Assembly: GCF_037977235.1 (NCBI RefSeq)
Contig: NZ_CP150276.1
Coordinates: forward strand, 1,550,001 to 1,614,000
DNA: 64,000 bases
Direction: 5' to 3'
From: Paenibacillus sp. FSL K6-0276
GTDB taxonomy: Bacteria; Bacillota; Bacilli; Paenibacillales; Paenibacillaceae
The notes under the pieces were generated by a model. It saw nothing but the letters and a program-made list of their open reading frames with translations, did no database searches and was not told the origin of the DNA. A program made the translations under genes and the position numbers. Positions 1 through 64,000 of this stretch are shown here, piece after piece. Within the stretch, counting starts at the first letter, position 1; each line of letters begins with the position of its first letter.

Positions 1-1419
1 AGTCGATTAAACATTAACAAGAAGATATTCGGGGCTGTCCTCGTCGCCTTGCTCTTTCTAGCTTTAGTATTAGGATTTATAATCTGGGATTCATTAACGA
101 AAATGACGGAGGAAGAGTTGAAAAAGCGAGGTTTGAGCATTGCGAATCATATTGCGACCTCGTCTTCCGACTACATTCTGACCGATGATTACTATGCAAC
201 CTATATACTGATAGAACAAGCACAACAAGTGAATGAGGATATTCGATACATATTGGTGTTTAATAGCAATCAAACACTTGTAGGGCATTCATTCTCAGGG
301 GATTTGCCTAGTGGAATCATTAATACGCATCTCCCGAATGGTACCAACAAGGATCAAGTAGCTGCATTAACCTCCAATGAGGGTAATATACAAGATATCC
401 TTAGTCCCATTGAAGACGGGGATGTAGGTTACGTACGTGTGGGCATGGCAGAAAGCCGGGCTCAGGCGATGATATTAGGTGAGATTGGCGAGTTAATCAT
501 TGCAACTATACTTGTATGTATTGCTGCTGCTGGTATTGTCTATTATGTAACGCGCTTGATCACTAGATCCATTAACAATCTGGTAAAGGTAGCTACCGGG
601 ATATCAGAAGGAAATCTGTCTTTAAGAGTGAATGAGACGAGCAACGATGAGGTCGGAAAGCTAGCACGAGCGTTTAATGAAATGACGGATAGTTTAATTA
701 GCTCTAACACAGAGGTTGAGAAGCTGCTTAATGAACTGCAAGAGAAGGATGGAATCCGTGATATGCTCATCTCCAAGTTGCTATCTGCCCAAGAGGATGA
801 ACGCAGACGAATCTCACGTGAGCTGCATGATGAAACAAGTCAAGCGCTTACTTCATTGATGGTTACTATGCGCGTTATGGCTAATGAAGCGAAAGACGAT
901 GAACAGCATACACTGCTTACATCATGCCGAGAGGTAACAGCGAGTATTTTACGGGAAATTAGAGATTTAGCAGTTGAGTTAAGACCGCCAATCCTAGATG
1001 ATATGGGCTTAATACCTGCAATTCGGAAGTACGTATATAACTTCGAAGATAAGTATGGTCTTGAGGTTGTCCTTACGCTGCCTAGTAATGAATGTACAAT
1101 GGATAGTCATAAGGCAGTAGCCTTGTATCGCATCGTCCAAGAGAGCATGACCAATGTTGTAAAGCACACCTCAGCGTCCAAGATTCAGATTACGCTTACG
1201 CTGCAGAATCAGCATATTCAATTAATGGTTCGAGATAATGGGCATGGCATCCAATTGCAGGACTTTGAAAAGGCGCGTCAACAAGATCGAATCGGTATTT
1301 ATGGGATGAGGGAGCGGGCAGTATTGCTAGGGGGATCATTTCATCTGGAATCGATAAGTGAAGGCGGGACAGAGCTAAGCGTTTCCTTACCACAATATGA
1401 CCCTGCCTCAAATAGATAG
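1..1419 (+). CDS. NarL-family sensor histidine kinase (5' end cut by window edge)
   Basis: The reading frame is open to base 1 and already encodes a membrane segment there, so the true start lies upstream; the TTG at 49 is only the first start-type codon in view. Order from the TTG: TM1 (about residues 1-18), an extracytoplasmic sensor of about 120 residues, TM2 (about 147-167), HAMP (about 168-220), a HisKA_3 dimerisation helix with the phospho-acceptor in RRISRELHDETSQAL (His near 260), and an ATPase domain with DNGHGI and RIGIYGMRERA. This is the layout of DegS/LiaS/NarX-type kinases, which phosphorylate a LuxR-type regulator. The next gene encodes exactly that, about 165 bp downstream. 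The stimulus cannot be read from the sequence. Confidence 0.9.
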   Translation, partial: SRLNINKKIFGAVLVALLFLALVLGFIIWDSLTKMTEEELKKRGLSIANHIATSSSDYILTDDYYATYILIEQAQQVNEDIRYILVFNSNQTLVGHSFSGDLPSGIINTHLPNGTNKDQVAALTSNEGNIQDILSPIEDGDVGYVRVGMAESRAQAMILGEIGELIIATILVCIAAAGIVYYVTRLITRSINNLVKVATGISEGNLSLRVNETSNDEVGKLARAFNEMTDSLISSNTEVEKLLNELQEKDGIRDMLISKLLSAQEDERRRISRELHDETSQALTSLMVTMRVMANEAKDDEQHTLLTSCREVTASILREIRDLAVELRPPILDDMGLIPAIRKYVYNFEDKYGLEVVLTLPSNECTMDSHKAVALYRIVQESMTNVVKHTSASKIQITLTLQNQHIQLMVRDNGHGIQLQDFEKARQQDRIGIYGMRERAVLLGGSFHLESISEGGTELSVSLPQYDPASNR

Positions 1420-1585
1420 ACACGTAGAAAACCTCTATAATAAAGCGGCTGCCTACTTTGCGAAAAATCTGAAGTAGAAAAATTTAAATTTATTCATGAA
1501 TACTGCTAATCGATGTAACTGAGGTTTCCTTACTGTCCATTTTTTCGATGTAAGGTCAATACTAGAGAAGGAAGGTGGTGCAACT

Positions 1586-2248
1586 GTGGAACAAACGGTT
1601 GAAATTATGCTCGTTGATGACCACTCTTTACTAAGAGCCGGTCTCAAGCTGCTCCTTCAAAAACGTTCAAATTACAAAGTAGTGGGAGAGGCCGCTGATG
1701 GATTTGAAGCCCTTCGGCTGTATGATGAGCTTAAACCACATGTACTGATCCTGGATATTAGCTTGCCGCGATTGGATGGAATCCAAGTACTGCAGCAAAT
1801 TAGAGCTAAGTATAAAGAAGCCACGGTAATTGTATTAACGATGCACGAGGATGAGGATTATGTAAATTCCGTTATGCAATCAGGCGCATCCGGCTATATT
1901 CCGAAAGTAGCTGTCGATGAGGACTTATATACTGCCATTGATCAAGTTATGGAGGGTAATCTATTTCTTAGGCCGAAAGAAACACAAGCGCTATTAGCTT
2001 CTATGCTCAAGAAGAACGTACAGCAAGCAGAGTCACAAGTTTCATATGAAGTATTAAGCCCTCGTGAACGAGAAGTATTAGGCTTCATAGGCCGAGGATA
2101 TTCACTTGTAGAAATAGCCCAGCATTTGAATCTGAGTATTAAGACAGTGGATACACATAAGACTAGACTTATGAATAAGCTAAATGTCACCAAGAAGAGC
2201 GAGCTGGTTGAGTTTGCTATGAAGCATAAGTTGCTTAACGATCAATGA
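1586..2248 (+). CDS. NarL/LuxR-family response regulator
   Basis: GTG start at 1586 behind a strong AAGGAAGGTGG site (1568-1578). An N-terminal receiver domain (about residues 5-120) carries the acidic pair VDDH and the phospho-acceptor Asp in LILDISLP (about residue 55), with a conserved Thr (VLTMHEDED) and Lys (YIPKVAVD). The C-terminal LuxR HTH (about 150-215) has LSPREREVLGFIGRGYSLVE and the typical TVDTHKTRLMNKLNV recognition segment. It should be the partner of the preceding kinase and act as a cytoplasmic DNA-binding regulator. No target site could be assigned. A strong intrinsic terminator follows immediately. Confidence 0.93.
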   Translation: MEQTVEIMLVDDHSLLRAGLKLLLQKRSNYKVVGEAADGFEALRLYDELKPHVLILDISLPRLDGIQVLQQIRAKYKEATVIVLTMHEDEDYVNSVMQSGASGYIPKVAVDEDLYTAIDQVMEGNLFLRPKETQALLASMLKKNVQQAESQVSYEVLSPREREVLGFIGRGYSLVEIAQHLNLSIKTVDTHKTRLMNKLNVTKKSELVEFAMKHKLLNDQ

Positions 2249-2283
2249 AAAAGGCCGCACTGCACTGTGCGCGGCCTTTTTTG
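2248..2283 (+). terminator. Rho-independent terminator of the NarL-type two-component operon
   Basis: AAAGGCCGC (2250-2258) pairs with GCGGCCTTT (2271-2279) across a 12-nt loop, followed by a run of T. It begins at the stop codon of the response regulator. The flanking A run also makes it usable on the other strand. Confidence 0.9.
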
Positions 2284-2497
2284 TTGTCTCGCATCTTGTA
2301 CTTGGAAATAAGATGGTACTTTATATGCCGTTCCCTCAGGCACAACATCTATTAGAATCAAAGCGTTGAATTGGGTGTGCAACTAATCCTAATTTTTTCC
2401 AATAGCGAGTTACAGTACTACTCTGTCTACACTGCAATTTCCTGTGAGCATGAAAGAAACACCCAATACTGTATATCTCTTGCGACAGAGTGTAAGC

Positions 2498-2737
2498 TTA
2501 ATTGTCATTATAGTCTAGATAGTGCAATGCCAGTGCCTTAAGGGCGGCAGCACTTGTGTATGCGGGGCGTACGCTTGCATATCGTCGTTCTTCTTTTTTT
2601 TGATAGCAACATGCTGCCACCATCCTGATGACGTTTCCTGTCTCATCTTTGAAATTACAGCTGTAATAATTAGACGTCCGGTCCTTGCTCGCTGGTTCTT
2701 CCATGAGATGAACCCAGTACGCTCTCTCAACGGACAC
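2498..2737 (-). CDS. Short hypothetical protein or relic
   Basis: Open frame of 79 codons from GTG 2737. Its composition (for example RAYWVHLMEEPASKDRTS, then a Lys/Glu/Arg-rich stretch and an Ala/Leu-rich C-terminus) looks more like a protein than random sequence. There is no convincing ribosome-binding site and I recognise no family. The frame continues upstream with less protein-like sequence. It lies in an otherwise gene-free 0.6 kb next to a glycosidase stump, so a decayed gene is as likely as a live one. Confidence 0.25.
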   Translation of the reverse strand: MSVERAYWVHLMEEPASKDRTSNYYSCNFKDETGNVIRMVAACCYQKKEERRYASVRPAYTSAAALKALALHYLDYNDN

Positions 2738-2863
2738 TAGATGTCGAGGGAAAAGAACATATATATTTAAGAAGCTGTGGAAACCTTTAATAACCGTACC
2801 AAGTAGCATAGTACGAGAGCTGTTGCACAACTTGCGGAAGGACCGAACCGAAAGGAGAGGGGA

Positions 2864-3190
2864 AGCCGAATAGCTCAATATAAGGAGATACGTTCCATTG
2901 TGCAGGAAGGATTGTGCTATCGACTTTCACCTCCTGAGCAAACGAACTTTACTTCTCTGCAATACGTTAGTCAAGATGGCAGTGAATCTGTTGTTTTCGT
3001 ATTCAGGCCTGCACAGCATTTTGGTGCTCCAGCTTTTCCAGTGTTGCTGCGTGGATTGAAATCGACGGTTATGTATCGAAACGTGGAAACAGAAGAAGTA
3101 CGCAGCGGTCAAGGTTGGATGTCGCGAGGCATTCTGCTTCGCTTAACGGGAGATTATGACAGCGCATTAATTAGGCTGAGTCAAGTATGA
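2864..3190 (+). pseudogene. GH36 alpha-galactosidase, C-terminal remnant
   Basis: The frame reads AQYKEIRSIVQEGLCYRLSP, then YVSQDGSESVVFVFRPAQ, LLRGLK and a final GDYDSALIRLSQV. This is the conserved C-terminal end of GH36 enzymes, where YKEIR.LIQ.GDLYRL leads into the beta-sandwich domain. The catalytic barrel and everything upstream are absent, so it is a stump of about 105 codons out of roughly 720 in the family. The first in-frame start codon is a GTG inside the domain (2900). A GH36 gene here would fit the galactoside-related glycosidase locus that follows. Confidence 0.7.
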
Positions 3191-3227
3191 AAAATATAAG
3201 GTAGGGTTACTAGAAAAGCACAGAATA

Positions 3228-3268
3228 AAAACTGCCCTAGTCACTAAATATAGTGCTAGGACAGTAAT
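3228..3268 (-). terminator. Terminator downstream of the YesN-like regulator
   Basis: Imperfect hairpin: ACTGCCCTAGTCACTA (3231-3246) pairs with TAGTGCTAGGACAGT (3251-3265). Read on the minus strand it is followed by a T-rich tail (complement of the A run at 3226-3230), which fits termination of the convergent yesN-like gene ending at 3295. Confidence 0.65.
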
Positions 3269-3294
3269 TAACACTTCCTCAGAACGTGAATTTA

Positions 3295-4866
3295 TTATTT
3301 GCTCTCTGAAAAATTATAAACAGTATTCCTATATTCAGAAGGTGAGGTACCGACCCGTGCTTTAAAAATACGACTAAAATAGCGAGGATCTGTATAGCCA
3401 ACCATTTCAGAAATTAGCCTGATATCTAAATCTTCCCTTTCTCGAATTAATCGAATGGCGTCATTGATTCTTAAATCTATAAGGTATTTCATCGGAGAGT
3501 CACCCGTATATTTTTTGAATACTCTAGTAAGATAAGTGCCATTAAAATTAAAGTGCTTTGACAAATCTTCAACTTTAATATCCTCTGAGAAATGTACCTT
3601 AAGATATTCGATCAATTGATTAGCTAATTCCTCATTACTGAAATATTCTAAAGTTCGAGATTGTATTAATTCATGAATAATATTCCATATTTCCTCTTTT
3701 ATTGATGTTAAACTGTTTGCAGTAAATAATAAAGTATGCAAAACATACTCAACATGAACAGAATTGACAATAGCGTCAAGTTGATAGTGGTGAGTTAGGA
3801 GATTTATGATTTGCATCAAATTTTGTTCGACTGTTTTTTGGGGCAACATTCTATTGTCATATTCCTCTAGTATTGAAAAGAGGTCTTTTTTTAAGATATT
3901 TAAGTTATTGGAACTCATACTTATTTTAAGTTTATTTTGGATGTTTGGTTCTAAATAGGGTGATATTGGTTTATCTTGTATATTTCCACACGAATATACG
4001 ACTTTTTTTCCTATAACAAAGTTATTTTCTAATTTCCAACGTATTTTTTGAGAGGTATCAGGAATTTTATCATAGGAAATAGGTTGGTTATTATGGCATA
4101 TGCTAATGGCTGTGATGTCGATACAGGACTGCAACTTGTGTAGAAATTTATTCGCTAAATGATGTATTTCTTCGTTTGAACTATTCTTGTCTATAGTGAA
4201 AACAATATACTTTTGATTAGGACATAGTTCATTGATAAGCCAAACTTGTTGATCACTTCCAAAAACATGAACAAATAATTGATCCCAGTTTATTTTTTCC
4301 CATAAAGAAGAAATGCTAGAAACCATGCTACTAGATAGAGAATTATGAAATAAATTACCTAAACCGACAAGAAATAAGACAAAATAATTTTGTTTATAAC
4401 AAAAAGGCAATGAATGAATATCTTCCATTCCATTCAATGTGGATAATAACATATTAGATTCGTTAGATTTATATATTTTGTTAAGAGACGAATATAATTT
4501 TTCTAATAAAACGGTAAGTTCCTCTGCATCGAGAGGTTTTAGAAGATATTCTTTTACACCTAATTTAATCGCTTGTTGCGCATATTCAAAATCACTATAG
4601 CCACTTAATATAACAATGTGTAAATTTGGATCTAACTCTTTTAATTCCTTAGTTAATTGCAATCCATTCATAACAGGCATCTGTATATCCGTAAATACAA
4701 CATCTGGTTTTAATTCTTTATACATATGAAGTGCTTCTAAACCATTCGAGGCAGTTCCTATAACTTGAAAGTTCATTTCTGAATTTGTTATTTCATTTAC
4801 AGTATCTTGTAGAATAATTGGTTCATCCTCAACGACCAATACAGTGTAAATTCTTGTGTTTGTCAT
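3295..4866 (-). CDS. YesN-like AraC-type response regulator
   Basis: 523 residues. An N-terminal receiver (about 5-125) has VVEDEP, the phospho-acceptor Asp in DVVFTDIQMP (near residue 59), SGYSDFEYA and LLKPLDAEEL. A long middle region of unknown fold is followed by a C-terminal pair of AraC-type HTHs (about 415-515) with FNGTYLTRVFKKYTGDSPM and VGYTDPRYFSRIFKARVGTSP. This is the YesN architecture, which activates sugar-transport operons in Paenibacillus and Bacillus. The ATG overlaps the 3' end of the kinase gene by 4 bp, so the two are translationally coupled. Its probable target is the 52-bp element found before the binding-protein gene and before the second SLH gene. Confidence 0.93.
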   Translation of the reverse strand: MTNTRIYTVLVVEDEPIILQDTVNEITNSEMNFQVIGTASNGLEALHMYKELKPDVVFTDIQMPVMNGLQLTKELKELDPNLHIVILSGYSDFEYAQQAIKLGVKEYLLKPLDAEELTVLLEKLYSSLNKIYKSNESNMLLSTLNGMEDIHSLPFCYKQNYFVLFLVGLGNLFHNSLSSSMVSSISSLWEKINWDQLFVHVFGSDQQVWLINELCPNQKYIVFTIDKNSSNEEIHHLANKFLHKLQSCIDITAISICHNNQPISYDKIPDTSQKIRWKLENNFVIGKKVVYSCGNIQDKPISPYLEPNIQNKLKISMSSNNLNILKKDLFSILEEYDNRMLPQKTVEQNLMQIINLLTHHYQLDAIVNSVHVEYVLHTLLFTANSLTSIKEEIWNIIHELIQSRTLEYFSNEELANQLIEYLKVHFSEDIKVEDLSKHFNFNGTYLTRVFKKYTGDSPMKYLIDLRINDAIRLIREREDLDIRLISEMVGYTDPRYFSRIFKARVGTSPSEYRNTVYNFSESK

Positions 4867-6665
4867 AGTTTACCTCCTATTGTAATAGAAACTCCTCGAT
4901 CAGGTAATGGTTCAATTTTAAAAATGACATCATCCCCATATAATATTTTTAACCTTGCAAATATGTTAATTAACCCCATACCGTTAATCTGACTATTTGA
5001 AATATCACGGTAAATATTGAATTCCGAAAACTTCTTTTGAAGCTCTACTAATTTTTGCTTTGTAATGCCAATGCCATTATCGGAAACTGTAATAAACCAG
5101 TTATTTTGATCAATTGTGCCTTGTATATCTATTATCCATGGAGGAGAAATTTCGGTAGCAAATTTTATACTATTTTCTACTAGTGGTTGAATAATTAATC
5201 TTGGAATTTCAATGTTATATAATTCTTCAGGAATATTTAATTGGTAGATCAAATTATCCTGAAACCTGATCTTCATAAGGTTTAAATAGTTGTAAGTGTA
5301 ATCGAGCTCATCTTTGATAAGTACAGGGCTACTACTAGAACTCGACACATAGCGTAGCATAGTTGAAAGATTGGTGCATATGTCTACGATCCCTTTATTG
5401 GCAGATTCTTTTCCCATAATTTTGATGATAGCTAACGTATTATATATAAAATGAGGATTCATCTGTGATTGCATGGCAGTAAGACGAGATTGTATTTCAA
5501 GTGATCTTGCGGCAACAACAGCATCTAACGAATCTTGCAATTGGTCGCACATTTTAACAAATACATGGTGTAAACCTTCAATTTCAACAATACCGCTATT
5601 CATATTCTGAGGAAGATGGATGGGTAACTCATCTAATTTTAGTTTCTTCATATTGGTATGTATTTGTCTGATTGGATTTGACAGTTTTCGAGATAACAAA
5701 TAATTTATTACCATTGTAAGACATACAGCAATAATACCAATCAAAGATAAAGTGTTACGTAATGCATTAATTGGAGCTAGAAGCTCATCCTCAGGTTCTG
5801 TTGCGAGTACCGTCCAACCCGAAAAATCTGACTGAGTTCCAGCAATAATTAGTTTTTCATTATCGATCGTATTTTCATTTTTTAGAATAAATGAGGAATT
5901 AGTTGATGGAGTAATTGAAGCAAGGTAATGATCTAAAGACAACTCAGCATTATTTAAAGGATAGATTAATTGCTGATTTGAATCATAGATAATGATTTGT
6001 TTAGTATTTTTAGATAATAATTTATTCAAGTTTGTATTAACAATATCAATTATTTCTTGATAGTTGACTTGAGTTTCAATTATTGCAGTAGGTTTAGGAT
6101 CAGAAACATTCTCAGAAAAAGAGCGATAAAGAGAGACTACTTGTGTATCTTTGCTAGCCCAAGCGGTAACATGTGGAGGAGTAATTAACTTTTTACCGTC
6201 CAGCTTAAGGATGTCAGTAATTAGTGATTGATTATCTAATTTACTTGTATCTATTTTGTTTACGAAGTAATTATGACCAAATCCAGCATAATTTCCATTC
6301 AGATTTAGAATATTTAGTTGATAATTTTTATAGTGCTGAGGTTCATAAATTAAGGTAGCAAGGTAATTAAATTCTCTTTGTAGCTTATAATCATGCGTCT
6401 CAAATAGCTTACTGTCAGTAAAGATAAGACTTTTGGCTTGTTCGGCAAAGAGCACTCTTTTTTGCATAGTGTTCATCTCAGCTAACACCATATCTAATTC
6501 CTGAATAGCTGTATTAGATAACTGGGAAAGCGATTCTGTGGCTCTCTCTTCTAATATAGTCGATGTATATTTATAAAATATGACCATGAAAAGAGAAATG
6601 GTTACAATCATAATCGTTGTGTAATTTTTAAAAAGTTTAAATTGAATTTTGTTTAGTTTTGACAT
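4863..6665 (-). CDS. YesM-like sensor histidine kinase
   Basis: 600 residues. TM1 lies at about 13-33, followed by a large extracytoplasmic Cache-like sensor (about 35-295), TM2 (about 300-322) and HAMP. The His_kinase dimerisation domain carries the phospho-acceptor in NPHFIYNTL (near residue 400), and the ATPase domain has DNGIGI and GMGLINIFARL. It is the membrane partner of the overlapping YesN-like regulator and would sense an extracellular sugar or the loaded binding protein. It is divergent from the ABC-transporter genes and shares their 280-bp regulatory region. Confidence 0.93.
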   Translation of the reverse strand: MSKLNKIQFKLFKNYTTIMIVTISLFMVIFYKYTSTILEERATESLSQLSNTAIQELDMVLAEMNTMQKRVLFAEQAKSLIFTDSKLFETHDYKLQREFNYLATLIYEPQHYKNYQLNILNLNGNYAGFGHNYFVNKIDTSKLDNQSLITDILKLDGKKLITPPHVTAWASKDTQVVSLYRSFSENVSDPKPTAIIETQVNYQEIIDIVNTNLNKLLSKNTKQIIIYDSNQQLIYPLNNAELSLDHYLASITPSTNSSFILKNENTIDNEKLIIAGTQSDFSGWTVLATEPEDELLAPINALRNTLSLIGIIAVCLTMVINYLLSRKLSNPIRQIHTNMKKLKLDELPIHLPQNMNSGIVEIEGLHHVFVKMCDQLQDSLDAVVAARSLEIQSRLTAMQSQMNPHFIYNTLAIIKIMGKESANKGIVDICTNLSTMLRYVSSSSSSPVLIKDELDYTYNYLNLMKIRFQDNLIYQLNIPEELYNIEIPRLIIQPLVENSIKFATEISPPWIIDIQGTIDQNNWFITVSDNGIGITKQKLVELQKKFSEFNIYRDISNSQINGMGLINIFARLKILYGDDVIFKIEPLPDRGVSITIGGKL

Positions 6666-6721
6666 AAGTTATATTCTCCATAGTTTCATCGGACAAGGAC
6701 GTTTGTTTTGAGAGTAAAAAA

Positions 6722-6737
6722 ATGCAAGCGCTATCAG
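6722..6737. promoter_or_regulatory. cre box (CcpA operator)
   Basis: TGCAAGCGCTATCA (6723-6736) fits the catabolite-responsive element consensus TGNAANCGNWNNCA at every fixed position. It lies in the divergent region between the yesM-like and binding-protein genes. It is closer to the kinase start (57 bp away), so it could repress either or both transcripts when a preferred sugar is present. Confidence 0.75.
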
Positions 6738-6823
6738 TTTATTTGAAATATATGATCCAGTTAATATGCTATAACATGTTACAGCTGTATTCTTGCATGT
6801 GCCATATAAATGTGTCAAGTTCT

Positions 6824-6875
6824 AAAAGTCCACCATGTAGGTTTCTTTTATCTATTCTAGAGAATAAATAATTTG
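6824..6875 (+). promoter_or_regulatory. Shared 52-bp promoter element, copy 1 (putative YesN-like activator site)
   Basis: The block beginning AAAAGTCCACCATGTAGGTT and ending ATAATTTG matches 46 of 52 bases of a block at 19698-19749. It holds an inverted repeat TATTC-N4-GAATA whose arms are unchanged between copies while the spacer differs. It abuts a plausible promoter, TTGTTT (6873-6878), 18 bp, TATAAC (6897-6902), so it sits where an AraC-type activator would contact RNA polymerase. That the YesN-like protein is the binder is inference. Confidence 0.7.
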
Positions 6876-6902
6876 TTTATTGTTTATGTAACGACTTATA
6901 AC
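6873..6902 (+). promoter_or_regulatory. Putative sigma-A promoter of the sugar ABC transporter
   Basis: TTGTTT (6873-6878) and TATAAC (6897-6902) with an 18-bp spacer, directly after the shared 52-bp element and about 43 bp before the GTG start of the binding protein. Confidence 0.45.
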
Positions 6903-6944
6903 TCATAGTCGATGAAAAGCATTCATAAAAGGGGGACTTTCGAA

Positions 6945-8264
6945 GTGAAGAAAAATCTACGAACAACTTTTTCAAAAGCATTAACAGGGGTTATGCTTAC
7001 AAGTCTTGGTTTAAGTTTATTAACAGGCTGTGGTGAAAGTTCTAATACGGGAACTTCGACATCAAATGTAAGCGGTGCCAAAAAAACTGATGTTACACTT
7101 TCTGTAATGGCTTCAGCAGGCTGGATTAGAGATGTCGATAAAAAGTTGGCAGAGAAATTTAAAGAACAGACGGGTATTAAGATTGATTTTCAAGAAAATC
7201 CTGGTGATCAATATGAGAATGTATTAATGACCAGACTTGCAACTGGAGAAGGTCCCGATATATTTATGGCAGAATCAGGATTATCTTTACTAAAAGTTCA
7301 ACCAAATAAATATGCTGTAGATTTGTCCAATGAGTCATGGGTTAGTAAGTATCCTGACTATGCGAAGGTTCAGGCTAGTTATGATAATAAAGTTGTAGGT
7401 TTTACTACATGGGGAAGAGATTTTAGTGCGATGCTCTACAACACTGAAATTTTTGAAAAATATGATCTGAAAGAACCTACAAGCTATGAAGAATTTAAAC
7501 AGGTTAGTGAAAAATTGCTTGAGAATGGCATTACACCAGTCTATTTCCCAGGTAAAGAGGAATGGTATAATGCGCAAGCATTCGATGCTGCAGTAAATAT
7601 TGAATCTAAGGCAACTGGATCTTATGAGAAATTAAATAATAACACTATGAAATATGCAGAATCAGAAGAAGCTTTGAAGTATTTAAGAAATCTAAAAGAT
7701 AGCGCTGATAATGGATATTTTGGAGAAAACTTCTTATCAGATACTTATGATCAAGGTATTGCAGGTTTGGCAAGTGGTAAATATGCGATGTGGCAAGGGT
7801 GGTCTACTTATGTAAATGATATTGAAGCAGCTGGTGGTCCATCGGCTGACAAATTTCTAGCCTTCCCTGCCCCATACGGAGATGATTTGAAAACTTTAGC
7901 AATGAACGGAACAGGAATGACGCATCTAATTAACAAGGACAGTAAAAATATTGATGCCGCCAAACAATATTTTGAGTTTTTAGCAGAGCCAGAGAATTTG
8001 CAGGAATATTATGATGGTAGACCCGATCTTCTGGAACCGACTTTAGAAGGTGCAACAGCCAATCCTCCAGCAAATTACAAGCATGTCTTAAAAACTGTAA
8101 ATGATAAAACATTGTTAACCTTGCCTCAGTCTATTTTATATAACGGAGCAGATGGAAGTCTTGGGAAAAATGTACAGAGTATGTTTTTTAATATGATGAC
8201 ACCAGAACAGGTGCTTCAATCCCTTGATGCTGCTAGAGCTAAAATGTTTGATGCAACGAAATAG
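6945..8264 (+). CDS. Extracellular solute-binding lipoprotein of a sugar ABC importer (family 1)
   Basis: The GTG at 6945 is preferred: AAAGGGGG (6928-6935) lies 9 bp before it and the protein then begins with a clean lipoprotein signal, KKNLRTTF, a hydrophobic stretch and the lipobox LLTGC (Cys 29). The in-frame ATG at 6912 would add 11 residues without a ribosome site. The mature protein (about 410 residues) shows the family-1 fold: VTLSVMASAGW, NVLMTRLATGEGPDIFM, GLASGKYAMWQGWSTY and LFFNMMTPEQVL-type ends. It captures an oligosaccharide at the membrane for the two permeases downstream. No ATPase gene is present, so an MsmX-type shared ATPase is expected, as is usual for this family. Confidence 0.93.
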   Translation: MKKNLRTTFSKALTGVMLTSLGLSLLTGCGESSNTGTSTSNVSGAKKTDVTLSVMASAGWIRDVDKKLAEKFKEQTGIKIDFQENPGDQYENVLMTRLATGEGPDIFMAESGLSLLKVQPNKYAVDLSNESWVSKYPDYAKVQASYDNKVVGFTTWGRDFSAMLYNTEIFEKYDLKEPTSYEEFKQVSEKLLENGITPVYFPGKEEWYNAQAFDAAVNIESKATGSYEKLNNNTMKYAESEEALKYLRNLKDSADNGYFGENFLSDTYDQGIAGLASGKYAMWQGWSTYVNDIEAAGGPSADKFLAFPAPYGDDLKTLAMNGTGMTHLINKDSKNIDAAKQYFEFLAEPENLQEYYDGRPDLLEPTLEGATANPPANYKHVLKTVNDKTLLTLPQSILYNGADGSLGKNVQSMFFNMMTPEQVLQSLDAARAKMFDATK

Positions 8265-8283
8265 AAGTTTCTGATTAATGCAG

Positions 8284-8335
8284 AATCCCTTTTGCGAATA
8301 AATTTAGATTTATTTTAACAAAAGGGATTTTGACA
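8284..8335 (+). terminator. Intercistronic hairpin between binding protein and permease genes
   Basis: AATCCCTTTTG (8284-8294) pairs with CAAAAGGGATT (8319-8329), with an inner AATAAA/TTTATT stem, followed by a short T stretch. Such hairpins commonly cause partial termination or 3' protection, so that the binding protein is made in excess over the permeases. Confidence 0.7.
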
Positions 8336-8372
8336 ATAGGATAAGATACACATAGAAAAGGTGATGGATGGA

Positions 8373-9263
8373 ATGAAAACCAATACTTTTATTCATAAGA
8401 CTTTGTATCCTAGACGAATGGTGTTTCCAGCATTCATCCTATATACAATTCTCTTCATGATTCCTACTGTAATGGGAATATATTATGCCTTTACAAATTG
8501 GAATATATATAGTGATGCTATTCATTTTAATGGACTGGATAACTTTAAAGTTCTCTTCATAGATCAGTCGTTTAAGTACGTGAGACCCATTACAAATACG
8601 GTTGTATTTGCTTTCTTTACATCTGTGTTGGAAGCAGTCATCGGTTTATCATTAGCTATTATGCTTAATAGAAAAATATTTGCGCGAAATACACTGCGTT
8701 CTATTTTCTTTATGCCACAAGCTATATCGACAATTGTAATCGGTATCATTTTTACGACAATCTTACATCCAACAGGTCTTCTGAATAATTTTCTTGATTT
8801 AATCGGACTAGACTTCTTACAGCAAAAATGGTTGACGAATACAGCAACCGCAATGCCTTCTGTTATAGCCGTAGAGGTTTGGCGATATTTTGGACTTAAT
8901 ATGGTTATCTTCTTAGCAGGATTACAAGGCATCGATCAGAGCTATTATGAGGCTGCTCGAATTGACGGAGCGAATAGCTGGCAGCTATTTATAAAGATAA
9001 CCATTCCGTTTATTATGCCGGCAGTTACGATCAATACCGTTCTAAACATCGTACATGGATTTAGAGCTTTTGATATTGTATATGCTCTAACCAACGGAGG
9101 ACCAGGCAACGCGACAGAGGTTATTGCTACAATGGTGTACCGCGAATACTCTGCAGGAAACTATGGTTTATCTAATGCGATGAATTTAATTCTACTTATT
9201 ATGACCACTGTTATATCTGTGTTAGTTAATAGAGCTACTAGTAAGAAGGAGGTGACCCTGTAA
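8373..9263 (+). CDS. Sugar ABC transporter permease (MalF/UgpA type)
   Basis: 296 residues from ATG 8373, which sits after AAAAGGTGAT (8357-8366); GTG 8361 and ATG 8364 are in frame but overlap that site. Six hydrophobic segments are visible (for example MVFPAFILYTILFMIPTVMG and FFMPQAISTIVIGIIFTTIL). The EAA loop that docks the ATPase is present (EAARIDGANSWQLFIKITIP). This is the first inner-membrane subunit of the importer, and its stop codon overlaps the start of the second permease (TAATG). Confidence 0.94.
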   Translation: MKTNTFIHKTLYPRRMVFPAFILYTILFMIPTVMGIYYAFTNWNIYSDAIHFNGLDNFKVLFIDQSFKYVRPITNTVVFAFFTSVLEAVIGLSLAIMLNRKIFARNTLRSIFFMPQAISTIVIGIIFTTILHPTGLLNNFLDLIGLDFLQQKWLTNTATAMPSVIAVEVWRYFGLNMVIFLAGLQGIDQSYYEAARIDGANSWQLFIKITIPFIMPAVTINTVLNIVHGFRAFDIVYALTNGGPGNATEVIATMVYREYSAGNYGLSNAMNLILLIMTTVISVLVNRATSKKEVTL

Positions 9264-10096
9264 TGAGTAGAAAAAAAGTGTTTTCTAGCATATTGCAAAT
9301 CGTATGTTGGGGCTTTTCGCTCGTTGTATTGGTGCCTTTTATTCTCATCTTATTGAATTCACTTAAACCTTCTGCAGAAGCTGCCTTTTTCTCCATGTCG
9401 TTTCCTTCAGAAATCAAGTGGGATAATTATGTTAATGCGTTTGTAAAGGGACATGTATTAAGAGGATATTATAACAGTTTGGTTATGTCTTCTGTATCAG
9501 CGGTATTAGGTGTTGTCTTTGCTGCTCTTGCTTCTTTTATCATAGTAAGATCGACAAATTTAACGAATAAGCTATTATATGGCTATTTCTTCTTCGGAGT
9601 GGTCGCAACTGGCAATATGGTTACGACTACGATGATCATGAGTAAGCTGCATTTAATGAATAGTATAACAGGTGCGATATTGCTTCTTGCTACGCAAGGG
9701 ATATCCTTTGCAATGCTGTTATTTACTGGATTTATTAAGGGTATACCTAGGGAATTAGATGAGGCTGCTGTTATGGATGGAGCAAAGGCAGAAACTCTAT
9801 TCTTTAAAATTATTTTTCCACTATTAAAGCCAGTTACAGTTACAGGTTTCATGTTGAATTTCTTGGGTGCGTGGAACGGCTTCGAAACTCAGTTATATAT
9901 CTTAACGGATAGTAAGAAATGGGGAGCTATTCTATCCATGTATGGCGTATATGGTGAATTCTCGTCACCTTGGTCTAAAGACTGGGGACTTATATCTGCG
10001 TATATTGTCTTAACCATCATCCCTGTCCTGATCGTTTATTTAATTGGGCAGAAATATATTATTGAAGGTATGACAGCTGGAGCTGTGAAAGGTTAG
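9263..10096 (+). CDS. Sugar ABC transporter permease (MalG/UgpE type)
   Basis: 277 residues; the ATG overlaps the preceding TAA by one base, behind a perfect AAGGAGGTGA (9246-9255). It has six membrane segments and the EAA loop DEAAVMDGAKAETLFFKIIF. It pairs with the preceding permease in a heterodimeric channel fed by the lipoprotein at 6945. The operon ends here, and the SLH glycosidase begins 84 bp downstream without an obvious terminator between, so read-through is possible. Confidence 0.94.
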   Translation: MSRKKVFSSILQIVCWGFSLVVLVPFILILLNSLKPSAEAAFFSMSFPSEIKWDNYVNAFVKGHVLRGYYNSLVMSSVSAVLGVVFAALASFIIVRSTNLTNKLLYGYFFFGVVATGNMVTTTMIMSKLHLMNSITGAILLLATQGISFAMLLFTGFIKGIPRELDEAAVMDGAKAETLFFKIIFPLLKPVTVTGFMLNFLGAWNGFETQLYILTDSKKWGAILSMYGVYGEFSSPWSKDWGLISAYIVLTIIPVLIVYLIGQKYIIEGMTAGAVKG

Positions 10097-10180
10097 TGCA
10101 CTGTAAGTTAAGTTAGTTATAGCGTTCTAGCAAAGGCCTACGATTTTCGAAAAATACTTATGAATGTGAGGGATGTTGGA

Positions 10181-13100
10181 ATGAGTAAGTTTGTTCCTAG
10201 AAAAATATTACACTTGATTCTGTGTTTTTCATTGATTATAGGCTCCTTCGTTGGCGCTATTCAAAATGTAAGCGCGAACGGCTTGGAGGGGAACATTTAC
10301 AAAACGTTTTTTGTATCTACAACAGGCAACGATGATAATGATGGGTCTTATGAACACCCGTATCTGACCATTGCAAAAGCTCAACAAGCTGTTCGTGACA
10401 TCAATACAGCTATGACTGGCGATATTTATGTTTATGTTGCGCCGGGCAATTATTACATCCATGACTCGTTGAAATTCGACGAGCGGGATTCAGGTTTTAA
10501 TGGGCACCAGGTCTTGTATAGAAGCCTCGGAGCTCCTGGAAGCGTGCATTTAATTGGGGGAGACCCTGTTACAGGCGGTTGGGTACAGACGACTGCTTCC
10601 GATGTGGGTGGTACGGATTATTTAAGTGAGTTGTCATCTTCTGCGGAGGGCAAAGTGTATAAAGTTCAACTTGATCCCAAAAGATACAATTTTAACCAAC
10701 TTTATATTGGCTCCCAAGGAGATGTTGGCTTCGAAAAAGCCACCATGGCTCGTTTTCCCAACAAGGTGGAGGATCCTAAGTTCCAAGCGTGGAACGGCCC
10801 ATATTTATTTTCAACTAACGGTTCAAACAAAGATATGGGTTACAAAGCAGGCGACCTGACTCCGGAGCATAAAAAGGCTTTGCAAGATGCTCAGGCAAGT
10901 GGCAGGTCTGAAATTGCTCAACTTTTCGTTTTTGACTGCGGAGGAAGTGCTTTTGAGTCTAACATTCTTCCTATTAATCGGATCGATACAACAAATAGTA
11001 AATTGTATTCGCCGTACGATCCTAAGCATCCCGAAATGTATATTACTAAATACAACATTAATGAAAATGGGCGTTATTTCTTACAAGGAAACATTTCATT
11101 TCTGGATTCACCCGGCGAGTACTACTATGATAAAGTCACAGGTTGGCTTTATTACTATCCGACAGACGCTGACCATGTTGCAGGCGTCGAGGATATGAAC
11201 AACTTGAATGTTGTCGTTCCGACGACGAAAGAAATTATTCGTTTGCAGGGAACGGATAAACCCGCAATTTCGGATTGGGGCAAAACTCCGGATTCTACAA
11301 AACAAGTTAGCAACATCACTTTTGATGGATTTACGCTCGAAGTGACAGAATCAGATAATTATATCGTAGATGGTTGGAGCTACGGTGAAACTTGGTATGC
11401 TGGCGGTACGGCAATTCCATTCGCACCACCAGAGGCACAAGGCAGCACACAGCCATATTATTCTGATTATTCTGTTCGTCCCGCATATATGTATGGCGGA
11501 TTTACATTGATCAATACCAACCATATCACGATTCAAAACACTCGTATTACCAATATGGGATTGTTTGGAATCATCGTTTGGCGTGATAACACATACAATA
11601 CATTCCAAAATCTTGCTATAGATAACACTGGAATGGGCGGCATTAACACGGATGGCGGTTATCCGGGTGTTGGTAAATACAACAACAACCACACCTTCTA
11701 CAATCTGTCCATTCACCATGTTGGACAAATCGATGCTTTTGGTGCTGGATTGCAAGTGATGAATACAGGTTTTAGCAATTTTAAGAACCTCGAAATTTAC
11801 TATGCTCCTAGGCGTGCAATTTCGTTTGTTGGTCAAGCACAGACGATGCCTAGTGCTAGTCCAAATTTTGACCCGGTGAGGGACGTATATAACTACGGCA
11901 ACCGATTTGAATATATTTATGTTCATGATGCGGAACAAGATACCGCTGAGGATAGCGCTATATTCATTGGAGCTCTATTCAAAGGCAATGATGTACAGAG
12001 AAAATACGGCACAAAAGACCCGTCAAAGGCTATTAATCCAGATACAGGACAAGCATATGGTGGTTTAAAGGCGGGGAACATCTTTAATCAGATTGTAACT
12101 TCGGAGATTGGTAGTGCACCTGACGTTCGCGATATGAATACGGTTCATGGTATGGACTTGGCTATGGGCGCTACAGGTACTTATCTTTCTAATATTGAAG
12201 GAGTTAACAATCAAAGTGCTAATTTACGTATTGAACCGACTCAAAATGGTGATGTATTTTATGTCGATAACGTAAACAGCGATTATCCATCATCTGCGTA
12301 TAATCCACTCCCGTATTACAAGTTCGATAATTCGAAGATGGATTATGCCCGTATCGGTATCAATCGTCAAGATTTTCCGTTTACTTCAGAATTGTATAAT
12401 CCGACACCGCCGGGAATTCAATTGGACAGCTATTTCTCGGATGACTTTGAGGGCGGAAAGATTGACATATCCAAATGGTCTAATGAAAAAGGAACTCCGG
12501 TCGTTTCCAGCGCTTTTAGAGCTGAAGGTCCGTTTGATGGTAATTACTCTCTATTCATCAACGGTGGCGGTGCGGGAAATTCGGACGGTGTTGTATTAAG
12601 CAGAACATTCAGCAACGACTTAAACAAAACCGTAACCGGCTGGTTCTTTGATAAACGCCGTGATTATGCTAATCATGACTACAACGAAGGCTTGAACAAC
12701 TCAGATGTGATGGTTCAATCCTATATGAGGGTGGATGACAATACTTCTGCCAACCATGTTGGGTTAGGAATTAACGGTCATAAGAGCAAGGACTATTTCA
12801 GTTATATTGATGGTACTACTGAAAAGTTAACGAACATACCACGTAGCTTTGGTTGGCATCAGTATAAGTTTGATTACTCGACACCTGGTCAAGTTCATCT
12901 TTATATTGATGATGAGCCTGTAGCAACCCTTGATAGAAAATCTTTTAATTATATTGGAATGGGGAATTACGACAGCATTGGCACTCCTGGCAAGAACACA
13001 GGTATGTCCTATTTCGATGATATCGATGTGTACGGCGGTGTAGACGCTCCACCAGTGCAGCCTCCTCAATCGCAGCCGGATTCAATACCGCCATATACGC

Positions 13101-15769
13101 CACCGGCACCACCTACTTCGATCCTCGACTGGGATTTTGAAAGCGGCAGTATGCCAGTAGGTGAGATTGCAAGTACGAATGACGGACAGACTGCAACATT
13201 CAGTACGTATGGTTTTACAACGTTCTGGGGATCTAATCCGAATTTGAAAGTTGTAGCGAACCCAAAGGCAGATGCGATAAACAATAGCAATCATATGATG
13301 ATCGTAAATAATGAGTCCTCACAGTATTATGAGGCAGCGCCTACAAAGGATTGGAGCAATTACACGCTTACGTTAAAATTTGCGCTTGCAAGCGAATATA
13401 AAGATACTGAGCATCCTTTACGTTTCTTTGTTTATACTCAGCCGATCTTTAAACCTGGTAACATGACATACCAACCAGCCGGATACAATGTTGCTTTTAA
13501 TAAAGGCAGTAACAAAATGGAGTTATACCGTGCTGACCAAAATGCTAATGGAACCCATAGCAACACGCCAATTGTTGGATCAACAACAGCTGATTTGCCT
13601 GCTAACCTATTCAATGCAGTTACGGACAAAGGCAGTTGGCATACCTTGTCCATCACAGTAGGTGAAGGTACCGTATCTGCAACACTTGATGGAAATACCA
13701 CGGTTACAGGGCAGGATTCAACCTATACAAGCGGCTTCTTTGGTTTTATTCCTTGGGATGGTGGCAATGCAAAGTTTAACTTATGCTTAGACGATATTAG
13801 TATAAATACCAATTCGCCGAATATGGTGTACGATGCGAATCTCAAGCTGGGTAACGCAAAGCTCAACGGGGATTTCAATCCTATGTATACATCCTATCAG
13901 GCGTCAATAGTAAACAAGGAAGAGCCGGTTACATTGGTTAAGCCATCTTCAGACAATGGCGCAACATTCTCTATTCTACTGAATGGTGCAGATATTACGA
14001 GCATGTTCGAAGATACGGCACCGATGCTGGATACAGAAATGCCGGAGGATACGGCACCGATGCTGGATATAGAAATGCCAGAGGATACGGCACCGATGCT
14101 GGATATAGTAATGCCGGAGGATACGGCAATACCAGAGGATATGGTGACACCAGAGGATACGGGAATGCCACAGAATATGGTAGCGCCGCAGAGTACGGCA
14201 ACACCGCAGCCACTGCCTTTAATTTACGGTCCGAACAAGCTTACAATCGTTCAGAAATCAAAAGACGGTGGAATTACTAACTATGTCGTTGACATTTACA
14301 AGCCGTATAAATCGGTGAAAATTGAGGAAGTTTCACCGATTTCCGTAGAGGTCGGCACACAGCCAACACTTCCGGCAACGGTTGCGGTAACATTTGACGG
14401 CGGCATCCCCCAACAAATTCCGGTGAAGTGGAATAAGCTGAACAATCAAATTCTTAATACCCCGGGAACATACATGGTTAATGGTTCATTGGAGGGAATG
14501 TATGAGAAAACGACCATCACCGTCTATATTAACGGCGTAACGTCAATCGGCTCATTATCTCCAGTATCAACAAGGATTGGGGAAGCGCCTGTATTACCTA
14601 CATCAGTTTCGGTGCAAATGATGGAGAATGGTCAGGACGTAAGTACGACATTACCGATTACTTTTGATAATATTGACCCTTCTTCATATTCAAAAGCAGG
14701 AACATTTATAGTTGTTGCCTATGTTGATGGAACTAGTACTACTAGATTGCAAGAGGTTGTTGTCTCAGACAAAGTGGCTCAGGACAAGACGCTTGTGAGC
14801 ATAACAACACCTGCACCAATTACAGGAGTAAAGAACGGAACAGCCAAGACAGCAGAAGCTCTTGGATTGCCTGCTACAGTAGAATTGGTTACCGATGCGG
14901 GCAAAGTGATTGCTAGTGTGACCTGGGATGTAGGTGCTTCAAGCTATGATCCAGCGAAAAAGGCAGCACAAAACTTCACTGTAGATGGAATAGTAACGTT
15001 GCCTATAGGTGTGGGAAATCCAAACAAAGTAGACTTGACGACTAGTATCGGTGTAACTGTAAAAGCAGGCACGACGCCAACGCCGGAACCAACACCAGAT
15101 CCAACACCAGATCCAACAGCAACACCAGGTCCAACAGCAACACCAGATCCTAAGCCTACGCCAAAACCAGAAGATGATAAAAAGCCAACTAAGCCAACAG
15201 ATCCAGTAAAACCAACTGAGCCAGAGACTCCAAAAGTAGATCTGTCTGATATTTCAGATCACTGGGCTAAGGCTTCTATTGCAAAAGCAGTTGAACTTGG
15301 TTTTGTAAGTGGTTACGAAAATGGAACTTTCAGACCGAATGGTACTGTAACACGTGGTGAATTTGCAACCATGTTAGCTAGAGCACTGAAATTGGATTCT
15401 GTTGATTCTGAGTTTAGTTTTACGGATCAAGGCCAAACACCAGTATGGGCTCAGCCATTCATTCAAGCACTTTCTAAAGCAGGTTTCATTTCTGGATATG
15501 AAGATGGTACATTCAGTGCGAATAATAAAATAACTAGAAGTGAATTAGTCGTTCTTATTGTTCGTGCACTTGGTCTTGAAGTGAATCCAAAGGCAACACT
15601 TGCGTTTGTTGATGCAGATCAAACTCCAGCATGGGCAAAACCTTATGTAGCAACAGCAGCTAAAGCAGGTTTGATTAAGGGGAATGGGAATGGCAAATTT
15701 AATCCGAATGCCTCTTCAACCAGAGCTGAAGCAGTCACTTTGATATTAGCTATGCTAAACACTAAATAA
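10181..15769 (+). CDS. Giant SLH-anchored secreted beta-helix glycosidase (GH141-like)
   Basis: About 1862 residues from ATG 10181 (GTGAGGG 8 bp upstream; ATG 10160 is also in frame). Signal peptide to about residue 32 (NVSANG). Residues about 38-740 resemble GH141 beta-helix enzymes: FFVSTTGNDDNDGSYEHPYL, DSGFNGHQVLYRS, LDSPGEYYYDKVTGWLYYYP, then repeated TNHITIQNTRITNMGLFGI-type coils. Known GH141 members are alpha-L-fucosidases or xylanases. Two LamG-like beta-sandwiches follow (about 750-960 and 977-1215), a cadherin-like domain interrupted by a 36-bp repeat tract, bacterial Ig-like domains (about 1370-1530), the DKTLVSI Ig repeat (about 1535-1627), a Pro/Thr linker and three SLH domains for wall binding. 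The last 320 residues are nearly identical to the end of the protein at 20008. Substrate specificity is inferred only from family resemblance. Confidence 0.85.
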   Translation: MSKFVPRKILHLILCFSLIIGSFVGAIQNVSANGLEGNIYKTFFVSTTGNDDNDGSYEHPYLTIAKAQQAVRDINTAMTGDIYVYVAPGNYYIHDSLKFDERDSGFNGHQVLYRSLGAPGSVHLIGGDPVTGGWVQTTASDVGGTDYLSELSSSAEGKVYKVQLDPKRYNFNQLYIGSQGDVGFEKATMARFPNKVEDPKFQAWNGPYLFSTNGSNKDMGYKAGDLTPEHKKALQDAQASGRSEIAQLFVFDCGGSAFESNILPINRIDTTNSKLYSPYDPKHPEMYITKYNINENGRYFLQGNISFLDSPGEYYYDKVTGWLYYYPTDADHVAGVEDMNNLNVVVPTTKEIIRLQGTDKPAISDWGKTPDSTKQVSNITFDGFTLEVTESDNYIVDGWSYGETWYAGGTAIPFAPPEAQGSTQPYYSDYSVRPAYMYGGFTLINTNHITIQNTRITNMGLFGIIVWRDNTYNTFQNLAIDNTGMGGINTDGGYPGVGKYNNNHTFYNLSIHHVGQIDAFGAGLQVMNTGFSNFKNLEIYYAPRRAISFVGQAQTMPSASPNFDPVRDVYNYGNRFEYIYVHDAEQDTAEDSAIFIGALFKGNDVQRKYGTKDPSKAINPDTGQAYGGLKAGNIFNQIVTSEIGSAPDVRDMNTVHGMDLAMGATGTYLSNIEGVNNQSANLRIEPTQNGDVFYVDNVNSDYPSSAYNPLPYYKFDNSKMDYARIGINRQDFPFTSELYNPTPPGIQLDSYFSDDFEGGKIDISKWSNEKGTPVVSSAFRAEGPFDGNYSLFINGGGAGNSDGVVLSRTFSNDLNKTVTGWFFDKRRDYANHDYNEGLNNSDVMVQSYMRVDDNTSANHVGLGINGHKSKDYFSYIDGTTEKLTNIPRSFGWHQYKFDYSTPGQVHLYIDDEPVATLDRKSFNYIGMGNYDSIGTPGKNTGMSYFDDIDVYGGVDAPPVQPPQSQPDSIPPYTPPAPPTSILDWDFESGSMPVGEIASTNDGQTATFSTYGFTTFWGSNPNLKVVANPKADAINNSNHMMIVNNESSQYYEAAPTKDWSNYTLTLKFALASEYKDTEHPLRFFVYTQPIFKPGNMTYQPAGYNVAFNKGSNKMELYRADQNANGTHSNTPIVGSTTADLPANLFNAVTDKGSWHTLSITVGEGTVSATLDGNTTVTGQDSTYTSGFFGFIPWDGGNAKFNLCLDDISINTNSPNMVYDANLKLGNAKLNGDFNPMYTSYQASIVNKEEPVTLVKPSSDNGATFSILLNGADITSMFEDTAPMLDTEMPEDTAPMLDIEMPEDTAPMLDIVMPEDTAIPEDMVTPEDTGMPQNMVAPQSTATPQPLPLIYGPNKLTIVQKSKDGGITNYVVDIYKPYKSVKIEEVSPISVEVGTQPTLPATVAVTFDGGIPQQIPVKWNKLNNQILNTPGTYMVNGSLEGMYEKTTITVYINGVTSIGSLSPVSTRIGEAPVLPTSVSVQMMENGQDVSTTLPITFDNIDPSSYSKAGTFIVVAYVDGTSTTRLQEVVVSDKVAQDKTLVSITTPAPITGVKNGTAKTAEALGLPATVELVTDAGKVIASVTWDVGASSYDPAKKAAQNFTVDGIVTLPIGVGNPNKVDLTTSIGVTVKAGTTPTPEPTPDPTPDPTATPGPTATPDPKPTPKPEDDKKPTKPTDPVKPTEPETPKVDLSDISDHWAKASIAKAVELGFVSGYENGTFRPNGTVTRGEFATMLARALKLDSVDSEFSFTDQGQTPVWAQPFIQALSKAGFISGYEDGTFSANNKITRSELVVLIVRALGLEVNPKATLAFVDADQTPAWAKPYVATAAKAGLIKGNGNGKFNPNASSTRAEAVTLILAMLNTK
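14009..14208 (+). repeat. 36-bp tandem repeats inside the first SLH gene
   Basis: Three near-identical 36-bp units (14009-14044, 14045-14080, 14081-14116) encode EDTAPMLD followed by a variable pair and MP. Shorter degenerate units (PEDMVTPEDTGMPQNM) run to about 14208. The tract separates two halves of what looks like one cadherin-like domain (NGADITSMF and LIYGPNKLTIVQKSKDGG). Confidence 0.85.
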
Positions 15770-15783
15770 CGAACGCTTTGGTA

Positions 15784-15815
15784 CGACGCACCGTCCTATA
15801 TTGGCGGTGCGTTGT
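15784..15815 (+). terminator. Hairpin after the first SLH gene
   Basis: ACGCACCG (15786-15793) pairs with CGGTGCGT (15805-15812). There is no proper T run, only GTTATAACTT, so termination may be partial. The same hairpin occurs after the second SLH gene (about 24730-24760) because the segment is duplicated. Confidence 0.55.
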
Positions 15816-15860
15816 TATAACTTTAACTTTTCATGAGGACAATTTCAGGAGGAAAAGATA

Positions 15861-18239
15861 ATGATATTGGAAAATAAACGAATGCGGGAAAGCTTTGACC
15901 AGAACTGGATGTTCCATTTAGGTGATCTACCTATCATGCATGCTGTAAAAGGAGGGATGACAGGTGGGTTAACTGACTGCGAGCAGATAGCTGAAGGGGA
16001 ATGGCTGAAGATCGCTTATTTTGATGAAAGAGAACAGTCTGTCATGAACGATCGGGAGTGGAAGAGTATCGATCTTCCACATGACTGGTGCGTGGAAGGG
16101 AATTACGTAAATGACGGGGGTAAAGTCAAACATCATAAGAGCCACGGTTATCTCCCTGTTGGAATTGGATGTTATCGTAAAGTTTTCGAGATTCCTATGG
16201 AAGATTTGGGGAAGAAACTATCGATTGAGTTTGATGGTGTCATGCGAAACTGTACCGTATGGGTTAACGGGCATTTATTGGGAACTCATCAAAGTGGGTA
16301 TACAGGCTTCTGTTATGACATTACGGATATTGCGCGTTACGGCGATGAAGGGAAGAATGTCATTTTCGTAAAAGTTGATGCTCGTGATTATGAGGGCTGG
16401 TGGTATGAAGGATGTGGGATTTACCGCCATGTATGGCTAGATAAGACGGACAGACTTCACGTAGGAAGACATGGAACTTATGTGACCACGCCCGTAGTAG
16501 GCAAAGATGAGGCCACGGTTAACGTATCAACAAACGTACATAACGAACATCCTCATGTCGTGAATTGTATAATCAAGACTTTAATCGAGGACGGAACGGG
16601 TCAAGTGGTCGCTACCAGCTCAGAGAACATAACCATTCAAGGAGACAGTCAAACCGATGTTGAAACTGTAATGACATTGATGGAGCCCATGCTCTGGTCG
16701 CCTGAGAAGCCTTACCTTTACGAAGTGATTACGGAAGTTTATGACGCTAATGAGCGAGATGTAATGGATGTTTATAGGACTCCATTGGGCGTGCGAACGA
16801 TAGAGTTTACCACGGATAGGGGATTTTACTTAAATGGTGAACAGTATTTGATCAAAGGAACTTGCAACCATCAGGATTTCGCTGGCGTAGGAGTTGCTCT
16901 GCCTGACCAAGTAACCGAATATAAAATCAAACTTCTCAAAAGTATGGGGTGCAATGCATACAGATGCGCTCACCACGCTCCTTCACCTGAGCTCCTGGAT
17001 CTATGCGACAGAATGGGTATGCTCGTGATGGATGAGAACAGGAAACTGGATATATCTCCGGACGGGATCGCAGATCTGAAAGAGATCCTTTATCGAGATC
17101 GAAACCACCCTTCCATCATTTTGTGGAGCATGGAGAACGAGGAAATATTAGAAGGCACGATTATGGGAGCGAGAATGCTTGAAACGATGTCACGAATTAC
17201 ACGTGCCATTGATCCTACTCGCCTTACTATTGCATGCATGAATCACGGGTGGAATGATGGAGGATACAGTAATTCTGTAGATATAACCGGATATAACTAT
17301 GGCCAAAGAGAAGATCAATATCTTATCGATCATGAACAATTTCCAGAGCGGATCATGATCGGGAGCGAGAGTACGAGCTGTACGACGACACGTGGAATCT
17401 ATGAGAATGATGATGTTAAAGGATACTGTTCTTCCTATGGAGATCAGATACCGGAGTGGTCATGTTCGCATGAGAAATCATGGCAGGATGTGGTGAATCA
17501 CCCTCATTTGACGGGCATATTCGTTTGGACTGGATTCGATTACAGAGGAGAACCAACACCTTATGAATGGCCGTGCATCGGGTCTCACTTCGGGATCATG
17601 GATTACTGCGGATTCCCTAAGGATGCGTATTATTACTATAAAGCCGCTTGGACGGAAGAACCGATGGTGCACATTATGCCTCACTGGAACTGGCAGGACA
17701 AAATCGGTGAAGAGATTGATGTATGGGCGTATAGCAATTGCGAGACTGTAGAGTTGGTACTTAACGGTCATAGTCTGGGTGAGAAGAGCGTGGATCGAAA
17801 TTCACGAATGGAGTGGAAAGTCTGCTACGCTCCCGGTGAATTGATAGCGATAGGGAAAATAGCCGGAAAGGAAATCACGAGAAAGGTTGTGGCTACAACA
17901 GGAACTCCTGATCGTATTCGTTTGGAGCTGGATAAAAACGAAGTGAAAGCGAATGGTACGGATATTGCTATGATTAAAGTTTCTATACTGGATGCTTCTG
18001 GTGAAGTTGTTCCTATGGCAGATAACGAGGTTATGTTCACAATCGAAGGTCCAGGCAAAATTATCGGTGTTGGAAATGGTGATCCAAGCAGTCACGAACC
18101 TGATAAAGCGAATCGTAGACGAGCATTCAACGGACATTGTTTAGCGATAGTTCAGGCTAACAAGGAACCGGGAGATATTGTGATAAGAGCAACTTCGGTT
18201 TCTCTTCAAGCTGCCGTGGCAGTAATACGAGTGGAATAA
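15861..18239 (+). CDS. Cytoplasmic GH2 beta-galactosidase-type glycosidase
   Basis: 792 residues; ATG 15861 behind AGGAGGAAAAG. No signal peptide, so it acts on imported oligosaccharides. Domain order: sugar-binding jelly roll (about 5-185, with DLPHDWCVEGNYV and CGIYRHVWL), Ig-like domain (about 200-315), TIM barrel (about 318-610) and C-terminal beta domains (about 615-790). The general acid/base lies in HPSIILWSMENEE and the nucleophile Glu in MIGSESTS, the standard GH2 pair. The length is typical of this group. It fits as the intracellular step after the SLH enzymes and the ABC importer. Beta-galactosidase is the commonest activity of such sequences, but other beta-glycosides are possible. 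Confidence 0.9.
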   Translation: MILENKRMRESFDQNWMFHLGDLPIMHAVKGGMTGGLTDCEQIAEGEWLKIAYFDEREQSVMNDREWKSIDLPHDWCVEGNYVNDGGKVKHHKSHGYLPVGIGCYRKVFEIPMEDLGKKLSIEFDGVMRNCTVWVNGHLLGTHQSGYTGFCYDITDIARYGDEGKNVIFVKVDARDYEGWWYEGCGIYRHVWLDKTDRLHVGRHGTYVTTPVVGKDEATVNVSTNVHNEHPHVVNCIIKTLIEDGTGQVVATSSENITIQGDSQTDVETVMTLMEPMLWSPEKPYLYEVITEVYDANERDVMDVYRTPLGVRTIEFTTDRGFYLNGEQYLIKGTCNHQDFAGVGVALPDQVTEYKIKLLKSMGCNAYRCAHHAPSPELLDLCDRMGMLVMDENRKLDISPDGIADLKEILYRDRNHPSIILWSMENEEILEGTIMGARMLETMSRITRAIDPTRLTIACMNHGWNDGGYSNSVDITGYNYGQREDQYLIDHEQFPERIMIGSESTSCTTTRGIYENDDVKGYCSSYGDQIPEWSCSHEKSWQDVVNHPHLTGIFVWTGFDYRGEPTPYEWPCIGSHFGIMDYCGFPKDAYYYYKAAWTEEPMVHIMPHWNWQDKIGEEIDVWAYSNCETVELVLNGHSLGEKSVDRNSRMEWKVCYAPGELIAIGKIAGKEITRKVVATTGTPDRIRLELDKNEVKANGTDIAMIKVSILDASGEVVPMADNEVMFTIEGPGKIIGVGNGDPSSHEPDKANRRRAFNGHCLAIVQANKEPGDIVIRATSVSLQAAVAVIRVE

Positions 18240-18256
18240 AATTGATATCCGATTTG

Positions 18257-18279
18257 TCCCTGGCACTTAGTGCCAGGGA
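18257..18279. repeat. Perfect 10-bp inverted repeat after the GH2 gene
   Basis: TCCCTGGCAC (18257-18266) and GTGCCAGGGA (18270-18279) around a 3-nt loop, with no T run after it. It could act as a transcript-stabilising hairpin or as a weak terminator between the GH2 and oxidoreductase genes. Confidence 0.6.
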
Positions 18280-18345
18280 GTCACGATACGATTAGAGATA
18301 GAGCGGGTACAAATCGAACTAAAAAAATAACAGGAGGTCCTTCTT

Positions 18346-19560
18346 TTGTTGAATATTGGTGTTATTGGATACGGCGTGCGGATCGACATGCTGATGGATG
18401 ATTTGTTCGCGCTACCTTATGAAATCCAGATCAAGGCAGTAGCCGATCCCGACCATGAGCGCGTGCGGGCTTTAATGAAGAAAGACGGCTCCAAAGAATC
18501 GATGCACCAAATGGGAATCGATAAAATCGACGGACTTTTGCGCAGCTGCGAGATGAATCCGGATACTATTACCTTTTATACGGATGCGGACGAAATGCTG
18601 GACAACGAAAAACTGGACGGCGTGATCGTAGGTACGAACTGCAACATGCATACTTATTTCGCCAAAAAGGTGCTGGATCGCAATCTGCCGTTGTTTTTGG
18701 AAAAACCGGTTGCGACTACGATGGAGGATCTGAGAACGTTAGCCGAATGCGAAGCGAAAGCAACGGCTCCCACAGTTGTTTCCTTCCCGTTACGCGTTAC
18801 ACCGCTGGTGCAGGAGGTCAAGCGTATTCTGGATGCCGGCACGATTGGCAAGGTTGAGCATGTACAGGCGTTCAACGATGTTCCTTATGGATTTGTTTAT
18901 TTCCACGACTGGTATCGAGATGAATCCGCTTCTAAGGGGCTTTTCCTGCAAAAGGCAACGCATGATATCGACGTCATCAACTATTTGCTGGGTGAAGAAC
19001 CCGTGAACGTTTGTGCCATGAAATCTAAACAAATTTACAAAGGTGACATGCCTGCCGGCCTTCGATGCAGCGAATGTGACAAATGGGAAACCTGTATGGA
19101 CAGCACTTACAATATCACTTATGTGCGCAATGACACTCCGCGTAACGACTATTGCAGCTTTGCGGTAGACACCGGTAACGAAGACTCCGGCAGCATGATT
19201 GTGAAATACGAAAGCGGCATGCACGTCATGTATTCGCAGAACTTCTTTGCCCGCAAAGGGGCTGCGCGCCGAGGGGCTAGGTTATATGGCTATAAGGGCA
19301 CCGTGGAATTCAATTTCGCCACCAATGAAATCAAAGTATTTGACCATATGAGTGATAAAGTAACCACTGTGCGTCTCGATGATCAAGGCTCGCGTCATGG
19401 CGGCGGTGATATTGTACTCATGCGGAATTTTGTACACCTGATGCAGGGCAGAACCACCGAATCGGTCGCCCCTTTGAAAGACGGGATTCGCAGCGCCCTT
19501 GTATGTCTGCAAGCCAAAGCGTTTTCCGAAAGCGATAAATTTTATTCCGTTACGTTTTAA
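18346..19560 (+). CDS. Gfo/Idh/MocA-family oxidoreductase
   Basis: About 404 residues, starting at TTG 18346 or 18349 behind CAGGAGGT (18331-18338). The N-terminus is a Rossmann fold (NIGVIGYGVRIDMLMDD), with the family EKPVATTMEDL motif near residue 120 and the catalytic-site region KATHDIDVINYLLGEEP. A cysteine cluster, CSECDKWETC (about residues 243-252), is of the kind seen in one branch of the family. The enzyme would oxidise or reduce a sugar or cyclitol using NAD(P). It lies between the two SLH genes, so a role in converting the released sugar is likely but unproven. Its codons are visibly more G/C-ending than those of its neighbours, which may indicate a separate origin. Confidence 0.9.
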   Translation: MLNIGVIGYGVRIDMLMDDLFALPYEIQIKAVADPDHERVRALMKKDGSKESMHQMGIDKIDGLLRSCEMNPDTITFYTDADEMLDNEKLDGVIVGTNCNMHTYFAKKVLDRNLPLFLEKPVATTMEDLRTLAECEAKATAPTVVSFPLRVTPLVQEVKRILDAGTIGKVEHVQAFNDVPYGFVYFHDWYRDESASKGLFLQKATHDIDVINYLLGEEPVNVCAMKSKQIYKGDMPAGLRCSECDKWETCMDSTYNITYVRNDTPRNDYCSFAVDTGNEDSGSMIVKYESGMHVMYSQNFFARKGAARRGARLYGYKGTVEFNFATNEIKVFDHMSDKVTTVRLDDQGSRHGGGDIVLMRNFVHLMQGRTTESVAPLKDGIRSALVCLQAKAFSESDKFYSVTF

Positions 19561-19598
19561 TTGGTAGAAGTCGAAGTCAAATCGTGATCCTAATGCAC

Positions 19599-19633
19599 AA
19601 GGCAGATAAGGAATATACCTTATCTGCCTTTAT
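19599..19633 (+). terminator. Rho-independent terminator after the oxidoreductase
   Basis: AAGGCAGATAAGG (19599-19611) pairs perfectly with CCTTATCTGCCTT (19618-19630) around AATATA, followed by TATT. It separates the oxidoreductase transcript from the promoter of the second SLH gene. Confidence 0.85.
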
Positions 19634-19697
19634 TAACGAACTAATCTAACTTAATCGGCCGATACAATTCGACGATTTCTTCTAGCCTTTTGGTTCA

Positions 19698-19749
19698 AAA
19701 AGTCCACCAAGTAAGTTTCTTTTCTCTATTCTAGCGAATAAACAATTCG
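19698..19749 (+). promoter_or_regulatory. Shared 52-bp promoter element, copy 2
   Basis: The block beginning AAAAGTCCACCAAGTAAGTT matches the element at 6824-6875 at 46 of 52 positions, including the TATTC-N4-GAATA inverted repeat. Downstream, at the spacing seen in copy 1, is a poor -35 (TTCGGA-like) and an AT-rich -10 (TAATTA, about 19771-19776), as expected for an activator-dependent promoter. It lies about 260 bp before the second SLH gene. Confidence 0.7.
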
Positions 19750-19812
19750 GATACTATTTATAGAGTGAATTAATTAAATATAGCCAGAAATAGGAATTTT
19801 TTTTGTAATAAA

Positions 19813-19828
19813 ATGAAAGCGATTACAA
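19813..19828. promoter_or_regulatory. cre box (CcpA operator) upstream of the second SLH gene
   Basis: TGAAAGCGATTACA (19814-19827) fits TGNAANCGNWNNCA at every fixed position and is close to the strongest known cre sequences. It lies downstream of the presumed promoter, where bound CcpA would block elongation. Confidence 0.8.
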
Positions 19829-19882
19829 GTAAAAAGGGAGGGATCCGGTAACTGATTTAAGCGATGAGAGGAGGTGGTGTAT

Positions 19883-19947
19883 ATGTGATTGCTAAAAAAC
19901 AGTTAGGAGACGTTTTTAATTTGCAGTTCATTATTATGAATCTATGA
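19883..19947 (+). promoter_or_regulatory. Leader with strong ribosome site and minimal or short upstream ORF
   Basis: AGGAGGTGGTG (19869-19879) is the strongest ribosome-binding sequence in this leader, yet it is followed by ATGTGA (19883-19888), a start codon immediately followed by stop. The overlapping GTG at 19885 opens a 20-codon frame ending at 19947 (begins MIAKKQLGDVF). Either could act in translational control of the SLH gene starting at 20008; this is inference from position alone. Confidence 0.35.
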
Positions 19948-20007
19948 AACATGCCTTTAGTTCAGTTAGTCGCTTTGAATGATGACAACATGAAGGGGGA
20001 AAATAAT

Positions 20008-23000
20008 ATGAATAAAGTTAGAAAAGCTGCTTCTAGCTTGCTTGTATTTTGTTTGATAGCCACTAGCTTTGCGTTTCCAAAAGATATACATGCTGCTCCT
20101 CAGATAGATGAACAAGCAAAAGTCGAGGCAGAGTGGGCGGAAGTAAGTTCCATAATAGATAAGTATCCTATCATTTACACTCAATTGCCAAAAGTTAGCA
20201 ACGAAACAACTGTATCTCCTGATGGACCTCTAATGGGAAATGGGACCGTTAATGCTTTCATGGGGGGAGATAAGAACAAGCAACAAATTTATATCTCGCA
20301 TGCAGATTCTTGGGAAAAGAGCTATAGTCTTAGTGCCTTTTCTACTACGACCCATGGGAAAATTACGTATGAGAGACTGGATGGAGGTACGGGTAATAAG
20401 CCATTTAGATACGATCAAAGTATGAAAGATGGAATTGTTAAGGCGGTTTCAGAGAAAGGCTTTGAAACCAGCACCTGGCTATCAGCTACAGAAAATTTGA
20501 TCGTAACTGAAATTACCAATACAACAGATGCAAGTATGGAAATTGGTGTAAGAACGGTTGCTCCTACCCCTGGGACTAAAAGTTCCCATACTACATCAAT
20601 TGATCCAGTTAACAAGCTAATCTCCTTTACCAAGCATCTAGGTACCGAAGAAAGGTTCGGTTATGCTGTAGAACTTTCTACCGTATTGAAAGTTATGGAT
20701 AAAGATCCTGTATTTAGTCAGGTTGATGACAAAACCTGTATGGCAAAATTTGAACTAGCTGCAGGCGAAACTGTAACTGTTATCGCAGCAACAGAAGGCG
20801 GTAAGAGCTCCACGACATCGTTGGAGGACGCTAAGGCACATGTTTTAGGCATTGATTCAGAAGCTGCGCTAGATACGGTGAAGCAGAAACATCTGGATTG
20901 GTGGAAAAAATACTGGTTAAAGTCGTACATTAAACTGGCAGATGAATCCTCTTTAATGGAGAGAATCTATTACGGCCAACTCTATGCTACAGGGGCAGCT
21001 TTGGAAGCTCAAAGTGATAAACCAGCAGAAGTATTTGGTGGCAATTTATTTCCTTGGACAGGTAGTACTAACACAGCGTGGAGCGGTGGATTCTTTATGA
21101 ACATAGATGTTCAACGGGCACCAAATGCAGCCATTGTAGCTAATAGGGTGAATCAAATTGCCTCTTATACCAAATTAATTGATGATTACTGGGAAACGGG
21201 GCGGACCATGGCATCCGATCCTAAAGAATTGAATAGAGTTATTGGTAATTCGAAATGGTATCCCAAATTTACTAAAGGAATAAGAGGCGTCTTGTTCCCA
21301 ACATTTATGCCGCCATGGGGATATGCATCAGCCCCTGCCTATGATAGTGCTCCAATCCATGCGGCCATGGCATTAGTTCCAATGGTTAAATACTGGGAAT
21401 ATACTTACGATGATGAATATTTAGAAAAATTCTTATACGACAAGTTGGTTGATTTAACTGAGTTCTTTGAAGACTTTGCCGTTGTAGATGAGGTAACAGG
21501 GAAATACGTTATAGGTGGATCTACTATTGAAAGCGAAACTCTGTATAAGAATGCGTTTCAAGATCTAGCTGGTACTTACTTTGTATTTGATAAAGCGATT
21601 AAGGCGAGTAAGGAACTAGGTAAAGATGCTGATAAGCGAGTGAAGTGGCAAGAGTTTCGTGACAATTTATCGCTATTGCCAACGTATGTCATTCCAGAAG
21701 GCCAACCTGGCGCAGGACTAACGGTATTCACGGAAGCAGAGGGAGAGCCTGCTGTACCTAGAAACGCTCCAATCATTCATACGACTTACCTTACTGATCT
21801 AGTAGGCATGGCAACTGATTCTGAATGGCTCGAGTATACTCGGAATTATCTTAAATATATTGCACCATGGAAAGAAGGCCATGACAAAGAAGATCGCACA
21901 ACAATGATTGCAACGAATGTTGGTTACGACATTGACAAGATTACTGACTTTTTGGCTAAAGGACTTCTTAATCGCCCTGCAGGTGAGTGGGTTGGAATAC
22001 GAAATAATCATACAGTGGGAGCATCCGTTCAGGCTTCTCTGATCTATAATACAATTACGCATTCTCTGATGCAGAGCAATCAAGACTTCATAAATGTATT
22101 TGCGAACTGGCATAAAGATCAGCCAGCGGAGTTTACACGGTTGAGAGCGAAAGGTGCATTCTTGGTGGATGCAAAGCAGAATGAGAATGGAATAACGACT
22201 TATGTAAATATATTCAGTGAAAAAGGTAAAGATTGCACTGTTCTGAATCCATGGAAAGGTCAAGAATTGGAGGTTTATGAGGACGGAAATCTAATTAAGA
22301 CTGTTAAGGGCACGAATATATTAGGGGATACTTATAAGTTTGCTACGAAGGCTAATGCATCCTATGAGCTGAAGCCACAGGGTGGTGTGCAAAATCCCAC
22401 ACTTGTAAACATTATAACCCCTGAAGCAGTAACTGATTTTGAAATTGGAATTTCAAAGACAGATTTGATTCCCCAATTGCCGGAATCTGTAAAGTTAGAG
22501 ACAAGTACAAATAATATGAAGGCTGAAGTAACATGGGACATTAGTAACATAAGCTATGATCCTACAATGAAAGAAGGACAGACATTCTCGGTACCTGGTA
22601 CAGTGACTCTTCCTGAAGTATTAGACAATCCCAACAATGTATCCTTGCAAACATCTATAAATGTAATTGTAAATAAAATCCCACAGTCCAGCATGACAGC
22701 AACGGCAACAAGTGAAGAGACAGGAAAGGATGAAGCGCGTTTTGCGATTGATGGAGATCCGCTAACCATGTGGCATACCAAGTGGAATAAATCTGATGTT
22801 CTGCCTCAATCTATTACTTTGAATTTGGGGGATGTTTACAAGGTTAATAGACTTTCCTATCTCCCAAGAAGCACAGGAGGAACAAGCGGCATTATAACTA
22901 AGTATAACGTTTATGTCAGTATGGACGGAACTAACTTTACCAAAGTGACAAGTGGAACTTGGCCATTTGATACTAGACTGAAGCAAGTGACGTTTGATCC

Positions 23001-24714
23001 AATCAAAGCACAGTATATTCAGCTTGAAGCAATAGAGGCATATAATGGATGGGCAACAGCAGCAGAAATCAATATTTATAGTGATTCAGAAACAGAGCCT
23101 CAGGATAAGACACTTGTGAGCATAAAAACACCAGAGCCAATTACTGGAGTAGCCAACGGAGTAGACAAGACGGCAGAAGCCCTTGTTTTGCCTGAAACCG
23201 TAACATTGGTAACAGACTCTGGAGATGTGCCGGCTAACGTAACATGGGGTGTAGAGAATTCAAGTTATGATCCAGATGTAAAAACAGAGCAGAAATTCGA
23301 TGTAGATGGAAGAGTCGAATTGCCAGCAGGTGTGGTAAATCCAGGTAGCGTTGAACTAACAACAAGCATTAGTGTTACTGTAAATGCAGAGTCAGATTCA
23401 GAACAGGACAAGACTCTAGTGAGCATAACAGCACCAGAAGCGATAACTGGAGTAGTCTACGGAACAGACAAGACGGCAGAAGCCCTTGGGTTGCCTGAAA
23501 CCGTAACATTGGTAACAGACTTTGGAGATGTGCCGGCTAACGTAACATGGGATGTAGAGAATTCAAGTTACGATCCAGATGTAAAAACAGAGCAGAAATT
23601 CGATGTAGATGGAACAGTCGAATTGCCAGCAGGTGTGGTAAATCCAGGTAGCGTTGAACTAACAACAAGCATTAGTGTTACTGTAAATGCAGATTCAGAA
23701 CAGGACAAGACTCTAGTGAGCATAACAGCACCAGAAGCGATAACTGGAGTAGCCAACGGAACAGCCAAGACAGCAGAAGCCCTTGGATTGCCTGCGACAG
23801 TAGAACTAGTCACCGATGCGGGCAGAGTAATTGCTAGTGTGACCTGGGATGTAGCTGCTTCAAGCTATGATCCAGCGAAAAGGGCAGCACAGACCTTCAC
23901 TGTAGATGGAATAGTAACGTTGCCTATTGGTGTGGTAAATTCAGACAACGTAGACTTGACGACTAAAATCGGTGTAACTGTAAAAGCAGGAACGACGCCA
24001 ACGCCGGAACCAACACCAACACCAACACCAACACCAACACCAACACCAACACCAACACCAACACCAACACCAGGTCCAACAGCAACACCAGATCCTAAGG
24101 CTACGCCAAAACCAGAAGATGATAAAAAGCCAACTAAGCCAACAGATCCAGTAAAACCAACTGAGCCAGAGACTCCAAAAGTAGATCTGTCTGATATTTC
24201 AGATCACTGGGCCAAGGCTTCTATCGAAAAAGCAGTAGAACTAGGTTTTGTCAGTGGCTATGAGGATGGAACCTTCAGACCGAATGGTACCGTAACTCGT
24301 GGTGAGTTTTCAACGATGTTAGCTAGAGCGCTGAAATTGGATGCTGTTGATTCTGAGTTTAGTTTTTCGGATCAAGGCAAAACACCAGTATGGGCTCAGT
24401 CATTCATTCAAGCACTTTCAAAAGCAGGTTTCATTTCTGGATACAAAGATGGTACTTTCCGTGCAAATAATGAAATAACTAGAAGCGAATTAGTTGTTCT
24501 TATTGTTCGTGTACTTGGTCTTGAAGTGAATCCAAATGCAACACTAGCGTTTGATGATGCAGATCAAATTCCAGCATGGGCAAAACCTTATGTAGCAACA
24601 GCAGCTGAAGCAGGATTGATTAAGGGGAATGGGAATGGCAAATATAATCCGAATGCCTCTTCAACCAGAGCTGAAGCAGTCACTTTGATATTAGCTATGC
24701 TAAACACTAAATAA
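20008..24714 (+). CDS. Giant SLH-anchored secreted six-hairpin glycosidase (GH95-like)
   Basis: About 1568 residues from ATG 20008 (AAGGGGGA 7 bp upstream; earlier in-frame ATGs at 19951 and 19990 lack such a site). Signal peptide to about residue 30 (KDIHAAPQ). Residues about 40-790 resemble GH95/DUF5703-type (alpha/alpha)6 glycosidases: PLMGNGTVNAFMGGD, QIYISHADSW, then LDWWKKYWLKSYIKL and a helical catalytic region (WTGSTNTAWSGGFFMNID). Next come an Ig-like domain (about 800-893), an F5/8 type C carbohydrate-binding module (about 895-1030), three Ig-like DKTLVSI repeats (about 1032-1326), a (PT)n linker and three SLH domains. GH95 enzymes act on alpha-L-fucosides or alpha-L-galactosides; the activity here is inferred and the match to GH95 is distant. 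It is probably co-regulated with the ABC importer through the shared 52-bp element. Confidence 0.85.
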   Translation: MNKVRKAASSLLVFCLIATSFAFPKDIHAAPQIDEQAKVEAEWAEVSSIIDKYPIIYTQLPKVSNETTVSPDGPLMGNGTVNAFMGGDKNKQQIYISHADSWEKSYSLSAFSTTTHGKITYERLDGGTGNKPFRYDQSMKDGIVKAVSEKGFETSTWLSATENLIVTEITNTTDASMEIGVRTVAPTPGTKSSHTTSIDPVNKLISFTKHLGTEERFGYAVELSTVLKVMDKDPVFSQVDDKTCMAKFELAAGETVTVIAATEGGKSSTTSLEDAKAHVLGIDSEAALDTVKQKHLDWWKKYWLKSYIKLADESSLMERIYYGQLYATGAALEAQSDKPAEVFGGNLFPWTGSTNTAWSGGFFMNIDVQRAPNAAIVANRVNQIASYTKLIDDYWETGRTMASDPKELNRVIGNSKWYPKFTKGIRGVLFPTFMPPWGYASAPAYDSAPIHAAMALVPMVKYWEYTYDDEYLEKFLYDKLVDLTEFFEDFAVVDEVTGKYVIGGSTIESETLYKNAFQDLAGTYFVFDKAIKASKELGKDADKRVKWQEFRDNLSLLPTYVIPEGQPGAGLTVFTEAEGEPAVPRNAPIIHTTYLTDLVGMATDSEWLEYTRNYLKYIAPWKEGHDKEDRTTMIATNVGYDIDKITDFLAKGLLNRPAGEWVGIRNNHTVGASVQASLIYNTITHSLMQSNQDFINVFANWHKDQPAEFTRLRAKGAFLVDAKQNENGITTYVNIFSEKGKDCTVLNPWKGQELEVYEDGNLIKTVKGTNILGDTYKFATKANASYELKPQGGVQNPTLVNIITPEAVTDFEIGISKTDLIPQLPESVKLETSTNNMKAEVTWDISNISYDPTMKEGQTFSVPGTVTLPEVLDNPNNVSLQTSINVIVNKIPQSSMTATATSEETGKDEARFAIDGDPLTMWHTKWNKSDVLPQSITLNLGDVYKVNRLSYLPRSTGGTSGIITKYNVYVSMDGTNFTKVTSGTWPFDTRLKQVTFDPIKAQYIQLEAIEAYNGWATAAEINIYSDSETEPQDKTLVSIKTPEPITGVANGVDKTAEALVLPETVTLVTDSGDVPANVTWGVENSSYDPDVKTEQKFDVDGRVELPAGVVNPGSVELTTSISVTVNAESDSEQDKTLVSITAPEAITGVVYGTDKTAEALGLPETVTLVTDFGDVPANVTWDVENSSYDPDVKTEQKFDVDGTVELPAGVVNPGSVELTTSISVTVNADSEQDKTLVSITAPEAITGVANGTAKTAEALGLPATVELVTDAGRVIASVTWDVAASSYDPAKRAAQTFTVDGIVTLPIGVVNSDNVDLTTKIGVTVKAGTTPTPEPTPTPTPTPTPTPTPTPTPTPGPTATPDPKATPKPEDDKKPTKPTDPVKPTEPETPKVDLSDISDHWAKASIEKAVELGFVSGYEDGTFRPNGTVTRGEFSTMLARALKLDAVDSEFSFSDQGKTPVWAQSFIQALSKAGFISGYKDGTFRANNEITRSELVVLIVRVLGLEVNPNATLAFDDADQIPAWAKPYVATAAEAGLIKGNGNGKYNPNASSTRAEAVTLILAMLNTK
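23098..23990 (+). repeat. Three tandem Ig-like domain repeats of about 295 bp
   Basis: Units at about 23102-23395, 23405-23695 and 23702-23990 each encode DKTLVSI-P-ITGV through TSI.VTV. Units 1 and 2 are very similar at the DNA level (for example the segment encoding SSYDPDVKTEQKFDVDG). Unit 3 instead matches the single unit at 14784-15062 in the first SLH gene, showing recombination between the genes. Confidence 0.85.
24010..24069 (+). repeat. (CCAACA)10 microsatellite encoding a Pro-Thr linker
   Basis: Ten uninterrupted hexamers in the coding sequence give an alternating Pro-Thr linker between Ig-like and SLH domains. The first SLH gene has the same linker broken up by GAT and GCA codons. 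Slippage would change the linker by two residues per unit without a frameshift. Confidence 0.95.
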
Positions 24715-24729
24715 CGAACGCTTTGATAC

Positions 24730-24765
24730 GACGCACCGTCCTATATTGGCGGTGCGTTGTTATAA
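24730..24765 (+). terminator. Hairpin after the second SLH gene
   Basis: Duplicate of the ACGCACCG/CGGTGCGT hairpin found after the first SLH gene, in the same position relative to the stop codon and equally poor in T residues. Confidence 0.5.
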
Positions 24766-24786
24766 CTTTAACTTTTCATGTGGACA

Positions 24787-25276
24787 AAGGCGATCTACCT
24801 ATCATGCATGCTGTAAAAGGTGGGATGACAGGTGGGTTAACTGACTGCGAGCAGATTGCCGAAGGGGGATGGCTGAAGATCGCTTATTTTGATGAAAGAG
24901 AACCGTCTGTCATGAACGATCGGGAGTGGAAGGGAATTAAGTAAATGACGGGGGTAGAGTCAAACATCATAAGAGCCACGGCTATCTCCCTGGTGGAATG
25001 ATGGAGGGTATAGTAATTCCGTAGATATAACCGGATATAACTATGGTCAAAGAGAAGATCAATATCTTGTCGATCACGAACAATTTCCAGATCGGATCAT
25101 GATCGGGAGTGAGAGTACGAGTTGTACGATTACGCGAGGAATCTATGAGAATGATGCTGTTAAAGGATACTGTTCATCCTATGGAGATCAGATACCGGAG
25201 TGGTCATGTTCGCATGAGAAATCATGGCAGGATGTGGTGAATTACCCTCATTTGACGGGCATATTCGTTTGGACTT
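24787..25276 (+). pseudogene. Deleted duplicate of the GH2 gene
   Basis: The sequence from about 24790 matches the GH2 gene at 15861-18239, but the ribosome site and start codon are missing. About 33 bp is lost near 24931 (bringing GGAATTAAGTAA into frame as a stop), and about 1.1 kb is lost near 24996, joining the early jelly-roll region to the barrel at GGTGGAATGATGGAGG. The copy ends abruptly in FVWT at about 25276. Substitutions relative to the intact gene are few, so the duplication is fairly recent. Confidence 0.9.
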
Positions 25277-25351
25277 CATATTCCACATTGTGCTACTTGC
25301 AGCAGTAAGCTGATTTGTAACGGTTGCAGTAATTGCGGAAAGTGTGGATGA
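25274..25351 (+). other. Short Cys-rich coding relic
   Basis: Immediately after the GH2 relic, one frame reads HCATCSSKLICNGC then SNCGKCG and a stop at 25349-25351: seven Cys in 21 residues with C-x2-C spacing. No start codon or upstream protein is attached. It may be the tail of a metal- or iron-sulfur-binding protein cut off by the recombination, or chance. Confidence 0.25.
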
Positions 25352-25495
25352 GTCTAATTCACTGCTTTTACAAGTGGAATCATTAGGGAGTATTTGCTCA
25401 TTCATGAAGTGAGATATAGCCACCGGGGAGCTTGTGATAAGGATTCGGGAGGGGGACTCGGTTTTATATGGAATAAAATAACTGTGGTTAAATGA

Positions 25496-25524
25496 TTGCT
25501 ATTACAACTTAATTGTGATATAAA
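25496..25524 (+). promoter_or_regulatory. Sigma-A promoter of the beta-glucoside PTS operon
   Basis: TTGCTA (25496-25501) and TATAAA (25519-25524) separated by 17 bp, just before a cre-like site and the RAT leader. Confidence 0.65.
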
Positions 25525-25528
25525 TATA

Positions 25529-25542
25529 AGTAAGCGTATACA
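25529..25542. promoter_or_regulatory. cre-like site in the PTS operon leader
   Basis: AGTAAGCGTATACA differs from the cre consensus TGNAANCGNWNNCA only at the first base. It is placed just after the -10 region, where CcpA would block early transcription. Confidence 0.55.
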
Positions 25543-25546
25543 AATT

Positions 25547-25575
25547 GGGTTGTTACTGTTAAATCAGGCAAAACC
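25547..25575 (+). promoter_or_regulatory. RAT antiterminator 1 (LicT/BglG target)
   Basis: GGGTTGTTACTG, a 6-nt spacer and CAGGCAAAACC closely match the ribonucleic antiterminator of LicT/SacT-type proteins. Its 3' part overlaps the left arm of the following terminator, so the two RNA folds exclude each other. Confidence 0.9.
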
Positions 25576-25611
25576 ATGTACCTCTTACTATGGGTATGGT
25601 TTTGCTTTTTT
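25568..25611 (+). terminator. LicT-controlled leader terminator 1
   Basis: GCAAAACCAT (25568-25577) pairs with ATGGTTTTGC (25596-25605), followed by six T. It shares bases with the RAT and precedes licT. Confidence 0.92.
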
Positions 25612-25652
25612 GTTTGGTTTAATGTAGATTGGATTGGATTGGAGTCGATAAA

Positions 25653-26495
25653 GTGAAAATCCAAAAGATACTTAATAATAATGCAGTTGTTGCATTAAAC
25701 ACGAAAAAGCAAGAGGTTATCGTTATAGGCCGGGGAGTTGCATTTAATAAAAAAGTGGATGAGGTTATAAATGAAGAGCTCATTGAGAAAATTTTCACGC
25801 TAGAAAATGAAAACCAGAGCGAAAAATTTAAAGCATTATTTACTGAGATACCAATCGAGTATCTAGCATTATCCGAGAGCATTATCAGTTATGCTATGCA
25901 GAAGTTGAACAAAAAATTGAATGATAGTAGTTATATTCATTTATCCGACCATATCCACTTTGCGATTCAAAGACATAATAATGGAATTGCGATAAAGAAT
26001 GGATTGCTATGGGAGATTAAACAGTTTTACAAAGAAGAATACGAGATCGGTCTTGAGGCGCTTAATATGATTCTAGAGCAGTTCGGTGTCATATTACCTG
26101 AAGATGAAGCAGGGTTCTTAGCACTACACATTGTAAATGCTGAAATGAATGAAGAAATGCCTAACTTGAAGAAAATAACCAAAGTTATGCAAGAAATACT
26201 AACGATTATCCGGTACAACTATAAAGCTGATCTCGATGAGCAATCTCTTGGTTATTATCGTTTTATTACCCATTTGAAATTTTTTGCACAACGACTTGTG
26301 AATGAGGTTCATTATGATCACGATGATTTTGATGAAATGCTGGACGTTGTCAGGATTAAATATCCTAAAGCATATGAATGTGCATTAAAAATAAGGAAGT
26401 TTGTAAACAGTCAGTATGGATATCCATTAACAGATGAAGAAGTAGTGTATCTGACAGTACACATACAACGAGTGTTTCATAAAAAAGAAGAATAA
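25653..26495 (+). CDS. licT: LicT/BglG-family transcriptional antiterminator
   Basis: About 280 residues from GTG 25653, with TTGGAG 8 bp upstream; the frame is open from 25629 but family proteins begin with the MKIxKILNNNAV sequence found here. The N-terminal CAT RNA-binding domain (about 1-55: VKIQKILNNNAVVALN, VIGRGVAFNKK) is followed by two PTS regulation domains, PRD1 (about 65-165, with LSDHIHFAIQRH and LLWEIKQFY) and PRD2 (about 170-280, with YYRFITHLKFFAQRL and LTVHIQRVF). It is phosphorylated by HPr or EII on PRD histidines and binds the RAT hairpins before its own gene and before the EII gene when the sugar is present. Confidence 0.93.
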   Translation: MKIQKILNNNAVVALNTKKQEVIVIGRGVAFNKKVDEVINEELIEKIFTLENENQSEKFKALFTEIPIEYLALSESIISYAMQKLNKKLNDSSYIHLSDHIHFAIQRHNNGIAIKNGLLWEIKQFYKEEYEIGLEALNMILEQFGVILPEDEAGFLALHIVNAEMNEEMPNLKKITKVMQEILTIIRYNYKADLDEQSLGYYRFITHLKFFAQRLVNEVHYDHDDFDEMLDVVRIKYPKAYECALKIRKFVNSQYGYPLTDEEVVYLTVHIQRVFHKKEE

Positions 26496-26499
26496 ATTT

Positions 26500-26523
26500 A
26501 GGGTGTTACCTTTTGGGCAAGCC
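26500..26523 (+). promoter_or_regulatory. RAT-like antiterminator 2
   Basis: AGGGTGTTACC, a short loop and GGGCAAGCC resemble the RAT motif and overlap the left arm of the next terminator. It is placed between licT and the EII gene, as in other bgl operons with two antitermination sites. It matches the consensus less well than the first site. Confidence 0.65.
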
Positions 26524-26562
26524 TAAATCAAACGATTATGTTTGATTTAGGCTTTTCTATTT
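26519..26562 (+). terminator. LicT-controlled terminator 2, between licT and the EII gene
   Basis: AAGCCTAAATCAAAC (26519-26533) pairs perfectly with GTTTGATTTAGGCTT (26540-26554) around GATTAT, followed by a T-rich tail. Confidence 0.9.
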
Positions 26563-26589
26563 TTCTACTATATACAAGGAGTGAGAGAA

Positions 26590-28431
26590 ATGAAGTATAA
26601 GGGTCTAGCAGTAGATATACTTAGAGAAGTCGGTGGCAGAGAGAATGTCGAAGCCTTGGTACATTGTGCAACTCGGCTACGATTTACGTTGAAGGACCAG
26701 TCTAAAGCGAACAAAGACACATTATCGAAGATGGAAGGTGTATTAAGTGTTGTCGTTAGTGGAGGTCAATTCCAGGTCATCATTGGGGCGCATGTGTCCG
26801 ATGTATATGCTGAAATCGTTAAAGTCGGCAAATTAGACGCAGGTACTGTAAACGAGGGAACAGATGTGAAATCCAAGGAGTCGTTATCGAATCGGATTTT
26901 TGGAATCATTTCAGGAAGCTTTTCGCCATTACTGGGTGCTCTAGCAGGATCAGGTATGTTGAAGGCGTTATTAATTGTTCTAACCACAGTAGGAGTCTTG
27001 AAAGCAACAGATCCTACGTATTTAATCCTATCTGCTGCTGGGAATGCCGTCTTTTATTTCTTGCCGATCTTCTTAGGGATTACATTAGCTACGAAGCTAA
27101 ACGCCAGTCCATATATTGGTGGGGTTATCGGGGCAGCATTGCTTGAACCGAATTATACGGGCTTAGCGAGTATTGAAGGCGGTGTATCGTTCCTTCAAAT
27201 TCCGGTCATTGTTGCAAGCTATTCAGCAACAGTATTTCCAATCTTTATCGCTGTATCTATTTATGCTCTCCTGAATAAGGTTTTATTAAAAATTATTCCG
27301 AGAAGTATGCAGTTGTTCTTGGTTCCAATGCTGGCAATAATTGTTATCGTTCCTTTAACAATTATTGTATTTGGTCCGTTTGGTGTCTATGTAGGTGATG
27401 GCATTTCTAACATTATACTTATGCTTTCTGAGAAGAGCGGTTGGCTTGCTGGGGCAATCATGGGTAGTTCGTGGACATTCTTGACGTTGTTAGGTATACA
27501 CAATGGATTTATTCCAATTTTTCTTCAGAACTTGTCCCAGGGTGGCGATCCACTAATTGCCACGCTTGCCGCAGCACCTTTTGCACAGCTTGGCGTAGCT
27601 GCAGTGGTTGCATTACGATCAAAAGATAAGAGTACAAGATCGGTGGCAGTTTCGGGACTTTTCCCAGGATTTTTAGGAGGGGTAACGGAGCCGATCATAT
27701 ATGGTGTGTTATTCAAATATAAACGCACACTTCCATATGTTATTATCGCCGGAGCTATTGGTGGTGCAATTTCCGGAGCAGCAGGTGTCAGAGCTTTTGC
27801 TTTTGCTTTCCCAAGCGTTCTATCGATTCCTTCGTTTGGTCCAATCGTACCCTACATTATTAGTCTTGTCGTTTCTTTTGTACTGGCAGCAGCACTCACA
27901 TATTTCTTAGGTTATGAAGACAAGAAGAAAAAGGAACAGCCTCAAGAAATAACAGAAAAGCCGGTAATCAGTTCGAAAAATCAAACGATTTTTAGTCCAT
28001 TAACGGGCGCTGTTAAGACCTTGAGTGAAATTAGTGACAAAGCTTTCTCATCTGGTGCAATGGGAAAAGGAGTAGCCATTGAACCGACTGTAGGTGAAGT
28101 TGTATCTCCTGTAGACGGGAAAGTTACAAATGTATTTCCTTCGTATCACGCTATTGGCATAACATCGGATGAAGGAATCGAAATTCTCATTCATGTAGGT
28201 GTAAATACAGTCAAACTGAAGGGTAAATACTTTGAGCCTGTTGCTGTACAAGGAGCCACGGTGAGAAAAGGGGATACACTTCTGAAATTTGATATTGAAA
28301 AGATTAGAGAAGAGGGCTTTGAATTGACAACGCCAGTCATTGTCACGAATGCTGATGAATATTTGGATGTCGTTGAAACGAAGAATTCAAGTGTTAGTAA
28401 GAACGATAATTTACTTACGATTTTGGTGTAG
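26590..28431 (+). CDS. bglP: Beta-glucoside-specific PTS enzyme IIBCA
   Basis: 613 residues from ATG 26590 (AAGGAG at 26576-26581; GTG 26581 overlaps that site). IIB domain at about 1-85 with the phosphocysteine in VHCATRLRFTLKD; IIC membrane domain at about 100-450 with about ten hydrophobic segments and GGVTEPIIYG; IIA domain at about 470-613 with SPVDGKV and the phosphohistidine in ILIHVGVNTVKL. It imports and phosphorylates an aryl-beta-glucoside or cellobiose-like sugar. The IIA domain is C-terminal, as in B. subtilis BglP. The specificity assignment rests on family, the LicT context and the GH1 gene. Confidence 0.93.
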   Translation: MKYKGLAVDILREVGGRENVEALVHCATRLRFTLKDQSKANKDTLSKMEGVLSVVVSGGQFQVIIGAHVSDVYAEIVKVGKLDAGTVNEGTDVKSKESLSNRIFGIISGSFSPLLGALAGSGMLKALLIVLTTVGVLKATDPTYLILSAAGNAVFYFLPIFLGITLATKLNASPYIGGVIGAALLEPNYTGLASIEGGVSFLQIPVIVASYSATVFPIFIAVSIYALLNKVLLKIIPRSMQLFLVPMLAIIVIVPLTIIVFGPFGVYVGDGISNIILMLSEKSGWLAGAIMGSSWTFLTLLGIHNGFIPIFLQNLSQGGDPLIATLAAAPFAQLGVAAVVALRSKDKSTRSVAVSGLFPGFLGGVTEPIIYGVLFKYKRTLPYVIIAGAIGGAISGAAGVRAFAFAFPSVLSIPSFGPIVPYIISLVVSFVLAAALTYFLGYEDKKKKEQPQEITEKPVISSKNQTIFSPLTGAVKTLSEISDKAFSSGAMGKGVAIEPTVGEVVSPVDGKVTNVFPSYHAIGITSDEGIEILIHVGVNTVKLKGKYFEPVAVQGATVRKGDTLLKFDIEKIREEGFELTTPVIVTNADEYLDVVETKNSSVSKNDNLLTILV

Positions 28432-28470
28432 TATTTTCATAATAAAAGATATAGATTGGGGTAGGTTGTA

Positions 28471-28740
28471 GTGGAAAGAACATTCATGATTACAGATGCA
28501 GATGGAATTCATGCAAGACCAGCAACAGCTTTAATTAAAGCGGTGACGAATTCAAATTCTGAAGTGTTTGCTGAAGCGAAAGGTACAACAATAAAGGTGA
28601 AATCAATTCTAAATATGCTTTCTTTAGGTCTTGAACAAGGGGATACGATTAAGTTTATTGCGAATGGTGAAGATGAAGCAGCTGTCTTGTCAGAGCTTCA
28701 AAGCGTTATGGAAAAAGGGTTGGGCGTTGTACATGAATAA
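28471..28740 (+). CDS. ptsH: Phosphocarrier protein HPr
   Basis: 89 residues, GTG start at 28471 with a GGGGTAGG stretch upstream. It carries the PTS phosphohistidine site GIHARPAT (His near residue 15) and the regulatory region [13 protein letters not shown], whose Ser near residue 46 is the HPr-kinase target that makes P-Ser-HPr, the CcpA corepressor. The last codons overlap the enzyme I gene by 8 bp. This copy sits inside a sugar-specific operon; whether it is the cell's only HPr cannot be told from the window. Confidence 0.95.
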
Positions 28741-30460
28741 GATTCATGGAATCGCAGCATCCGCAGGGATATCAATTGCTAGAGCTTACCGCCTTGCGCA
28801 TGAAGAGTTAATTATTGAAAAAAGCGGTGTATCTGACATTCATCTTGAGATGAGTAGGTTCGATGAAGCGGTGAAACTTTCTCTCGCTGAAATTGAGATT
28901 CTAAAGGAAAGAACACAAGAGAAGTTAGGGGAGGAGAAAGCAGAAATTTTTGAATCCCATCTTATGCTTCTTTCCGATGCAGAATTAATTGATGCTGTAA
29001 AAGAAAAAGTGAACGATAAACATGTTAATGCTGAGTATGCTTTACAGGAAGTTTCAACGATGTACGTTAGTATGTTCGAGAATATGAAAAGTGCATATCT
29101 TCAAGAGCGTGCAGCTGATATGCGAGATGTAACGAAACGTGTTCTATCCCATCTCCTGAATGTAAAGTTCGTTAATCTTGCAGCCATCTCCGAGGAAGTT
29201 GTGCTGATCGCGAAGGACCTAACGCCTTCAGATACAGCACAACTAGATCGACAGTATGTAAAAGGCTTTGTAACCAACATTGGTGGTCGTACTTCACATT
29301 CAGCAATTATGGCAAGATCACTTGAAATTCCGGCAGTTGTAGGCACCAAAGATATTATGGATGTTGTTATAGATGGCGATATCATCATTATCGATGGTAT
29401 GGAAGGACACGTGATTATTCATCCAACGGATGAAGTCATTGCAGCCTATCATGCGAAGCAAGTAGCTTATGAGGAACAAAAAGCCGAGTGGGCGAAACTT
29501 CGTCTTGAACCGACCCTTACACAAGATGGACACCACGTCGAACTAGGCGCAAACATAGGTACACCAACGGATGTTGATGGTGTTCTGAATAACGGCGGCG
29601 AAGCGGTTGGACTCTATCGTACTGAATTTCTGTATATGGGTCGTGACAAGCTTCCAACGGAGGAAGAGCAGTTTAGCGCTTATAAGACGGTATTACAGAA
29701 AATGAGTGGTAAACCGGTCGTTGTACGCACACTAGATATTGGCGGCGACAAAGAGTTGCCTTACCTCAATTTACCGAAAGAAATGAATCCTTTCTTAGGC
29801 TTCCGCGCGATTCGACTATGTCTAGAGGAGCAAGGAGTATTCCGTACACAGTTGCGTGCATTATTACGAGCAAGTGTGTTCGGTAACCTGAAAATCATGT
29901 TCCCCATGATTGCAACGCTGGAAGAGTTCCGTGAGGCGAAGGCCATATTATTAGAAGAGAAGAAGAAGCTTGTTGATGAGGGCATTGAAGTTTCAGAACA
30001 AATAGAGATCGGTATCATGGTTGAGATTCCTTCAACGGCTGTATTAGCTGATCAGTTCGCAAAGGAAGTAGATTTCTTCAGTATTGGAACGAATGACTTA
30101 ATTCAATATACACTGGCTGCCGATCGAATGAATGAACGTGTATCGTACTTATATCAACCGTACAACCCATCCATTTTACGCTTAATTAAGCAAGTTATCG
30201 AGGCGGCGCATCAACATGGTCGATGGGTGGGCATGTGTGGCGAGATGGCAGGGGATGCAACAGCTATCCCTCTACTCATTGGACTTGGTTTGGATGAATT
30301 CAGTATGAGTGCGACGTCTATTCTATCTGCACGCTCGCAGATATCCAAGCTTAATCAGAAGCAGATGCGGGAACTAGCGCAACAAGCCTTGGAATGTGGT
30401 ACGGCAAAGGAAGTTGTTGATTTGGTAAATGCATCGTTGTTCATTAATTCTTTGAGTTAA
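28733..30460 (+). CDS. ptsI: PTS enzyme I (phosphoenolpyruvate-protein phosphotransferase)
   Basis: 575 residues from ATG 28733 ([18 protein letters not shown]), within the 3' end of ptsH, which indicates coupling; an in-frame ATG-less extension upstream belongs to ptsH. The phosphohistidine site is [20 protein letters not shown] (His near 190), the PEP-binding barrel shows [10 protein letters not shown] and [12 protein letters not shown]-type segments, and the active-site Cys lies in GMCGEMAGD. It transfers phosphate from PEP to HPr. The length is normal. Confidence 0.95.
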
Positions 30461-30495
30461 TCATGTTAGCACAATAAAATAAGATTGGAGACTAG

Positions 30496-31932
<1,437 letters not shown>

Positions 31933-31936
31933 TAAC

Positions 31937-31985
31937 AATAAGCTGACTTTGATATTATATAAAGTCAGCTTATTTCTTGTGTTTT
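31937..31985 (+). terminator. Terminator of the PTS operon
   Basis: ATAAGCTGACTTT (31938-31950) pairs with AAAGTCAGCTTAT (31961-31973) around GATATTATAT, followed by a T-rich stretch. Confidence 0.9.
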
Positions 31986-32191
31986 TTACTGAATGGTGAG
32001 CTGAATCAATCCTTTACGGTCCGGTCGGTGTATAATTAACCATTCAGTGACTTGTTTTAATCGGCGGTTTTACCTTTTCAGGCGTAACGAAGATTAAGCC
32101 GATACGCCTTACTTCTTGACAGATCCCCTATAACGCGGTACCCCCAGATGCCTTGGTATTGAAATGAATAGTACCGTCACTTTCTCCTACA
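31986..32191. other. Gene-free stretch
   Basis: No frame looks coding. A weak inverted repeat GGCGTA (32081) / TACGCC (about 32108) is the only structure seen. With the next relic this makes roughly 0.8 kb without an intact gene. Confidence 0.5.
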
Positions 32192-32530
32192 ACTGAGACT
32201 AGAAATAGTTTATGCAGCTGTTGTGACAATACAACCGAAGAAACTTAACGAAAAGTGGTAATCCATAAAATGGTAATTCATAGTTTCTAATGAGTCCGAA
32301 TTCAGTATCCATTTGTTTCTTCACACCAATACTAAACATATTAGTTCCAGTAAGTCCTACTTCTCTTAGCTCATTCAATCCTTCTTAGCTACTTGCATCC
32401 TTACCTTCAACACCTAAATAACGATTAAGCAAAGTAACAACTTCTGCTCTAGTGACTGGATTATCCATCCCATAGCTTCCATCAGGATACCACCAATAAC
32501 ACCAGTGATTAGCGTAGTGTTGGTGATTAA
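32192..32530 (-). pseudogene. SLH-domain protein relic
   Basis: On the minus strand, YPDGSYGMDNPVTRAEVVTL followed by LNRYLGVEGKDASS is an SLH-domain end. An in-frame TAA (32385-32387) interrupts it, after which the frame continues EGLNELREVGLTGTNMFSIG for about 60 codons to about 32192. Upstream the frame loses similarity. It is the 3' end of a wall-anchored protein that has been lost. Confidence 0.6.
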
Positions 32531-32804
32531 CTCTATACCTGTTTGACGAATATATAATACCCACCATTCTTCTGTGATACAAAGTCCTGTTGCTCTTCTT
32601 GCAGCTTTTCATCCAACATCGATTAATACTCAAAAACTGCTAATCCAAACAATTCTTTTTCAAGGGAAATATTCAATATATGATTCGTCTTAAGACTCTT
32701 GTACCTTAAGGAATAAGCTTACTCATCACCATCATCAGTAATGGGTTTTAGGAAGTAGCTTATATCAAGGCTAAAGTGATCTGCTATCAGCATAATAGTC
32801 ATAA

Positions 32805-32942
32805 ACTTTAGATACAGGTGGGGAAGAGAGAACACAGCGGGAGATCGCCAAGGAGCTTGGCATCAGTCGCAGCTATGCGTCGCGGATTGAGAAGCGGGCG
32901 CTGATGAAGCTGTATCATGAGTTTTATAAGGCGAAGCGGTAG
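32805..32942 (+). pseudogene. Sigma-K-like sigma factor C-terminal fragment, copy 1
   Basis: The frame reads [37 protein letters not shown] and KAKR before TAG. This is sigma region 4.2 at the end of SigK/SpoIIIC-type sigma factors. An in-frame stop at 32802 precedes it and there is no start. The last 30 bases before the stop are identical to those of the second copy at 37510-37661. Confidence 0.75.
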
Positions 32943-33021
32943 AGTGGGGGAGGCTGGCTTTTGAGGGTAAGTAGGAGCTAACAAGTTCCCCTTGGTTTTA
33001 TAGATTTACCATACAAATAAC

Positions 33022-33075
33022 CAACACCCCAAACCATTCCTTTATAGGCGGAATAGCTTGGGGTGTTTCATTTTT
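33022..33075 (+). terminator. Terminator-like hairpin upstream of the histidine kinase
   Basis: AACACCCCAA (33023-33032) pairs with TTGGGGTGTT (33058-33067), with an inner ATTCC/GGAAT stem, followed by TCATTTTT. It insulates the kinase gene from the relics upstream. Confidence 0.8.
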
Positions 33076-33148
33076 ATCGAGCTTATCGGAAAAAGAAGGA
33101 AAATATACATATATATTGAATACAAAACAACAAAGAAGGAGGATCAAA

Positions 33149-34333
33149 ATGTCATATAGTGAAAATGAATTGCGTTCGTCATTAACCCTAGCTGTTCCAA
33201 TTATTTTAAACAGGCATTTTCATTCTATGAATATGAATAAAAATATTGAATCCGCCTGGTTTGTAGAGACGCATAATGAATTGTTAGATTCAACATTCAG
33301 TACGATATTAATGAGTATGGTAGAAGCACTGTTCTTGGATTCATTTGATTACGACCAATACCTAAACCTACTAGAAAAAGAGGGGTTTGAGCAAGGGATT
33401 TATACTGCAGAAATATTCGGTGATCATTTTGATATCATACTGGAAATGAGCAAGGATTTAAACTTAATCGCTCAGAATGTTATGTTTAAGATCATTGAAG
33501 AGATGGAAGATGATTCTACGATTCGATTGATTTTTTATAATCGTTTAATGGAATGCAACTGGACACGTTTTTCTGGCTTTGCACAGGGTTATTTGTCTAA
33601 TAAAAACCAACAAATTGACAAGTTACATGAACAAAAAATTGCTGTTATGGGACAAATGGCAGCAGGTATGGCACATGAAATACGGAATCCGCTTGCTTCG
33701 ATTAAAGGATTTGCTCAGCTTGTAAATAATAGGCTATATGAGCCGGAGATCAAGGCGGATGAATTGCGAGCTTATTTGGATATAACCATCAAAGAGATTG
33801 ATGCTCTGAACGGATTAGTAACGGACTTCCTAGTACTGGCTCGAAAAGGAGATAGTACGAAGAATAACGGCGTAGTATTTAACGTTATCGAGGTTATACA
33901 TAGAGTTAATAACATCGTGAATCAACTCATACTTAGTGATGATATTATTCTTTCCGTAGAGTATTCATTAGAGAAAGTACTAACGTATGGAAGCGCCTCT
34001 CAACTAGAGCAGGTAATCCTGAATATCTTGAAAAATAGTATTGATTCATTTACAGCATTTAGAGGCAGAATAGACATTACAGTTACCGCTGTTGCTGAGA
34101 CTAACGAAATTATACTTATCTTTAAAGACAATGGAGAAGGAATTTCACAGGATAAATTAAACCGGATATTTGACCCATTCTTTACAACCAAGCAAAAAGG
34201 GACAGGAATTGGATTATCGATTTGTAAACAATTAATAGAAATGTATGGGGGACATATTAAGGTGGATTCAGAAGTTCAGGTAGGAACTAGTGTGATGGTT
34301 ATTTTGCCTTGGGTAAGTGATTATCACAATTGA
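33149..34333 (+). CDS. Soluble sensor histidine kinase (sporulation-kinase-like)
   Basis: 394 residues from ATG 33149 behind AGAAGGAGGA (33134-33143). No membrane segment is seen. An alpha-helical N-terminal region of about 160 residues has no recognised sensor fold. HisKA follows with MGQMAAGMAHEIRNPLASIK (His near 175), then an ATPase domain with NILKNSIDSF, DNGEGIS, FFTTKQKGTGIGLSI. The catalytic half resembles the Kin kinases feeding the Spo0A relay. No response regulator is adjacent, which fits an orphan kinase. The GyrI-like gene follows after about 30 bp. Confidence 0.88.
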   Translation: MSYSENELRSSLTLAVPIILNRHFHSMNMNKNIESAWFVETHNELLDSTFSTILMSMVEALFLDSFDYDQYLNLLEKEGFEQGIYTAEIFGDHFDIILEMSKDLNLIAQNVMFKIIEEMEDDSTIRLIFYNRLMECNWTRFSGFAQGYLSNKNQQIDKLHEQKIAVMGQMAAGMAHEIRNPLASIKGFAQLVNNRLYEPEIKADELRAYLDITIKEIDALNGLVTDFLVLARKGDSTKNNGVVFNVIEVIHRVNNIVNQLILSDDIILSVEYSLEKVLTYGSASQLEQVILNILKNSIDSFTAFRGRIDITVTAVAETNEIILIFKDNGEGISQDKLNRIFDPFFTTKQKGTGIGLSICKQLIEMYGGHIKVDSEVQVGTSVMVILPWVSDYHN

Positions 34334-34366
34334 GATTACGAACAAATTAGATGAAGGATGATTAAG

Positions 34367-34996
34367 ATGCCGAAATATGAATGGAAGAAACATGACAAAG
34401 CATGCTATGTACCAGGTCAGAAGCCAGTTCTGATTGAAGTACCGGAAATGCAATATTTTATGATTCAAGGCAAGGGAGACCCGAACAGTAAGGCATTTCA
34501 AGAACATGTAGAGGTACTCTATGCACTGTCTTATGCGATTCGTATGATGCCGAAGCAGGGAGTTACACCAGAAGGATATTTTGAATATACGGTGTTTCCA
34601 TTAGAGGGATGTTGGGACTTAGATGAAGAGGGAAGAAAGTTGGATTACTTGGATAAGAATCATTTGATTTATACCTTGATGATTCGGCAGCCGAACTTCG
34701 TTACAGTGGAGTTGTTCCAATGGGCAGTAGAGCAGGTTCGACGCAAGAAAAGGCATCTCGATGTGGAATCCGTTCGGTTGGACAAGATCACTGAGGGCTT
34801 GTGTGTGCAAGTGATGCATCTTGGCAGCTATGATAACGAACCGGAGACATTTGTAATGATGGAGCAATATTGCGCTGATCATCAGCTTCGAAGAGCCGAG
34901 AAAACACATAAAGAAATTTATCTGACGGATGCCCGTAAAACAGTACCAGAAAAACTGAAGACGGTTCTGCGATTTAAGGTGGAAAGAGATATATAA
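34367..34996 (+). CDS. GyrI-like small-molecule-binding domain protein
   Basis: 209 residues from ATG 34367 (GAAGGA about 9 bp upstream; ATG 34358 is also in frame). The sequence has the stand-alone GyrI-like pattern: YEWKKHDKACYVPGQKPVLI, VPEMQYFMIQGKGDPNS, EYTVFPLEGCWDL and a second half with VMHLGSYDNEPETFVMMEQY and HKEIYLTDARKT. Such proteins bind or hydrolyse small hydrophobic compounds; the ligand is unknown. It probably shares a transcript with the kinase. Confidence 0.85.
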   Translation: MPKYEWKKHDKACYVPGQKPVLIEVPEMQYFMIQGKGDPNSKAFQEHVEVLYALSYAIRMMPKQGVTPEGYFEYTVFPLEGCWDLDEEGRKLDYLDKNHLIYTLMIRQPNFVTVELFQWAVEQVRRKKRHLDVESVRLDKITEGLCVQVMHLGSYDNEPETFVMMEQYCADHQLRRAEKTHKEIYLTDARKTVPEKLKTVLRFKVERDI

Positions 34997-35063
34997 ACCA
35001 ATGATCACGCCACTAAATCCTCCGACAATGTTCAACGGAATATCATGAAAAGCAAGTACAGCA

Positions 35064-35112
35064 AAAAGGAACAAGCCTGGTGCAGAAGCTCATCAGGCTT
35101 GTTCCTTCTATT
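35064..35112. terminator. Bidirectional terminator between the GyrI-like gene and the helicase gene
   Basis: AAGGAACAAGCCTG (35066-35079) pairs with CAGGCTTGTTCCTT (35094-35107), followed by CTATTTCT on the plus strand and preceded by an A run that gives T residues on the minus strand. Confidence 0.85.
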
Positions 35113-35170
35113 TCTCGCTGCTTCGGAAGCATACGCGTCCCTTAGAGGACGGCACAGCCGTTTCTACTTG
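35104..35170. repeat. Direct repeat flanking the helicase gene, copy A
   Basis: TTCTATTTCTCGCTG followed by CTTCGGAAGCATACGCGTCC and GAGGACGGCACAGCCGTTTC. It matches copy B at 37271-37374, which has an extra segment of about 35 bp inside. It overlaps the 3' end of the helicase gene. Confidence 0.7.
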
Positions 35171-37095
35171 TCGCTAAGTTGTATCTCTTTTTCTTTTACA
35201 AACTTCTCCAGAACCCTAAAGTCCTCGGTAACCTTTTTAAATGGTAAAGATCCCAGTACCTTATCCCGGTAATCTTTTTTGGCTGCAGCGGACAGACGGG
35301 AATCAAGTATGCTGAGTACACCAAGGTCAGTTTCACTACGGATCAGGCGCCCGGTTCCTTGTCTTAAGCGTAGCAGCATGTCCGGTACAAAAACGTCTTT
35401 TAAGGGATCCTTCGCCAAAGATGCCTTATATTCATAGACAGGATCGGCAGGAACGGGGAAGGGCAAACGGAAAATAATTAACTGCGACAAATCGGAACCT
35501 TCGATATTCACGCCTTCCCAGAATACACCGGTACTAAGAAGGACACCTTTACTACCCCGGAATTCAGCGATCACCCCATCCTGAGATGATCCTTCTCTTT
35601 GAACATGCACCGCCCATGCAAGCTTCTCGGATTTTAACTTATTATGAATGTACTTCATATCCTCCTTAGCTGAAAAAAGGACCAATGTCCGTCCGTCCGT
35701 TAAATTACAGAGCCTCATCATTTCCTTGTATGCCGCTTCAAGATAACCTCCCTTGTTCTGATGGTTGTAGTATGGGATGTCCTTGGCAATATACATCATG
35801 GTGTGGTTGTCATAATCAAATGGTGAAGCCTGGCGCTCCATATAATCACCCCTATAACCGAGGGACTCAGTCAGATAAGCGTATTGTTCCTCTAGTGTTT
35901 CTCCGCTTTGGCACATGGTTGCTGACGTTAAAATAACAGATGTCTTCCCGTTAAATAAGCTATACCTTAGAAACTGGCTTATGCCTTTAGGACAGATACT
36001 AATGGTAGCCTCACGTTGGGTATTGCTTGCCCAGATCAGATAGTTATCCTCCACTCCGGCGAGTATATCAAAGAGATCTATAAGTCCGTTCATAGCTTCA
36101 AAAATATTGTCGATCTCCCGCTCATGCCGTGAAGTTAAGACGGAAAGGCTAAGATTAAACCCTTTCAAAACCTGTGCCCCTCGTCTTAACGGAATTACTG
36201 CGATCTCCGACACTTTTATACGGTCATTGTCCTGCTTGGCTGTTTGAAGCAAATCCGACTCTACCTGTTTGAAAATATGGCCAACACATCTTTTTAAAAA
36301 TTTAAATTGAGGCATAAGGTCCATATCTGCGGATTGTTTGAAGAGAATCTGTAAGGCGTCATCCAGAATACGGCAGGTTCCCCGGAATGTAAACTCGAGC
36401 GTTCTTGCATCTCTAACCTTTGCTTCCAGATTATGAGCTTCATCAATTACGATCAGAGCTGGCCGTTCAGTGATTAATCCCTTCGTTCCTTCTTTTTTCT
36501 TGATCAAATCACGGATGAGCAGGTCCTGGTTTACGATAATAAAATCCATGTCGCTGGCGCTGGCGTTAATCTTAGCTCTCATCTCGTAAAACGAACATGT
36601 ACTTTTATAATGGCAACGTTCAAATTTACAATCATTCACACAAACATTAGACCATACAGCATCACTAACTCCGCCCTTAATATCTGCTCTCTCATCAATG
36701 TCATAATTCACAATACGCTGGGCAAGCGTAGACAGAGTTGAGCTTGAATTATCAGGTTGTAACAGGTCTGTTGCCCTGTACCGGCAAGCATACTGCCCCA
36801 TGCCTTTTCCGACTACGGAGCGAACCGATGTAAATCCGAGCCGGCTTCCGATAAATCTCAGATCTTTATGTATCTGTTCTGAAAGTTGTATGGAGGATGT
36901 TGCAATAATGATCGGTTGCCGTGAGACTTGGTTTATGAGCAGGCTGGGAATGAGGTATGCAAAGGACTTACCGATGCCGACTCCAGCTTCAATCATTGCG
37001 TTTCTACCATTAATATAAGCATCAGCGATATCCAGAGACATATCCTGCTGGCCGATCCGCTCTTTAAGTCCAATCCTGGGAAATCTATCATACAT
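35164..37095 (-). CDS. DinG/YoaA-type superfamily 2 ATP-dependent DNA helicase
   Basis: 643 residues from the first ATG. Walker A lies in EAGVGIGKSFAYLIPSLL (near residue 40). Four Cys that could ligate an iron-sulfur cluster, as in XPD/DinG helicases, are present (CRYRATDLL, NDCKFERCHYKSTC). Also visible are the DEAH box VIDEAHNLEAK, FSAKEDMKYIH and the motif VI region LRLRQGTGRLIRSETD. It unwinds DNA, probably in repair. The ATG at 37095 has no ribosome site, and the frame stays open for 29 more codons reading VVISWLSDLYKLQKREL, with AAAAGGGG (37191-37198) about 8 bp before an ATT codon (37182). The true start may therefore be a rare AUU or a GTC at 37188. Confidence 0.88.
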   Translation of the reverse strand: MYDRFPRIGLKERIGQQDMSLDIADAYINGRNAMIEAGVGIGKSFAYLIPSLLINQVSRQPIIIATSSIQLSEQIHKDLRFIGSRLGFTSVRSVVGKGMGQYACRYRATDLLQPDNSSSTLSTLAQRIVNYDIDERADIKGGVSDAVWSNVCVNDCKFERCHYKSTCSFYEMRAKINASASDMDFIIVNQDLLIRDLIKKKEGTKGLITERPALIVIDEAHNLEAKVRDARTLEFTFRGTCRILDDALQILFKQSADMDLMPQFKFLKRCVGHIFKQVESDLLQTAKQDNDRIKVSEIAVIPLRRGAQVLKGFNLSLSVLTSRHEREIDNIFEAMNGLIDLFDILAGVEDNYLIWASNTQREATISICPKGISQFLRYSLFNGKTSVILTSATMCQSGETLEEQYAYLTESLGYRGDYMERQASPFDYDNHTMMYIAKDIPYYNHQNKGGYLEAAYKEMMRLCNLTDGRTLVLFSAKEDMKYIHNKLKSEKLAWAVHVQREGSSQDGVIAEFRGSKGVLLSTGVFWEGVNIEGSDLSQLIIFRLPFPVPADPVYEYKASLAKDPLKDVFVPDMLLRLRQGTGRLIRSETDLGVLSILDSRLSAAAKKDYRDKVLGSLPFKKVTEDFRVLEKFVKEKEIQLSDK

Positions 37096-37270
37096 CCGAA
37101 AGATGGCATTGACTAAAGAGGGCTCGATGTCCTTTTTTAGCTCCCGCTTCTGTAATTTGTAGAGATCACTTAACCAGCTAATAACGACCGCCCCTTTTCA
37201 AAATCAATAATCTTCCTAATTATAGTTTTTTTTAAAGTAGAAGAATTTATAAGCTTTACACTATAAATTA

Positions 37271-37374
37271 TCTTTCTATTTCTCGCTGAAACGGATACCT
37301 GAAAGCGATACAAGGTATCACTGCTTCGAAAGCATAGGCTCCCTTTTGAGGACGGCATAGTCGTTTCCACATGG
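37271..37374. repeat. Direct repeat flanking the helicase gene, copy B
   Basis: Contains TTTCTATTTCTCGCTG, about 35 bp not in copy A, then CTTCGAAAGCATAGGCTCCC and GAGGACGGCATAGTCGTTTC. It lies just upstream of the helicase gene in the same orientation as copy A. Confidence 0.7.
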
Positions 37375-37509
37375 TGAGGTTGTAATTATCTTCGATGCTA
37401 CCCTAACAGTCAAGTGTCAGAACATAATATAATGCCATAATGATTTCTTTTTTCGGCCAAGTCTTATCTGAAGTTCATCAAAAAGGTTTGACAATGAAAT
37501 TCTAAGTGA

Positions 37510-37661
37510 TTAAAGGAAGATTCGGGTTGGAGCATGGGGGAGAAGAATGGACCCAACGCGAAATCGCCAAAGAGCTCGGCATTTCCCGCTCTTATGTGTC
37601 CTGGATTGAGAAGCGGGCATTCATGAAGTTGTATCATGAGTTTTATAAGGCGAAGCGGTGA
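37510..37661 (+). pseudogene. Sigma-K-like sigma factor C-terminal fragment, copy 2
   Basis: The frame reads [40 protein letters not shown] and HEFYKAKR before TGA. It extends further upstream than copy 1, including the RFGL segment of region 4, but has no start codon and no regions 2-3. It contains Arg-to-Trp and Leu-to-Phe changes in otherwise invariant positions. Confidence 0.78.
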
Positions 37662-37746
37662 AGGATCCGGGGATGGGGGTGTCCCATAAGTGAAAAATCT
37701 ACAAATGAGACAGCCTATCTCATTTCAAAATCGTAAAAAATCTTAA

Positions 37747-37786
37747 AAACCAGCAAGTCTCCGGATCATTGGAGACTTGCTGGTTT
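37747..37786. terminator. Perfect 16-bp inverted repeat
   Basis: AAACCAGCAAGTCTCC (37747-37762) pairs with GGAGACTTGCTGGTTT (37771-37786). On the minus strand it lies at the end of the transposase remnant; A and T runs flank it, so it could terminate in either direction. Confidence 0.85.
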
Positions 37787-37939
37787 CTGTTTTCGGTCTG
37801 TTGCGGCTTGCTTCAACAGATTACAGGCAAGGGAAAGCCACCCGACTTCGAGGGTTACTTTTTGCATGACTCGAAGCAGGAAACGTCGGAATCCCCGGTT
37901 GTTCTTTAGTTGTCCAAACACACTTTCCGGTTCAGTCAC
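37766..37939 (-). pseudogene. IS1182-family transposase, C-terminal remnant
   Basis: The minus strand reads VTEPESVFGQLKNNRGFRRF, LLRVMQKVTLEVGWLSLACN and LLKQAATDRKQ before TGA. This is the conserved end of IS1182-type DDE transposases (EVESVFGQIK.N.GFRRF...LLSLAHNLLK). Everything upstream is gone; the frame breaks near 37945. Confidence 0.8.
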
Positions 37940-38156
37940 CATAGTTCATCGACCTTCCTCTCCAGCTGTAGTAGTTGATTGTTCAATCGCGCGCGAAAAT
38001 TGTACGAATTGGTAGGCATCGGGAGAAGAGGTTGGTGGGGTTAGGGGAGTAGTAGTAAATCTGTGATTGTTCATATAAGAAGAGGCATCGCGTAATAAAA
38101 TTGAAATTAGGTAATGCCTCTTTAATTTTGCTGTTAATCGGTTGTATTTATTAATC
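37940..38156. other. Intergenic stretch with one hairpin
   Basis: No coding frame is convincing. AAGAGGCAT (about 38082-38090) can pair with ATGCCTCTT (38114-38122), followed by TAATTTT, a possible terminator. Confidence 0.4.
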
Positions 38157-38374
38157 ACTCAACTTTCGCAGCTTAAATCTTTAAACAAACCCACTGTTCA
38201 GACATGGAATGTTGTTGTAGCATAGAGCTACGCACCTTTCTTGTTTGTTGGTTGATTCGACACTTCCATGATACCAAACAAGTAAGGTGTTTTCTGTCAA
38301 TTCGAACAATTTTTTTAGGCTTATTCTCACTGGCTCAAGGGATTAGATTGATTTTCTAGCTGCGAAAGCTGAGT
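38157..38374. mobile_element. 218-bp MITE-like element with terminal inverted repeats
   Basis: The left end ACTCAACTTTCGCAGCT (38157-38173) is the inverted repeat, with one mismatch, of the right end AGCTGCGAAAGCTGAGT (38358-38374). The interior (for example GATACCAAACAAGTAAGGTG) has no open frame. Adjacent bases include TTAAT on both sides, but a clean target duplication cannot be fixed. It is most simply the deleted shell of an insertion sequence or a non-autonomous derivative. Confidence 0.6.
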
Positions 38375-38458
38375 TAATAACATATGGGATTCCTACCTGC
38401 AAGGGTAACTCCCAAATTGATTCTGTGAATGAAAGATACATCAACATAACATCGAATG

Positions 38459-38688
38459 CCCATCCAAGCAATCGAGCTGTTAATCGAGCAGGGAGTGAAT
38501 CTTGAGGCGGAGGACTAACTCGGAGATATGGCGCTAAAAAAAGCGGTCAAGTTCAAGCAAACTAAGCGATCGTCAAGCTAATCGAAGCGGGTGCCCTTCA
38601 GAAAACCGCGGAGGGGATGCGTTAGAAAGAGCTTGCCGCAGGACTGAAAGAGAGAGTTGAGTCGGGACCCGTCCCGGACAGGAGATAA
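38459..38688 (+). pseudogene. Ankyrin-repeat protein relic
   Basis: Two frames together read IQAIELLIEQGVNLEAED, then (after a stop) MALKKAVKFKQTK, then, one base shifted, AIVKLIEAGALQKTAEGMR, a stop, and KELAAGLKERVESG. The LLIEQGVNLEAED and KLIEAGA segments are ankyrin-type helices. It has at least two stops and one frameshift and ends just before the DUF6138-like gene. Confidence 0.5.
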
Positions 38689-38734
38689 TTTAATTAACGG
38701 AGCAAGCAGAATACGATATTAGGAGGAGAGACCG

Positions 38735-40398
38735 TTGAATCAGGCTGTGGATGCTTTTCTGAATAAGGTATGGAAGGAAATCACTACGATTTACGCAAAA
38801 GAAAGCAAAAGGATCAATGAGTTTAAGGATCAAAGCAGGTTGCAAGCTGGAGTCAACAGATACCTTCGAGTGGCGTGGAGAAAAGGCAAGTTTACCTGGG
38901 CGGAAGGGAAAATACATATCGATGTCTACGAGCCGTTATCCTGGACAGACAGCTCGTATAAATTTGAAGCGGATACTTACGTCACGGAGTTGACCGATGA
39001 ACTTCTGACTGAGGAGTTCTTTCCTGCCTTGTGCGGGTTTGTGGATGGCCTGTTCCGCTCGGAAGAACTGGGACCCCGTTTCTTTGATTACAAGTTTGAA
39101 GTTGTATTTGAGTTTGAGTGGGAGAAGTCGAAATTAACCCTTAACCAACAGCTGTTTAATGAGCCCAAGTTGATCCAACTCCAAAAGACGCTGGATCATT
39201 TTATTCAGACGAAGATTCTTCCTGATCTGCCCGTGTTGCCGGGAGAGAATGACATGTTCTTTTTCGCCCGCCATTTGGTCAATCCTGATCTGATGAAACA
39301 GGAAGCAGAAGAGATTGATTCGTTGATCCGTCGCCTCTCCGACAAGCTAAATAAGAACCAAGAGCGCAAAAATAATTGGATCAGAGAGTATACTTCGGCC
39401 TTTAATAGTTGGGCACGAGATCACTTTTTGCCGCAGCATTTTACCCATTCCGGTAATTATGGAAACGAATGGATTTTGAAGGGAGAACCGATTCATCCTA
39501 CCGTAGATGACGGAGAATTGGATTTCTTTCTTTATGCGGCCCTGCAGATCGGCTTCATCGATCCGGAAACTCGGCAGAAGTACCTGGAACTTGCGGTCAA
39601 TTGGGTTCCAAGCAGGCAGCAGATTATTTGAGAATAGGTAGCGGATTATTTGCGAGTACCTATCTGGGAGAGCGGGTCGAGGCCCGAAACAATGACGTGG
39701 CGCAGACGATCGAAATCCAGATTCTCTCTGAAGAGGAGGCGGCTTACGGGGAAGCGCTCGATTATATCATCAATCTTTTGCGGCAGGGTTTTCCTAAAGA
39801 ATACAACCTAAAGTTGAAGAGCAGCCAGAAGTACTTCCTTCCTGTGAAAAAACTGGCGAAGTCCAAGCTGCATCAGTTTTTTGCCAATGCGCTCAGCTAC
39901 CCTACCCTTTTTCCAAAGCTAGCAGAATATGCGGATACAGCTATGGAAGAGTTCGCTTGGTACCGGGATGTGGAGCCGAGCGAGAAATCGGTCATGCCGG
40001 GAACTTATGCCGTAATGGGCCTCGGCTTGTACAGCGAAGCTTATTTTCCGCTGGTCTGCCGCTATATGGAACTGGTAGATACGGAGCATCAGTTGGTGCA
40101 GGACGGCTATGCGGAGGCGTTTATTGAGGCGCATGGCGTAAAGGCGGAGCATATGCCGGTGATCGTATCTATTTTGCTGGGAGGGAATGAGGAAGGCAGA
40201 CTGGTCAAGAATCTAACCATCGACCGTCCTGAGCTTGCCGAGGCGCTTTTCGAGGCGCTGAAAGACAGAGAGAATTATGAACGAGAACTGGTAGTGTGCC
40301 GGATTTTCGGGAACGTGAAGAAACTGTCAGGAGCGGCCCGAAAAGCACAGCCACCGCTAAAAGAAGGATTGGAGCAGCTGTTGGCGCTTCAAATGTAA
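38735..40398 (+). pseudogene. DUF6138-like protein, split by a single-base frameshift
   Basis: TTG start at 38735 behind AGGAGGAGA. The first frame (298 codons) ends at 39631 in NWVPSRQQII. The second frame covers 39601-40398 and begins GSKQAADYLRIGSGLFASTY. Reading through with one extra T at about 39602 restores LELAVNLGSKQAADYLRIGS without a break, so the two are halves of one protein of about 555 residues. It is acidic and helix-rich with no signal or membrane segment. I associate it with the uncharacterised DUF6138 group from memory, with moderate confidence. A sequencing error or a real mutation are both possible. It heads the immunity-type island. Confidence 0.6.
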
Positions 40399-40559
40399 CA
40401 CTTTGGAAATGTTTCCGACGAGGAAACTAGTTGCGAGTCAGGAGAGGACGAAGTGAGGTTGAAGCTGGATGCAGCAGCCATGAACCGATAGAACAGTTGC
40501 CCTATACATCCGCTGGACCGGGGAGCCACAGAGTGTCTGGTCTCTATAAATTTAAAAAG

Positions 40560-40595
40560 AAGAAGAGCCCACGTCGAACGTGGGCTCTTGTCGTT
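40560..40595. terminator. Bidirectional terminator
   Basis: AAGAGCCCACGT (40563-40574) pairs with ACGTGGGCTCTT (40578-40589) around CGA, with an A-rich run before and T-rich sequence after. It serves the DUF6138-like gene and the convergent TPR-SUKH gene. Confidence 0.88.
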
Positions 40596-40618
40596 GCTTG
40601 CATGATCCGGTCGGCCTT

Positions 40619-42004
40619 TTAGGTTTCTCTCAGCTGCTTAACCACTTCCACAGCGAACTGATCCGTAAACCGAAGGCGTCCATCTTCCTCTACGATACGT
40701 ACTTCATGCATGCGGCGGTCCAGCCATTCGGTAATCCATCCTGGGGCATAGCCACCTTGACCGAATTCTCCGCCGAAGGCGATCATTTTCTCATAGATAG
40801 CCAAGTATCGTTCGCGACTGGTATCCGGGTATGACTTTGTGTATAGCCAAAACTGCACATCATACATCAGATACGACAGTTCATCCGCATGAAAAGAAAA
40901 ATGGCCTTTTTCTTCAACAATCTGTGTACAGATGCTGCGGATTTTTTGTTCAATATTTTCCACTTCCGTCACTTGACCACAAAGCTCCCCCAGCAAAGGA
41001 GAAAATTTACCGTGGGCTACTTTGTAAAGATCCGCTTCCTTGTCCTCCTCAGAGGTATCGAATTCTTCTTCGCTCACTAGGCCACTAATAAACGCTTCGA
41101 AATTTTCGGCCAGGAAAGTAATTTCATAATCGTCCTCCTGATCGATGTGAATCACTTCTGGTTCACCATCTCTTCCGCATGCCCGGTAATCTAACATCAC
41201 GACGTCATGACCTGCTGAAGGACAATCGCAGATCACTACGCCAATGTCAGGATATCCCCATTCCTCAATCATAAACCGACTGCCGAGATCCCCGCAGAGC
41301 GAATAGCTTTTCTCACGGCCAATGCCGAGGATGCCCGTAATAGCAATATGATCCTCAGCCCAGGAAGTGGGTTCCTCTGTTAGAAAGCATGTGTTCTTCG
41401 GAATTCCGCCATTCTGCTGCTTCATTAGTAGTATATAAGAGGAGGGGAGCTTGTATCCCAGCTCTTCCTCGATCGAGGTGATCAGTTCATCCGTGGGTGG
41501 CTCGGATAGATAGGAATTCCTCGTGTACTCGCTGTCGTCCCAAAAATCAACAAGCAACATGTTCAAAAAAGGAACTTCCTCCGCTCCCGAACCACGAGAC
41601 TCCATGGCTGCTTCCCTTCTGGTAGCCATCCGACGCTCTTGTCTTTGCTGTTTCTCCGCTTTTTGCAAGCTCCACTTTAACCATAATTCAGTACGCTGAT
41701 CACCGGCTTCTAATTTGTCAGAGGTACTGAATGCCTTAGCCGCATCCTCATATCTTTTTAAATGATAAAGAGCAAAACCTACCCGATAATGCCATAGTGG
41801 ATCATGTTGACCTGCTTCAGATATTTTTTCGAATTGGTTGAGTGCTTCTTCATAAAGCCCCAAGTTGTTATACGCTCTGGCCAGTCGGCTGACCACCTCA
41901 TATTCCCGTTCCTCCTCAGGAATGGCTAACAGCGACTCCACGATACGCTGATGTTCGTCTTCTTCATGCCATTGGTTCAATTGTTCGATAAGCGTTTGGT
42001 CCAT
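40619..42004 (-). CDS. TPR plus SUKH (SMI1/KNR4) domain protein, probable immunity protein
   Basis: 461 residues from ATG 42004, with GGAGG 5 bp upstream; the TTG at 42016 in the same frame overlaps that site. The N-terminus holds TPR-like helices (about 20-125: YNNLGLYEEALNQFEKI, YHLKRYEDAAKAF) and a charged linker. A SUKH domain follows (about 165-310) with ITSIEEELGYKLPSSYILLM, NGGIPKN, ILGIGREK and MIEEWGYPDIGVVICD. The C-terminal part (about 330-460) is of unknown fold. SUKH proteins are the commonest immunity proteins of contact-dependent and polymorphic toxins. Its neighbours are other immunity-type families. Confidence 0.85.
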   Translation of the reverse strand: MDQTLIEQLNQWHEEDEHQRIVESLLAIPEEEREYEVVSRLARAYNNLGLYEEALNQFEKISEAGQHDPLWHYRVGFALYHLKRYEDAAKAFSTSDKLEAGDQRTELWLKWSLQKAEKQQRQERRMATRREAAMESRGSGAEEVPFLNMLLVDFWDDSEYTRNSYLSEPPTDELITSIEEELGYKLPSSYILLMKQQNGGIPKNTCFLTEEPTSWAEDHIAITGILGIGREKSYSLCGDLGSRFMIEEWGYPDIGVVICDCPSAGHDVVMLDYRACGRDGEPEVIHIDQEDDYEITFLAENFEAFISGLVSEEEFDTSEEDKEADLYKVAHGKFSPLLGELCGQVTEVENIEQKIRSICTQIVEEKGHFSFHADELSYLMYDVQFWLYTKSYPDTSRERYLAIYEKMIAFGGEFGQGGYAPGWITEWLDRRMHEVRIVEEDGRLRFTDQFAVEVVKQLRET

Positions 42005-42089
42005 TGCAGCCTCCAAAACTATTATTTTTCTTAAAAAATTTAGCGGCGTTTGTCCTCAAAAATTCGTGCAGTGAGGGGGGGACTAAGGG

Positions 42090-42551
42090 TTACATCGACG
42101 CAAGCCAAGCAGCGCTGCCGCCTACGATCGTCAATATTGCTCCGGCTGAAATTCCCCATCTATGCTTTTTATCTAATCCAACTATCCCAATTAAACTAGG
42201 CAGCAGCCATTTAAAAGCAAGGAGAGAGAAGACACCTTGTACGGTTCCCCAAAGTACCAGATTCTTGGCCTGATCCGTGTAGGCACCGGTTGAAACTGGA
42301 CGGGAGAAGGCCAATGTTCCTCCGGTTCGTGCGTTCCAAGATGTCATTATCAAATACATAATCAAAGTTAGCAAAGTCAAAAAAACCGTGAGTATAAACT
42401 TGATCAGGTCGGGTGATGACCATTTTTTCGAGGACTTGGATGTAGGTAATCCAATTAGGAAGAATACAAAGCCTACAAATACCGCACAACCTACAAAGGC
42501 ACATAAAACGGCATTCACGATGGCTCCCGCCATCAAAAGAATAAAAATCAT
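42090..42551 (-). CDS. Small integral membrane protein of unknown function
   Basis: 153 residues; ATG 42551 after GGAGGAGCG. Four hydrophobic segments (about 5-33, 48-70, 97-115, 132-150) are separated by short charged loops (TSKSSKKWSS, DKKHRW). No family recognised. It is about 85 bp upstream of the TPR-SUKH gene on the same strand, so they may be co-transcribed. Confidence 0.75.
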   Translation of the reverse strand: MIFILLMAGAIVNAVLCAFVGCAVFVGFVFFLIGLPTSKSSKKWSSPDLIKFILTVFLTLLTLIMYLIMTSWNARTGGTLAFSRPVSTGAYTDQAKNLVLWGTVQGVFSLLAFKWLLPSLIGIVGLDKKHRWGISAGAILTIVGGSAAWLASM

Positions 42552-42905
42552 ACGCTCCTCCAGTAGTTTGGGTAATAGGATTTCAACATCTCCCGATTAG
42601 AGCTCACTGCGGGTAACCAAATCGGTGCATCACCAGCAAATTCGAGCAGGTCTTGACCCCGGAGCTGCAGTATATAACGTTTGGTATCTTCTACCTTTAC
42701 AAATTGTAACATCAATAAATGGGTGTGTACATGAATAAGAGAACGATCTCGGGGAATGAATCATACTGGATTAACACTAAAAAAAGGCTCCTTTCTGTGT
42801 GAAGGGGGTCCCGCTTTCCTTATGTTACAATTGAATTGACTTTGTGTATGGGAATTCAGAATTTCATTTAAAGAGCATACTCAAATAACAAGGAAGGTGA
42901 AGGCA

Positions 42906-43790
42906 ATGTTAAGCGAGAACAATAAGAAAAAGCTTGAGCTCATTGTTCGGGAACATCAGTTCGAACACGCGATGGATTATTTGAAGGAGTCTGTACGCCA
43001 AGGCATTCGCTTGTCCAAGAAAGAGATGGAGAATTACAAGGATATATGCCCTTCCCGCATAGGGGGCGATCCGGATCTGCCGCCTAACGTGGAATGGCCG
43101 CTGGATGCTAACGGGACCCCTATGACGTTCCTGGCTCAGCTGTGTCTGCGTGAATTGGCGCCTCATGATGAGTCTTCCCTGCTTCCAGCGGGAGGCATGC
43201 TTTATCTTTTCGTTGGGGTGGATGAACCTTCTTATCATATTGAACACAAGGTGCTGTATCTACAAGAGGAGAAGCTGCAGGAAGCAAAGCGTCAACCTTC
43301 ACCCGAAGTGACGGCGCTCGAGGAGAAGTTTGTCGGTTACCGGGTAACTGCCAGAGCCACGATGGAGCCACCCAATTACGGCTATGTGGAGTACGAGCAG
43401 ATAGAGAATGATGAGCATGATTACGAGCAATATGAAGATTTATGCTTCGAGTTGACCGAAGGGAATTCGAGCGACCTTGCGGTTTTGTTCGGTTATCCGG
43501 CAACCCAGCATGGAGATTGCGAATACAAAGCGGCGCTTCGGCTGTTGACTGGCGAGGAATACAACTATTCCGTGAAGACGGCCATAGAGCGGATAACGGC
43601 GTATTTGAACGGCGATTCTGACAAGGCAGAGCAGGAAGTCCGCGATACGATTTTGCTGCTGGCGCTAGATTCGGATCAGGAGGTCGGGTTTTGCTGGTGG
43701 GATGCCGGAGAACTGCAATTTTATATTCGGAAGGAAGATCTGCTGGCGGGAAACTTTGCACATACCTATTGTTCCCTGTATTCTAGTTAG
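42906..43790 (+). CDS. DUF1963 (YwqG-like) protein, probable immunity protein
   Basis: 294 residues from ATG 42906 after AAGGAAGGTG; the GTG at 42897 lies within that site. DUF1963 signature: SRIGGDPDLPPNVEWPLD, MTFLAQLCLREL, LLPAGGMLYLFV, and later LFGYPATQHGDCEYKAALRL and FCWWDAGELQFYIRKEDL. YwqG in B. subtilis lies beside the YwqJ toxin genes, and DUF1963 is listed among polymorphic-toxin immunity families. It is cytoplasmic, without signal or membrane segment. Confidence 0.88.
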   Translation: MLSENNKKKLELIVREHQFEHAMDYLKESVRQGIRLSKKEMENYKDICPSRIGGDPDLPPNVEWPLDANGTPMTFLAQLCLRELAPHDESSLLPAGGMLYLFVGVDEPSYHIEHKVLYLQEEKLQEAKRQPSPEVTALEEKFVGYRVTARATMEPPNYGYVEYEQIENDEHDYEQYEDLCFELTEGNSSDLAVLFGYPATQHGDCEYKAALRLLTGEEYNYSVKTAIERITAYLNGDSDKAEQEVRDTILLLALDSDQEVGFCWWDAGELQFYIRKEDLLAGNFAHTYCSLYSS

Positions 43791-43832
43791 ACGTCAAAAA
43801 TGACTTTCATACATCCATGAATATCGCAATGA

Positions 43833-43988
43833 TGGGATATCCTGCATGCCATTGTTGAACTAAGCTACCCCCGATTCACCCAAGAGGGTCCGGTGTTCTT
43901 TGTCGAGCTGTTGAAGGTTTATGAATCCGGCCATCTTCCGTGTGGTTGGGAAGGGCAGTGGCCTGACGGTCGGCTAATCGTGTATTAA
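43833..43988 (+). pseudogene. C-terminal stump of a small uncharacterised protein
   Basis: After a stop at 43830, the frame reads WDILHAIVELSYPRFTQEGP, VFFVELLKVYESGHLPCGWE and GQWPDGRLIVY before TAA. The GHLPCGWEG.WP.GRLIVY ending recurs in small proteins of firmicute toxin-immunity clusters, as I recall it. There is no start codon, so only the last 51 residues remain. Confidence 0.5.
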
Positions 43989-44026
43989 CACCAAATCGGA
44001 TGGTCATGCTGCGCACCGTGCCTTCC

Positions 44027-44581
44027 TTATCCGTAAAGCAGATCTTCCGCCGATATCGTTCCCTGGCATAGCTCCATGAACGTTTCCGCAATTTGTAAGG
44101 CGTCCTCGTAACCTAAGTTTCCCGAGTGGGACACGACAATGGGATATTCGTAGTCTTCTCGGTCCCTGCGCATGTCCCAAGCATAATGATGCCCGCAGCC
44201 ATTCATGGCAAAGGGTACCGCACCCGGCATGTATTCGGGGAATTCATAGGCCAGCAGCATGGCTCTTAACTCATCAGCGCCGAAAAACTGAAAATACCGC
44301 TCCCCGTTCCCAAATTCGCCGCCATTGGAATAACGAAGAAAATCGAGATATGCGGTGGGTAGGCGCTTGTTCGGAATGGACCATTTCGCCGGATCAAACG
44401 GCTGGTATAACCCATACAGAGGATTCGATTCCGGGAAGGGATTGCGCTGCCTCCCCGAAATCTCCGCGATTTCCTGCGCGGATAGAGGTTTGTTCCAATG
44501 GTTCACAACGTGTTCCAATTCTTGTTGCGTTAATCCGGGATGCTTCCTAAAACACACTTCGAATACCGATTCCCAATTCAT
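44027..44581 (-). CDS. SUKH (SMI1/KNR4) domain protein, probable immunity protein
   Basis: 184 residues; ATG 44581 behind AAAGGAGGAATGACGGG. The N-terminus (VCFRKHPGLTQQELEHVVNH) leads into the SUKH core: IPNKRLPTAYLDFLRYSNGG, YFQFFGADELRAMLLAY and YPIVVSHSGNLGYEDALQIA. It stands alone between the stump above and the divergent DUF4375 gene, with about 130 bp between their starts. Confidence 0.87.
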   Translation of the reverse strand: MNWESVFEVCFRKHPGLTQQELEHVVNHWNKPLSAQEIAEISGRQRNPFPESNPLYGLYQPFDPAKWSIPNKRLPTAYLDFLRYSNGGEFGNGERYFQFFGADELRAMLLAYEFPEYMPGAVPFAMNGCGHHYAWDMRRDREDYEYPIVVSHSGNLGYEDALQIAETFMELCQGTISAEDLLYG

Positions 44582-44711
44582 CCCGTCATTCCTCCTTTTG
44601 TCATCTACTGAATGATTATGTATTAGTATAAGATTAATGTAATTTGTGCTTTTTGTGCAAATATATCTAGTTCTGATTTAGGAAGGCTTCAACATAAAGG
44701 GGGAGTACAAT

Positions 44712-45134
44712 TTGAGTAAGACCGATATCTGTGATATATGGTTCGATTATGCCGAGGCCTTTGTGCAGAAAAAGAATGCTTCGGACTGGAACACCTTGAC
44801 CCCGCAAGAACAAGAGATTGCCGCCTTATGGCTGTTGGAAGCCGATGTGTATAACGGCGGGTTTGTGCAGTTTTTTTGCAATTGGGGAGATGAGGCATAT
44901 ATCTGCGCGGTACGAGCATTACAAGCCATCGGGGCGGCCCATGCGCTCGAAATCGTCCAGTCCGGATATGCCTGCATCGAGCATTTATCGGAAGACAACC
45001 GCCTCACTCAGCTCTGGGATATTCCAAAGTTTCTTACCGAGGAAGAGGTAGAACGGCTGGATAAGCTTGATAAGAGATTCTGGGAAGACCAGGATCGCAT
45101 TGCGGAAATTGCACATCGATATTACGTGCAGTAG
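44712..45134 (+). CDS. DUF4375 (DMP19-like) protein
   Basis: 140 residues; TTG start at 44712 after AAAGGGGGAG. The DUF4375 core is clear: WNTLTPQEQEIAALWLLEAD, VYNGGFVQFFCNWGDEAYIC and ALQAIGAAHALEIVQ. The family includes the neisserial DNA mimic DMP19 and many immunity-type proteins; the protein is strongly acidic, as DNA mimics are. Its place among SUKH and DUF1963 genes favours an immunity or inhibitor role. Confidence 0.85.
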   Translation: MSKTDICDIWFDYAEAFVQKKNASDWNTLTPQEQEIAALWLLEADVYNGGFVQFFCNWGDEAYICAVRALQAIGAAHALEIVQSGYACIEHLSEDNRLTQLWDIPKFLTEEEVERLDKLDKRFWEDQDRIAEIAHRYYVQ

Positions 45135-45164
45135 CTGGGAATACCTGCTTCATCATAAGATGAC

Positions 45165-45380
45165 ATGGTGGACAATATCAAGAAGTCTGCCGATGCTCTG
45201 CTGGAGAGGTATGAAGACGCCGCAAGCGTAGCTTTCCAAATAAGTCTGGTCGAGGGAGCCTTATGGCGTGTCACTTTTGAAAAAACCAGGGCTTATCCAC
45301 GGAATTCAGACTTCTACAGCGCAGTCGCTTGGGCTAAACGGAGAAACGAAATCCGTCATGTAGACAGTACAAAAAAATAA
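45165..45380 (+). CDS. Small hypothetical protein
   Basis: 71 codons from ATG 45165, 30 bp after the DUF4375 stop and without a good ribosome site (TAAGATGAC). It begins VDNIKKSADALLERYEDAA and ends basic. No family recognised. It precedes a terminator, so it may be the last gene of the DUF4375 transcript or a remnant. Confidence 0.45.
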   Translation: MVDNIKKSADALLERYEDAASVAFQISLVEGALWRVTFEKTRAYPRNSDFYSAVAWAKRRNEIRHVDSTKK

Positions 45381-45390
45381 AATAAGTTAA

Positions 45391-45433
45391 ACGGCCTTCG
45401 TCCTGAATTCCATGGGATTGAAGGCCTTTTAGC
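45391..45433 (+). terminator. Terminator at the end of the immunity-type island
   Basis: GGCCTTC (45393-45399) pairs with GAAGGCC (45420-45426) across a 20-nt loop, followed by TTTTAG. Confidence 0.7.
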
Positions 45434-45583
45434 TTTGTCTTTTGTTATAAGCAATGAAATTTGGGCGGTTAAGCGTTGTGGAGGATTTTTCGCAGACATG
45501 TAGGGCTAAGGGCGAAGCCCATACCTAGACATGTTTCCTCTCATATATTAATTCAGATCTAATAACAAGGATGTGATCGCGAT

Positions 45584-46219
45584 ATGATTCTGAAGGGTAT
45601 ATTAGACGTTAATGTAATCCGCAGAGTAACCAATAACGTAAGTCTGCTAGTCAATTGTGGCGGCGCTCCACTCACTCCATTAAGATTTATTACTTCTGGA
45701 CCCGTAACATTGAGGAGGAGAAATATGACCACCAGAGTTAATCTAACGCAGGAAGAGGGTGGGGAATGTATCGAACACTCTATAGATGTGGGACGCAATG
45801 TTGCACAGAAGCTTAACCTAAGGAACGAACGGCGCTACCGTGTGGAGTTTGATACGGCAACCAAAGTGATGCGCTTTTTCCGAAAGCCGGTTACAAGAGC
45901 GAGACTTTTCCTGGGGGTTGGCACACAAGTGGTTGAGGATCGAGAAGCACCTGAGCCTACCGTCATTACCATTCGAGATGACCAGATCTATGTGTCCGCC
46001 ATTGGTCGTGTTACTCTCGGGATCATTGGTGAGCGGCTTCTGTTGAAGCACGGCTCAAAGAATAAATCCCTCCTAATCTTACGCGGAAAAGACATATTCA
46101 TCGATCCGTTCATCCAAGTTACCCCGAAGACTGCAGAACAGTTGGGGTTAACAGAGGGTAATACCTCCATGGAATTCAATCAGATCACATCCGTGCTCCG
46201 GATCAATCCCGGGAAGTAA
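45584..46219 (+). CDS. Hypothetical protein with four internal beta-hairpin-like repeats
   Basis: 211 residues from ATG 45584 (AAGGATGTGA upstream). An alternative ATG at 45725 has a stronger site, GAGGAGGAG, and would give 164 residues. Four segments share a pattern: VNVIRRVTNNVSLLVN, HSIDVGRNVAQKLNLRNERR with YRVEFD, QIYVSAIGRVTLGIIGERLL, and PFIQVTPKTAEQLGLTEGNT with MEFNQITSVLRI. The last two-thirds recall the small beta-barrel preceding ATP-grasp domains in YheC/YheD spore proteins, but no ATP-grasp follows. Function unknown. Confidence 0.7.
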   Translation: MILKGILDVNVIRRVTNNVSLLVNCGGAPLTPLRFITSGPVTLRRRNMTTRVNLTQEEGGECIEHSIDVGRNVAQKLNLRNERRYRVEFDTATKVMRFFRKPVTRARLFLGVGTQVVEDREAPEPTVITIRDDQIYVSAIGRVTLGIIGERLLLKHGSKNKSLLILRGKDIFIDPFIQVTPKTAEQLGLTEGNTSMEFNQITSVLRINPGK

Positions 46220-46521
46220 GGGAGGTCCACGCTCACTACGAAGGCTGGCTTTGTTGCCAGGATCGTCGCTAAGTCAAAAGGCGTTGTTGTTAACGATATA
46301 CAGATGTGCGCGTAGGGTTAAGGGGGAGACCTGATCTTGGGCTAGATAACGCCACCTCCCCCAACAACCTCAGCATCTGACATGAGTGATTTTTCTGTAT
46401 AATGATGTATATTTTAGTTCTTAAATATATAATGTAAGGTAAGTTGATCACATGCGATGCATTCCATCTGACCCTAACAACGGTTTACCATTTCATGAAA
46501 GAGTACGGGAAGGAAAGCAAA

Positions 46522-47118
46522 ATGAAAAACATATTATTGAAGTATTTAGCCAGATTTACAACACTTAACGAAGAAGAACAACAGGCAATCGTTGAAGAAA
46601 TACTGGTTCAAGAATATAAAAAAGGAACAGTTCTCCTTAGACAAGGAGATGTTCCTACGAAATGTTATTTCGTGTTAAAGGGATGCGTAAGGCAGTATTC
46701 GATTAATGAAGCGGGAAAAGAGGTCACATCCAATTTCTACACAGAGGAGCAAGCCATCTCGATCTTTAATTCTCATAAACAAGATAAGTCATCCGAGTAC
46801 ACCTTTACGTGTCTTGAAGACTCAGTATTGGTCGTTGGCGATCTAGCGATCGAAGAGGACATGTATAACAAATACGGTCAATTGGAGTCCATGACACGCA
46901 AGATGATCGAGGAAAAGTTCGGTCAAGTACAAGATGAATATGCTGCATTTATCGCTTCTACACCTGAAGAACGCTTCAAGTCTCTATTAACGAACCGACC
47001 CCATTTAATCGATCGCGTGCCTCAACATCAATTGGCAAGTTATCTCGGCATTACCCCTGAGTCATTAAGCAGAATCAAGAAGCGAGTCCATACAGACAAT
47101 CATGAGGCAGATGTTTAG
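46522..47118 (+). CDS. Crp/Fnr-family cyclic-nucleotide-binding-domain regulator
   Basis: 198 residues from ATG 46522 (AAGGAAAG upstream; the frame opens at 46444 without such a site). The CNB domain (about 20-125) has YKKGTVLLRQGDVPTKCYFV, LKGCVRQYSINEAGKEVTSN and FTCLEDSVLVVGD. The C-terminal HTH (about 150-190) has RVPQHQLASYLGITPESLSR. It belongs to the small Crp-like group usually linked to DUF4386 membrane proteins. Its stop codon overlaps the convergent DUF4386 gene by 3 bp. Confidence 0.88.
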   Translation: MKNILLKYLARFTTLNEEEQQAIVEEILVQEYKKGTVLLRQGDVPTKCYFVLKGCVRQYSINEAGKEVTSNFYTEEQAISIFNSHKQDKSSEYTFTCLEDSVLVVGDLAIEEDMYNKYGQLESMTRKMIEEKFGQVQDEYAAFIASTPEERFKSLLTNRPHLIDRVPQHQLASYLGITPESLSRIKKRVHTDNHEADV

Positions 47119-47828
47119 GCCGTTATAGGGGCCTTCCCGCCTTTAAACAGCAGCCATAACCCAAAGCCCAATTCTCCTACAATCATTGGCACAGTAAATA
47201 TAAATTTAAGTACGGTAATGACCCCATCGAATTGTGGGAGAAACGCGTTACATAGGTGTATGAGCATATAGCCTACACCAGCAATCACCAATAAGATACT
47301 AATGATTTTGGGTATGCCGTTTGATTTGACAGCCACATAGCCCACAATGAGTAAGTGCCCGCCAAAAACAATTAAACCAATCGACCACACGGATTCAAAA
47401 GCATCTAAATACAGCATGACTTGTGCTTGAAGCTGATCGGATATCGATAAAGGGTCAGCACTGTTCGCGAGCAGCCACACAAATAGTAAATTCAATATGG
47501 CTATTCCTAATATAGCCGCATAGGTAAGACGGAACCACGCACCGAGCAACGAAAGGCCGTTATTCATTGGCTTCAGGAACATATAGAATGCCCACGCGAC
47601 CACGATGTCACTAACCAGGATGATGACCCAGCCCAAGATTTCAGCTTTGAAAAGCGTGCTTGATGACATGAGATTATGAAATGTGGCGCTGGCATCTCCT
47701 TGCACCACAAGGCTTGCATGGACATAGCCATACGAAAAAAATGAAGCAAGTGTCATGATGATAAGCGATATGCCCGCAATCAGAGCAGGTGTTCGCTGAT
47801 CCGTTCGTTGTATTCCTGTGGTAACCAT
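47115..47828 (-). CDS. DUF4386 integral membrane protein
   Basis: 237 residues from ATG 47828, which has AGGGGG 7 bp upstream; the frame opens at 47888 but without a ribosome site. It starts VTTGIQRTDQRTPALIAGIS and has six or seven hydrophobic segments (for example GWVIILVSDIVVAWAFYMFL and LTYAAILGIAILNLLFVWLL). Typical DUF4386 features are the LLGAWFRLTYA and IGLIVFGGHLLIVGYVA segments. Function unknown. It converges on the Crp-like gene, and such pairs recur in firmicutes, suggesting the regulator controls it. Confidence 0.88.
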   Translation of the reverse strand: MVTTGIQRTDQRTPALIAGISLIIMTLASFFSYGYVHASLVVQGDASATFHNLMSSSTLFKAEILGWVIILVSDIVVAWAFYMFLKPMNNGLSLLGAWFRLTYAAILGIAILNLLFVWLLANSADPLSISDQLQAQVMLYLDAFESVWSIGLIVFGGHLLIVGYVAVKSNGIPKIISILLVIAGVGYMLIHLCNAFLPQFDGVITVLKFIFTVPMIVGELGFGLWLLFKGGKAPITA

Positions 47829-48248
47829 CCAATAACCCCCTAGGTTCTGTGTTAATCTCATTGTAATCGGAGGGTTATCACGGTTCATTGACTTAAATCA
47901 AGGGAATTTGTATTTGGAGGTACGATGGCTGTTGAGTCGAACAGATGGATATGGAGTTCGTAATCCCTAGGAAGCTTTTTCACATGGCGGAATGGTCCAT
48001 CATGGCTACTGGCCTATTCTTGTAGCGCCACGTTTCTGTTTAAGTACATTCCTTGTGCAGTTCGCCGAGTTTTTTTCTGAAAATGGTGGTTGTTGTATTC
48101 GATATAGAGTGTACAGCAGTACGGGAGAGAACAATTACATATCCAGCTTTTTATGATCGCGTTGTTCAAGGTTGCGGGCCGTCGCCTGTGAATATAGACA
48201 ACAAAAACGGAACTAACACTATTTCATTTTTAAGGAGTTGAGTCTTAT
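47829..48248. other. Intergenic region, no gene supported
   Basis: About 400 bp. One frame (48053-48241) is open but has no ribosome site and no recognisable content. Nothing else was seen apart from the AAGGAGTTGAG site (48232-48242) that serves the mutarotase gene. Confidence 0.5.
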
Positions 48249-49211
48249 ATGAATTATGACAGTGATTCACACGCAACTATAATAAGTTCCGTATACAAAG
48301 GACTGGCGTCTATTGTTCTGGAGAATGATAGATTACGAGTAGAGGTGGTACCTTCGCTTGGTGCTAAACTAGTCTCTCTGTTCTATAAACCGAGCGGTAA
48401 AGAATGGCTCCTAAGTTCAACAGATACGACCCTAGAGGCTACCGAATATGGCTCCGATTTCACGAAAGCGGCGTTGTGCGGCTGGGATGAATGTTTTCCC
48501 ACTATTAACCCAAGCGGTACGGCATACCAGGCGGATGTCCACCTTCCCGATCATGGAGAGGTATGGGCATTGCCTTGGCAGTCTGAGACGGATGTTCACG
48601 GATTATCCTGCAGCGTGAAGGGAGTACAGCTTCCTTATCTGCTGACCAGAAGACTTGAACTAGGACCGGGCTCGGAGTTGAATCTGCATTATAATGTGCT
48701 GAACACGGGAGTCTCCGCATTCTCCTTCTTATGGGCAATGCATCCTTTATTCGCTGTTACTGAGGAAACGGCGATATTGCTGCCATCCAAGATGGAGAAA
48801 ATGGTATGTGTATATGGCGGTCAGTCCTTAGAAGAAGGAGTGGAGTACCAAAGTTCATTATTCAACAAGCTGTCTCCCCTGGAGAAAGGGGATGGATTGA
48901 AATTCTATTACTCAGAACCGGTCGGGGGGAATTGGTCGGGCTTGTACGGCGAAGAAACGGGGAATTATATCACAGTCTCAGCATCAGGGACCGAGGTTCC
49001 CCAATTTGGAGTATGGATAGACAGTGGCTTGTTAGGCAATCACGTTGCCGTAGCGTTAGAGCCGGGAATTGGATATTATGATAGCTTGGCCAGAGCTGAA
49101 AGCAATGGCAGTGCCCTGAAGCTGGAACCTGGAGAAGCGTTTAGCTGGAGCATCTGCCTTTCATTGGGCCAGGGAATTTCCCGCTGTCAAACACAGACTA
49201 TTAGTTCGTGA
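48249..49211 (+). CDS. Aldose 1-epimerase (galactose mutarotase family)
   Basis: 320 residues; ATG 48249 behind AAGGAGTTGAG. Mutarotase-like beta-sandwich: LENDRLRVEVVPSLGAKLVS, LCGWDECFPTINPSG, LPDHGEVWALPWQ (catalytic-type His and Asp region), FLWAMHPLFAV and the late Glu in VALEPGIGYYDS. It interconverts anomers of a hexose such as galactose in the cytoplasm. It lies 5 bp from the convergent AraC gene and next to a DUF5107 protein with a related fold, so it belongs to a carbohydrate locus. Confidence 0.85.
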   Translation: MNYDSDSHATIISSVYKGLASIVLENDRLRVEVVPSLGAKLVSLFYKPSGKEWLLSSTDTTLEATEYGSDFTKAALCGWDECFPTINPSGTAYQADVHLPDHGEVWALPWQSETDVHGLSCSVKGVQLPYLLTRRLELGPGSELNLHYNVLNTGVSAFSFLWAMHPLFAVTEETAILLPSKMEKMVCVYGGQSLEEGVEYQSSLFNKLSPLEKGDGLKFYYSEPVGGNWSGLYGEETGNYITVSASGTEVPQFGVWIDSGLLGNHVAVALEPGIGYYDSLARAESNGSALKLEPGEAFSWSICLSLGQGISRCQTQTISS

Positions 49212-49216
49212 GAAGT

Positions 49217-50113
49217 TTAGCCTTTCGGGATTTTTCGGTAACTTGAGGGGGAGAATCCCGAAATCTTCTTAAAAAGCCGGGAGAAATAATAGGGATCACT
49301 AATGCCCACTGCAGAACTGACTTCTTTAATGCTGAGTTCGGTAAGATCAAGAAGATGACCTGCCCGCTGAATTTTGAGCCGCAAGAAATACTCGATTGGG
49401 GAGACTCCTGTTTCGGAATTGAATAAATAGATTAGATGCTGTTTCGATACCCCAACATGCTTAGCGAGTTCAGTAAGAGAAATGGAGCCGCTCATATGTC
49501 CATTCATATATTGAATAGCCTGCTCTAAATACGTTTCACGTTTCTTTTCTTGTGACGATTTCCCCGCATTTAATCCAATTCCGGAGAGAAGTTGTCTTGC
49601 GGTCTGGGCAACATGTACATGGGTCGTCAGGGTATATGTCCGCTCGGCTAGCATTTCAAATGCAGGCACGAACCATTCAATTAAACGAGCCTTGCCGCTG
49701 GGTGATAAAGCGAGCGGTGCGTTAGACAGACCGAACAGCTTAACTAATCTATGAGCATGCCCGCCTTTGAAATGAAACCAATAGATGCTCCATGGTCTCT
49801 CCTCCATCGCTCCATATCGGTGTGCGGTTTCGGGAGGGATAATCATCATGTCTCCCTGCTGCAGTATCATTTTCTCTCCATGGTTCAGCTCGATCCAGCC
49901 TTCTCCAGCTTCGCAAAAGATGAAAATATGAGACGGACTGCCTTCTTGACGTTCCCTGAAATGATATTGAGCGTTAGGGAAATAGCCAATATCCGTAATA
50001 AATAATGATGAAGTCAGTTCCTCCTGCTCTAGTTCTCTCATCCAATATTCTGGAAGCACATATAACTTCTCTTCTACAAACCCTTCAGGCTTACGAATAT
50101 TTTCATGACTCAT
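49217..50113 (-). CDS. AraC-family regulator with cupin sensor
   Basis: 298 residues from ATG 50113 (GGGGGAACTGG upstream; the frame is open to 50218). The N-terminal cupin-like sugar-binding domain (about 45-130) has HIFIFCEAGEGWIELNHGEK and DMMIIPPETAHRYG. Two C-terminal HTHs (about 195-295) have LAKHVGVSKQHLIYLFNSET and VGISDPYYFSRLFKKISGFS. It is divergent from the DUF5107 gene with 126 bp between starts and probably activates it in response to a sugar. Confidence 0.92.
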   Translation of the reverse strand: MSHENIRKPEGFVEEKLYVLPEYWMRELEQEELTSSLFITDIGYFPNAQYHFRERQEGSPSHIFIFCEAGEGWIELNHGEKMILQQGDMMIIPPETAHRYGAMEERPWSIYWFHFKGGHAHRLVKLFGLSNAPLALSPSGKARLIEWFVPAFEMLAERTYTLTTHVHVAQTARQLLSGIGLNAGKSSQEKKRETYLEQAIQYMNGHMSGSISLTELAKHVGVSKQHLIYLFNSETGVSPIEYFLRLKIQRAGHLLDLTELSIKEVSSAVGISDPYYFSRLFKKISGFSPSSYRKIPKG

Positions 50114-50239
50114 TCCAGTTCCCCCGTAATTATTAATCAGAATAAGAATATAATCCATCACTTCCCGCATTTCGTCAATTGGAACCTCCCTTGCCAGAGG
50201 ATAAAGTATAACTATCAAGACAAGGGAGGCATTTCAAAC

Positions 50240-53200
50240 ATGAAGCATGAAGCTATAGAGCATAAGCCGGAGGTCAATCCAACTGGATCTGGTCAAGTAC
50301 AGGTATGGGAAACGAATGTGTTGATTCCTACATATGAGGCGGGTGAAGCTGACCCCAATCCTATGTTTTTAGAGAAAAGAGTGTATCAGGGAAGCACGGG
50401 ACGCGTGTATCCACATCCGGTGATAGAGAGCATCTCGGATATGAAGAATGATAAAAATTACAAATTGGTCATTCTGGAAAACGAATATATCCGTATTGAG
50501 ATCATGCCGGAAATTGGGGGGAGAATCTATCGCGCGCTCGACAAGACAAACAATTACGATTTCGTCTACTATAACCGCGTGATTAAGCCTGCACTGGTCG
50601 GCCTTGCAGGACCTTGGATATCCGGAGGAATTGAATTTAACTGGCCGCAGCATCACCGGCCGAATACGTTCGGTCCAGTCGAATACAGATACGAAGAAAC
50701 AGAAAATGGAAGCGCTACAGTCTGGGTGAGCGAGATTGACCGGATGTACGGCACGAAAGTAACTGCTGCATTCAAGCTCTATCCTGGCAAGGCGTATCTG
50801 GAAATAAACGCTCAGTTATACAATCGGACACCTGAGCCGCAGACTTTTCTGTGGTGGGCTAATCCGGCCGTAGCGGTTAATGACCATACTCAATCCGTGT
50901 TTCCGCCAGACGTGACGGCCGTATTTGATCATGGCAAAAGAGACGTCTCACGTTTTCCGATAGCTAACGGAATCTATTATAAACAGGATTATTCTGAAGG
51001 TGTGGATATTTCCCGGTATAAGAACATTCCTGTTCCGACTTCGTACATGGCCTATAAATCGGATTACAATTTTGTTGGCGGATATGATCATGGGGTGGAG
51101 GCCGGACTGCTGCATGTGGCGAATCATCATATCTCTCCCGGTAAAAAACAATGGACCTGGGGAAACGGGGAGTTTGGCCAGGCGTGGGACCGTCAATTGA
51201 CGGATGAAGATGGCCCATACATTGAATTGATGACGGGAGTGTACACCGACAATCAGCCCGACTTCACATGGCTGCAGCCTTACGAGGAAAAGACCTTCAG
51301 TCAATACTTCATGCCTTACAAAAACATCGGTGTCGTAAAAAATGCTTCCATTGAGGCAGCCGTCAATCTGGAGGTTGATGCTGAGGCGGGGCAGGCGGTG
51401 ATTAAGGTGTATACGACTTCGATACTTGAACATGCGGTCGTGGAACTGAGTGGAGCGACAAGCTGTTATATGAAGAAAACTGTAACCTTGTCCCCAGTGG
51501 ATTCCTTCCAGTCTACTGTAACGCTGAACAGCGGAGAGCAGGAGTATGATTTGAAACTGTCTGTTCGAAATGCTGAAGGCAGGCTGTTGATCTCCTATCA
51601 ACCGAAACAGCCGGATATTGAGCGGGTTCCTGATGCCGCCAAACCACTGGCAGAGCCGGAAGAGCTGCGTTCGACGGAGGAACTATATCTAGCTGGCCTG
51701 CATCTTGAGCAATATCGGCATGCTACGTTTGAGCCCGAAGCCTACTATTTGGAAGGATTGAAGCGGGACAGTGGCGATATTCGGCTTAATGTGGCTTATG
51801 GAACCTTGCTGCTTCGCCGTGGATTATATAAAGATAGCGAGAACTATTTCCGCAAAGCGATCGAGCGTTTGACCTGGCGGAATCCCAATCCTTATGACAG
51901 TGAGGCCTATTACCAGCTGGGAGTATCGCTGCGTGGACAAAGCCGCTTAGAGGAAGCTTTTGCTGCTTTTCACAAATCAGTATGGTCTGCTGCTTGGCAA
52001 GATGCAGGGTACTTCTCTCTTGCACAAATTGCCAGTCTGAAAGGCCAATACGCCGAGGCGCTTGAGCAGGTTGAGCGCTCCCTCATCCGCAATTCACGCA
52101 ATTACAAAGCACGTAATCTCAAAACTGCACTGCTGCGTAAGCTTGGGTTTGCCGGCAAAGCCAAGACCTTTGCACTTGAAACTCTTGAAATGGATATCGC
52201 TGATTTCGGAGCCTATAATGAACTGGCGCTGGCCCATGCAGCCTTGGAAGAAAACGCTGTAGCGGATGAAGTATTGTCTGATTTGCATCAACTGATGAGA
52301 AATGATGCTCACAACTATCTCAATTTAATTGAGGATTATATGAACTGCGGTCTCTTTGAAGAAGCCATTGCCGTAGGGGAAAGAGTAGTAAACCAGAAGG
52401 ATTCTGTCTATCCGATGCTGCATTATGCACTGGGAGAATTATATAAACGTACAGGACAATTTAAGCTAGCTCAGGAAGCGTGTCATAGGGGACAATTGGC
52501 TGATCCAACCTATTGTTTCCCGAATACCCTGTTTGAACTTGAGCTGCTAGAAAGAGCAGTTCAATCTAATTCGGAAGACGACAAAGCTCATTACTATCTA
52601 GGGAATTTCTATTATGATAAGAAACGGCCGATTGATGCGATTGCGAGTTGGGAGCGGTCTCGTGAGCTGCGGGATGACTATCCGACGGTACACCGCAATT
52701 TGGGGCTGGCCTATTATAACAAGCAGAATAATCCGCAAGCGGCACTAGCCTCGCTGGAGCAGGCATTTGCCTGTGCACCGGAAGATGTACGTATTTTATT
52801 TGAACTGGATCAACTGCGCAAGAAGCTCGCTTGGTCAACGGAGGAACGCCTTCATATCCTTGAGCAAAGACGAGGACTGGTTGAGAAGAGAGACGATCTT
52901 TATGTTGAATATGTAACCTTGCTGAACAATCTTGAACGCTATCAAGAGGCTATTACTGCCCTGTCTCTGCGTAATTTCCATCCTTGGGAAGGTGGAGAGG
53001 GTAAGGTAACAGGACAATATAAGTTTGCTCATACCGAGCTTGGCAAGAAAGCACTGCAAGATGGTCAATATGAAGTAGCTGCTGAGCATTTACAACAAGC
53101 GCTGGTCTATCCGCTAAATCTGGGTGAAGGAAAGCTGGAAGGAGCTCAGGAGAATAATATCTATTATTATCTCGGTATGGCATACGAAGGTCTTCAGCGG

Positions 53201-53623
53201 GAACAAGAAGCCATTTCCAGTTACACTATTGCTTCTCAGGGGCTGGCTGAACCTACAAGTGCGATGTACTACAATGATCAACCGCCAGAAATGATCTTCT
53301 ACCAAGGGCTGTCCTGGTTGAAACTCCATAACCAGAAGGAGGCCAAGCGCCGCTTCAATAAACTGATTGATTATGCGGAAAAACATATTTTTGACGATAT
53401 CAAAATTGATTACTTTGCCGTATCTCTGCCGGACTTCCTTGTGTTTGAGGATGATCTGAACCGGCGAAATGTAATCCATTGCCGGTATATGAGAGGTCTT
53501 GGACTTCTGGGTCTCGGCCGTGACGATGAAGCGAGAACTGAACTTGAATTAGCTCTGGAAATGGAACCTAATCATCAAGGGGCTATGGTTCATAGACGAT
53601 TAAGCGGTAGTACGATGAATTAG
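50240..53623 (+). CDS. DUF5107 carbohydrate-active-type protein with TPR repeats
   Basis: 1127 residues from ATG 50240 (AAGGGAGG at 50222-50229). Residues about 15-400 form a DUF5107 domain, a mutarotase-like beta-sandwich: NEYIRIEIMPEIGGRIYRAL, PWISGGIEFNWPQHHRPNTF, FLWWANPAVAVNDHTQSVFP and FTWLQPYEEKTFSQYFMPY. The C-terminal half (about 500-1120) is a long TPR superhelix (AYYQLGVSLRGQSRLEEAFA, HYALGELYKRTGQFKLAQEA). There is no signal peptide, so it is cytoplasmic. DUF5107-TPR proteins occur in sugar-utilisation loci; an enzymatic role on a glycoside is likely but I cannot state the reaction. Confidence 0.85.
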   Translation: MKHEAIEHKPEVNPTGSGQVQVWETNVLIPTYEAGEADPNPMFLEKRVYQGSTGRVYPHPVIESISDMKNDKNYKLVILENEYIRIEIMPEIGGRIYRALDKTNNYDFVYYNRVIKPALVGLAGPWISGGIEFNWPQHHRPNTFGPVEYRYEETENGSATVWVSEIDRMYGTKVTAAFKLYPGKAYLEINAQLYNRTPEPQTFLWWANPAVAVNDHTQSVFPPDVTAVFDHGKRDVSRFPIANGIYYKQDYSEGVDISRYKNIPVPTSYMAYKSDYNFVGGYDHGVEAGLLHVANHHISPGKKQWTWGNGEFGQAWDRQLTDEDGPYIELMTGVYTDNQPDFTWLQPYEEKTFSQYFMPYKNIGVVKNASIEAAVNLEVDAEAGQAVIKVYTTSILEHAVVELSGATSCYMKKTVTLSPVDSFQSTVTLNSGEQEYDLKLSVRNAEGRLLISYQPKQPDIERVPDAAKPLAEPEELRSTEELYLAGLHLEQYRHATFEPEAYYLEGLKRDSGDIRLNVAYGTLLLRRGLYKDSENYFRKAIERLTWRNPNPYDSEAYYQLGVSLRGQSRLEEAFAAFHKSVWSAAWQDAGYFSLAQIASLKGQYAEALEQVERSLIRNSRNYKARNLKTALLRKLGFAGKAKTFALETLEMDIADFGAYNELALAHAALEENAVADEVLSDLHQLMRNDAHNYLNLIEDYMNCGLFEEAIAVGERVVNQKDSVYPMLHYALGELYKRTGQFKLAQEACHRGQLADPTYCFPNTLFELELLERAVQSNSEDDKAHYYLGNFYYDKKRPIDAIASWERSRELRDDYPTVHRNLGLAYYNKQNNPQAALASLEQAFACAPEDVRILFELDQLRKKLAWSTEERLHILEQRRGLVEKRDDLYVEYVTLLNNLERYQEAITALSLRNFHPWEGGEGKVTGQYKFAHTELGKKALQDGQYEVAAEHLQQALVYPLNLGEGKLEGAQENNIYYYLGMAYEGLQREQEAISSYTIASQGLAEPTSAMYYNDQPPEMIFYQGLSWLKLHNQKEAKRRFNKLIDYAEKHIFDDIKIDYFAVSLPDFLVFEDDLNRRNVIHCRYMRGLGLLGLGRDDEARTELELALEMEPNHQGAMVHRRLSGSTMN

Positions 53624-53669
53624 GAAGACCAAGAGGAGTGGCAAGCCACAGGCTTGCCCTCTCCGATGA

Positions 53670-54176
53670 ACGTTCCTGTTCCGCATACACTTTGAAGCCG
53701 TATATCGTGATGCGGTGATCTGGATTAACGGCCATCAAGCGGGTTCGCACTTCAACTCGGGTTATACTGCTTTTGAGATAGATGTGACAACAAATCTCCA
53801 GTATGGCGTGGAGAATCGGATTACGGTAAAAGTGGACAATTCACCTAGTGAAGAGGCGCTTCCTAAAGGAAGCAGCTTTGATTGGGCGGATGACGGAGGT
53901 TTAATTCGTCCAGTCAAACTCGTAGTAACCGGTCAAACAGCATTATTCAAATTAAAGTCAGCTCAGAGGTCCAATTTGGACAAATTGACAATAAGGCTAC
54001 AGGAAAGTTGTATGCAGAAGTACTGCTATGCCGTAAAAGAATATCACCTATCTGTGTCATCGACAGATGAAGAGTTTGTCAAACGAGTGATTCCTGATAT
54101 GTATCCGGGAGATATCCTGAAAATGAAGATCACTATTGAACAAATAAATCCTAGTAAAGTGCCCGGCGATCGCTGA
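53670..54176 (+). pseudogene. GH2 glycosidase fragment (sugar-binding domain)
   Basis: From about 53674 the frame reads FRIHFEAVYRDAVIWINGHQ, AGSHFNSGYTAFEIDVT, NRITVKVDNSPSE and GGLIRPVKLVV, the jelly-roll domain of a GH2 enzyme. The expected barrel is missing: the frame goes on into unrelated sequence (EYHLSVSSTDEEFVKRVIPD) and stops at 54176. The start is also missing, although the first ATC/ATG-type codons are open from 53715. It is a relic of an enzyme that would have followed the DUF5107 gene. Confidence 0.75.
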
Positions 54177-54196
54177 AGATCTGCCGGGTACTTTGC
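54156..54196 (+). terminator. Terminator-like hairpin
   Basis: AAAGTGCCCGGC (54156-54167) pairs with GCCGGGTACTTT (54183-54194) with one G-T pair, at the stop codon of the GH2 fragment. Confidence 0.6.
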
Positions 54197-54772
54197 TGGG
54201 ATCACTATACTCTTATATTGTGACAACGCTCCCGAGTACAATAGCCTCTTCTATAGCCAGTGATAGCTTCACATCCATCAGAGCATCAGATAAAGAATAA
54301 GTAGAAATATTCCTGTTTTCAGGTATTTTGACATGTATGGAAGAGTCTGGCCCATGGCAATCTCTTCATCAGAAAGTGGAAAGGGATGATAAGGATTATG
54401 AAACAGACAGTGTTGTCCTGTGCGTATTTCGTACAAGGATAGACTGTCCAAACTGCCTTCCTGTCCTCCCTGTAAACTTCAAACAGCCAGTCACCAACAG
54501 ACTTCCGGTGACTGGCTGTTTAAACTTGTATTGACGATAACCCATTCAAGAAAAGTCTTTAGCATGGAAATGACATCGTATCGTGTCCACAACCTCAAAA
54601 AATTCGATAACACTGGTGAGGATATGGAGGATTTAATCTCCATCGGGACAATTGGCTGATTAAAGCCATTGAGAGCGTGGTCGGCCGAACTCACGCCTCT
54701 TCATCTACTTCCTGGGCTATTCAGGAGAAGCAGCATTTGATTCTAGGATCTGTACGCAGGAACCGGATGGTA
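54197..54772. other. Non-coding stretch with one strong inverted repeat
   Basis: About 575 bp. Two short frames are open, without ribosome sites or recognisable content. At 54481-54521, AAACAGCCAGTCACC pairs perfectly with GGTGACTGGCTGTTT across 11 nt, a bidirectional terminator type structure. No gene is supported. Confidence 0.6.
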
Positions 54773-55726
54773 CTATCGCCCCTTAATCACCTTCTCGTAG
54801 ATTTTTAAGTAACGTTCAGCCATCTTCTCTTTCGTAAATCGACTAGCGACATATTGACGAAGCTGTTCAGGATGTACTGATGAATTGCCCATAATCATCT
54901 CTGCCATAGCCTCCGCGCTTTTACACAAGAATTGTGGAAACCCAGACAATACTTCCGGCACTGCACCTCTTGGGAATGCGGCGACAGGCGTTCCACAGGC
55001 CATCGCTTCGATCATCACGAGTCCAAATTGCTCTTCGCAAGCAGTTGGAAACATGAGCCATTTGGCATGCCGCAGTAAATCTTGTTTTGCTTTCCCATGA
55101 ACTTCATTGACATATTCGATGTTAGGACTGTTTTTAATTCGTGGAAGGATCTGCTTAAACAGATCTCCGTCCCAGGCGGGACCAGCTATTATCGTTCTTA
55201 TGCCTGTCATTTCGGCTATATCAATGGCAGTATGCACGCCTTTTTCCCAATCAATCCGTCCTAGGAACAGCACATAATCTTTTTTGTACGCACTATATTT
55301 ATACTCGTCAAGGTCGATTCCATTGTGTACATAATATCCTTTATGCCGGTGTGGAGACTGTTTAAGCTTCGTTCTACTCACATATACTGGATGCTTTACT
55401 GGGACATCTAGCGACCATTCCGTGTGAATCGTTGAGATCGTTGGAATGTGCAGGTCTTCCTTTCCAAACAGGAGATCATGTGTATGGTCGTGTATGATAT
55501 CGGTATTGTCGGGAATCGTATCAAGAACGAAATCCTTGATGCTGCCATTCTTATACCGATGTCCATACGGAATGACGACAGCACGGCTTCGGCTCCCTGC
55601 GAGAGCATATACATAGACCTCGTGTCCCATATCCACAAGCGCATCTGATAAATTGTATACGATTCTTTCGAGACCTCCACTGCCTGGAAGAGGAATGATG
55701 TCAGGAGCGATCTGAACAATGATCAC
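54773..55726 (-). CDS. GT4-type glycosyltransferase
   Basis: 317 residues; GTG 55726 after AGAGGTGATTT. GT-B fold of family 4: IVQIAPDIIPLPGSGGLERI (donor/acceptor loop with the G-G motif), IIHDHTHDLLFG, then the C-terminal Rossmann domain with VLFLGRIDWEKGVHTAIDIA, AWDGDLFK and the E-x7-E region EEQFGLVMIEAMACGTPVAA. It transfers a sugar from a nucleotide donor. It is the last of four minus-strand genes (GT2, GT4, deacetylase, GT4), which may form a glycan pathway for the spore surface. Confidence 0.9.
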   Translation of the reverse strand: MIIVQIAPDIIPLPGSGGLERIVYNLSDALVDMGHEVYVYALAGSRSRAVVIPYGHRYKNGSIKDFVLDTIPDNTDIIHDHTHDLLFGKEDLHIPTISTIHTEWSLDVPVKHPVYVSRTKLKQSPHRHKGYYVHNGIDLDEYKYSAYKKDYVLFLGRIDWEKGVHTAIDIAEMTGIRTIIAGPAWDGDLFKQILPRIKNSPNIEYVNEVHGKAKQDLLRHAKWLMFPTACEEQFGLVMIEAMACGTPVAAFPRGAVPEVLSGFPQFLCKSAEAMAEMIMGNSSVHPEQLRQYVASRFTKEKMAERYLKIYEKVIKGR

Positions 55727-55763
55727 CGTAAATCACCTCTGCTTGATAATCGTGTATGGGAGC

Positions 55764-56294
55764 TTAAGATTCCCACGGGTCAGCCTGAATTAACCTCTCG
55801 TTCACTATGAAGGGCATCAATTGTTCAATGACATACATTTGGCTTTTATAGTGCTGCAATAATTTGAGTTTCATTTGCAATATATGAAATGGAAGCGGAT
55901 CGTTTGCTGTATCGAATACATTTAAACAATCTATATTCATGCTGTGCAAAATACGGGATAGCGACTTATGCTGACTATGCCCGTATTCCCCGTGCAGATT
56001 ATGAGTGACAACTTTATGGAAATGGCCAGTATCCAGTAGGTTTCTTAAAGCGTCTTTCACTTGTTCTTCATCAAAATCTCCTTCATATTCGTCTGGGAAG
56101 TCCCATATTTCGTACCCGGCGTCAACGAACTTCATCGCTGTTCGGAATTCCCGTGAACGAGTCTCGTTGCTACAGTTCGTCAGGCAAATGACTTTCCAGC
56201 CTGACTCCTCTAATAAAGCTCCACCTCCAAATATGCTTTCATCGTCAGGATGAGCGACTACCATGAGCTTATCTGCTGCCGATTTGGATGACAT
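55764..56294 (-). CDS. PIG-L/LmbE-type N-acetylsugar deacetylase
   Basis: 176 residues; ATG 56294 shares a base with the TGA of the gene upstream (GTGATG), with GAGGTGGAG before it. The zinc and catalytic motif is MVVAHPDDES and the third ligand region is HNLHGEYGHSQHKSL. Members remove an acetyl group from an N-acetylated sugar. It lies between two GT4 genes, the arrangement used when one transferase attaches GlcNAc and it is then deacetylated (as in bacillithiol synthesis). It is shorter than BshB (about 235), so a surface glycan role fits better. Confidence 0.9.
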   Translation of the reverse strand: MSSKSAADKLMVVAHPDDESIFGGGALLEESGWKVICLTNCSNETRSREFRTAMKFVDAGYEIWDFPDEYEGDFDEEQVKDALRNLLDTGHFHKVVTHNLHGEYGHSQHKSLSRILHSMNIDCLNVFDTANDPLPFHILQMKLKLLQHYKSQMYVIEQLMPFIVNERLIQADPWES

Positions 56295-57613
56295 CACTCC
56301 ACCTCATAGGAGGCATAACGGTCATTTAGAATGTTTGCATATACGTTCATCAACATATCTGTAGTACGGGTGAAGTTGAATTGTTCCTTCACCAGATTTC
56401 GGTTTACCCAACCTGTTTCCATATTTTCTTGAACCGGCATATCCATTGCTCGCTTTATATCTGCTTTTAGCTTCTCTACTGTCCAGATTTCATCGGCATG
56501 ATGGTCACCAAACCATGTCTCCCATGCTGATCGGTAATTTCCTGGGTGAACCAGCCCGACAAAACCTTTCACACCAACAGCGACCACAGGACGACAGCAG
56601 GCCAGAGCCTCAAGGGCAGCTCTCCCGGTGCCAACAAAGACATCGCTGATGGAATAATAGGAAGACATATTGAGAGTATTCCCCAGCAAATGAATGAATT
56701 TGCCCTTCATCTCTTTGTGAATCACATCAACTAGCGATTTAATATTCTCACTATGCCGCCCTTCGCCAGTCACGAGAATATTTAGGTTAGGGTAGTGTGC
56801 GGCCTTTAACTGTCTGCATGCTTCTATGACGTCTCTGCAAATATCCGCTTTTTCCCAAGATAATCTGCCGGTGTACATAATAACAGGTGCGCCTTTTGGA
56901 ATTCCCAGTTCTTCGCGTAAATCACTCTGAATAAGCGAGCGGTAATTGAACTGCACGGTATCAATTCCGTTAGGAATCAATTGGACCGGCAGATCTTTTA
57001 CCGGCAATTGTTTCACTATGGAAGGGCTCACGCAGATGACCGCCGCGCTGCTTTTTATCAGCTCGATTTCATCGATTGTAAAAGGAAGTAACATGTGAAG
57101 CGTCCATAAACGAGGGATACACAATTGATCTGCGGCTTTTGCAGCGAAAGAACCGGAAGGGACTTGATGAATATGGACGGCCGTAATTCCTTCTGTATTC
57201 ATGATTTGTTTTAATTGGGAGATAATCTTCTGCTCATCAGCATCATTACTTAAATGTTCGTTCGTGACGAAGTTAATCTCATATACGGGACAGCCTAATG
57301 CGGCGAATGCATCACACATTTCTCCTCGTTTCCCGGCTACAACGACGTGAATACCGTTTCTAAGTAATTCTCGTGTGCATGTCAGCACGTGCGTTTCAGT
57401 TCCGCCGATATTAAATTGATCCAGTACCATTAAAATGCGCAAGTCTCTAACTGAATATCGCGGTTCCATTCTGCGATTCGCTACTTCTTTATTGAACAAG
57501 ACCACTTGCTTGGGCGGTTGAGCGTTCACGACGTACTGTACGAGCGGCTTTTCGCTGTATATGCGTTTCTTAACGATTGGTTTCTTGCTGCGAACCTCAG
57601 CTTTTTTTTTCAT
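56294..57613 (-). CDS. GT4-type glycosyltransferase with basic N-terminal extension
   Basis: 439 residues; ATG 57613 behind ATAAGGAGCTGATCAG. The first about 55 residues are Lys/Arg-rich (KKKAEVRSKKPIVKKRIYSE) and precede the GT-B fold. That fold has LRILMVLDQFNIGGTETHVL, VHIHQVPSGSFAAKAA, VICVSPSIVKQL, LIPNGIDTVQF, VIMYTGRLSWEKADICRDVI and GTGRAALEALACCRPVVAVG. It overlaps the deacetylase gene by one base and follows the GT2 gene by 15 bp, so they form an operon. The basic extension is unusual for GT4 enzymes. Confidence 0.9.
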   Translation of the reverse strand: MKKKAEVRSKKPIVKKRIYSEKPLVQYVVNAQPPKQVVLFNKEVANRRMEPRYSVRDLRILMVLDQFNIGGTETHVLTCTRELLRNGIHVVVAGKRGEMCDAFAALGCPVYEINFVTNEHLSNDADEQKIISQLKQIMNTEGITAVHIHQVPSGSFAAKAADQLCIPRLWTLHMLLPFTIDEIELIKSSAAVICVSPSIVKQLPVKDLPVQLIPNGIDTVQFNYRSLIQSDLREELGIPKGAPVIMYTGRLSWEKADICRDVIEACRQLKAAHYPNLNILVTGEGRHSENIKSLVDVIHKEMKGKFIHLLGNTLNMSSYYSISDVFVGTGRAALEALACCRPVVAVGVKGFVGLVHPGNYRSAWETWFGDHHADEIWTVEKLKADIKRAMDMPVQENMETGWVNRNLVKEQFNFTRTTDMLMNVYANILNDRYASYEVE

Positions 57614-57628
57614 CTGATCAGCTCCTTA

Positions 57629-58309
57629 TTATCCATAAAATTCACGGGAACGCTGGGCCGTATGAGAGCGGTAATAGTATAGGGTCTCTCGCAGGTTTTC
57701 GACCCGGATGCCGTGAGAAACGCACTTGGCAATAAACTCATAATCTTCGGCTCCATTCATGTTCCGGGAAAGTCCTCCCAAGCGATCAAATACACTGCCT
57801 CGAAACAAAATGGTCGGACTAGAGACGCAATGATCTCCTATCGCATATCTCCTGAAGATATCCTCGCCATAACTTAGCCAATTCGATGGGGTTTGTTTTC
57901 GAATGTCGCTATCTTCAAAAGCCATATAGTTCGTGCCGACCATACTAATCTGCGGGTTGCTCATCAGAAACTCAACCTGCTTACTAATCCTTTCTGGATG
58001 AGAGTAGTCATCCGCATCGTGAAATGCGATATATTCTCCGTTCGCCATAAACAGTCCCGTTGTTAGAGAACCGGAAAATCCTACATTACGAGGCAACTGA
58101 AGCAGCGTAAAACGGGGGAATCGCCGGCGGGCCTGCCACAATTGGATACGATCGACAGAACTGTCCGTGGATGCATCATCCACAACGATGATTTCTGTGC
58201 TTGGGTAGATTTGGTCGTATAAATGATCGAGACAGTCCTCAATGTAAGATTCTGCGTTAAAGCACGGGATCACAATACTTACAAGCTGGTCAATTCGTGC
58301 AAGCGACAC
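57629..58309 (-). CDS. GT2-type glycosyltransferase
   Basis: 226 residues from GTG 58309, preceded by GGGAGGGGG; the frame is open to 58396 without a better site. GT-A fold of family 2: LVSIVIPCFNAESYIEDCLD, IIVVDDASTDSSVD, the DxD motif in AFHDADDYSHPERI, and a C-terminal acceptor region with MNGAEDYEFIAKCVSHGI. It is the first gene of the minus-strand glycan operon, 180 bp divergent from the gene at 58489. Confidence 0.9.
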   Translation of the reverse strand: MSLARIDQLVSIVIPCFNAESYIEDCLDHLYDQIYPSTEIIVVDDASTDSSVDRIQLWQARRRFPRFTLLQLPRNVGFSGSLTTGLFMANGEYIAFHDADDYSHPERISKQVEFLMSNPQISMVGTNYMAFEDSDIRKQTPSNWLSYGEDIFRRYAIGDHCVSSPTILFRGSVFDRLGGLSRNMNGAEDYEFIAKCVSHGIRVENLRETLYYYRSHTAQRSREFYG

Positions 58310-58488
58310 AATCACCCCCTCCCTTCCAATACATCTTTTCTTTTCACCATATGATCTAAAATACATGGTTGCTTGGGATATACGTATATTTTTCACTAAA
58401 GTTAATGGGGAAATATGTAACTACCCAATCAAAATTCAGGATTAGCAATACAATAACAGCGGGCACAACATAAGGAAGGTGACTAAAT

Positions 58489-59952
58489 GTGACAGAAAGC
58501 AGTGATTATACTGAATATACGGACTATTCAACGTATTCTGAGTACACGGACCATCCACGCCAAAAAATCTGTTTTGCCATATTAGTGCACAATCGCAGAG
58601 AGGTTATCTTCGATTTATTAGACAATATCCGCTGTTACTGTCCTAACAGTTCTGTCGTCTTGTATAACGGAGGAGATGATCCGGAAATATGCAAAGGTCT
58701 GGGATATCCGGTATGCCCGACCAGCAGAAAATTATATTACGGGGTAACCGCAATATATATGGTTGAAGTTATGGAGTGGCTCGAGGACATTAATTATTCC
58801 TACGATGTACTTATCAATCTAGATTCTGATGTTTTGTTTGCTAGAGAAGGCTTTGAGCAGTACATTCTTAACGAAATGAAAGACAAGGATTATTTGGGAG
58901 TCGATACGAAAATACCAGATGATGATTTTTATTGCCTAGTACAACTTAGGCAGGAAATCAACCGTTGGCTCCCCCTGCTTGGGAACGAACCTTATAGGGA
59001 GTCCTTTAACGTAGGGCAGGTATACAGCAGGAAGTTGGTCCTTCATTTATTACATGATGACCAGTATGAATTGTTAAAGACTAACCTCCGCGATACAAGG
59101 GCCTTCGGAGTGGATGAGCTTGTCTTTGCCACGATAGTTGAACGGCTGGGCTATAAATTGCATGCTTACCGGGAGGATGTTTCATCAACCATTCGTTATC
59201 GACCGCACTTTCCACTCGATGAAATGATCAGTCTTATGAATTCCCAACCAGAATGCTCTCTCATTCATCCGGTCTATCGGAACCTTAAGGATGAATCAAG
59301 AAGCTTTATCCGGGAGGTTATGAAACGGAAAATCCAGCTAGATCCCGACCATCAAGAACGATTTATGGAAGAATATCTCGGCGAAATGCCTTATCTCATC
59401 CGTAGAAGCAAATATAATGGCGCAAAAATAGAGTGGCTTGCCGCCTCAGAGGAAGAAGGGCTGCTTTACTGGAGGGAAAATCAATCAGGTAGAACTAAAG
59501 ATGTCTTGTTTGGCCCCTATGCATTTGGAAGCGGAAAGATCAAGGGATTAATAGCGCTTGAGAGCAGATTCGGTAATCTTGAAGCGGTATGTCGAAGCGG
59601 TTACGGGCTTGTGCATTATTGGAGAGATGAGCATAGCGGTGAATGGTTCCAATCGGAACAATTTGCGGAAGGTGTAACGGGAATGCCGGCTTTTCTGGAG
59701 AGCAGCTACGGTAATTTCGAGGTGGTTACCCCGCTGAAGGAGGGGCGCCTTGGTCATTGGTGGAGAAACAACGACGATCCCACGCAACCTTGGTTTGGCC
59801 CGGAAGTATTCGGCACAGAGCAGTATGACGAAGTAATCTTAGTAGAGAATGATGCGAAGCAATTGACAGCCATTGCAAGTAAAGATGGCAAGTATCAATA
59901 CTACGTTAGGGACGACCACAATAGCTGGGAGTGGTATGGACCTTACGATTAA
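58489..59952 (+). CDS. Glycosyltransferase-like protein with C-terminal lectin/propeller-like repeats
   Basis: 487 residues; GTG 58489 after AAGGAAGGTGA. It starts with a Tyr/Ser/Thr-rich tract (SDYTEYTDYSTYSEYTDH). Residues about 25-300 resemble a GT-A domain: ICFAILVHNRREVIFDLLDN, DVLINLDSDVLFAREGFEQ (possible DxD) and SFNVGQVYSRKLVL. Residues about 315-487 hold four to five repeats of about 45 residues, each with a Gly-Asn-Leu/Phe-Glu turn and a tryptophan-rich strand (FGNLEAVCRSGYGLVHYWRD, YGNFEVVTPLKEGRLGHWWR), like PLL/tectonin-type propellers. The fusion suggests an enzyme tethered to a glycan. Function is inferred. Confidence 0.75.
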   Translation: MTESSDYTEYTDYSTYSEYTDHPRQKICFAILVHNRREVIFDLLDNIRCYCPNSSVVLYNGGDDPEICKGLGYPVCPTSRKLYYGVTAIYMVEVMEWLEDINYSYDVLINLDSDVLFAREGFEQYILNEMKDKDYLGVDTKIPDDDFYCLVQLRQEINRWLPLLGNEPYRESFNVGQVYSRKLVLHLLHDDQYELLKTNLRDTRAFGVDELVFATIVERLGYKLHAYREDVSSTIRYRPHFPLDEMISLMNSQPECSLIHPVYRNLKDESRSFIREVMKRKIQLDPDHQERFMEEYLGEMPYLIRRSKYNGAKIEWLAASEEEGLLYWRENQSGRTKDVLFGPYAFGSGKIKGLIALESRFGNLEAVCRSGYGLVHYWRDEHSGEWFQSEQFAEGVTGMPAFLESSYGNFEVVTPLKEGRLGHWWRNNDDPTQPWFGPEVFGTEQYDEVILVENDAKQLTAIASKDGKYQYYVRDDHNSWEWYGPYD

Positions 59953-59966
59953 GAGGTTGAGGACCA

Positions 59967-60752
59967 ATGAGCATCCTGGCTGTGCAATACATTAGACCCA
60001 TGGAAGATGGATGGTCACTCCCGCATCTGTTCAAATGTGAGGACGGTCAAACCTATGTTGTTAAATTCATAAATAATCGTGCCGGTTCTGGTATATTAGC
60101 CAACGAGCTGATAGCTTACCGTCTAGGAAAATGGCTCGGATTGCCGGTTGCACCCTATCGCATTATCCAGGTAACACGGGATCTTGTGGATATGTTCCCT
60201 GTTTTGAAAAGCTTGGATATCGCTGCAGGCTTGCATCTTGGCAGTTTGTATTTCGAACAAGGGACGACCTCGTTTGAGGATGTCAATTTGGCATTATGCA
60301 AAAATCTATATCATGCAGCTGGGATGATTGTATTTGATCATTGGATCAATAATTGGGATCGGCATATCGCAGAGTCCAATCTATTATATATACCGGACCA
60401 ACGAAAAATTCTAATGATTGATCACTCGGATGCTTTTTTTGGACCAGATTGGAACACAGAAGAATGTATGGACGATGTGAATAGAATGGATATATTCTGG
60501 GGTCCCTTATATGAAATGTTTGTTCCTTTTATTGATAGTCCGGACCCGTTCGGCCATTATGTCTCGTTAGTCGAAAAGGTCAGCGAAAAAGCGGTCATTG
60601 AAGCGGTAAAGGGGCTTCCTAGACAGTGGAATATCTCCCGGGAAGATGTGACCGGGTTGATTGATTTTTTACTATGCAGGAGGAAGCTCGTTCGGGGTGC
60701 TTTGGAGGAATTAAGGGACAATTTTCCGATCTGGACGCAGGAGGATCAGTAG
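59967..60752 (+). CDS. HipA-like kinase-fold protein
   Basis: 261 residues; ATG 59967 after GAGGTTGAGG, 14 bp from the previous gene. Features of the HipA/PI3-4-kinase-like fold: VVKFINNRAGSGILANELIA (nucleotide Lys region), FDHWINNWDRHIAESNLLYI (catalytic D-R-H-x-x-N) and KILMIDHSDAFFG (metal-binding Asp). It lacks the N-terminal HipB-binding region and no HipB is present, so it is not a classical toxin. It sits between a glycosyltransferase-like gene and the Cys-rich array, and spore-coat kinases such as CotH share this general fold. Confidence 0.8.
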   Translation: MSILAVQYIRPMEDGWSLPHLFKCEDGQTYVVKFINNRAGSGILANELIAYRLGKWLGLPVAPYRIIQVTRDLVDMFPVLKSLDIAAGLHLGSLYFEQGTTSFEDVNLALCKNLYHAAGMIVFDHWINNWDRHIAESNLLYIPDQRKILMIDHSDAFFGPDWNTEECMDDVNRMDIFWGPLYEMFVPFIDSPDPFGHYVSLVEKVSEKAVIEAVKGLPRQWNISREDVTGLIDFLLCRRKLVRGALEELRDNFPIWTQEDQ

Positions 60753-60800
60753 CAGATGAATTAACATATCCAATATATGATAAAAGGAGTGCTTATAAAA

Positions 60801-61430
60801 ATGAAAATGGATCATAAGGATCAGAAACAAGTCACTTTAACTACAGGTCCTGTTTATGTACCGCGCTTTAACGATGATTTTCCGAACGACAAACTTATCG
60901 TTACTCTGAAAAATCCGACTCACAAAAAGCTGCAAGCGCAAGTGACCCTCGGCATATGTAATTCGCCTAACCCACCTGCTTCGCCTCTAGGAGGAGGTGG
61001 AACTGATAATTCTGTACAAACATTTGAAATTATGGAAACTGAAACTAATCTCGGTTTCTTCAAGGTTGATCCGATGACGTGCCTGCGTATTGAAAAAACG
61101 TTTGTTAACAATCAACTACAGGATTCGGTTATCCGGTTGACGGCAATCGGCGATTTTAAAATCTGTGAAGACAGCTGTGAGCCCATCTGCGGATTTCTGG
61201 AAATTTCTAGCGTAGTTGGTACGGAACCCGTTGTTAACGTCCAATCAGCAATACCTGTAGAGAAAACTGCCTTGCATCAAGGAGGATATTACGGAAGCTC
61301 GGGTGCGGACGTTACAGATCCGCAAACAATTGTACTCTATCCTAATTGGGTATTTTGCGAGAATCACTGTCCTTGTGATTCCGACTCCCACTCGGATTCC
61401 AGCTCTTCATCTAGCGACGACGACCACTAA
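60801..61430 (+). CDS. Cys-rich protein with Ser/Asp tail, array member 1
   Basis: 209 residues from ATG 60801 behind AAAAGGAGTG, matched to the start of member 3; earlier in-frame ATG at 60777. The N-terminal half is a beta-rich domain (VTLTTGPVYVPRFNDD, LIVTLKNPTHKKLQAQVTLG), then a Pro/Gly hinge (SPNPPASPLGGGG). A conserved core follows (ETNLGFFKVDPMTCLRIEKT, GDFKICEDSCEPICGFLEIS), and the C-terminus is CENHCPCDSDSHSDSSS followed by Ser and Asp residues. About eight Cys are conserved in all three members. No signal peptide. I do not recognise a named family; Cys content, the acidic Ser tail and adjacent CotS-like kinase and glycosyltransferases suggest a spore coat or exosporium protein. 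Confidence 0.8.
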   Translation: MKMDHKDQKQVTLTTGPVYVPRFNDDFPNDKLIVTLKNPTHKKLQAQVTLGICNSPNPPASPLGGGGTDNSVQTFEIMETETNLGFFKVDPMTCLRIEKTFVNNQLQDSVIRLTAIGDFKICEDSCEPICGFLEISSVVGTEPVVNVQSAIPVEKTALHQGGYYGSSGADVTDPQTIVLYPNWVFCENHCPCDSDSHSDSSSSSSDDDH

Positions 61431-61432
61431 TT

Positions 61433-61690
61433 TAGGTTGGATTCACATACCCGAGATCTTTCCTACTCTCACGGGTACGCCTTATTTTCTGTGGGAAGGC
61501 GACCGTTATGTCCTGCAAGAAAAATTGCAGGAGGCTCCGTTTCCTCCAACAACAATAGAGGTAGTGACTCGTAGAGCAGCTCTTCTTGGGAAAATGCATT
61601 CCTCTTCGCTCGGCTTCCTTTCGAAACATGGACCATACGGTTGTGAGGAAAGAAACTTGTATGAAAGATTAATAAATATGATTATATAAA
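61433..61690 (+). pseudogene. CotS-like kinase fragment 1
   Basis: Beginning three bases after the stop of array member 1, the frame reads LGWIHIPEIFPTLTGTPYFL, then WEGDRYVLQEKLQEAPFPPT, ALLGKMHSSSLGFLSKHGPY and GCEERNLY. This matches residues about 67-135 of the kinase that begins at 63513, with few changes. The N-terminal lobe and everything after CEER are missing, and the tail to 61690 is unrelated. Confidence 0.85.
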
Positions 61691-61697
61691 TGATTTA

Positions 61698-61803
61698 ATA
61701 TAAGTTAATTAACTAGAATATCAGCCGTTGCATTTCCTTGTTCCGGGCATTTAATAGAAGCAGAATGAATTAACATATCAAATGATAAAAGGAGTGCCTA
61801 TAA
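61698..61803 (+). repeat. Duplicated leader of array members 2 and 3 (copy 1)
   Basis: TAAGTTAATTAACTAGAATA through GCATTTAATAGAAGCAG to the AAAGGAGTG ribosome site resembles 62686-62795 (GTTAATTGACTAGAATATAA, GCATTTAATAGTATCAG). This shows that the leader was duplicated together with the gene. Only the last about 45 bases of it precede member 1. Confidence 0.8.
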
Positions 61804-61805
61804 AA

Positions 61806-62450
61806 ATGAAAACGGATCATAAGGATCACAAGCAAGTCACTTTAACTACAGGTCCTGTTTATGTACCGCGCTTTAACGATGATAATCCGAACGACAAACT
61901 TATCGTTACTCTGAAAAATCCGACTCACAAAAAGCTGCAAGCGCAAGTGACCCTCGGCATATGTAATTCGCCTAACCCACCTCAAGTAGCAGGTGGTGGT
62001 GGTACTAGTAATTCTGTACAAACATTTGAAATTATGGAAACTGAAACTAATCTCGGTTTCTTCAAGGTTGATCCGATGACGTGCCTGCGTATTGAAAAAA
62101 CGTTTGTTAACAATCAACAACCAAACAATCAACTACAGGATTCGGTTATCCGGTTGACGGCAACCGGCGATTTTAAAATCTGTGAAGACAGCTGTGAGCC
62201 CATCTGCGGATTGCTGGAAATTTCCAGCGTAGTTGGTACGGAAACCGGGGTTGACACAGTCCAATCAGCAATACATGCAGAGAAAACTGCCTTGCATCAA
62301 GGAGGATATTACGGAAGCTCGGGTGTGGACGTTACAGATCCGCAAACAATTGTGCTCTATGCTAATTGGGTATTTTGCGAGAATCACTGTCCTTGTGATT
62401 CCGACTCCCACTCGGATTCCAGCTCTTCATCTAGCGACGACGACCACTAA
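61806..62450 (+). CDS. Cys-rich protein with Ser/Asp tail, array member 2
   Basis: 214 residues from ATG 61806 (AAAAGGAGTG upstream; in-frame ATG at 61782). It is almost identical to member 1. Differences cluster in the hinge (SPNPPQVAGGGGTSN) and in an insertion of NNQQPNNQ after KTFV. The core GDFKICEDSCEPICGLLEIS and the CENHCPCDSDSHSDSSS tail are kept. The near identity at the DNA level indicates recent tandem duplication or gene conversion. Confidence 0.8.
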   Translation: MKTDHKDHKQVTLTTGPVYVPRFNDDNPNDKLIVTLKNPTHKKLQAQVTLGICNSPNPPQVAGGGGTSNSVQTFEIMETETNLGFFKVDPMTCLRIEKTFVNNQQPNNQLQDSVIRLTATGDFKICEDSCEPICGLLEISSVVGTETGVDTVQSAIHAEKTALHQGGYYGSSGVDVTDPQTIVLYANWVFCENHCPCDSDSHSDSSSSSSDDDH

Positions 62451-62452
62451 TT

Positions 62453-62664
62453 TAGGTTGGATTCATATACCCGAGATCTTTCCTACTCTCACGGGTACGC
62501 CTTATTTTCTGTGGGAAGGCAACCGTTATGTCATGCGCTCGGCTTCCTTTCGAAACATGGACCATACGGTTGTGAGGAAAGGCAGTGGCTAAGTACTAAT
62601 CTGAGGAAATTATCCTCTATGAAGCATTGGGCGCAGTGGTATGGAAACTCTAGAGCATCTAAAT
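62453..62664 (+). pseudogene. CotS-like kinase fragment 2
   Basis: It starts at the same position relative to the upstream stop as fragment 1 (LGWIHIPEIF-type sequence). About 105 bp between NRYVM and the LGFLSKHGPY segment is deleted and the frame changes. It then continues further than fragment 1 through GKAVAKY-type bases equivalent to RQWLSTYLRKLSSM and HWAQWYGNSRAS before a stop at about 62664. Compared with the 63513 gene, only two pieces of the same region survive. Confidence 0.85.
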
Positions 62665-62795
62665 AAAGATGATCCTGTCCTATAATATATGTTAATTGAC
62701 TAGAATATAAGCCGTTACTATTCCTTGGACCGAGCATTTAATAGTATCAGGATGAATCAACACATCCAATACAATACTAAAGGAGTGCTTAAAAA

Positions 62796-63413
62796 ATGAA
62801 AAACAATCACAAGGATCGGAAAGACGTTACTATAACTACAGGTCCTGTTTATGTATCGCCATTCAGCGTCGCCTATCTCCCGAACAACAAACTTGTCGTT
62901 ACTCTAAAAAATCCGACTCACAAAAAGCTGCAAGCGCAAGTGACCCTTGGCCTATGTCCTACACCTAACCCACCTCAAGCATGTACTAGTGATTCTGTAC
63001 AAACATTTGAAGTTAATGAAACTGAAACTAACCTCGGTTTCTTCAAGGTTGATCCGATGACGTGCCTGCGTATTGAAAGAATGTTTAATAACTATGAATT
63101 GTTTGATTCGGTTATCCGGTTGACGGCAACCGGCGATTTTAAAATCTGTGAAGACAGCTGTGAGCCCATCTGCGGATTGCTGGAAATTTCCAGCGTAGTT
63201 GGTTTTCAGGAATGGGGGGGCAGCGGAGTCCCATCAGCATTTGCAGAGAAAACTGCCTTGTATCCAGGATATTACCCAACCACGGGTGTGCTCGTTACAG
63301 ATCCGGCAACAGTTGTACACTATGGTGATTGGGTATTCTGCGAAGATCACTGTCCTTGTGATTCCGACTCCAGCTCCAGCTCCAGCTCTTCTTCTTCCGA
63401 TGACCACCACTAA
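62796..63413 (+). CDS. Cys-rich protein with Ser/Asp tail, array member 3
   Basis: 205 residues; ATG 62796 behind AAAGGAGTG. It is the most diverged copy: NNHKDRKDVTITTGPVYVSP, hinge TPNPPQACTSD, then the shared VDPMTCLRIERMF and GDFKICEDSCEPICGLLEIS, a variable stretch (GFQEWGGSGVPSAF, YPGYYPTTGVLV) and the tail CEDHCPCDSDSSSSSSSSSS ending DDHH. The conserved core and Cys positions suggest selection on the fold while surface parts vary. A terminator follows. Confidence 0.8.
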   Translation: MKNNHKDRKDVTITTGPVYVSPFSVAYLPNNKLVVTLKNPTHKKLQAQVTLGLCPTPNPPQACTSDSVQTFEVNETETNLGFFKVDPMTCLRIERMFNNYELFDSVIRLTATGDFKICEDSCEPICGLLEISSVVGFQEWGGSGVPSAFAEKTALYPGYYPTTGVLVTDPATVVHYGDWVFCEDHCPCDSDSSSSSSSSSSDDHH

Positions 63414-63423
63414 TTAGTTAGCC

Positions 63424-63457
63424 GGCCTCTTCCGACCCGGAAGAGGCCGTTTCTTCT
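63424..63457 (+). terminator. Terminator after array member 3
   Basis: GGCCTCTTCCG (63424-63434) pairs perfectly with CGGAAGAGGCC (63438-63448) around ACC, followed by GTTTCTTCTT. Confidence 0.9.
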
Positions 63458-63512
63458 TGTTAGGCCCTCTGGAGTAACGGACTTCCATTTTAGTATGACG
63501 AGGTGATTCTTT

Positions 63513-64000
63513 ATGTTTCACCAGTTGCTGCAAACCGCTTCAGCACAATATGGGATCGCATTCTACGAATTCGAAATTCTTCATAAAACGGGGCGAACGC
63601 TGGTCCTGGCTGTGAAGTCACTACAGGGTGATTATGTTCTGAAAAGTATTTTTACCAGTGAAAAACGCCTCCAGTTTATCTTGGAAGCCGAATACTTCCT
63701 ACGTTTGCAGGGAATTCATATCCCGAAGATCTTTCCCACTCTCACGGGCACACCTTATTTTCTGTGGGAAGGCGACCGTTATGTCCTGCAAGAAAAATTG
63801 CAGGGGGCTTCGTTTCCTCCAACAACAATAGAGGTAGTGACTCGTAGAGCAGCTCTTCTTGGGAAAATGCATTCCTCTTCGCTCGGTTTCCTTTCGAAAC
63901 ATGGACCATACGATTGTGAGGAAAGGCAGTGGCTAAGCACTTATCTGAGGAAATTATCCTCTATGAGGCACTGGGCGCACTGGTATGGAAACTCTAGAGC
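63513..64000 (+). CDS. CotS-like (aminoglycoside phosphotransferase-fold) spore coat kinase, 3' end beyond window
   Basis: ATG 63513 behind GAGGTGATT (63500-63508); the frame stays open to the last base, 162 codons. It reads FHQLLQTASAQYGIAFYEFE, LHKTGRTLVLAVKSLQGDYV (N-lobe with the nucleotide Lys), LEAEYFLRLQGIHIPKIFPT, GTPYFLWEGDRYVLQEKLQG and KMHSSSLGFLSKHGPYDCEE. This is the start of a CotS/YtaA-type coat protein of the aminoglycoside phosphotransferase fold, normally about 330-350 residues, so roughly half is visible. It is the parent-type copy of the two decayed fragments upstream. Confidence 0.85.
   Translation, partial: MFHQLLQTASAQYGIAFYEFEILHKTGRTLVLAVKSLQGDYVLKSIFTSEKRLQFILEAEYFLRLQGIHIPKIFPTLTGTPYFLWEGDRYVLQEKLQGASFPPTTIEVVTRRAALLGKMHSSSLGFLSKHGPYDCEERQWLSTYLRKLSSMRHWAHWYGNSR

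Follow-up and report, generated by a model that had tools for sequence, protein, structure and literature searches.

In the window, a stretch of 64,000 nucleotides from Paenibacillus sp. FSL K6-0276, the promoter regions of a sugar ABC importer and of an SLH-anchored glycosidase share an element which is very probably the operator, or activator site, for the response regulator YesN of the adjacent YesM/YesN system, whose gene lies 2 kb upstream. An earlier, sequence-only reading of this DNA had named the neighbouring YesN as the likely binder, and two observations speak for this proposal: a core box and its spacing are conserved together with this YesN group, and one YesN residue covaries with one base of the core. 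A shared operator would account for the co-regulation of the importer with a glycosidase lying behind a hairpin, and a defined operator would offer a way to predict the glycan genes under the control of a YesM/YesN system.

Gene organisation

1586-2248: LuxR-type response regulator
3295..4866, minus strand: YesN-type response regulator, 523 aa, proposed binder (Pfam Response_reg 5.6e-29, HTH_18 6.9e-20, HTH_AraC 7.1e-20)
4863..6665, minus strand: YesM-type sensor histidine kinase, 600 aa (Pfam His_kinase 2.8e-21, HATPase_c 1.6e-08)
6945..8264, plus strand: solute-binding protein (SBP) of an ABC sugar importer (Pfam SBP_bac_1 3.4e-26)
8361-9263 and 9263-10096, plus strand: two ABC importer permeases (Pfam BPD_transp_1)
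10160..15769, plus strand: SLH-anchored protein, 1869 aa (GH141-like and beta-helix matches below the Pfam cut-offs)
15861..18239, plus strand: GH2 glycoside hydrolase (Pfam)
18346..19560, plus strand: Gfo/Idh/MocA oxidoreductase (Pfam), the final gene ahead of the hairpin
19600-19629: hairpin, read from the sequence; the terminator scan did not list it
20008..24714, plus strand: SLH-anchored GH95-like glycosidase (Pfam SLH, GH95_cat 3.2e-13, F5_F8_type_C; open frame from 19951)

The YesN protein consists of a receiver domain, a long middle part and an AraC-type DNA-binding domain with a double helix-turn-helix. Its Pfam matches, together with matches to solved chains that include response-regulator AraC-type domains and AraC itself, place it among the AraC-family response regulators. 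The partner kinase, with a PF06580 match in 4863-6665, is encoded in the yesN operon, the two frames overlapping by 4 bases. The regulator had been described as lying beside copy 1 of the element; the gene adjoining this copy is that of the kinase, and yesN is the next one after it. Matches to the YesM-type kinase family number 35 in this genome, and 33 of these are in frames of at least 500 aa; for the partner regulators of such kinases, few binding sites are described in the literature that we searched.

GTG 6945 and ATG 20008 were taken as the starts of the SBP and GH95-like genes, respectively, because of a Shine-Dalgarno-like AGGGGG. The SLH gene at 10160..15769 begins 63 bp 3' of the permease gene and is missing at that place in genome G081, although both copies of the element are present there.

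Two copies of the element

Direct alignment of positions 6824-6875 with 19698-19749 gives 46 of 52 identical bases, and the similarity extends over a longer block (6819-6886 against 19693-19760, 57 of 68 identical), beyond which the flanks are dissimilar by eye. Both the agreement of the two distant copies and their unrelated surroundings had been noted before and are borne out here, the former also by a whole-genome search. With 64 bases of copy 1 as query against the 6,113,266-base genome, copy 2 was retrieved at E = 3.1e-14 and the next match at E = 0.63; a two-part pattern matched twice in the whole genome, and its reversed control gave 0 matches. The earlier reading had asked for a genome-wide scan that would reveal a dispersed repeat. 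Only two copies exist in 6.11 Mb, both in the window, which rules out a dispersed repeat or mobile element and favours a shared regulatory site. Among 99 other genomes of the same genus, two contain the element, in two copies each, and the remaining 97 gave no element match at E <= 0.001. The 88% identity of the window copies is also compatible with a recent duplication.

Architecture of the predicted site

6813..6818, minus strand: TTGACA hexamer, directly beside the predicted operator, of a possible divergent promoter for yesMN (consensus scan, 10/12 with AAGAAT)
6818..6858, plus strand: predicted operator copy 1, from the core and the spacing to the -10 common to related loci
6853..6866, plus strand: palindrome TATTCTAGAGAATA, which overlaps the last bases of the proposed second half-site and the expected -35 place
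6878..6883, plus strand: predicted -10 TATTGT, 50 bp 3' of the copy 1 core
19692..19732, plus strand: predicted operator copy 2, from alignment with copy 1 and related loci
19752..19757, plus strand: predicted -10 TACTAT, 50 bp 3' of the copy 2 core

Copy 1 comprises an upstream box AGTTC (6818-6822), the core GTCCAC (6828-6833) and a proposed second half-site GTTTC (6841-6845) / ATCTAT (6850-6855); the corresponding parts of copy 2 are GGTTC (19692-19696), GTCCAC (19702-19707) and GTTTC (19715-19719) / CTCTAT (19724-19729). The element is probably an AraC-type site, in which a core RTCCAC is preceded by a GTTC/GGTCA box and followed 50-52 bp later by the -10, rather than a palindrome. In the 12 aligned sites, a -10-like hexamer is located at +50 to +52 from the core; the mean score of a TATAAT-like hexamer at +51 is 3.4, compared with shuffle maxima of 0.47 (sd 0.34), and 0 of 500 shuffles reach 3.4. 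The upstream box, recognised by eye about 10 bp before the core, is GTTC/GGTCA-like in the window and two lineages and partial in others. Less certain, and moderately supported, is the second half-site 22-23 bp downstream: in direct orientation this offset is the best over the lineages, its score being reached by 8 of 300 shuffles, and an offset of 22 ranks third in the window lineage. The 12 aligned sites combine a fixed distance between the core and the predicted -10 with a proposed downstream half-site at the -35 place, as expected for class II activation.

The divergent yesMN promoter is weak, as the scan found 2 sites versus 2.3 expected in shuffles, and the promoters proposed for the importer and GH95-like genes were not listed by the sigma-70 scan. 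A search for further genome targets, allowing up to three mismatches in the upstream half-site, returned 83 + 61 places versus 76 + 107 in the reversed control, so that these matches are at chance level; the three one-mismatch places among the matches listed are all within reading frames (L006, L007 and the end of a yesN gene in L044).

Related YesM/YesN loci

RTCCAC with the same -10 spacing precedes the importer gene in all ten other loci that group with the YesN of the window, a group whose branch support is low (0.326). We then counted loci in which core plus -10 scored at no more than 3 of 100 shuffles: 11 of 11 in the window's YesN group, 3 of 32 with a more distant YesN, 11 of 13 among new loci from another family, and none of 20 control importer-gene regions, which a script had picked at 19 of 30 other YesM loci of the same genome (L036-L065) and some of which precede a permease or regulator gene instead of an SBP gene. 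The other 11 control loci contributed no region, their importer gene being unrecognised or the sequence before it truncated. L180 (43 of 100) and L191 (9 of 100) scored weakly, L104 and L192 were dropped before counting as they lack an importer gene to test, and family-wide searches with the YesM proteins of L029 and L035 (E <= 1e-110) yielded no additional locus. Once the new loci were added, the same YesN group also took in proteins with the cores TCCAT, TCCAG or TAYAC.

At -135 to -60, TCCAC is the sole 5-mer common to all 11 loci and all 4 lineages (after the manual shift of one early-starting frame), and over -260 to 0 AATAA and ATAAT are spread as widely. In a de novo motif search, the top motif of both groups was cre-like and not TCCAC, and in 4 of the 11 loci its match was inside the SBP frame.

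The sequence-only reading had regarded the palindrome TATTC-N4-GAATA, with unchanged arms, as the operator. The inverted repeat is indeed present in both copies, spanning 14 bp in copy 1 and keeping its 5-bp arms in copy 2, and it is retained in G081 and G044. It could serve a dimeric regulator different from YesN as operator, for example the LuxR-type protein encoded in the window, with the rest of the block as its neighbourhood; in their 3' half the 52 bases differ between the copies at 4 positions, so that it is nearly as conserved as the 5' half with 2 differences. We consider this very unlikely, since TATTC-N4-GAATA does not occur in the 62 bp behind the core at any of 28 other YesM/YesN loci, the closest match having 3 mismatches in 10, and the part common to the relatives is the 5' core. 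An inverted repeat conserved at related promoters, as for operators of the LacI, TetR or LuxR type, was not found in these loci, and the palindrome is thus unsupported as an operator. Its left arm is the tail of the proposed second half-site.

It is very unlikely that copy 2 is a remnant of a local promoter duplication without a function of its own. Duplicated segments at 90-95% identity, near that of the element, also occur elsewhere in the locus, and the two predicted operators of L097, the second of them ahead of a second SBP gene, are likewise 64/70 alike; the block, however, has no variable column among three genomes in either copy while the flanks vary (12/280 and 31/448 variable columns overall; P = 0.033 and 0.005, with block limits chosen after the repeat was known), and copy 2 has a -10-like hexamer at an unchanged distance. 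In addition, the predicted second operator of L101, ahead of GH98 and GH95 genes, is only 24/60 alike yet keeps both boxes and the -10, so that little beyond the functional letters is preserved in this pair. L186 has a second match with 3 mismatches and without a -10-like hexamer. Hardly any weight can be given to an action at the RNA level, as a leader element or riboswitch, for which the internal inverted repeat might argue, since the element would not be transcribed from the predicted promoter, being upstream of the predicted -10, and no Rfam family reached its gathering score in 6600-7000 or 19540-20050.

Covariation of YesN with the core

The comparison of relatives suggests which bases YesN reads. 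Core base 3 is C in all 23 loci with Arg499, and A or G in 7 of the 8 with Lys499, in a table of 31 rows that includes near-identical genomes (window/L016/L017, L183-L187 and L188-L190); L102 is the exception to this Arg/Lys rule. The association has a Fisher P of 3e-6 with kinship ignored, and was spotted only after the sites had been placed. Ranked by mutual information over entropy, residue 499 is the top column of the DNA-binding domain for core base 3, and in plain mutual information residues 492 and 503 are above it. The table omits L105-L131 (27 loci, mostly with a YesN of ~255 aa), in which the sites could not be located confidently. We put forward tentatively, at a little under even odds, a predictive YesN code, in which a distance of 50-52 bp separates the core from the -10 behind it, and residue 499 in the second recognition helix sets base 3, Arg specifying C and Lys A or G. 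If this code is true, the operators and regulons of many uncharacterised YesM/YesN systems could be read from genomes. An operator with fixed spacing and one residue covarying with one base also makes a cheap and decisive experiment possible.

Proposed mechanism and known systems

We propose that two YesN AraC-type domains occupy half-sites spaced by 22-23 bp in head-to-tail order, the first helix-turn-helix presumably reading the upstream box (GTTC in the window) and the second the core RTCCAC. YesM might sense a glycan or glycan products, and phosphorylated YesN would then act as a class II activator that recruits RNA polymerase, a mode inferred from the proposed downstream half-site ending at the -35 place and the -10 lying 50-52 bp after the core. 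Copy 1 would turn on the importer genes and the genes behind them (6945-19560), and copy 2, 3' of the hairpin, would bring the GH95-like SLH glycosidase under the same YesN switch.

Related work on Geobacillus XynDC and AraPST reportedly exists. Like the arrangement proposed here, the sites predicted for AraC-family rhamnose regulators in Bacillales, Bacteroides and Enterococcus are direct half-site repeats, with a 21-bp periodicity (PMC3870299, as far as available); the present case differs in its regulator, a YesN-type response regulator, and in its best period of 22-23 bp. In Clostridium cellulolyticum, XydR, a 532-aa AraC-type response regulator of plant-polysaccharide genes, binds upstream of two targets in shift assays, in contrast to the site predicted here from sequence; its common-sequence table holds nothing resembling RTCCAC in the accessible part of that paper (PMC3572039). 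For the YesN-type pneumococcal regulators YesN and RR07, motifs were likewise proposed by comparing upstream regions, but the candidate for RR07 is CTWWWWWWAG, and YesN is described, in the available sections, without a clear repeat and with only a conserved AATTC (PMC11034029). CuaS/CuaR with CuaD of Ruminiclostridium cellulolyticum similarly ties a 538-aa YesN/AraC response regulator to a sugar ABC importer, but a binding site, EMSA or promoter is not mentioned in the accessible main text (PMC10384115). The available portions of PMC10766802, PMC9722767, PMC11253607 and PMC6882843 contain nothing that settles the YesN site. In the literature searched, mostly outside subscription journals, we found no Paenibacillus YesN binding site, YesM/YesN operator or YesN electrophoretic mobility shift.

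Two cre-like sites lie near the copies of the element:

6723..6736, plus strand: cre-like site with one mismatch, ~88 bp upstream of copy 1
19814..19827, plus strand: perfect cre-like site TGAAAGCGATTACA, ~65 bp downstream of copy 2

Each copy had been described as close to a perfect cre box; this holds exactly for copy 2 only, as the site at copy 1 has one mismatch. CcpA may damp both promoters through these sites, of which one is upstream and the other downstream of its copy. The mismatched base of the site at 6723-6736 is T in G081 and G044, fitting the consensus, and the site at 19814-19827 has one mismatch in both of these genomes.

The repeated element and its surroundings

The two stretches at 6824-6875 (copy 1) and 19698-19749 (copy 2), which the sequence-only reading had picked out as a shared 52-bp element, are indeed identical at 46 of 52 bases, and their likeness extends to 57 of 68 bases (6819-6886 versus 19693-19760). 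That reading had also named the YesN-like regulator encoded beside copy 1 as the likely binder, and we agree: the site is very probably a YesN operator, as predicted from sequence. The surrounding features are:

3295-4866, minus strand: yesN, AraC-type response regulator, upstream of copy 1
4863-6665, minus strand: yesM, sensor histidine kinase, upstream of copy 1
6878: predicted -10 of copy 1, TATTGT
6945-8264: solute-binding protein (SBP) gene of the ABC sugar importer, downstream of copy 1
ending at 10096: importer permease genes, after the SBP gene, behind copy 1
closely after the permeases: first SLH protein, with GH141-like and beta-helix matches below the Pfam cut-offs
behind the first SLH gene, downstream of copy 1: GH2 enzyme, then an oxidoreductase
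19600-19629: hairpin ahead of copy 2, read by eye and unlisted by the terminator scan
19752: predicted -10 of copy 2, TACTAT
downstream of copy 2: SLH protein with a GH95-like domain

A dispersed repeat should occur in many unlinked copies, but a genome-wide search of the 6.11-Mb single contig found two, the next match being no better than E = 0.63. Among 100 genomes of the genus, this one included, two copies each were present here and in genomes G044 and G081, and the remaining 97 had no match at E <= 0.001. A pattern scan of the named genome collection hit a single assembly, Paenibacillus sp. UBA10396, on two of its contigs. G081 lacks the first SLH gene and retains both copies, 7.2 kb apart, so the pair is independent of that gene. 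Across G000, G081 and G044, 12 of 280 columns around copy 1 are variable and none in its 68-base block (P = 0.033); for copy 2 the count is 31 of 448, again with none in the block (P = 0.005). Because these genomes mostly differ by just 2-5% in this region and the block limits were chosen after the repeat was seen, this conservation is supporting, not decisive.

A conserved core and a predicted -10 hexamer in related loci

YesM relatives were sought in 295 genomes of the family and matched in 34, YesN relatives in 100 genomes of the genus and matched in 7; an importer gene is present in 44 of the 45 related loci annotated. Ten loci cluster with the window's protein and its two near-identical relatives in the YesN protein tree (support for the whole group, 0.326), including two paralogous loci of the same genome (L032, L035) and one of G081 (L034). 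The core box RTCCAC lies upstream of the importer gene in all ten, at -105 to -113 relative to the longest open frame in nine and at -61 in L097, where this frame starts early. TCCAC is the sole 5-mer at -135 to -60 in 11/11 loci (window counted, L097 start shifted by hand); in the wider range of -260 to 0, AATAA and ATAAT likewise occur in 11/11. A TATAAT-like hexamer is found +50 to +52 from the core in all 12 aligned sites, with a mean score reached by 0/500 shuffles. For core plus -10 at this distance, at most 1/100 shuffles scored as well in each of the 11 loci of the window's group, and at most 3/100 in three of the 32 other loci, namely L102 (CTCCACGG), L127 and L130 (CTCCACAT). As a control, 20 upstream regions were taken from the genome's other YesM loci and scored; none reached <=3/100 shuffles and none contained RTCCAC.

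As an independent test, an order-wide search of 392 genomes yielded 14 loci, in genomes belonging to a different family; 13 of these loci have an importer gene within the retrieved stretch. The best core plus -10 pair stood at <=3/100 shuffles in 11 of the 13, the misses being L180 (43/100) and L191 (9/100). The cores were RTCCAC in four loci, GTCCATCG in five near-identical loci, and ATCCAGCA, ATATACAT, ATACACAT and TTACACAT in the remainder.

Five loci (L106, L108, L109, L111 and L123), mostly with a short YesN, carry RTACAAA- or GTGCAAA-like boxes upstream of the importer gene, 50-51 bp ahead of TATAAT or TACAAT (equalled by 6-18/100 shuffles); perhaps this is the same architecture with a different core.

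Shape of the predicted operator

The palindrome TATTC-N4-GAATA, previously proposed as the operator, was found at 0 of 28 other loci and is probably not the operator; its left arm forms the last bases of the second half-site proposed here. By eye, an upstream box starts 9-10 bp before the core, as GTTC in the window, GGTCA in two lineages and in partial form in others. For the downstream repeat, an offset of 22-23 ranked first overall with each lineage left out in turn, yet 8/300 shuffles equalled it. The predicted boxes and this offset would suit a pair of AraC-type domains arranged as a direct repeat. Predicted sites of other AraC-family regulators are reported to have a 21-bp periodicity (PMC3870299), whereas the best-ranking offset here is 22-23 bp. 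Since the proposed downstream half-site ends about where the -35 would be expected, the regulator would activate as class II.

A possible divergent yesMN promoter has its TTGACA (6813-6818, minus strand) directly against the predicted operator, and YesN may therefore also regulate its own genes. A de novo motif search returned a cre-like motif as the strongest in both promoter groups; in four loci it sits in the gap separating the core from the proposed second half-site, and in the window it lies outside the predicted operator. The first permease gene contains a site that fits the cre consensus at every position (8735-8748).

YesN residue 499 and the third core base

In a pattern spotted after site placement, with statistics uncorrected for kinship, the third core base is C in all 23 loci whose YesN has Arg at residue 499, and A (five) or G (two) in seven of the eight with Lys, L102 being the sole exception. 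This residue may correspond to MarA Arg96. Ranked by mutual information over entropy, it leads the columns of the DNA-binding domain; residues 492 and 503 rank above it by plain mutual information. In the YesN tree with the new loci added, L180 and L181 (Lys, A) sit inside a lineage otherwise Arg and C, so the change probably arose at least twice. Six loci (L031, L100-L103, L191) share GGTTAAA[AT]AT ahead of the core and TACATTTAC behind it; their core is TTRCAC except in L102, which has CTCCAC. This class of site is already known; the sequence, the spacing and the residue-base link are new, to judge by literature searches.

Predicted second operators and possible substrates

Among 29 loci searched, each with its own half-site, a second such half-site with a -10-like hexamer occurs only in the window, L097 and L101; a second predicted operator is thus no special feature of the window. 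In L097 the second lies 6.6 kb further on, ahead of a second SBP gene, and is alike at 64/70 bases. In L101 it is divergent from yesM, ahead of GH98 and GH95 genes. The L101 pair, in which only 24/60 bases agree but the boxes and TACAAT are retained, speaks against mere duplication. Related loci have matches to GH98, GH95 and GH101, and this one to GH95 and GH2; together they suggest that the target glycans may be fucose- or galactose-bearing.

Repeats among the neighboring genes

Over their C-terminal parts (14780-15373 and 23701-24318) the two SLH genes are 90% identical at the DNA level, yet their N-terminal parts carry different Pfam domains, which points to gene conversion or duplication. 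The stretch 24788-25275, behind the second SLH gene, is a decayed fragment of the GH2 gene 15861-18239, with pieces 94-95% identical to it and the inner part missing. The first SLH gene contains 18/36-bp tandem repeats (13993-14205), and a tandem array of ~1-kb repeated genes occupies 60750-64000 and reaches the window end; it has three to four copies, whose pieces are mostly 82-98% alike and in some cases 64%.
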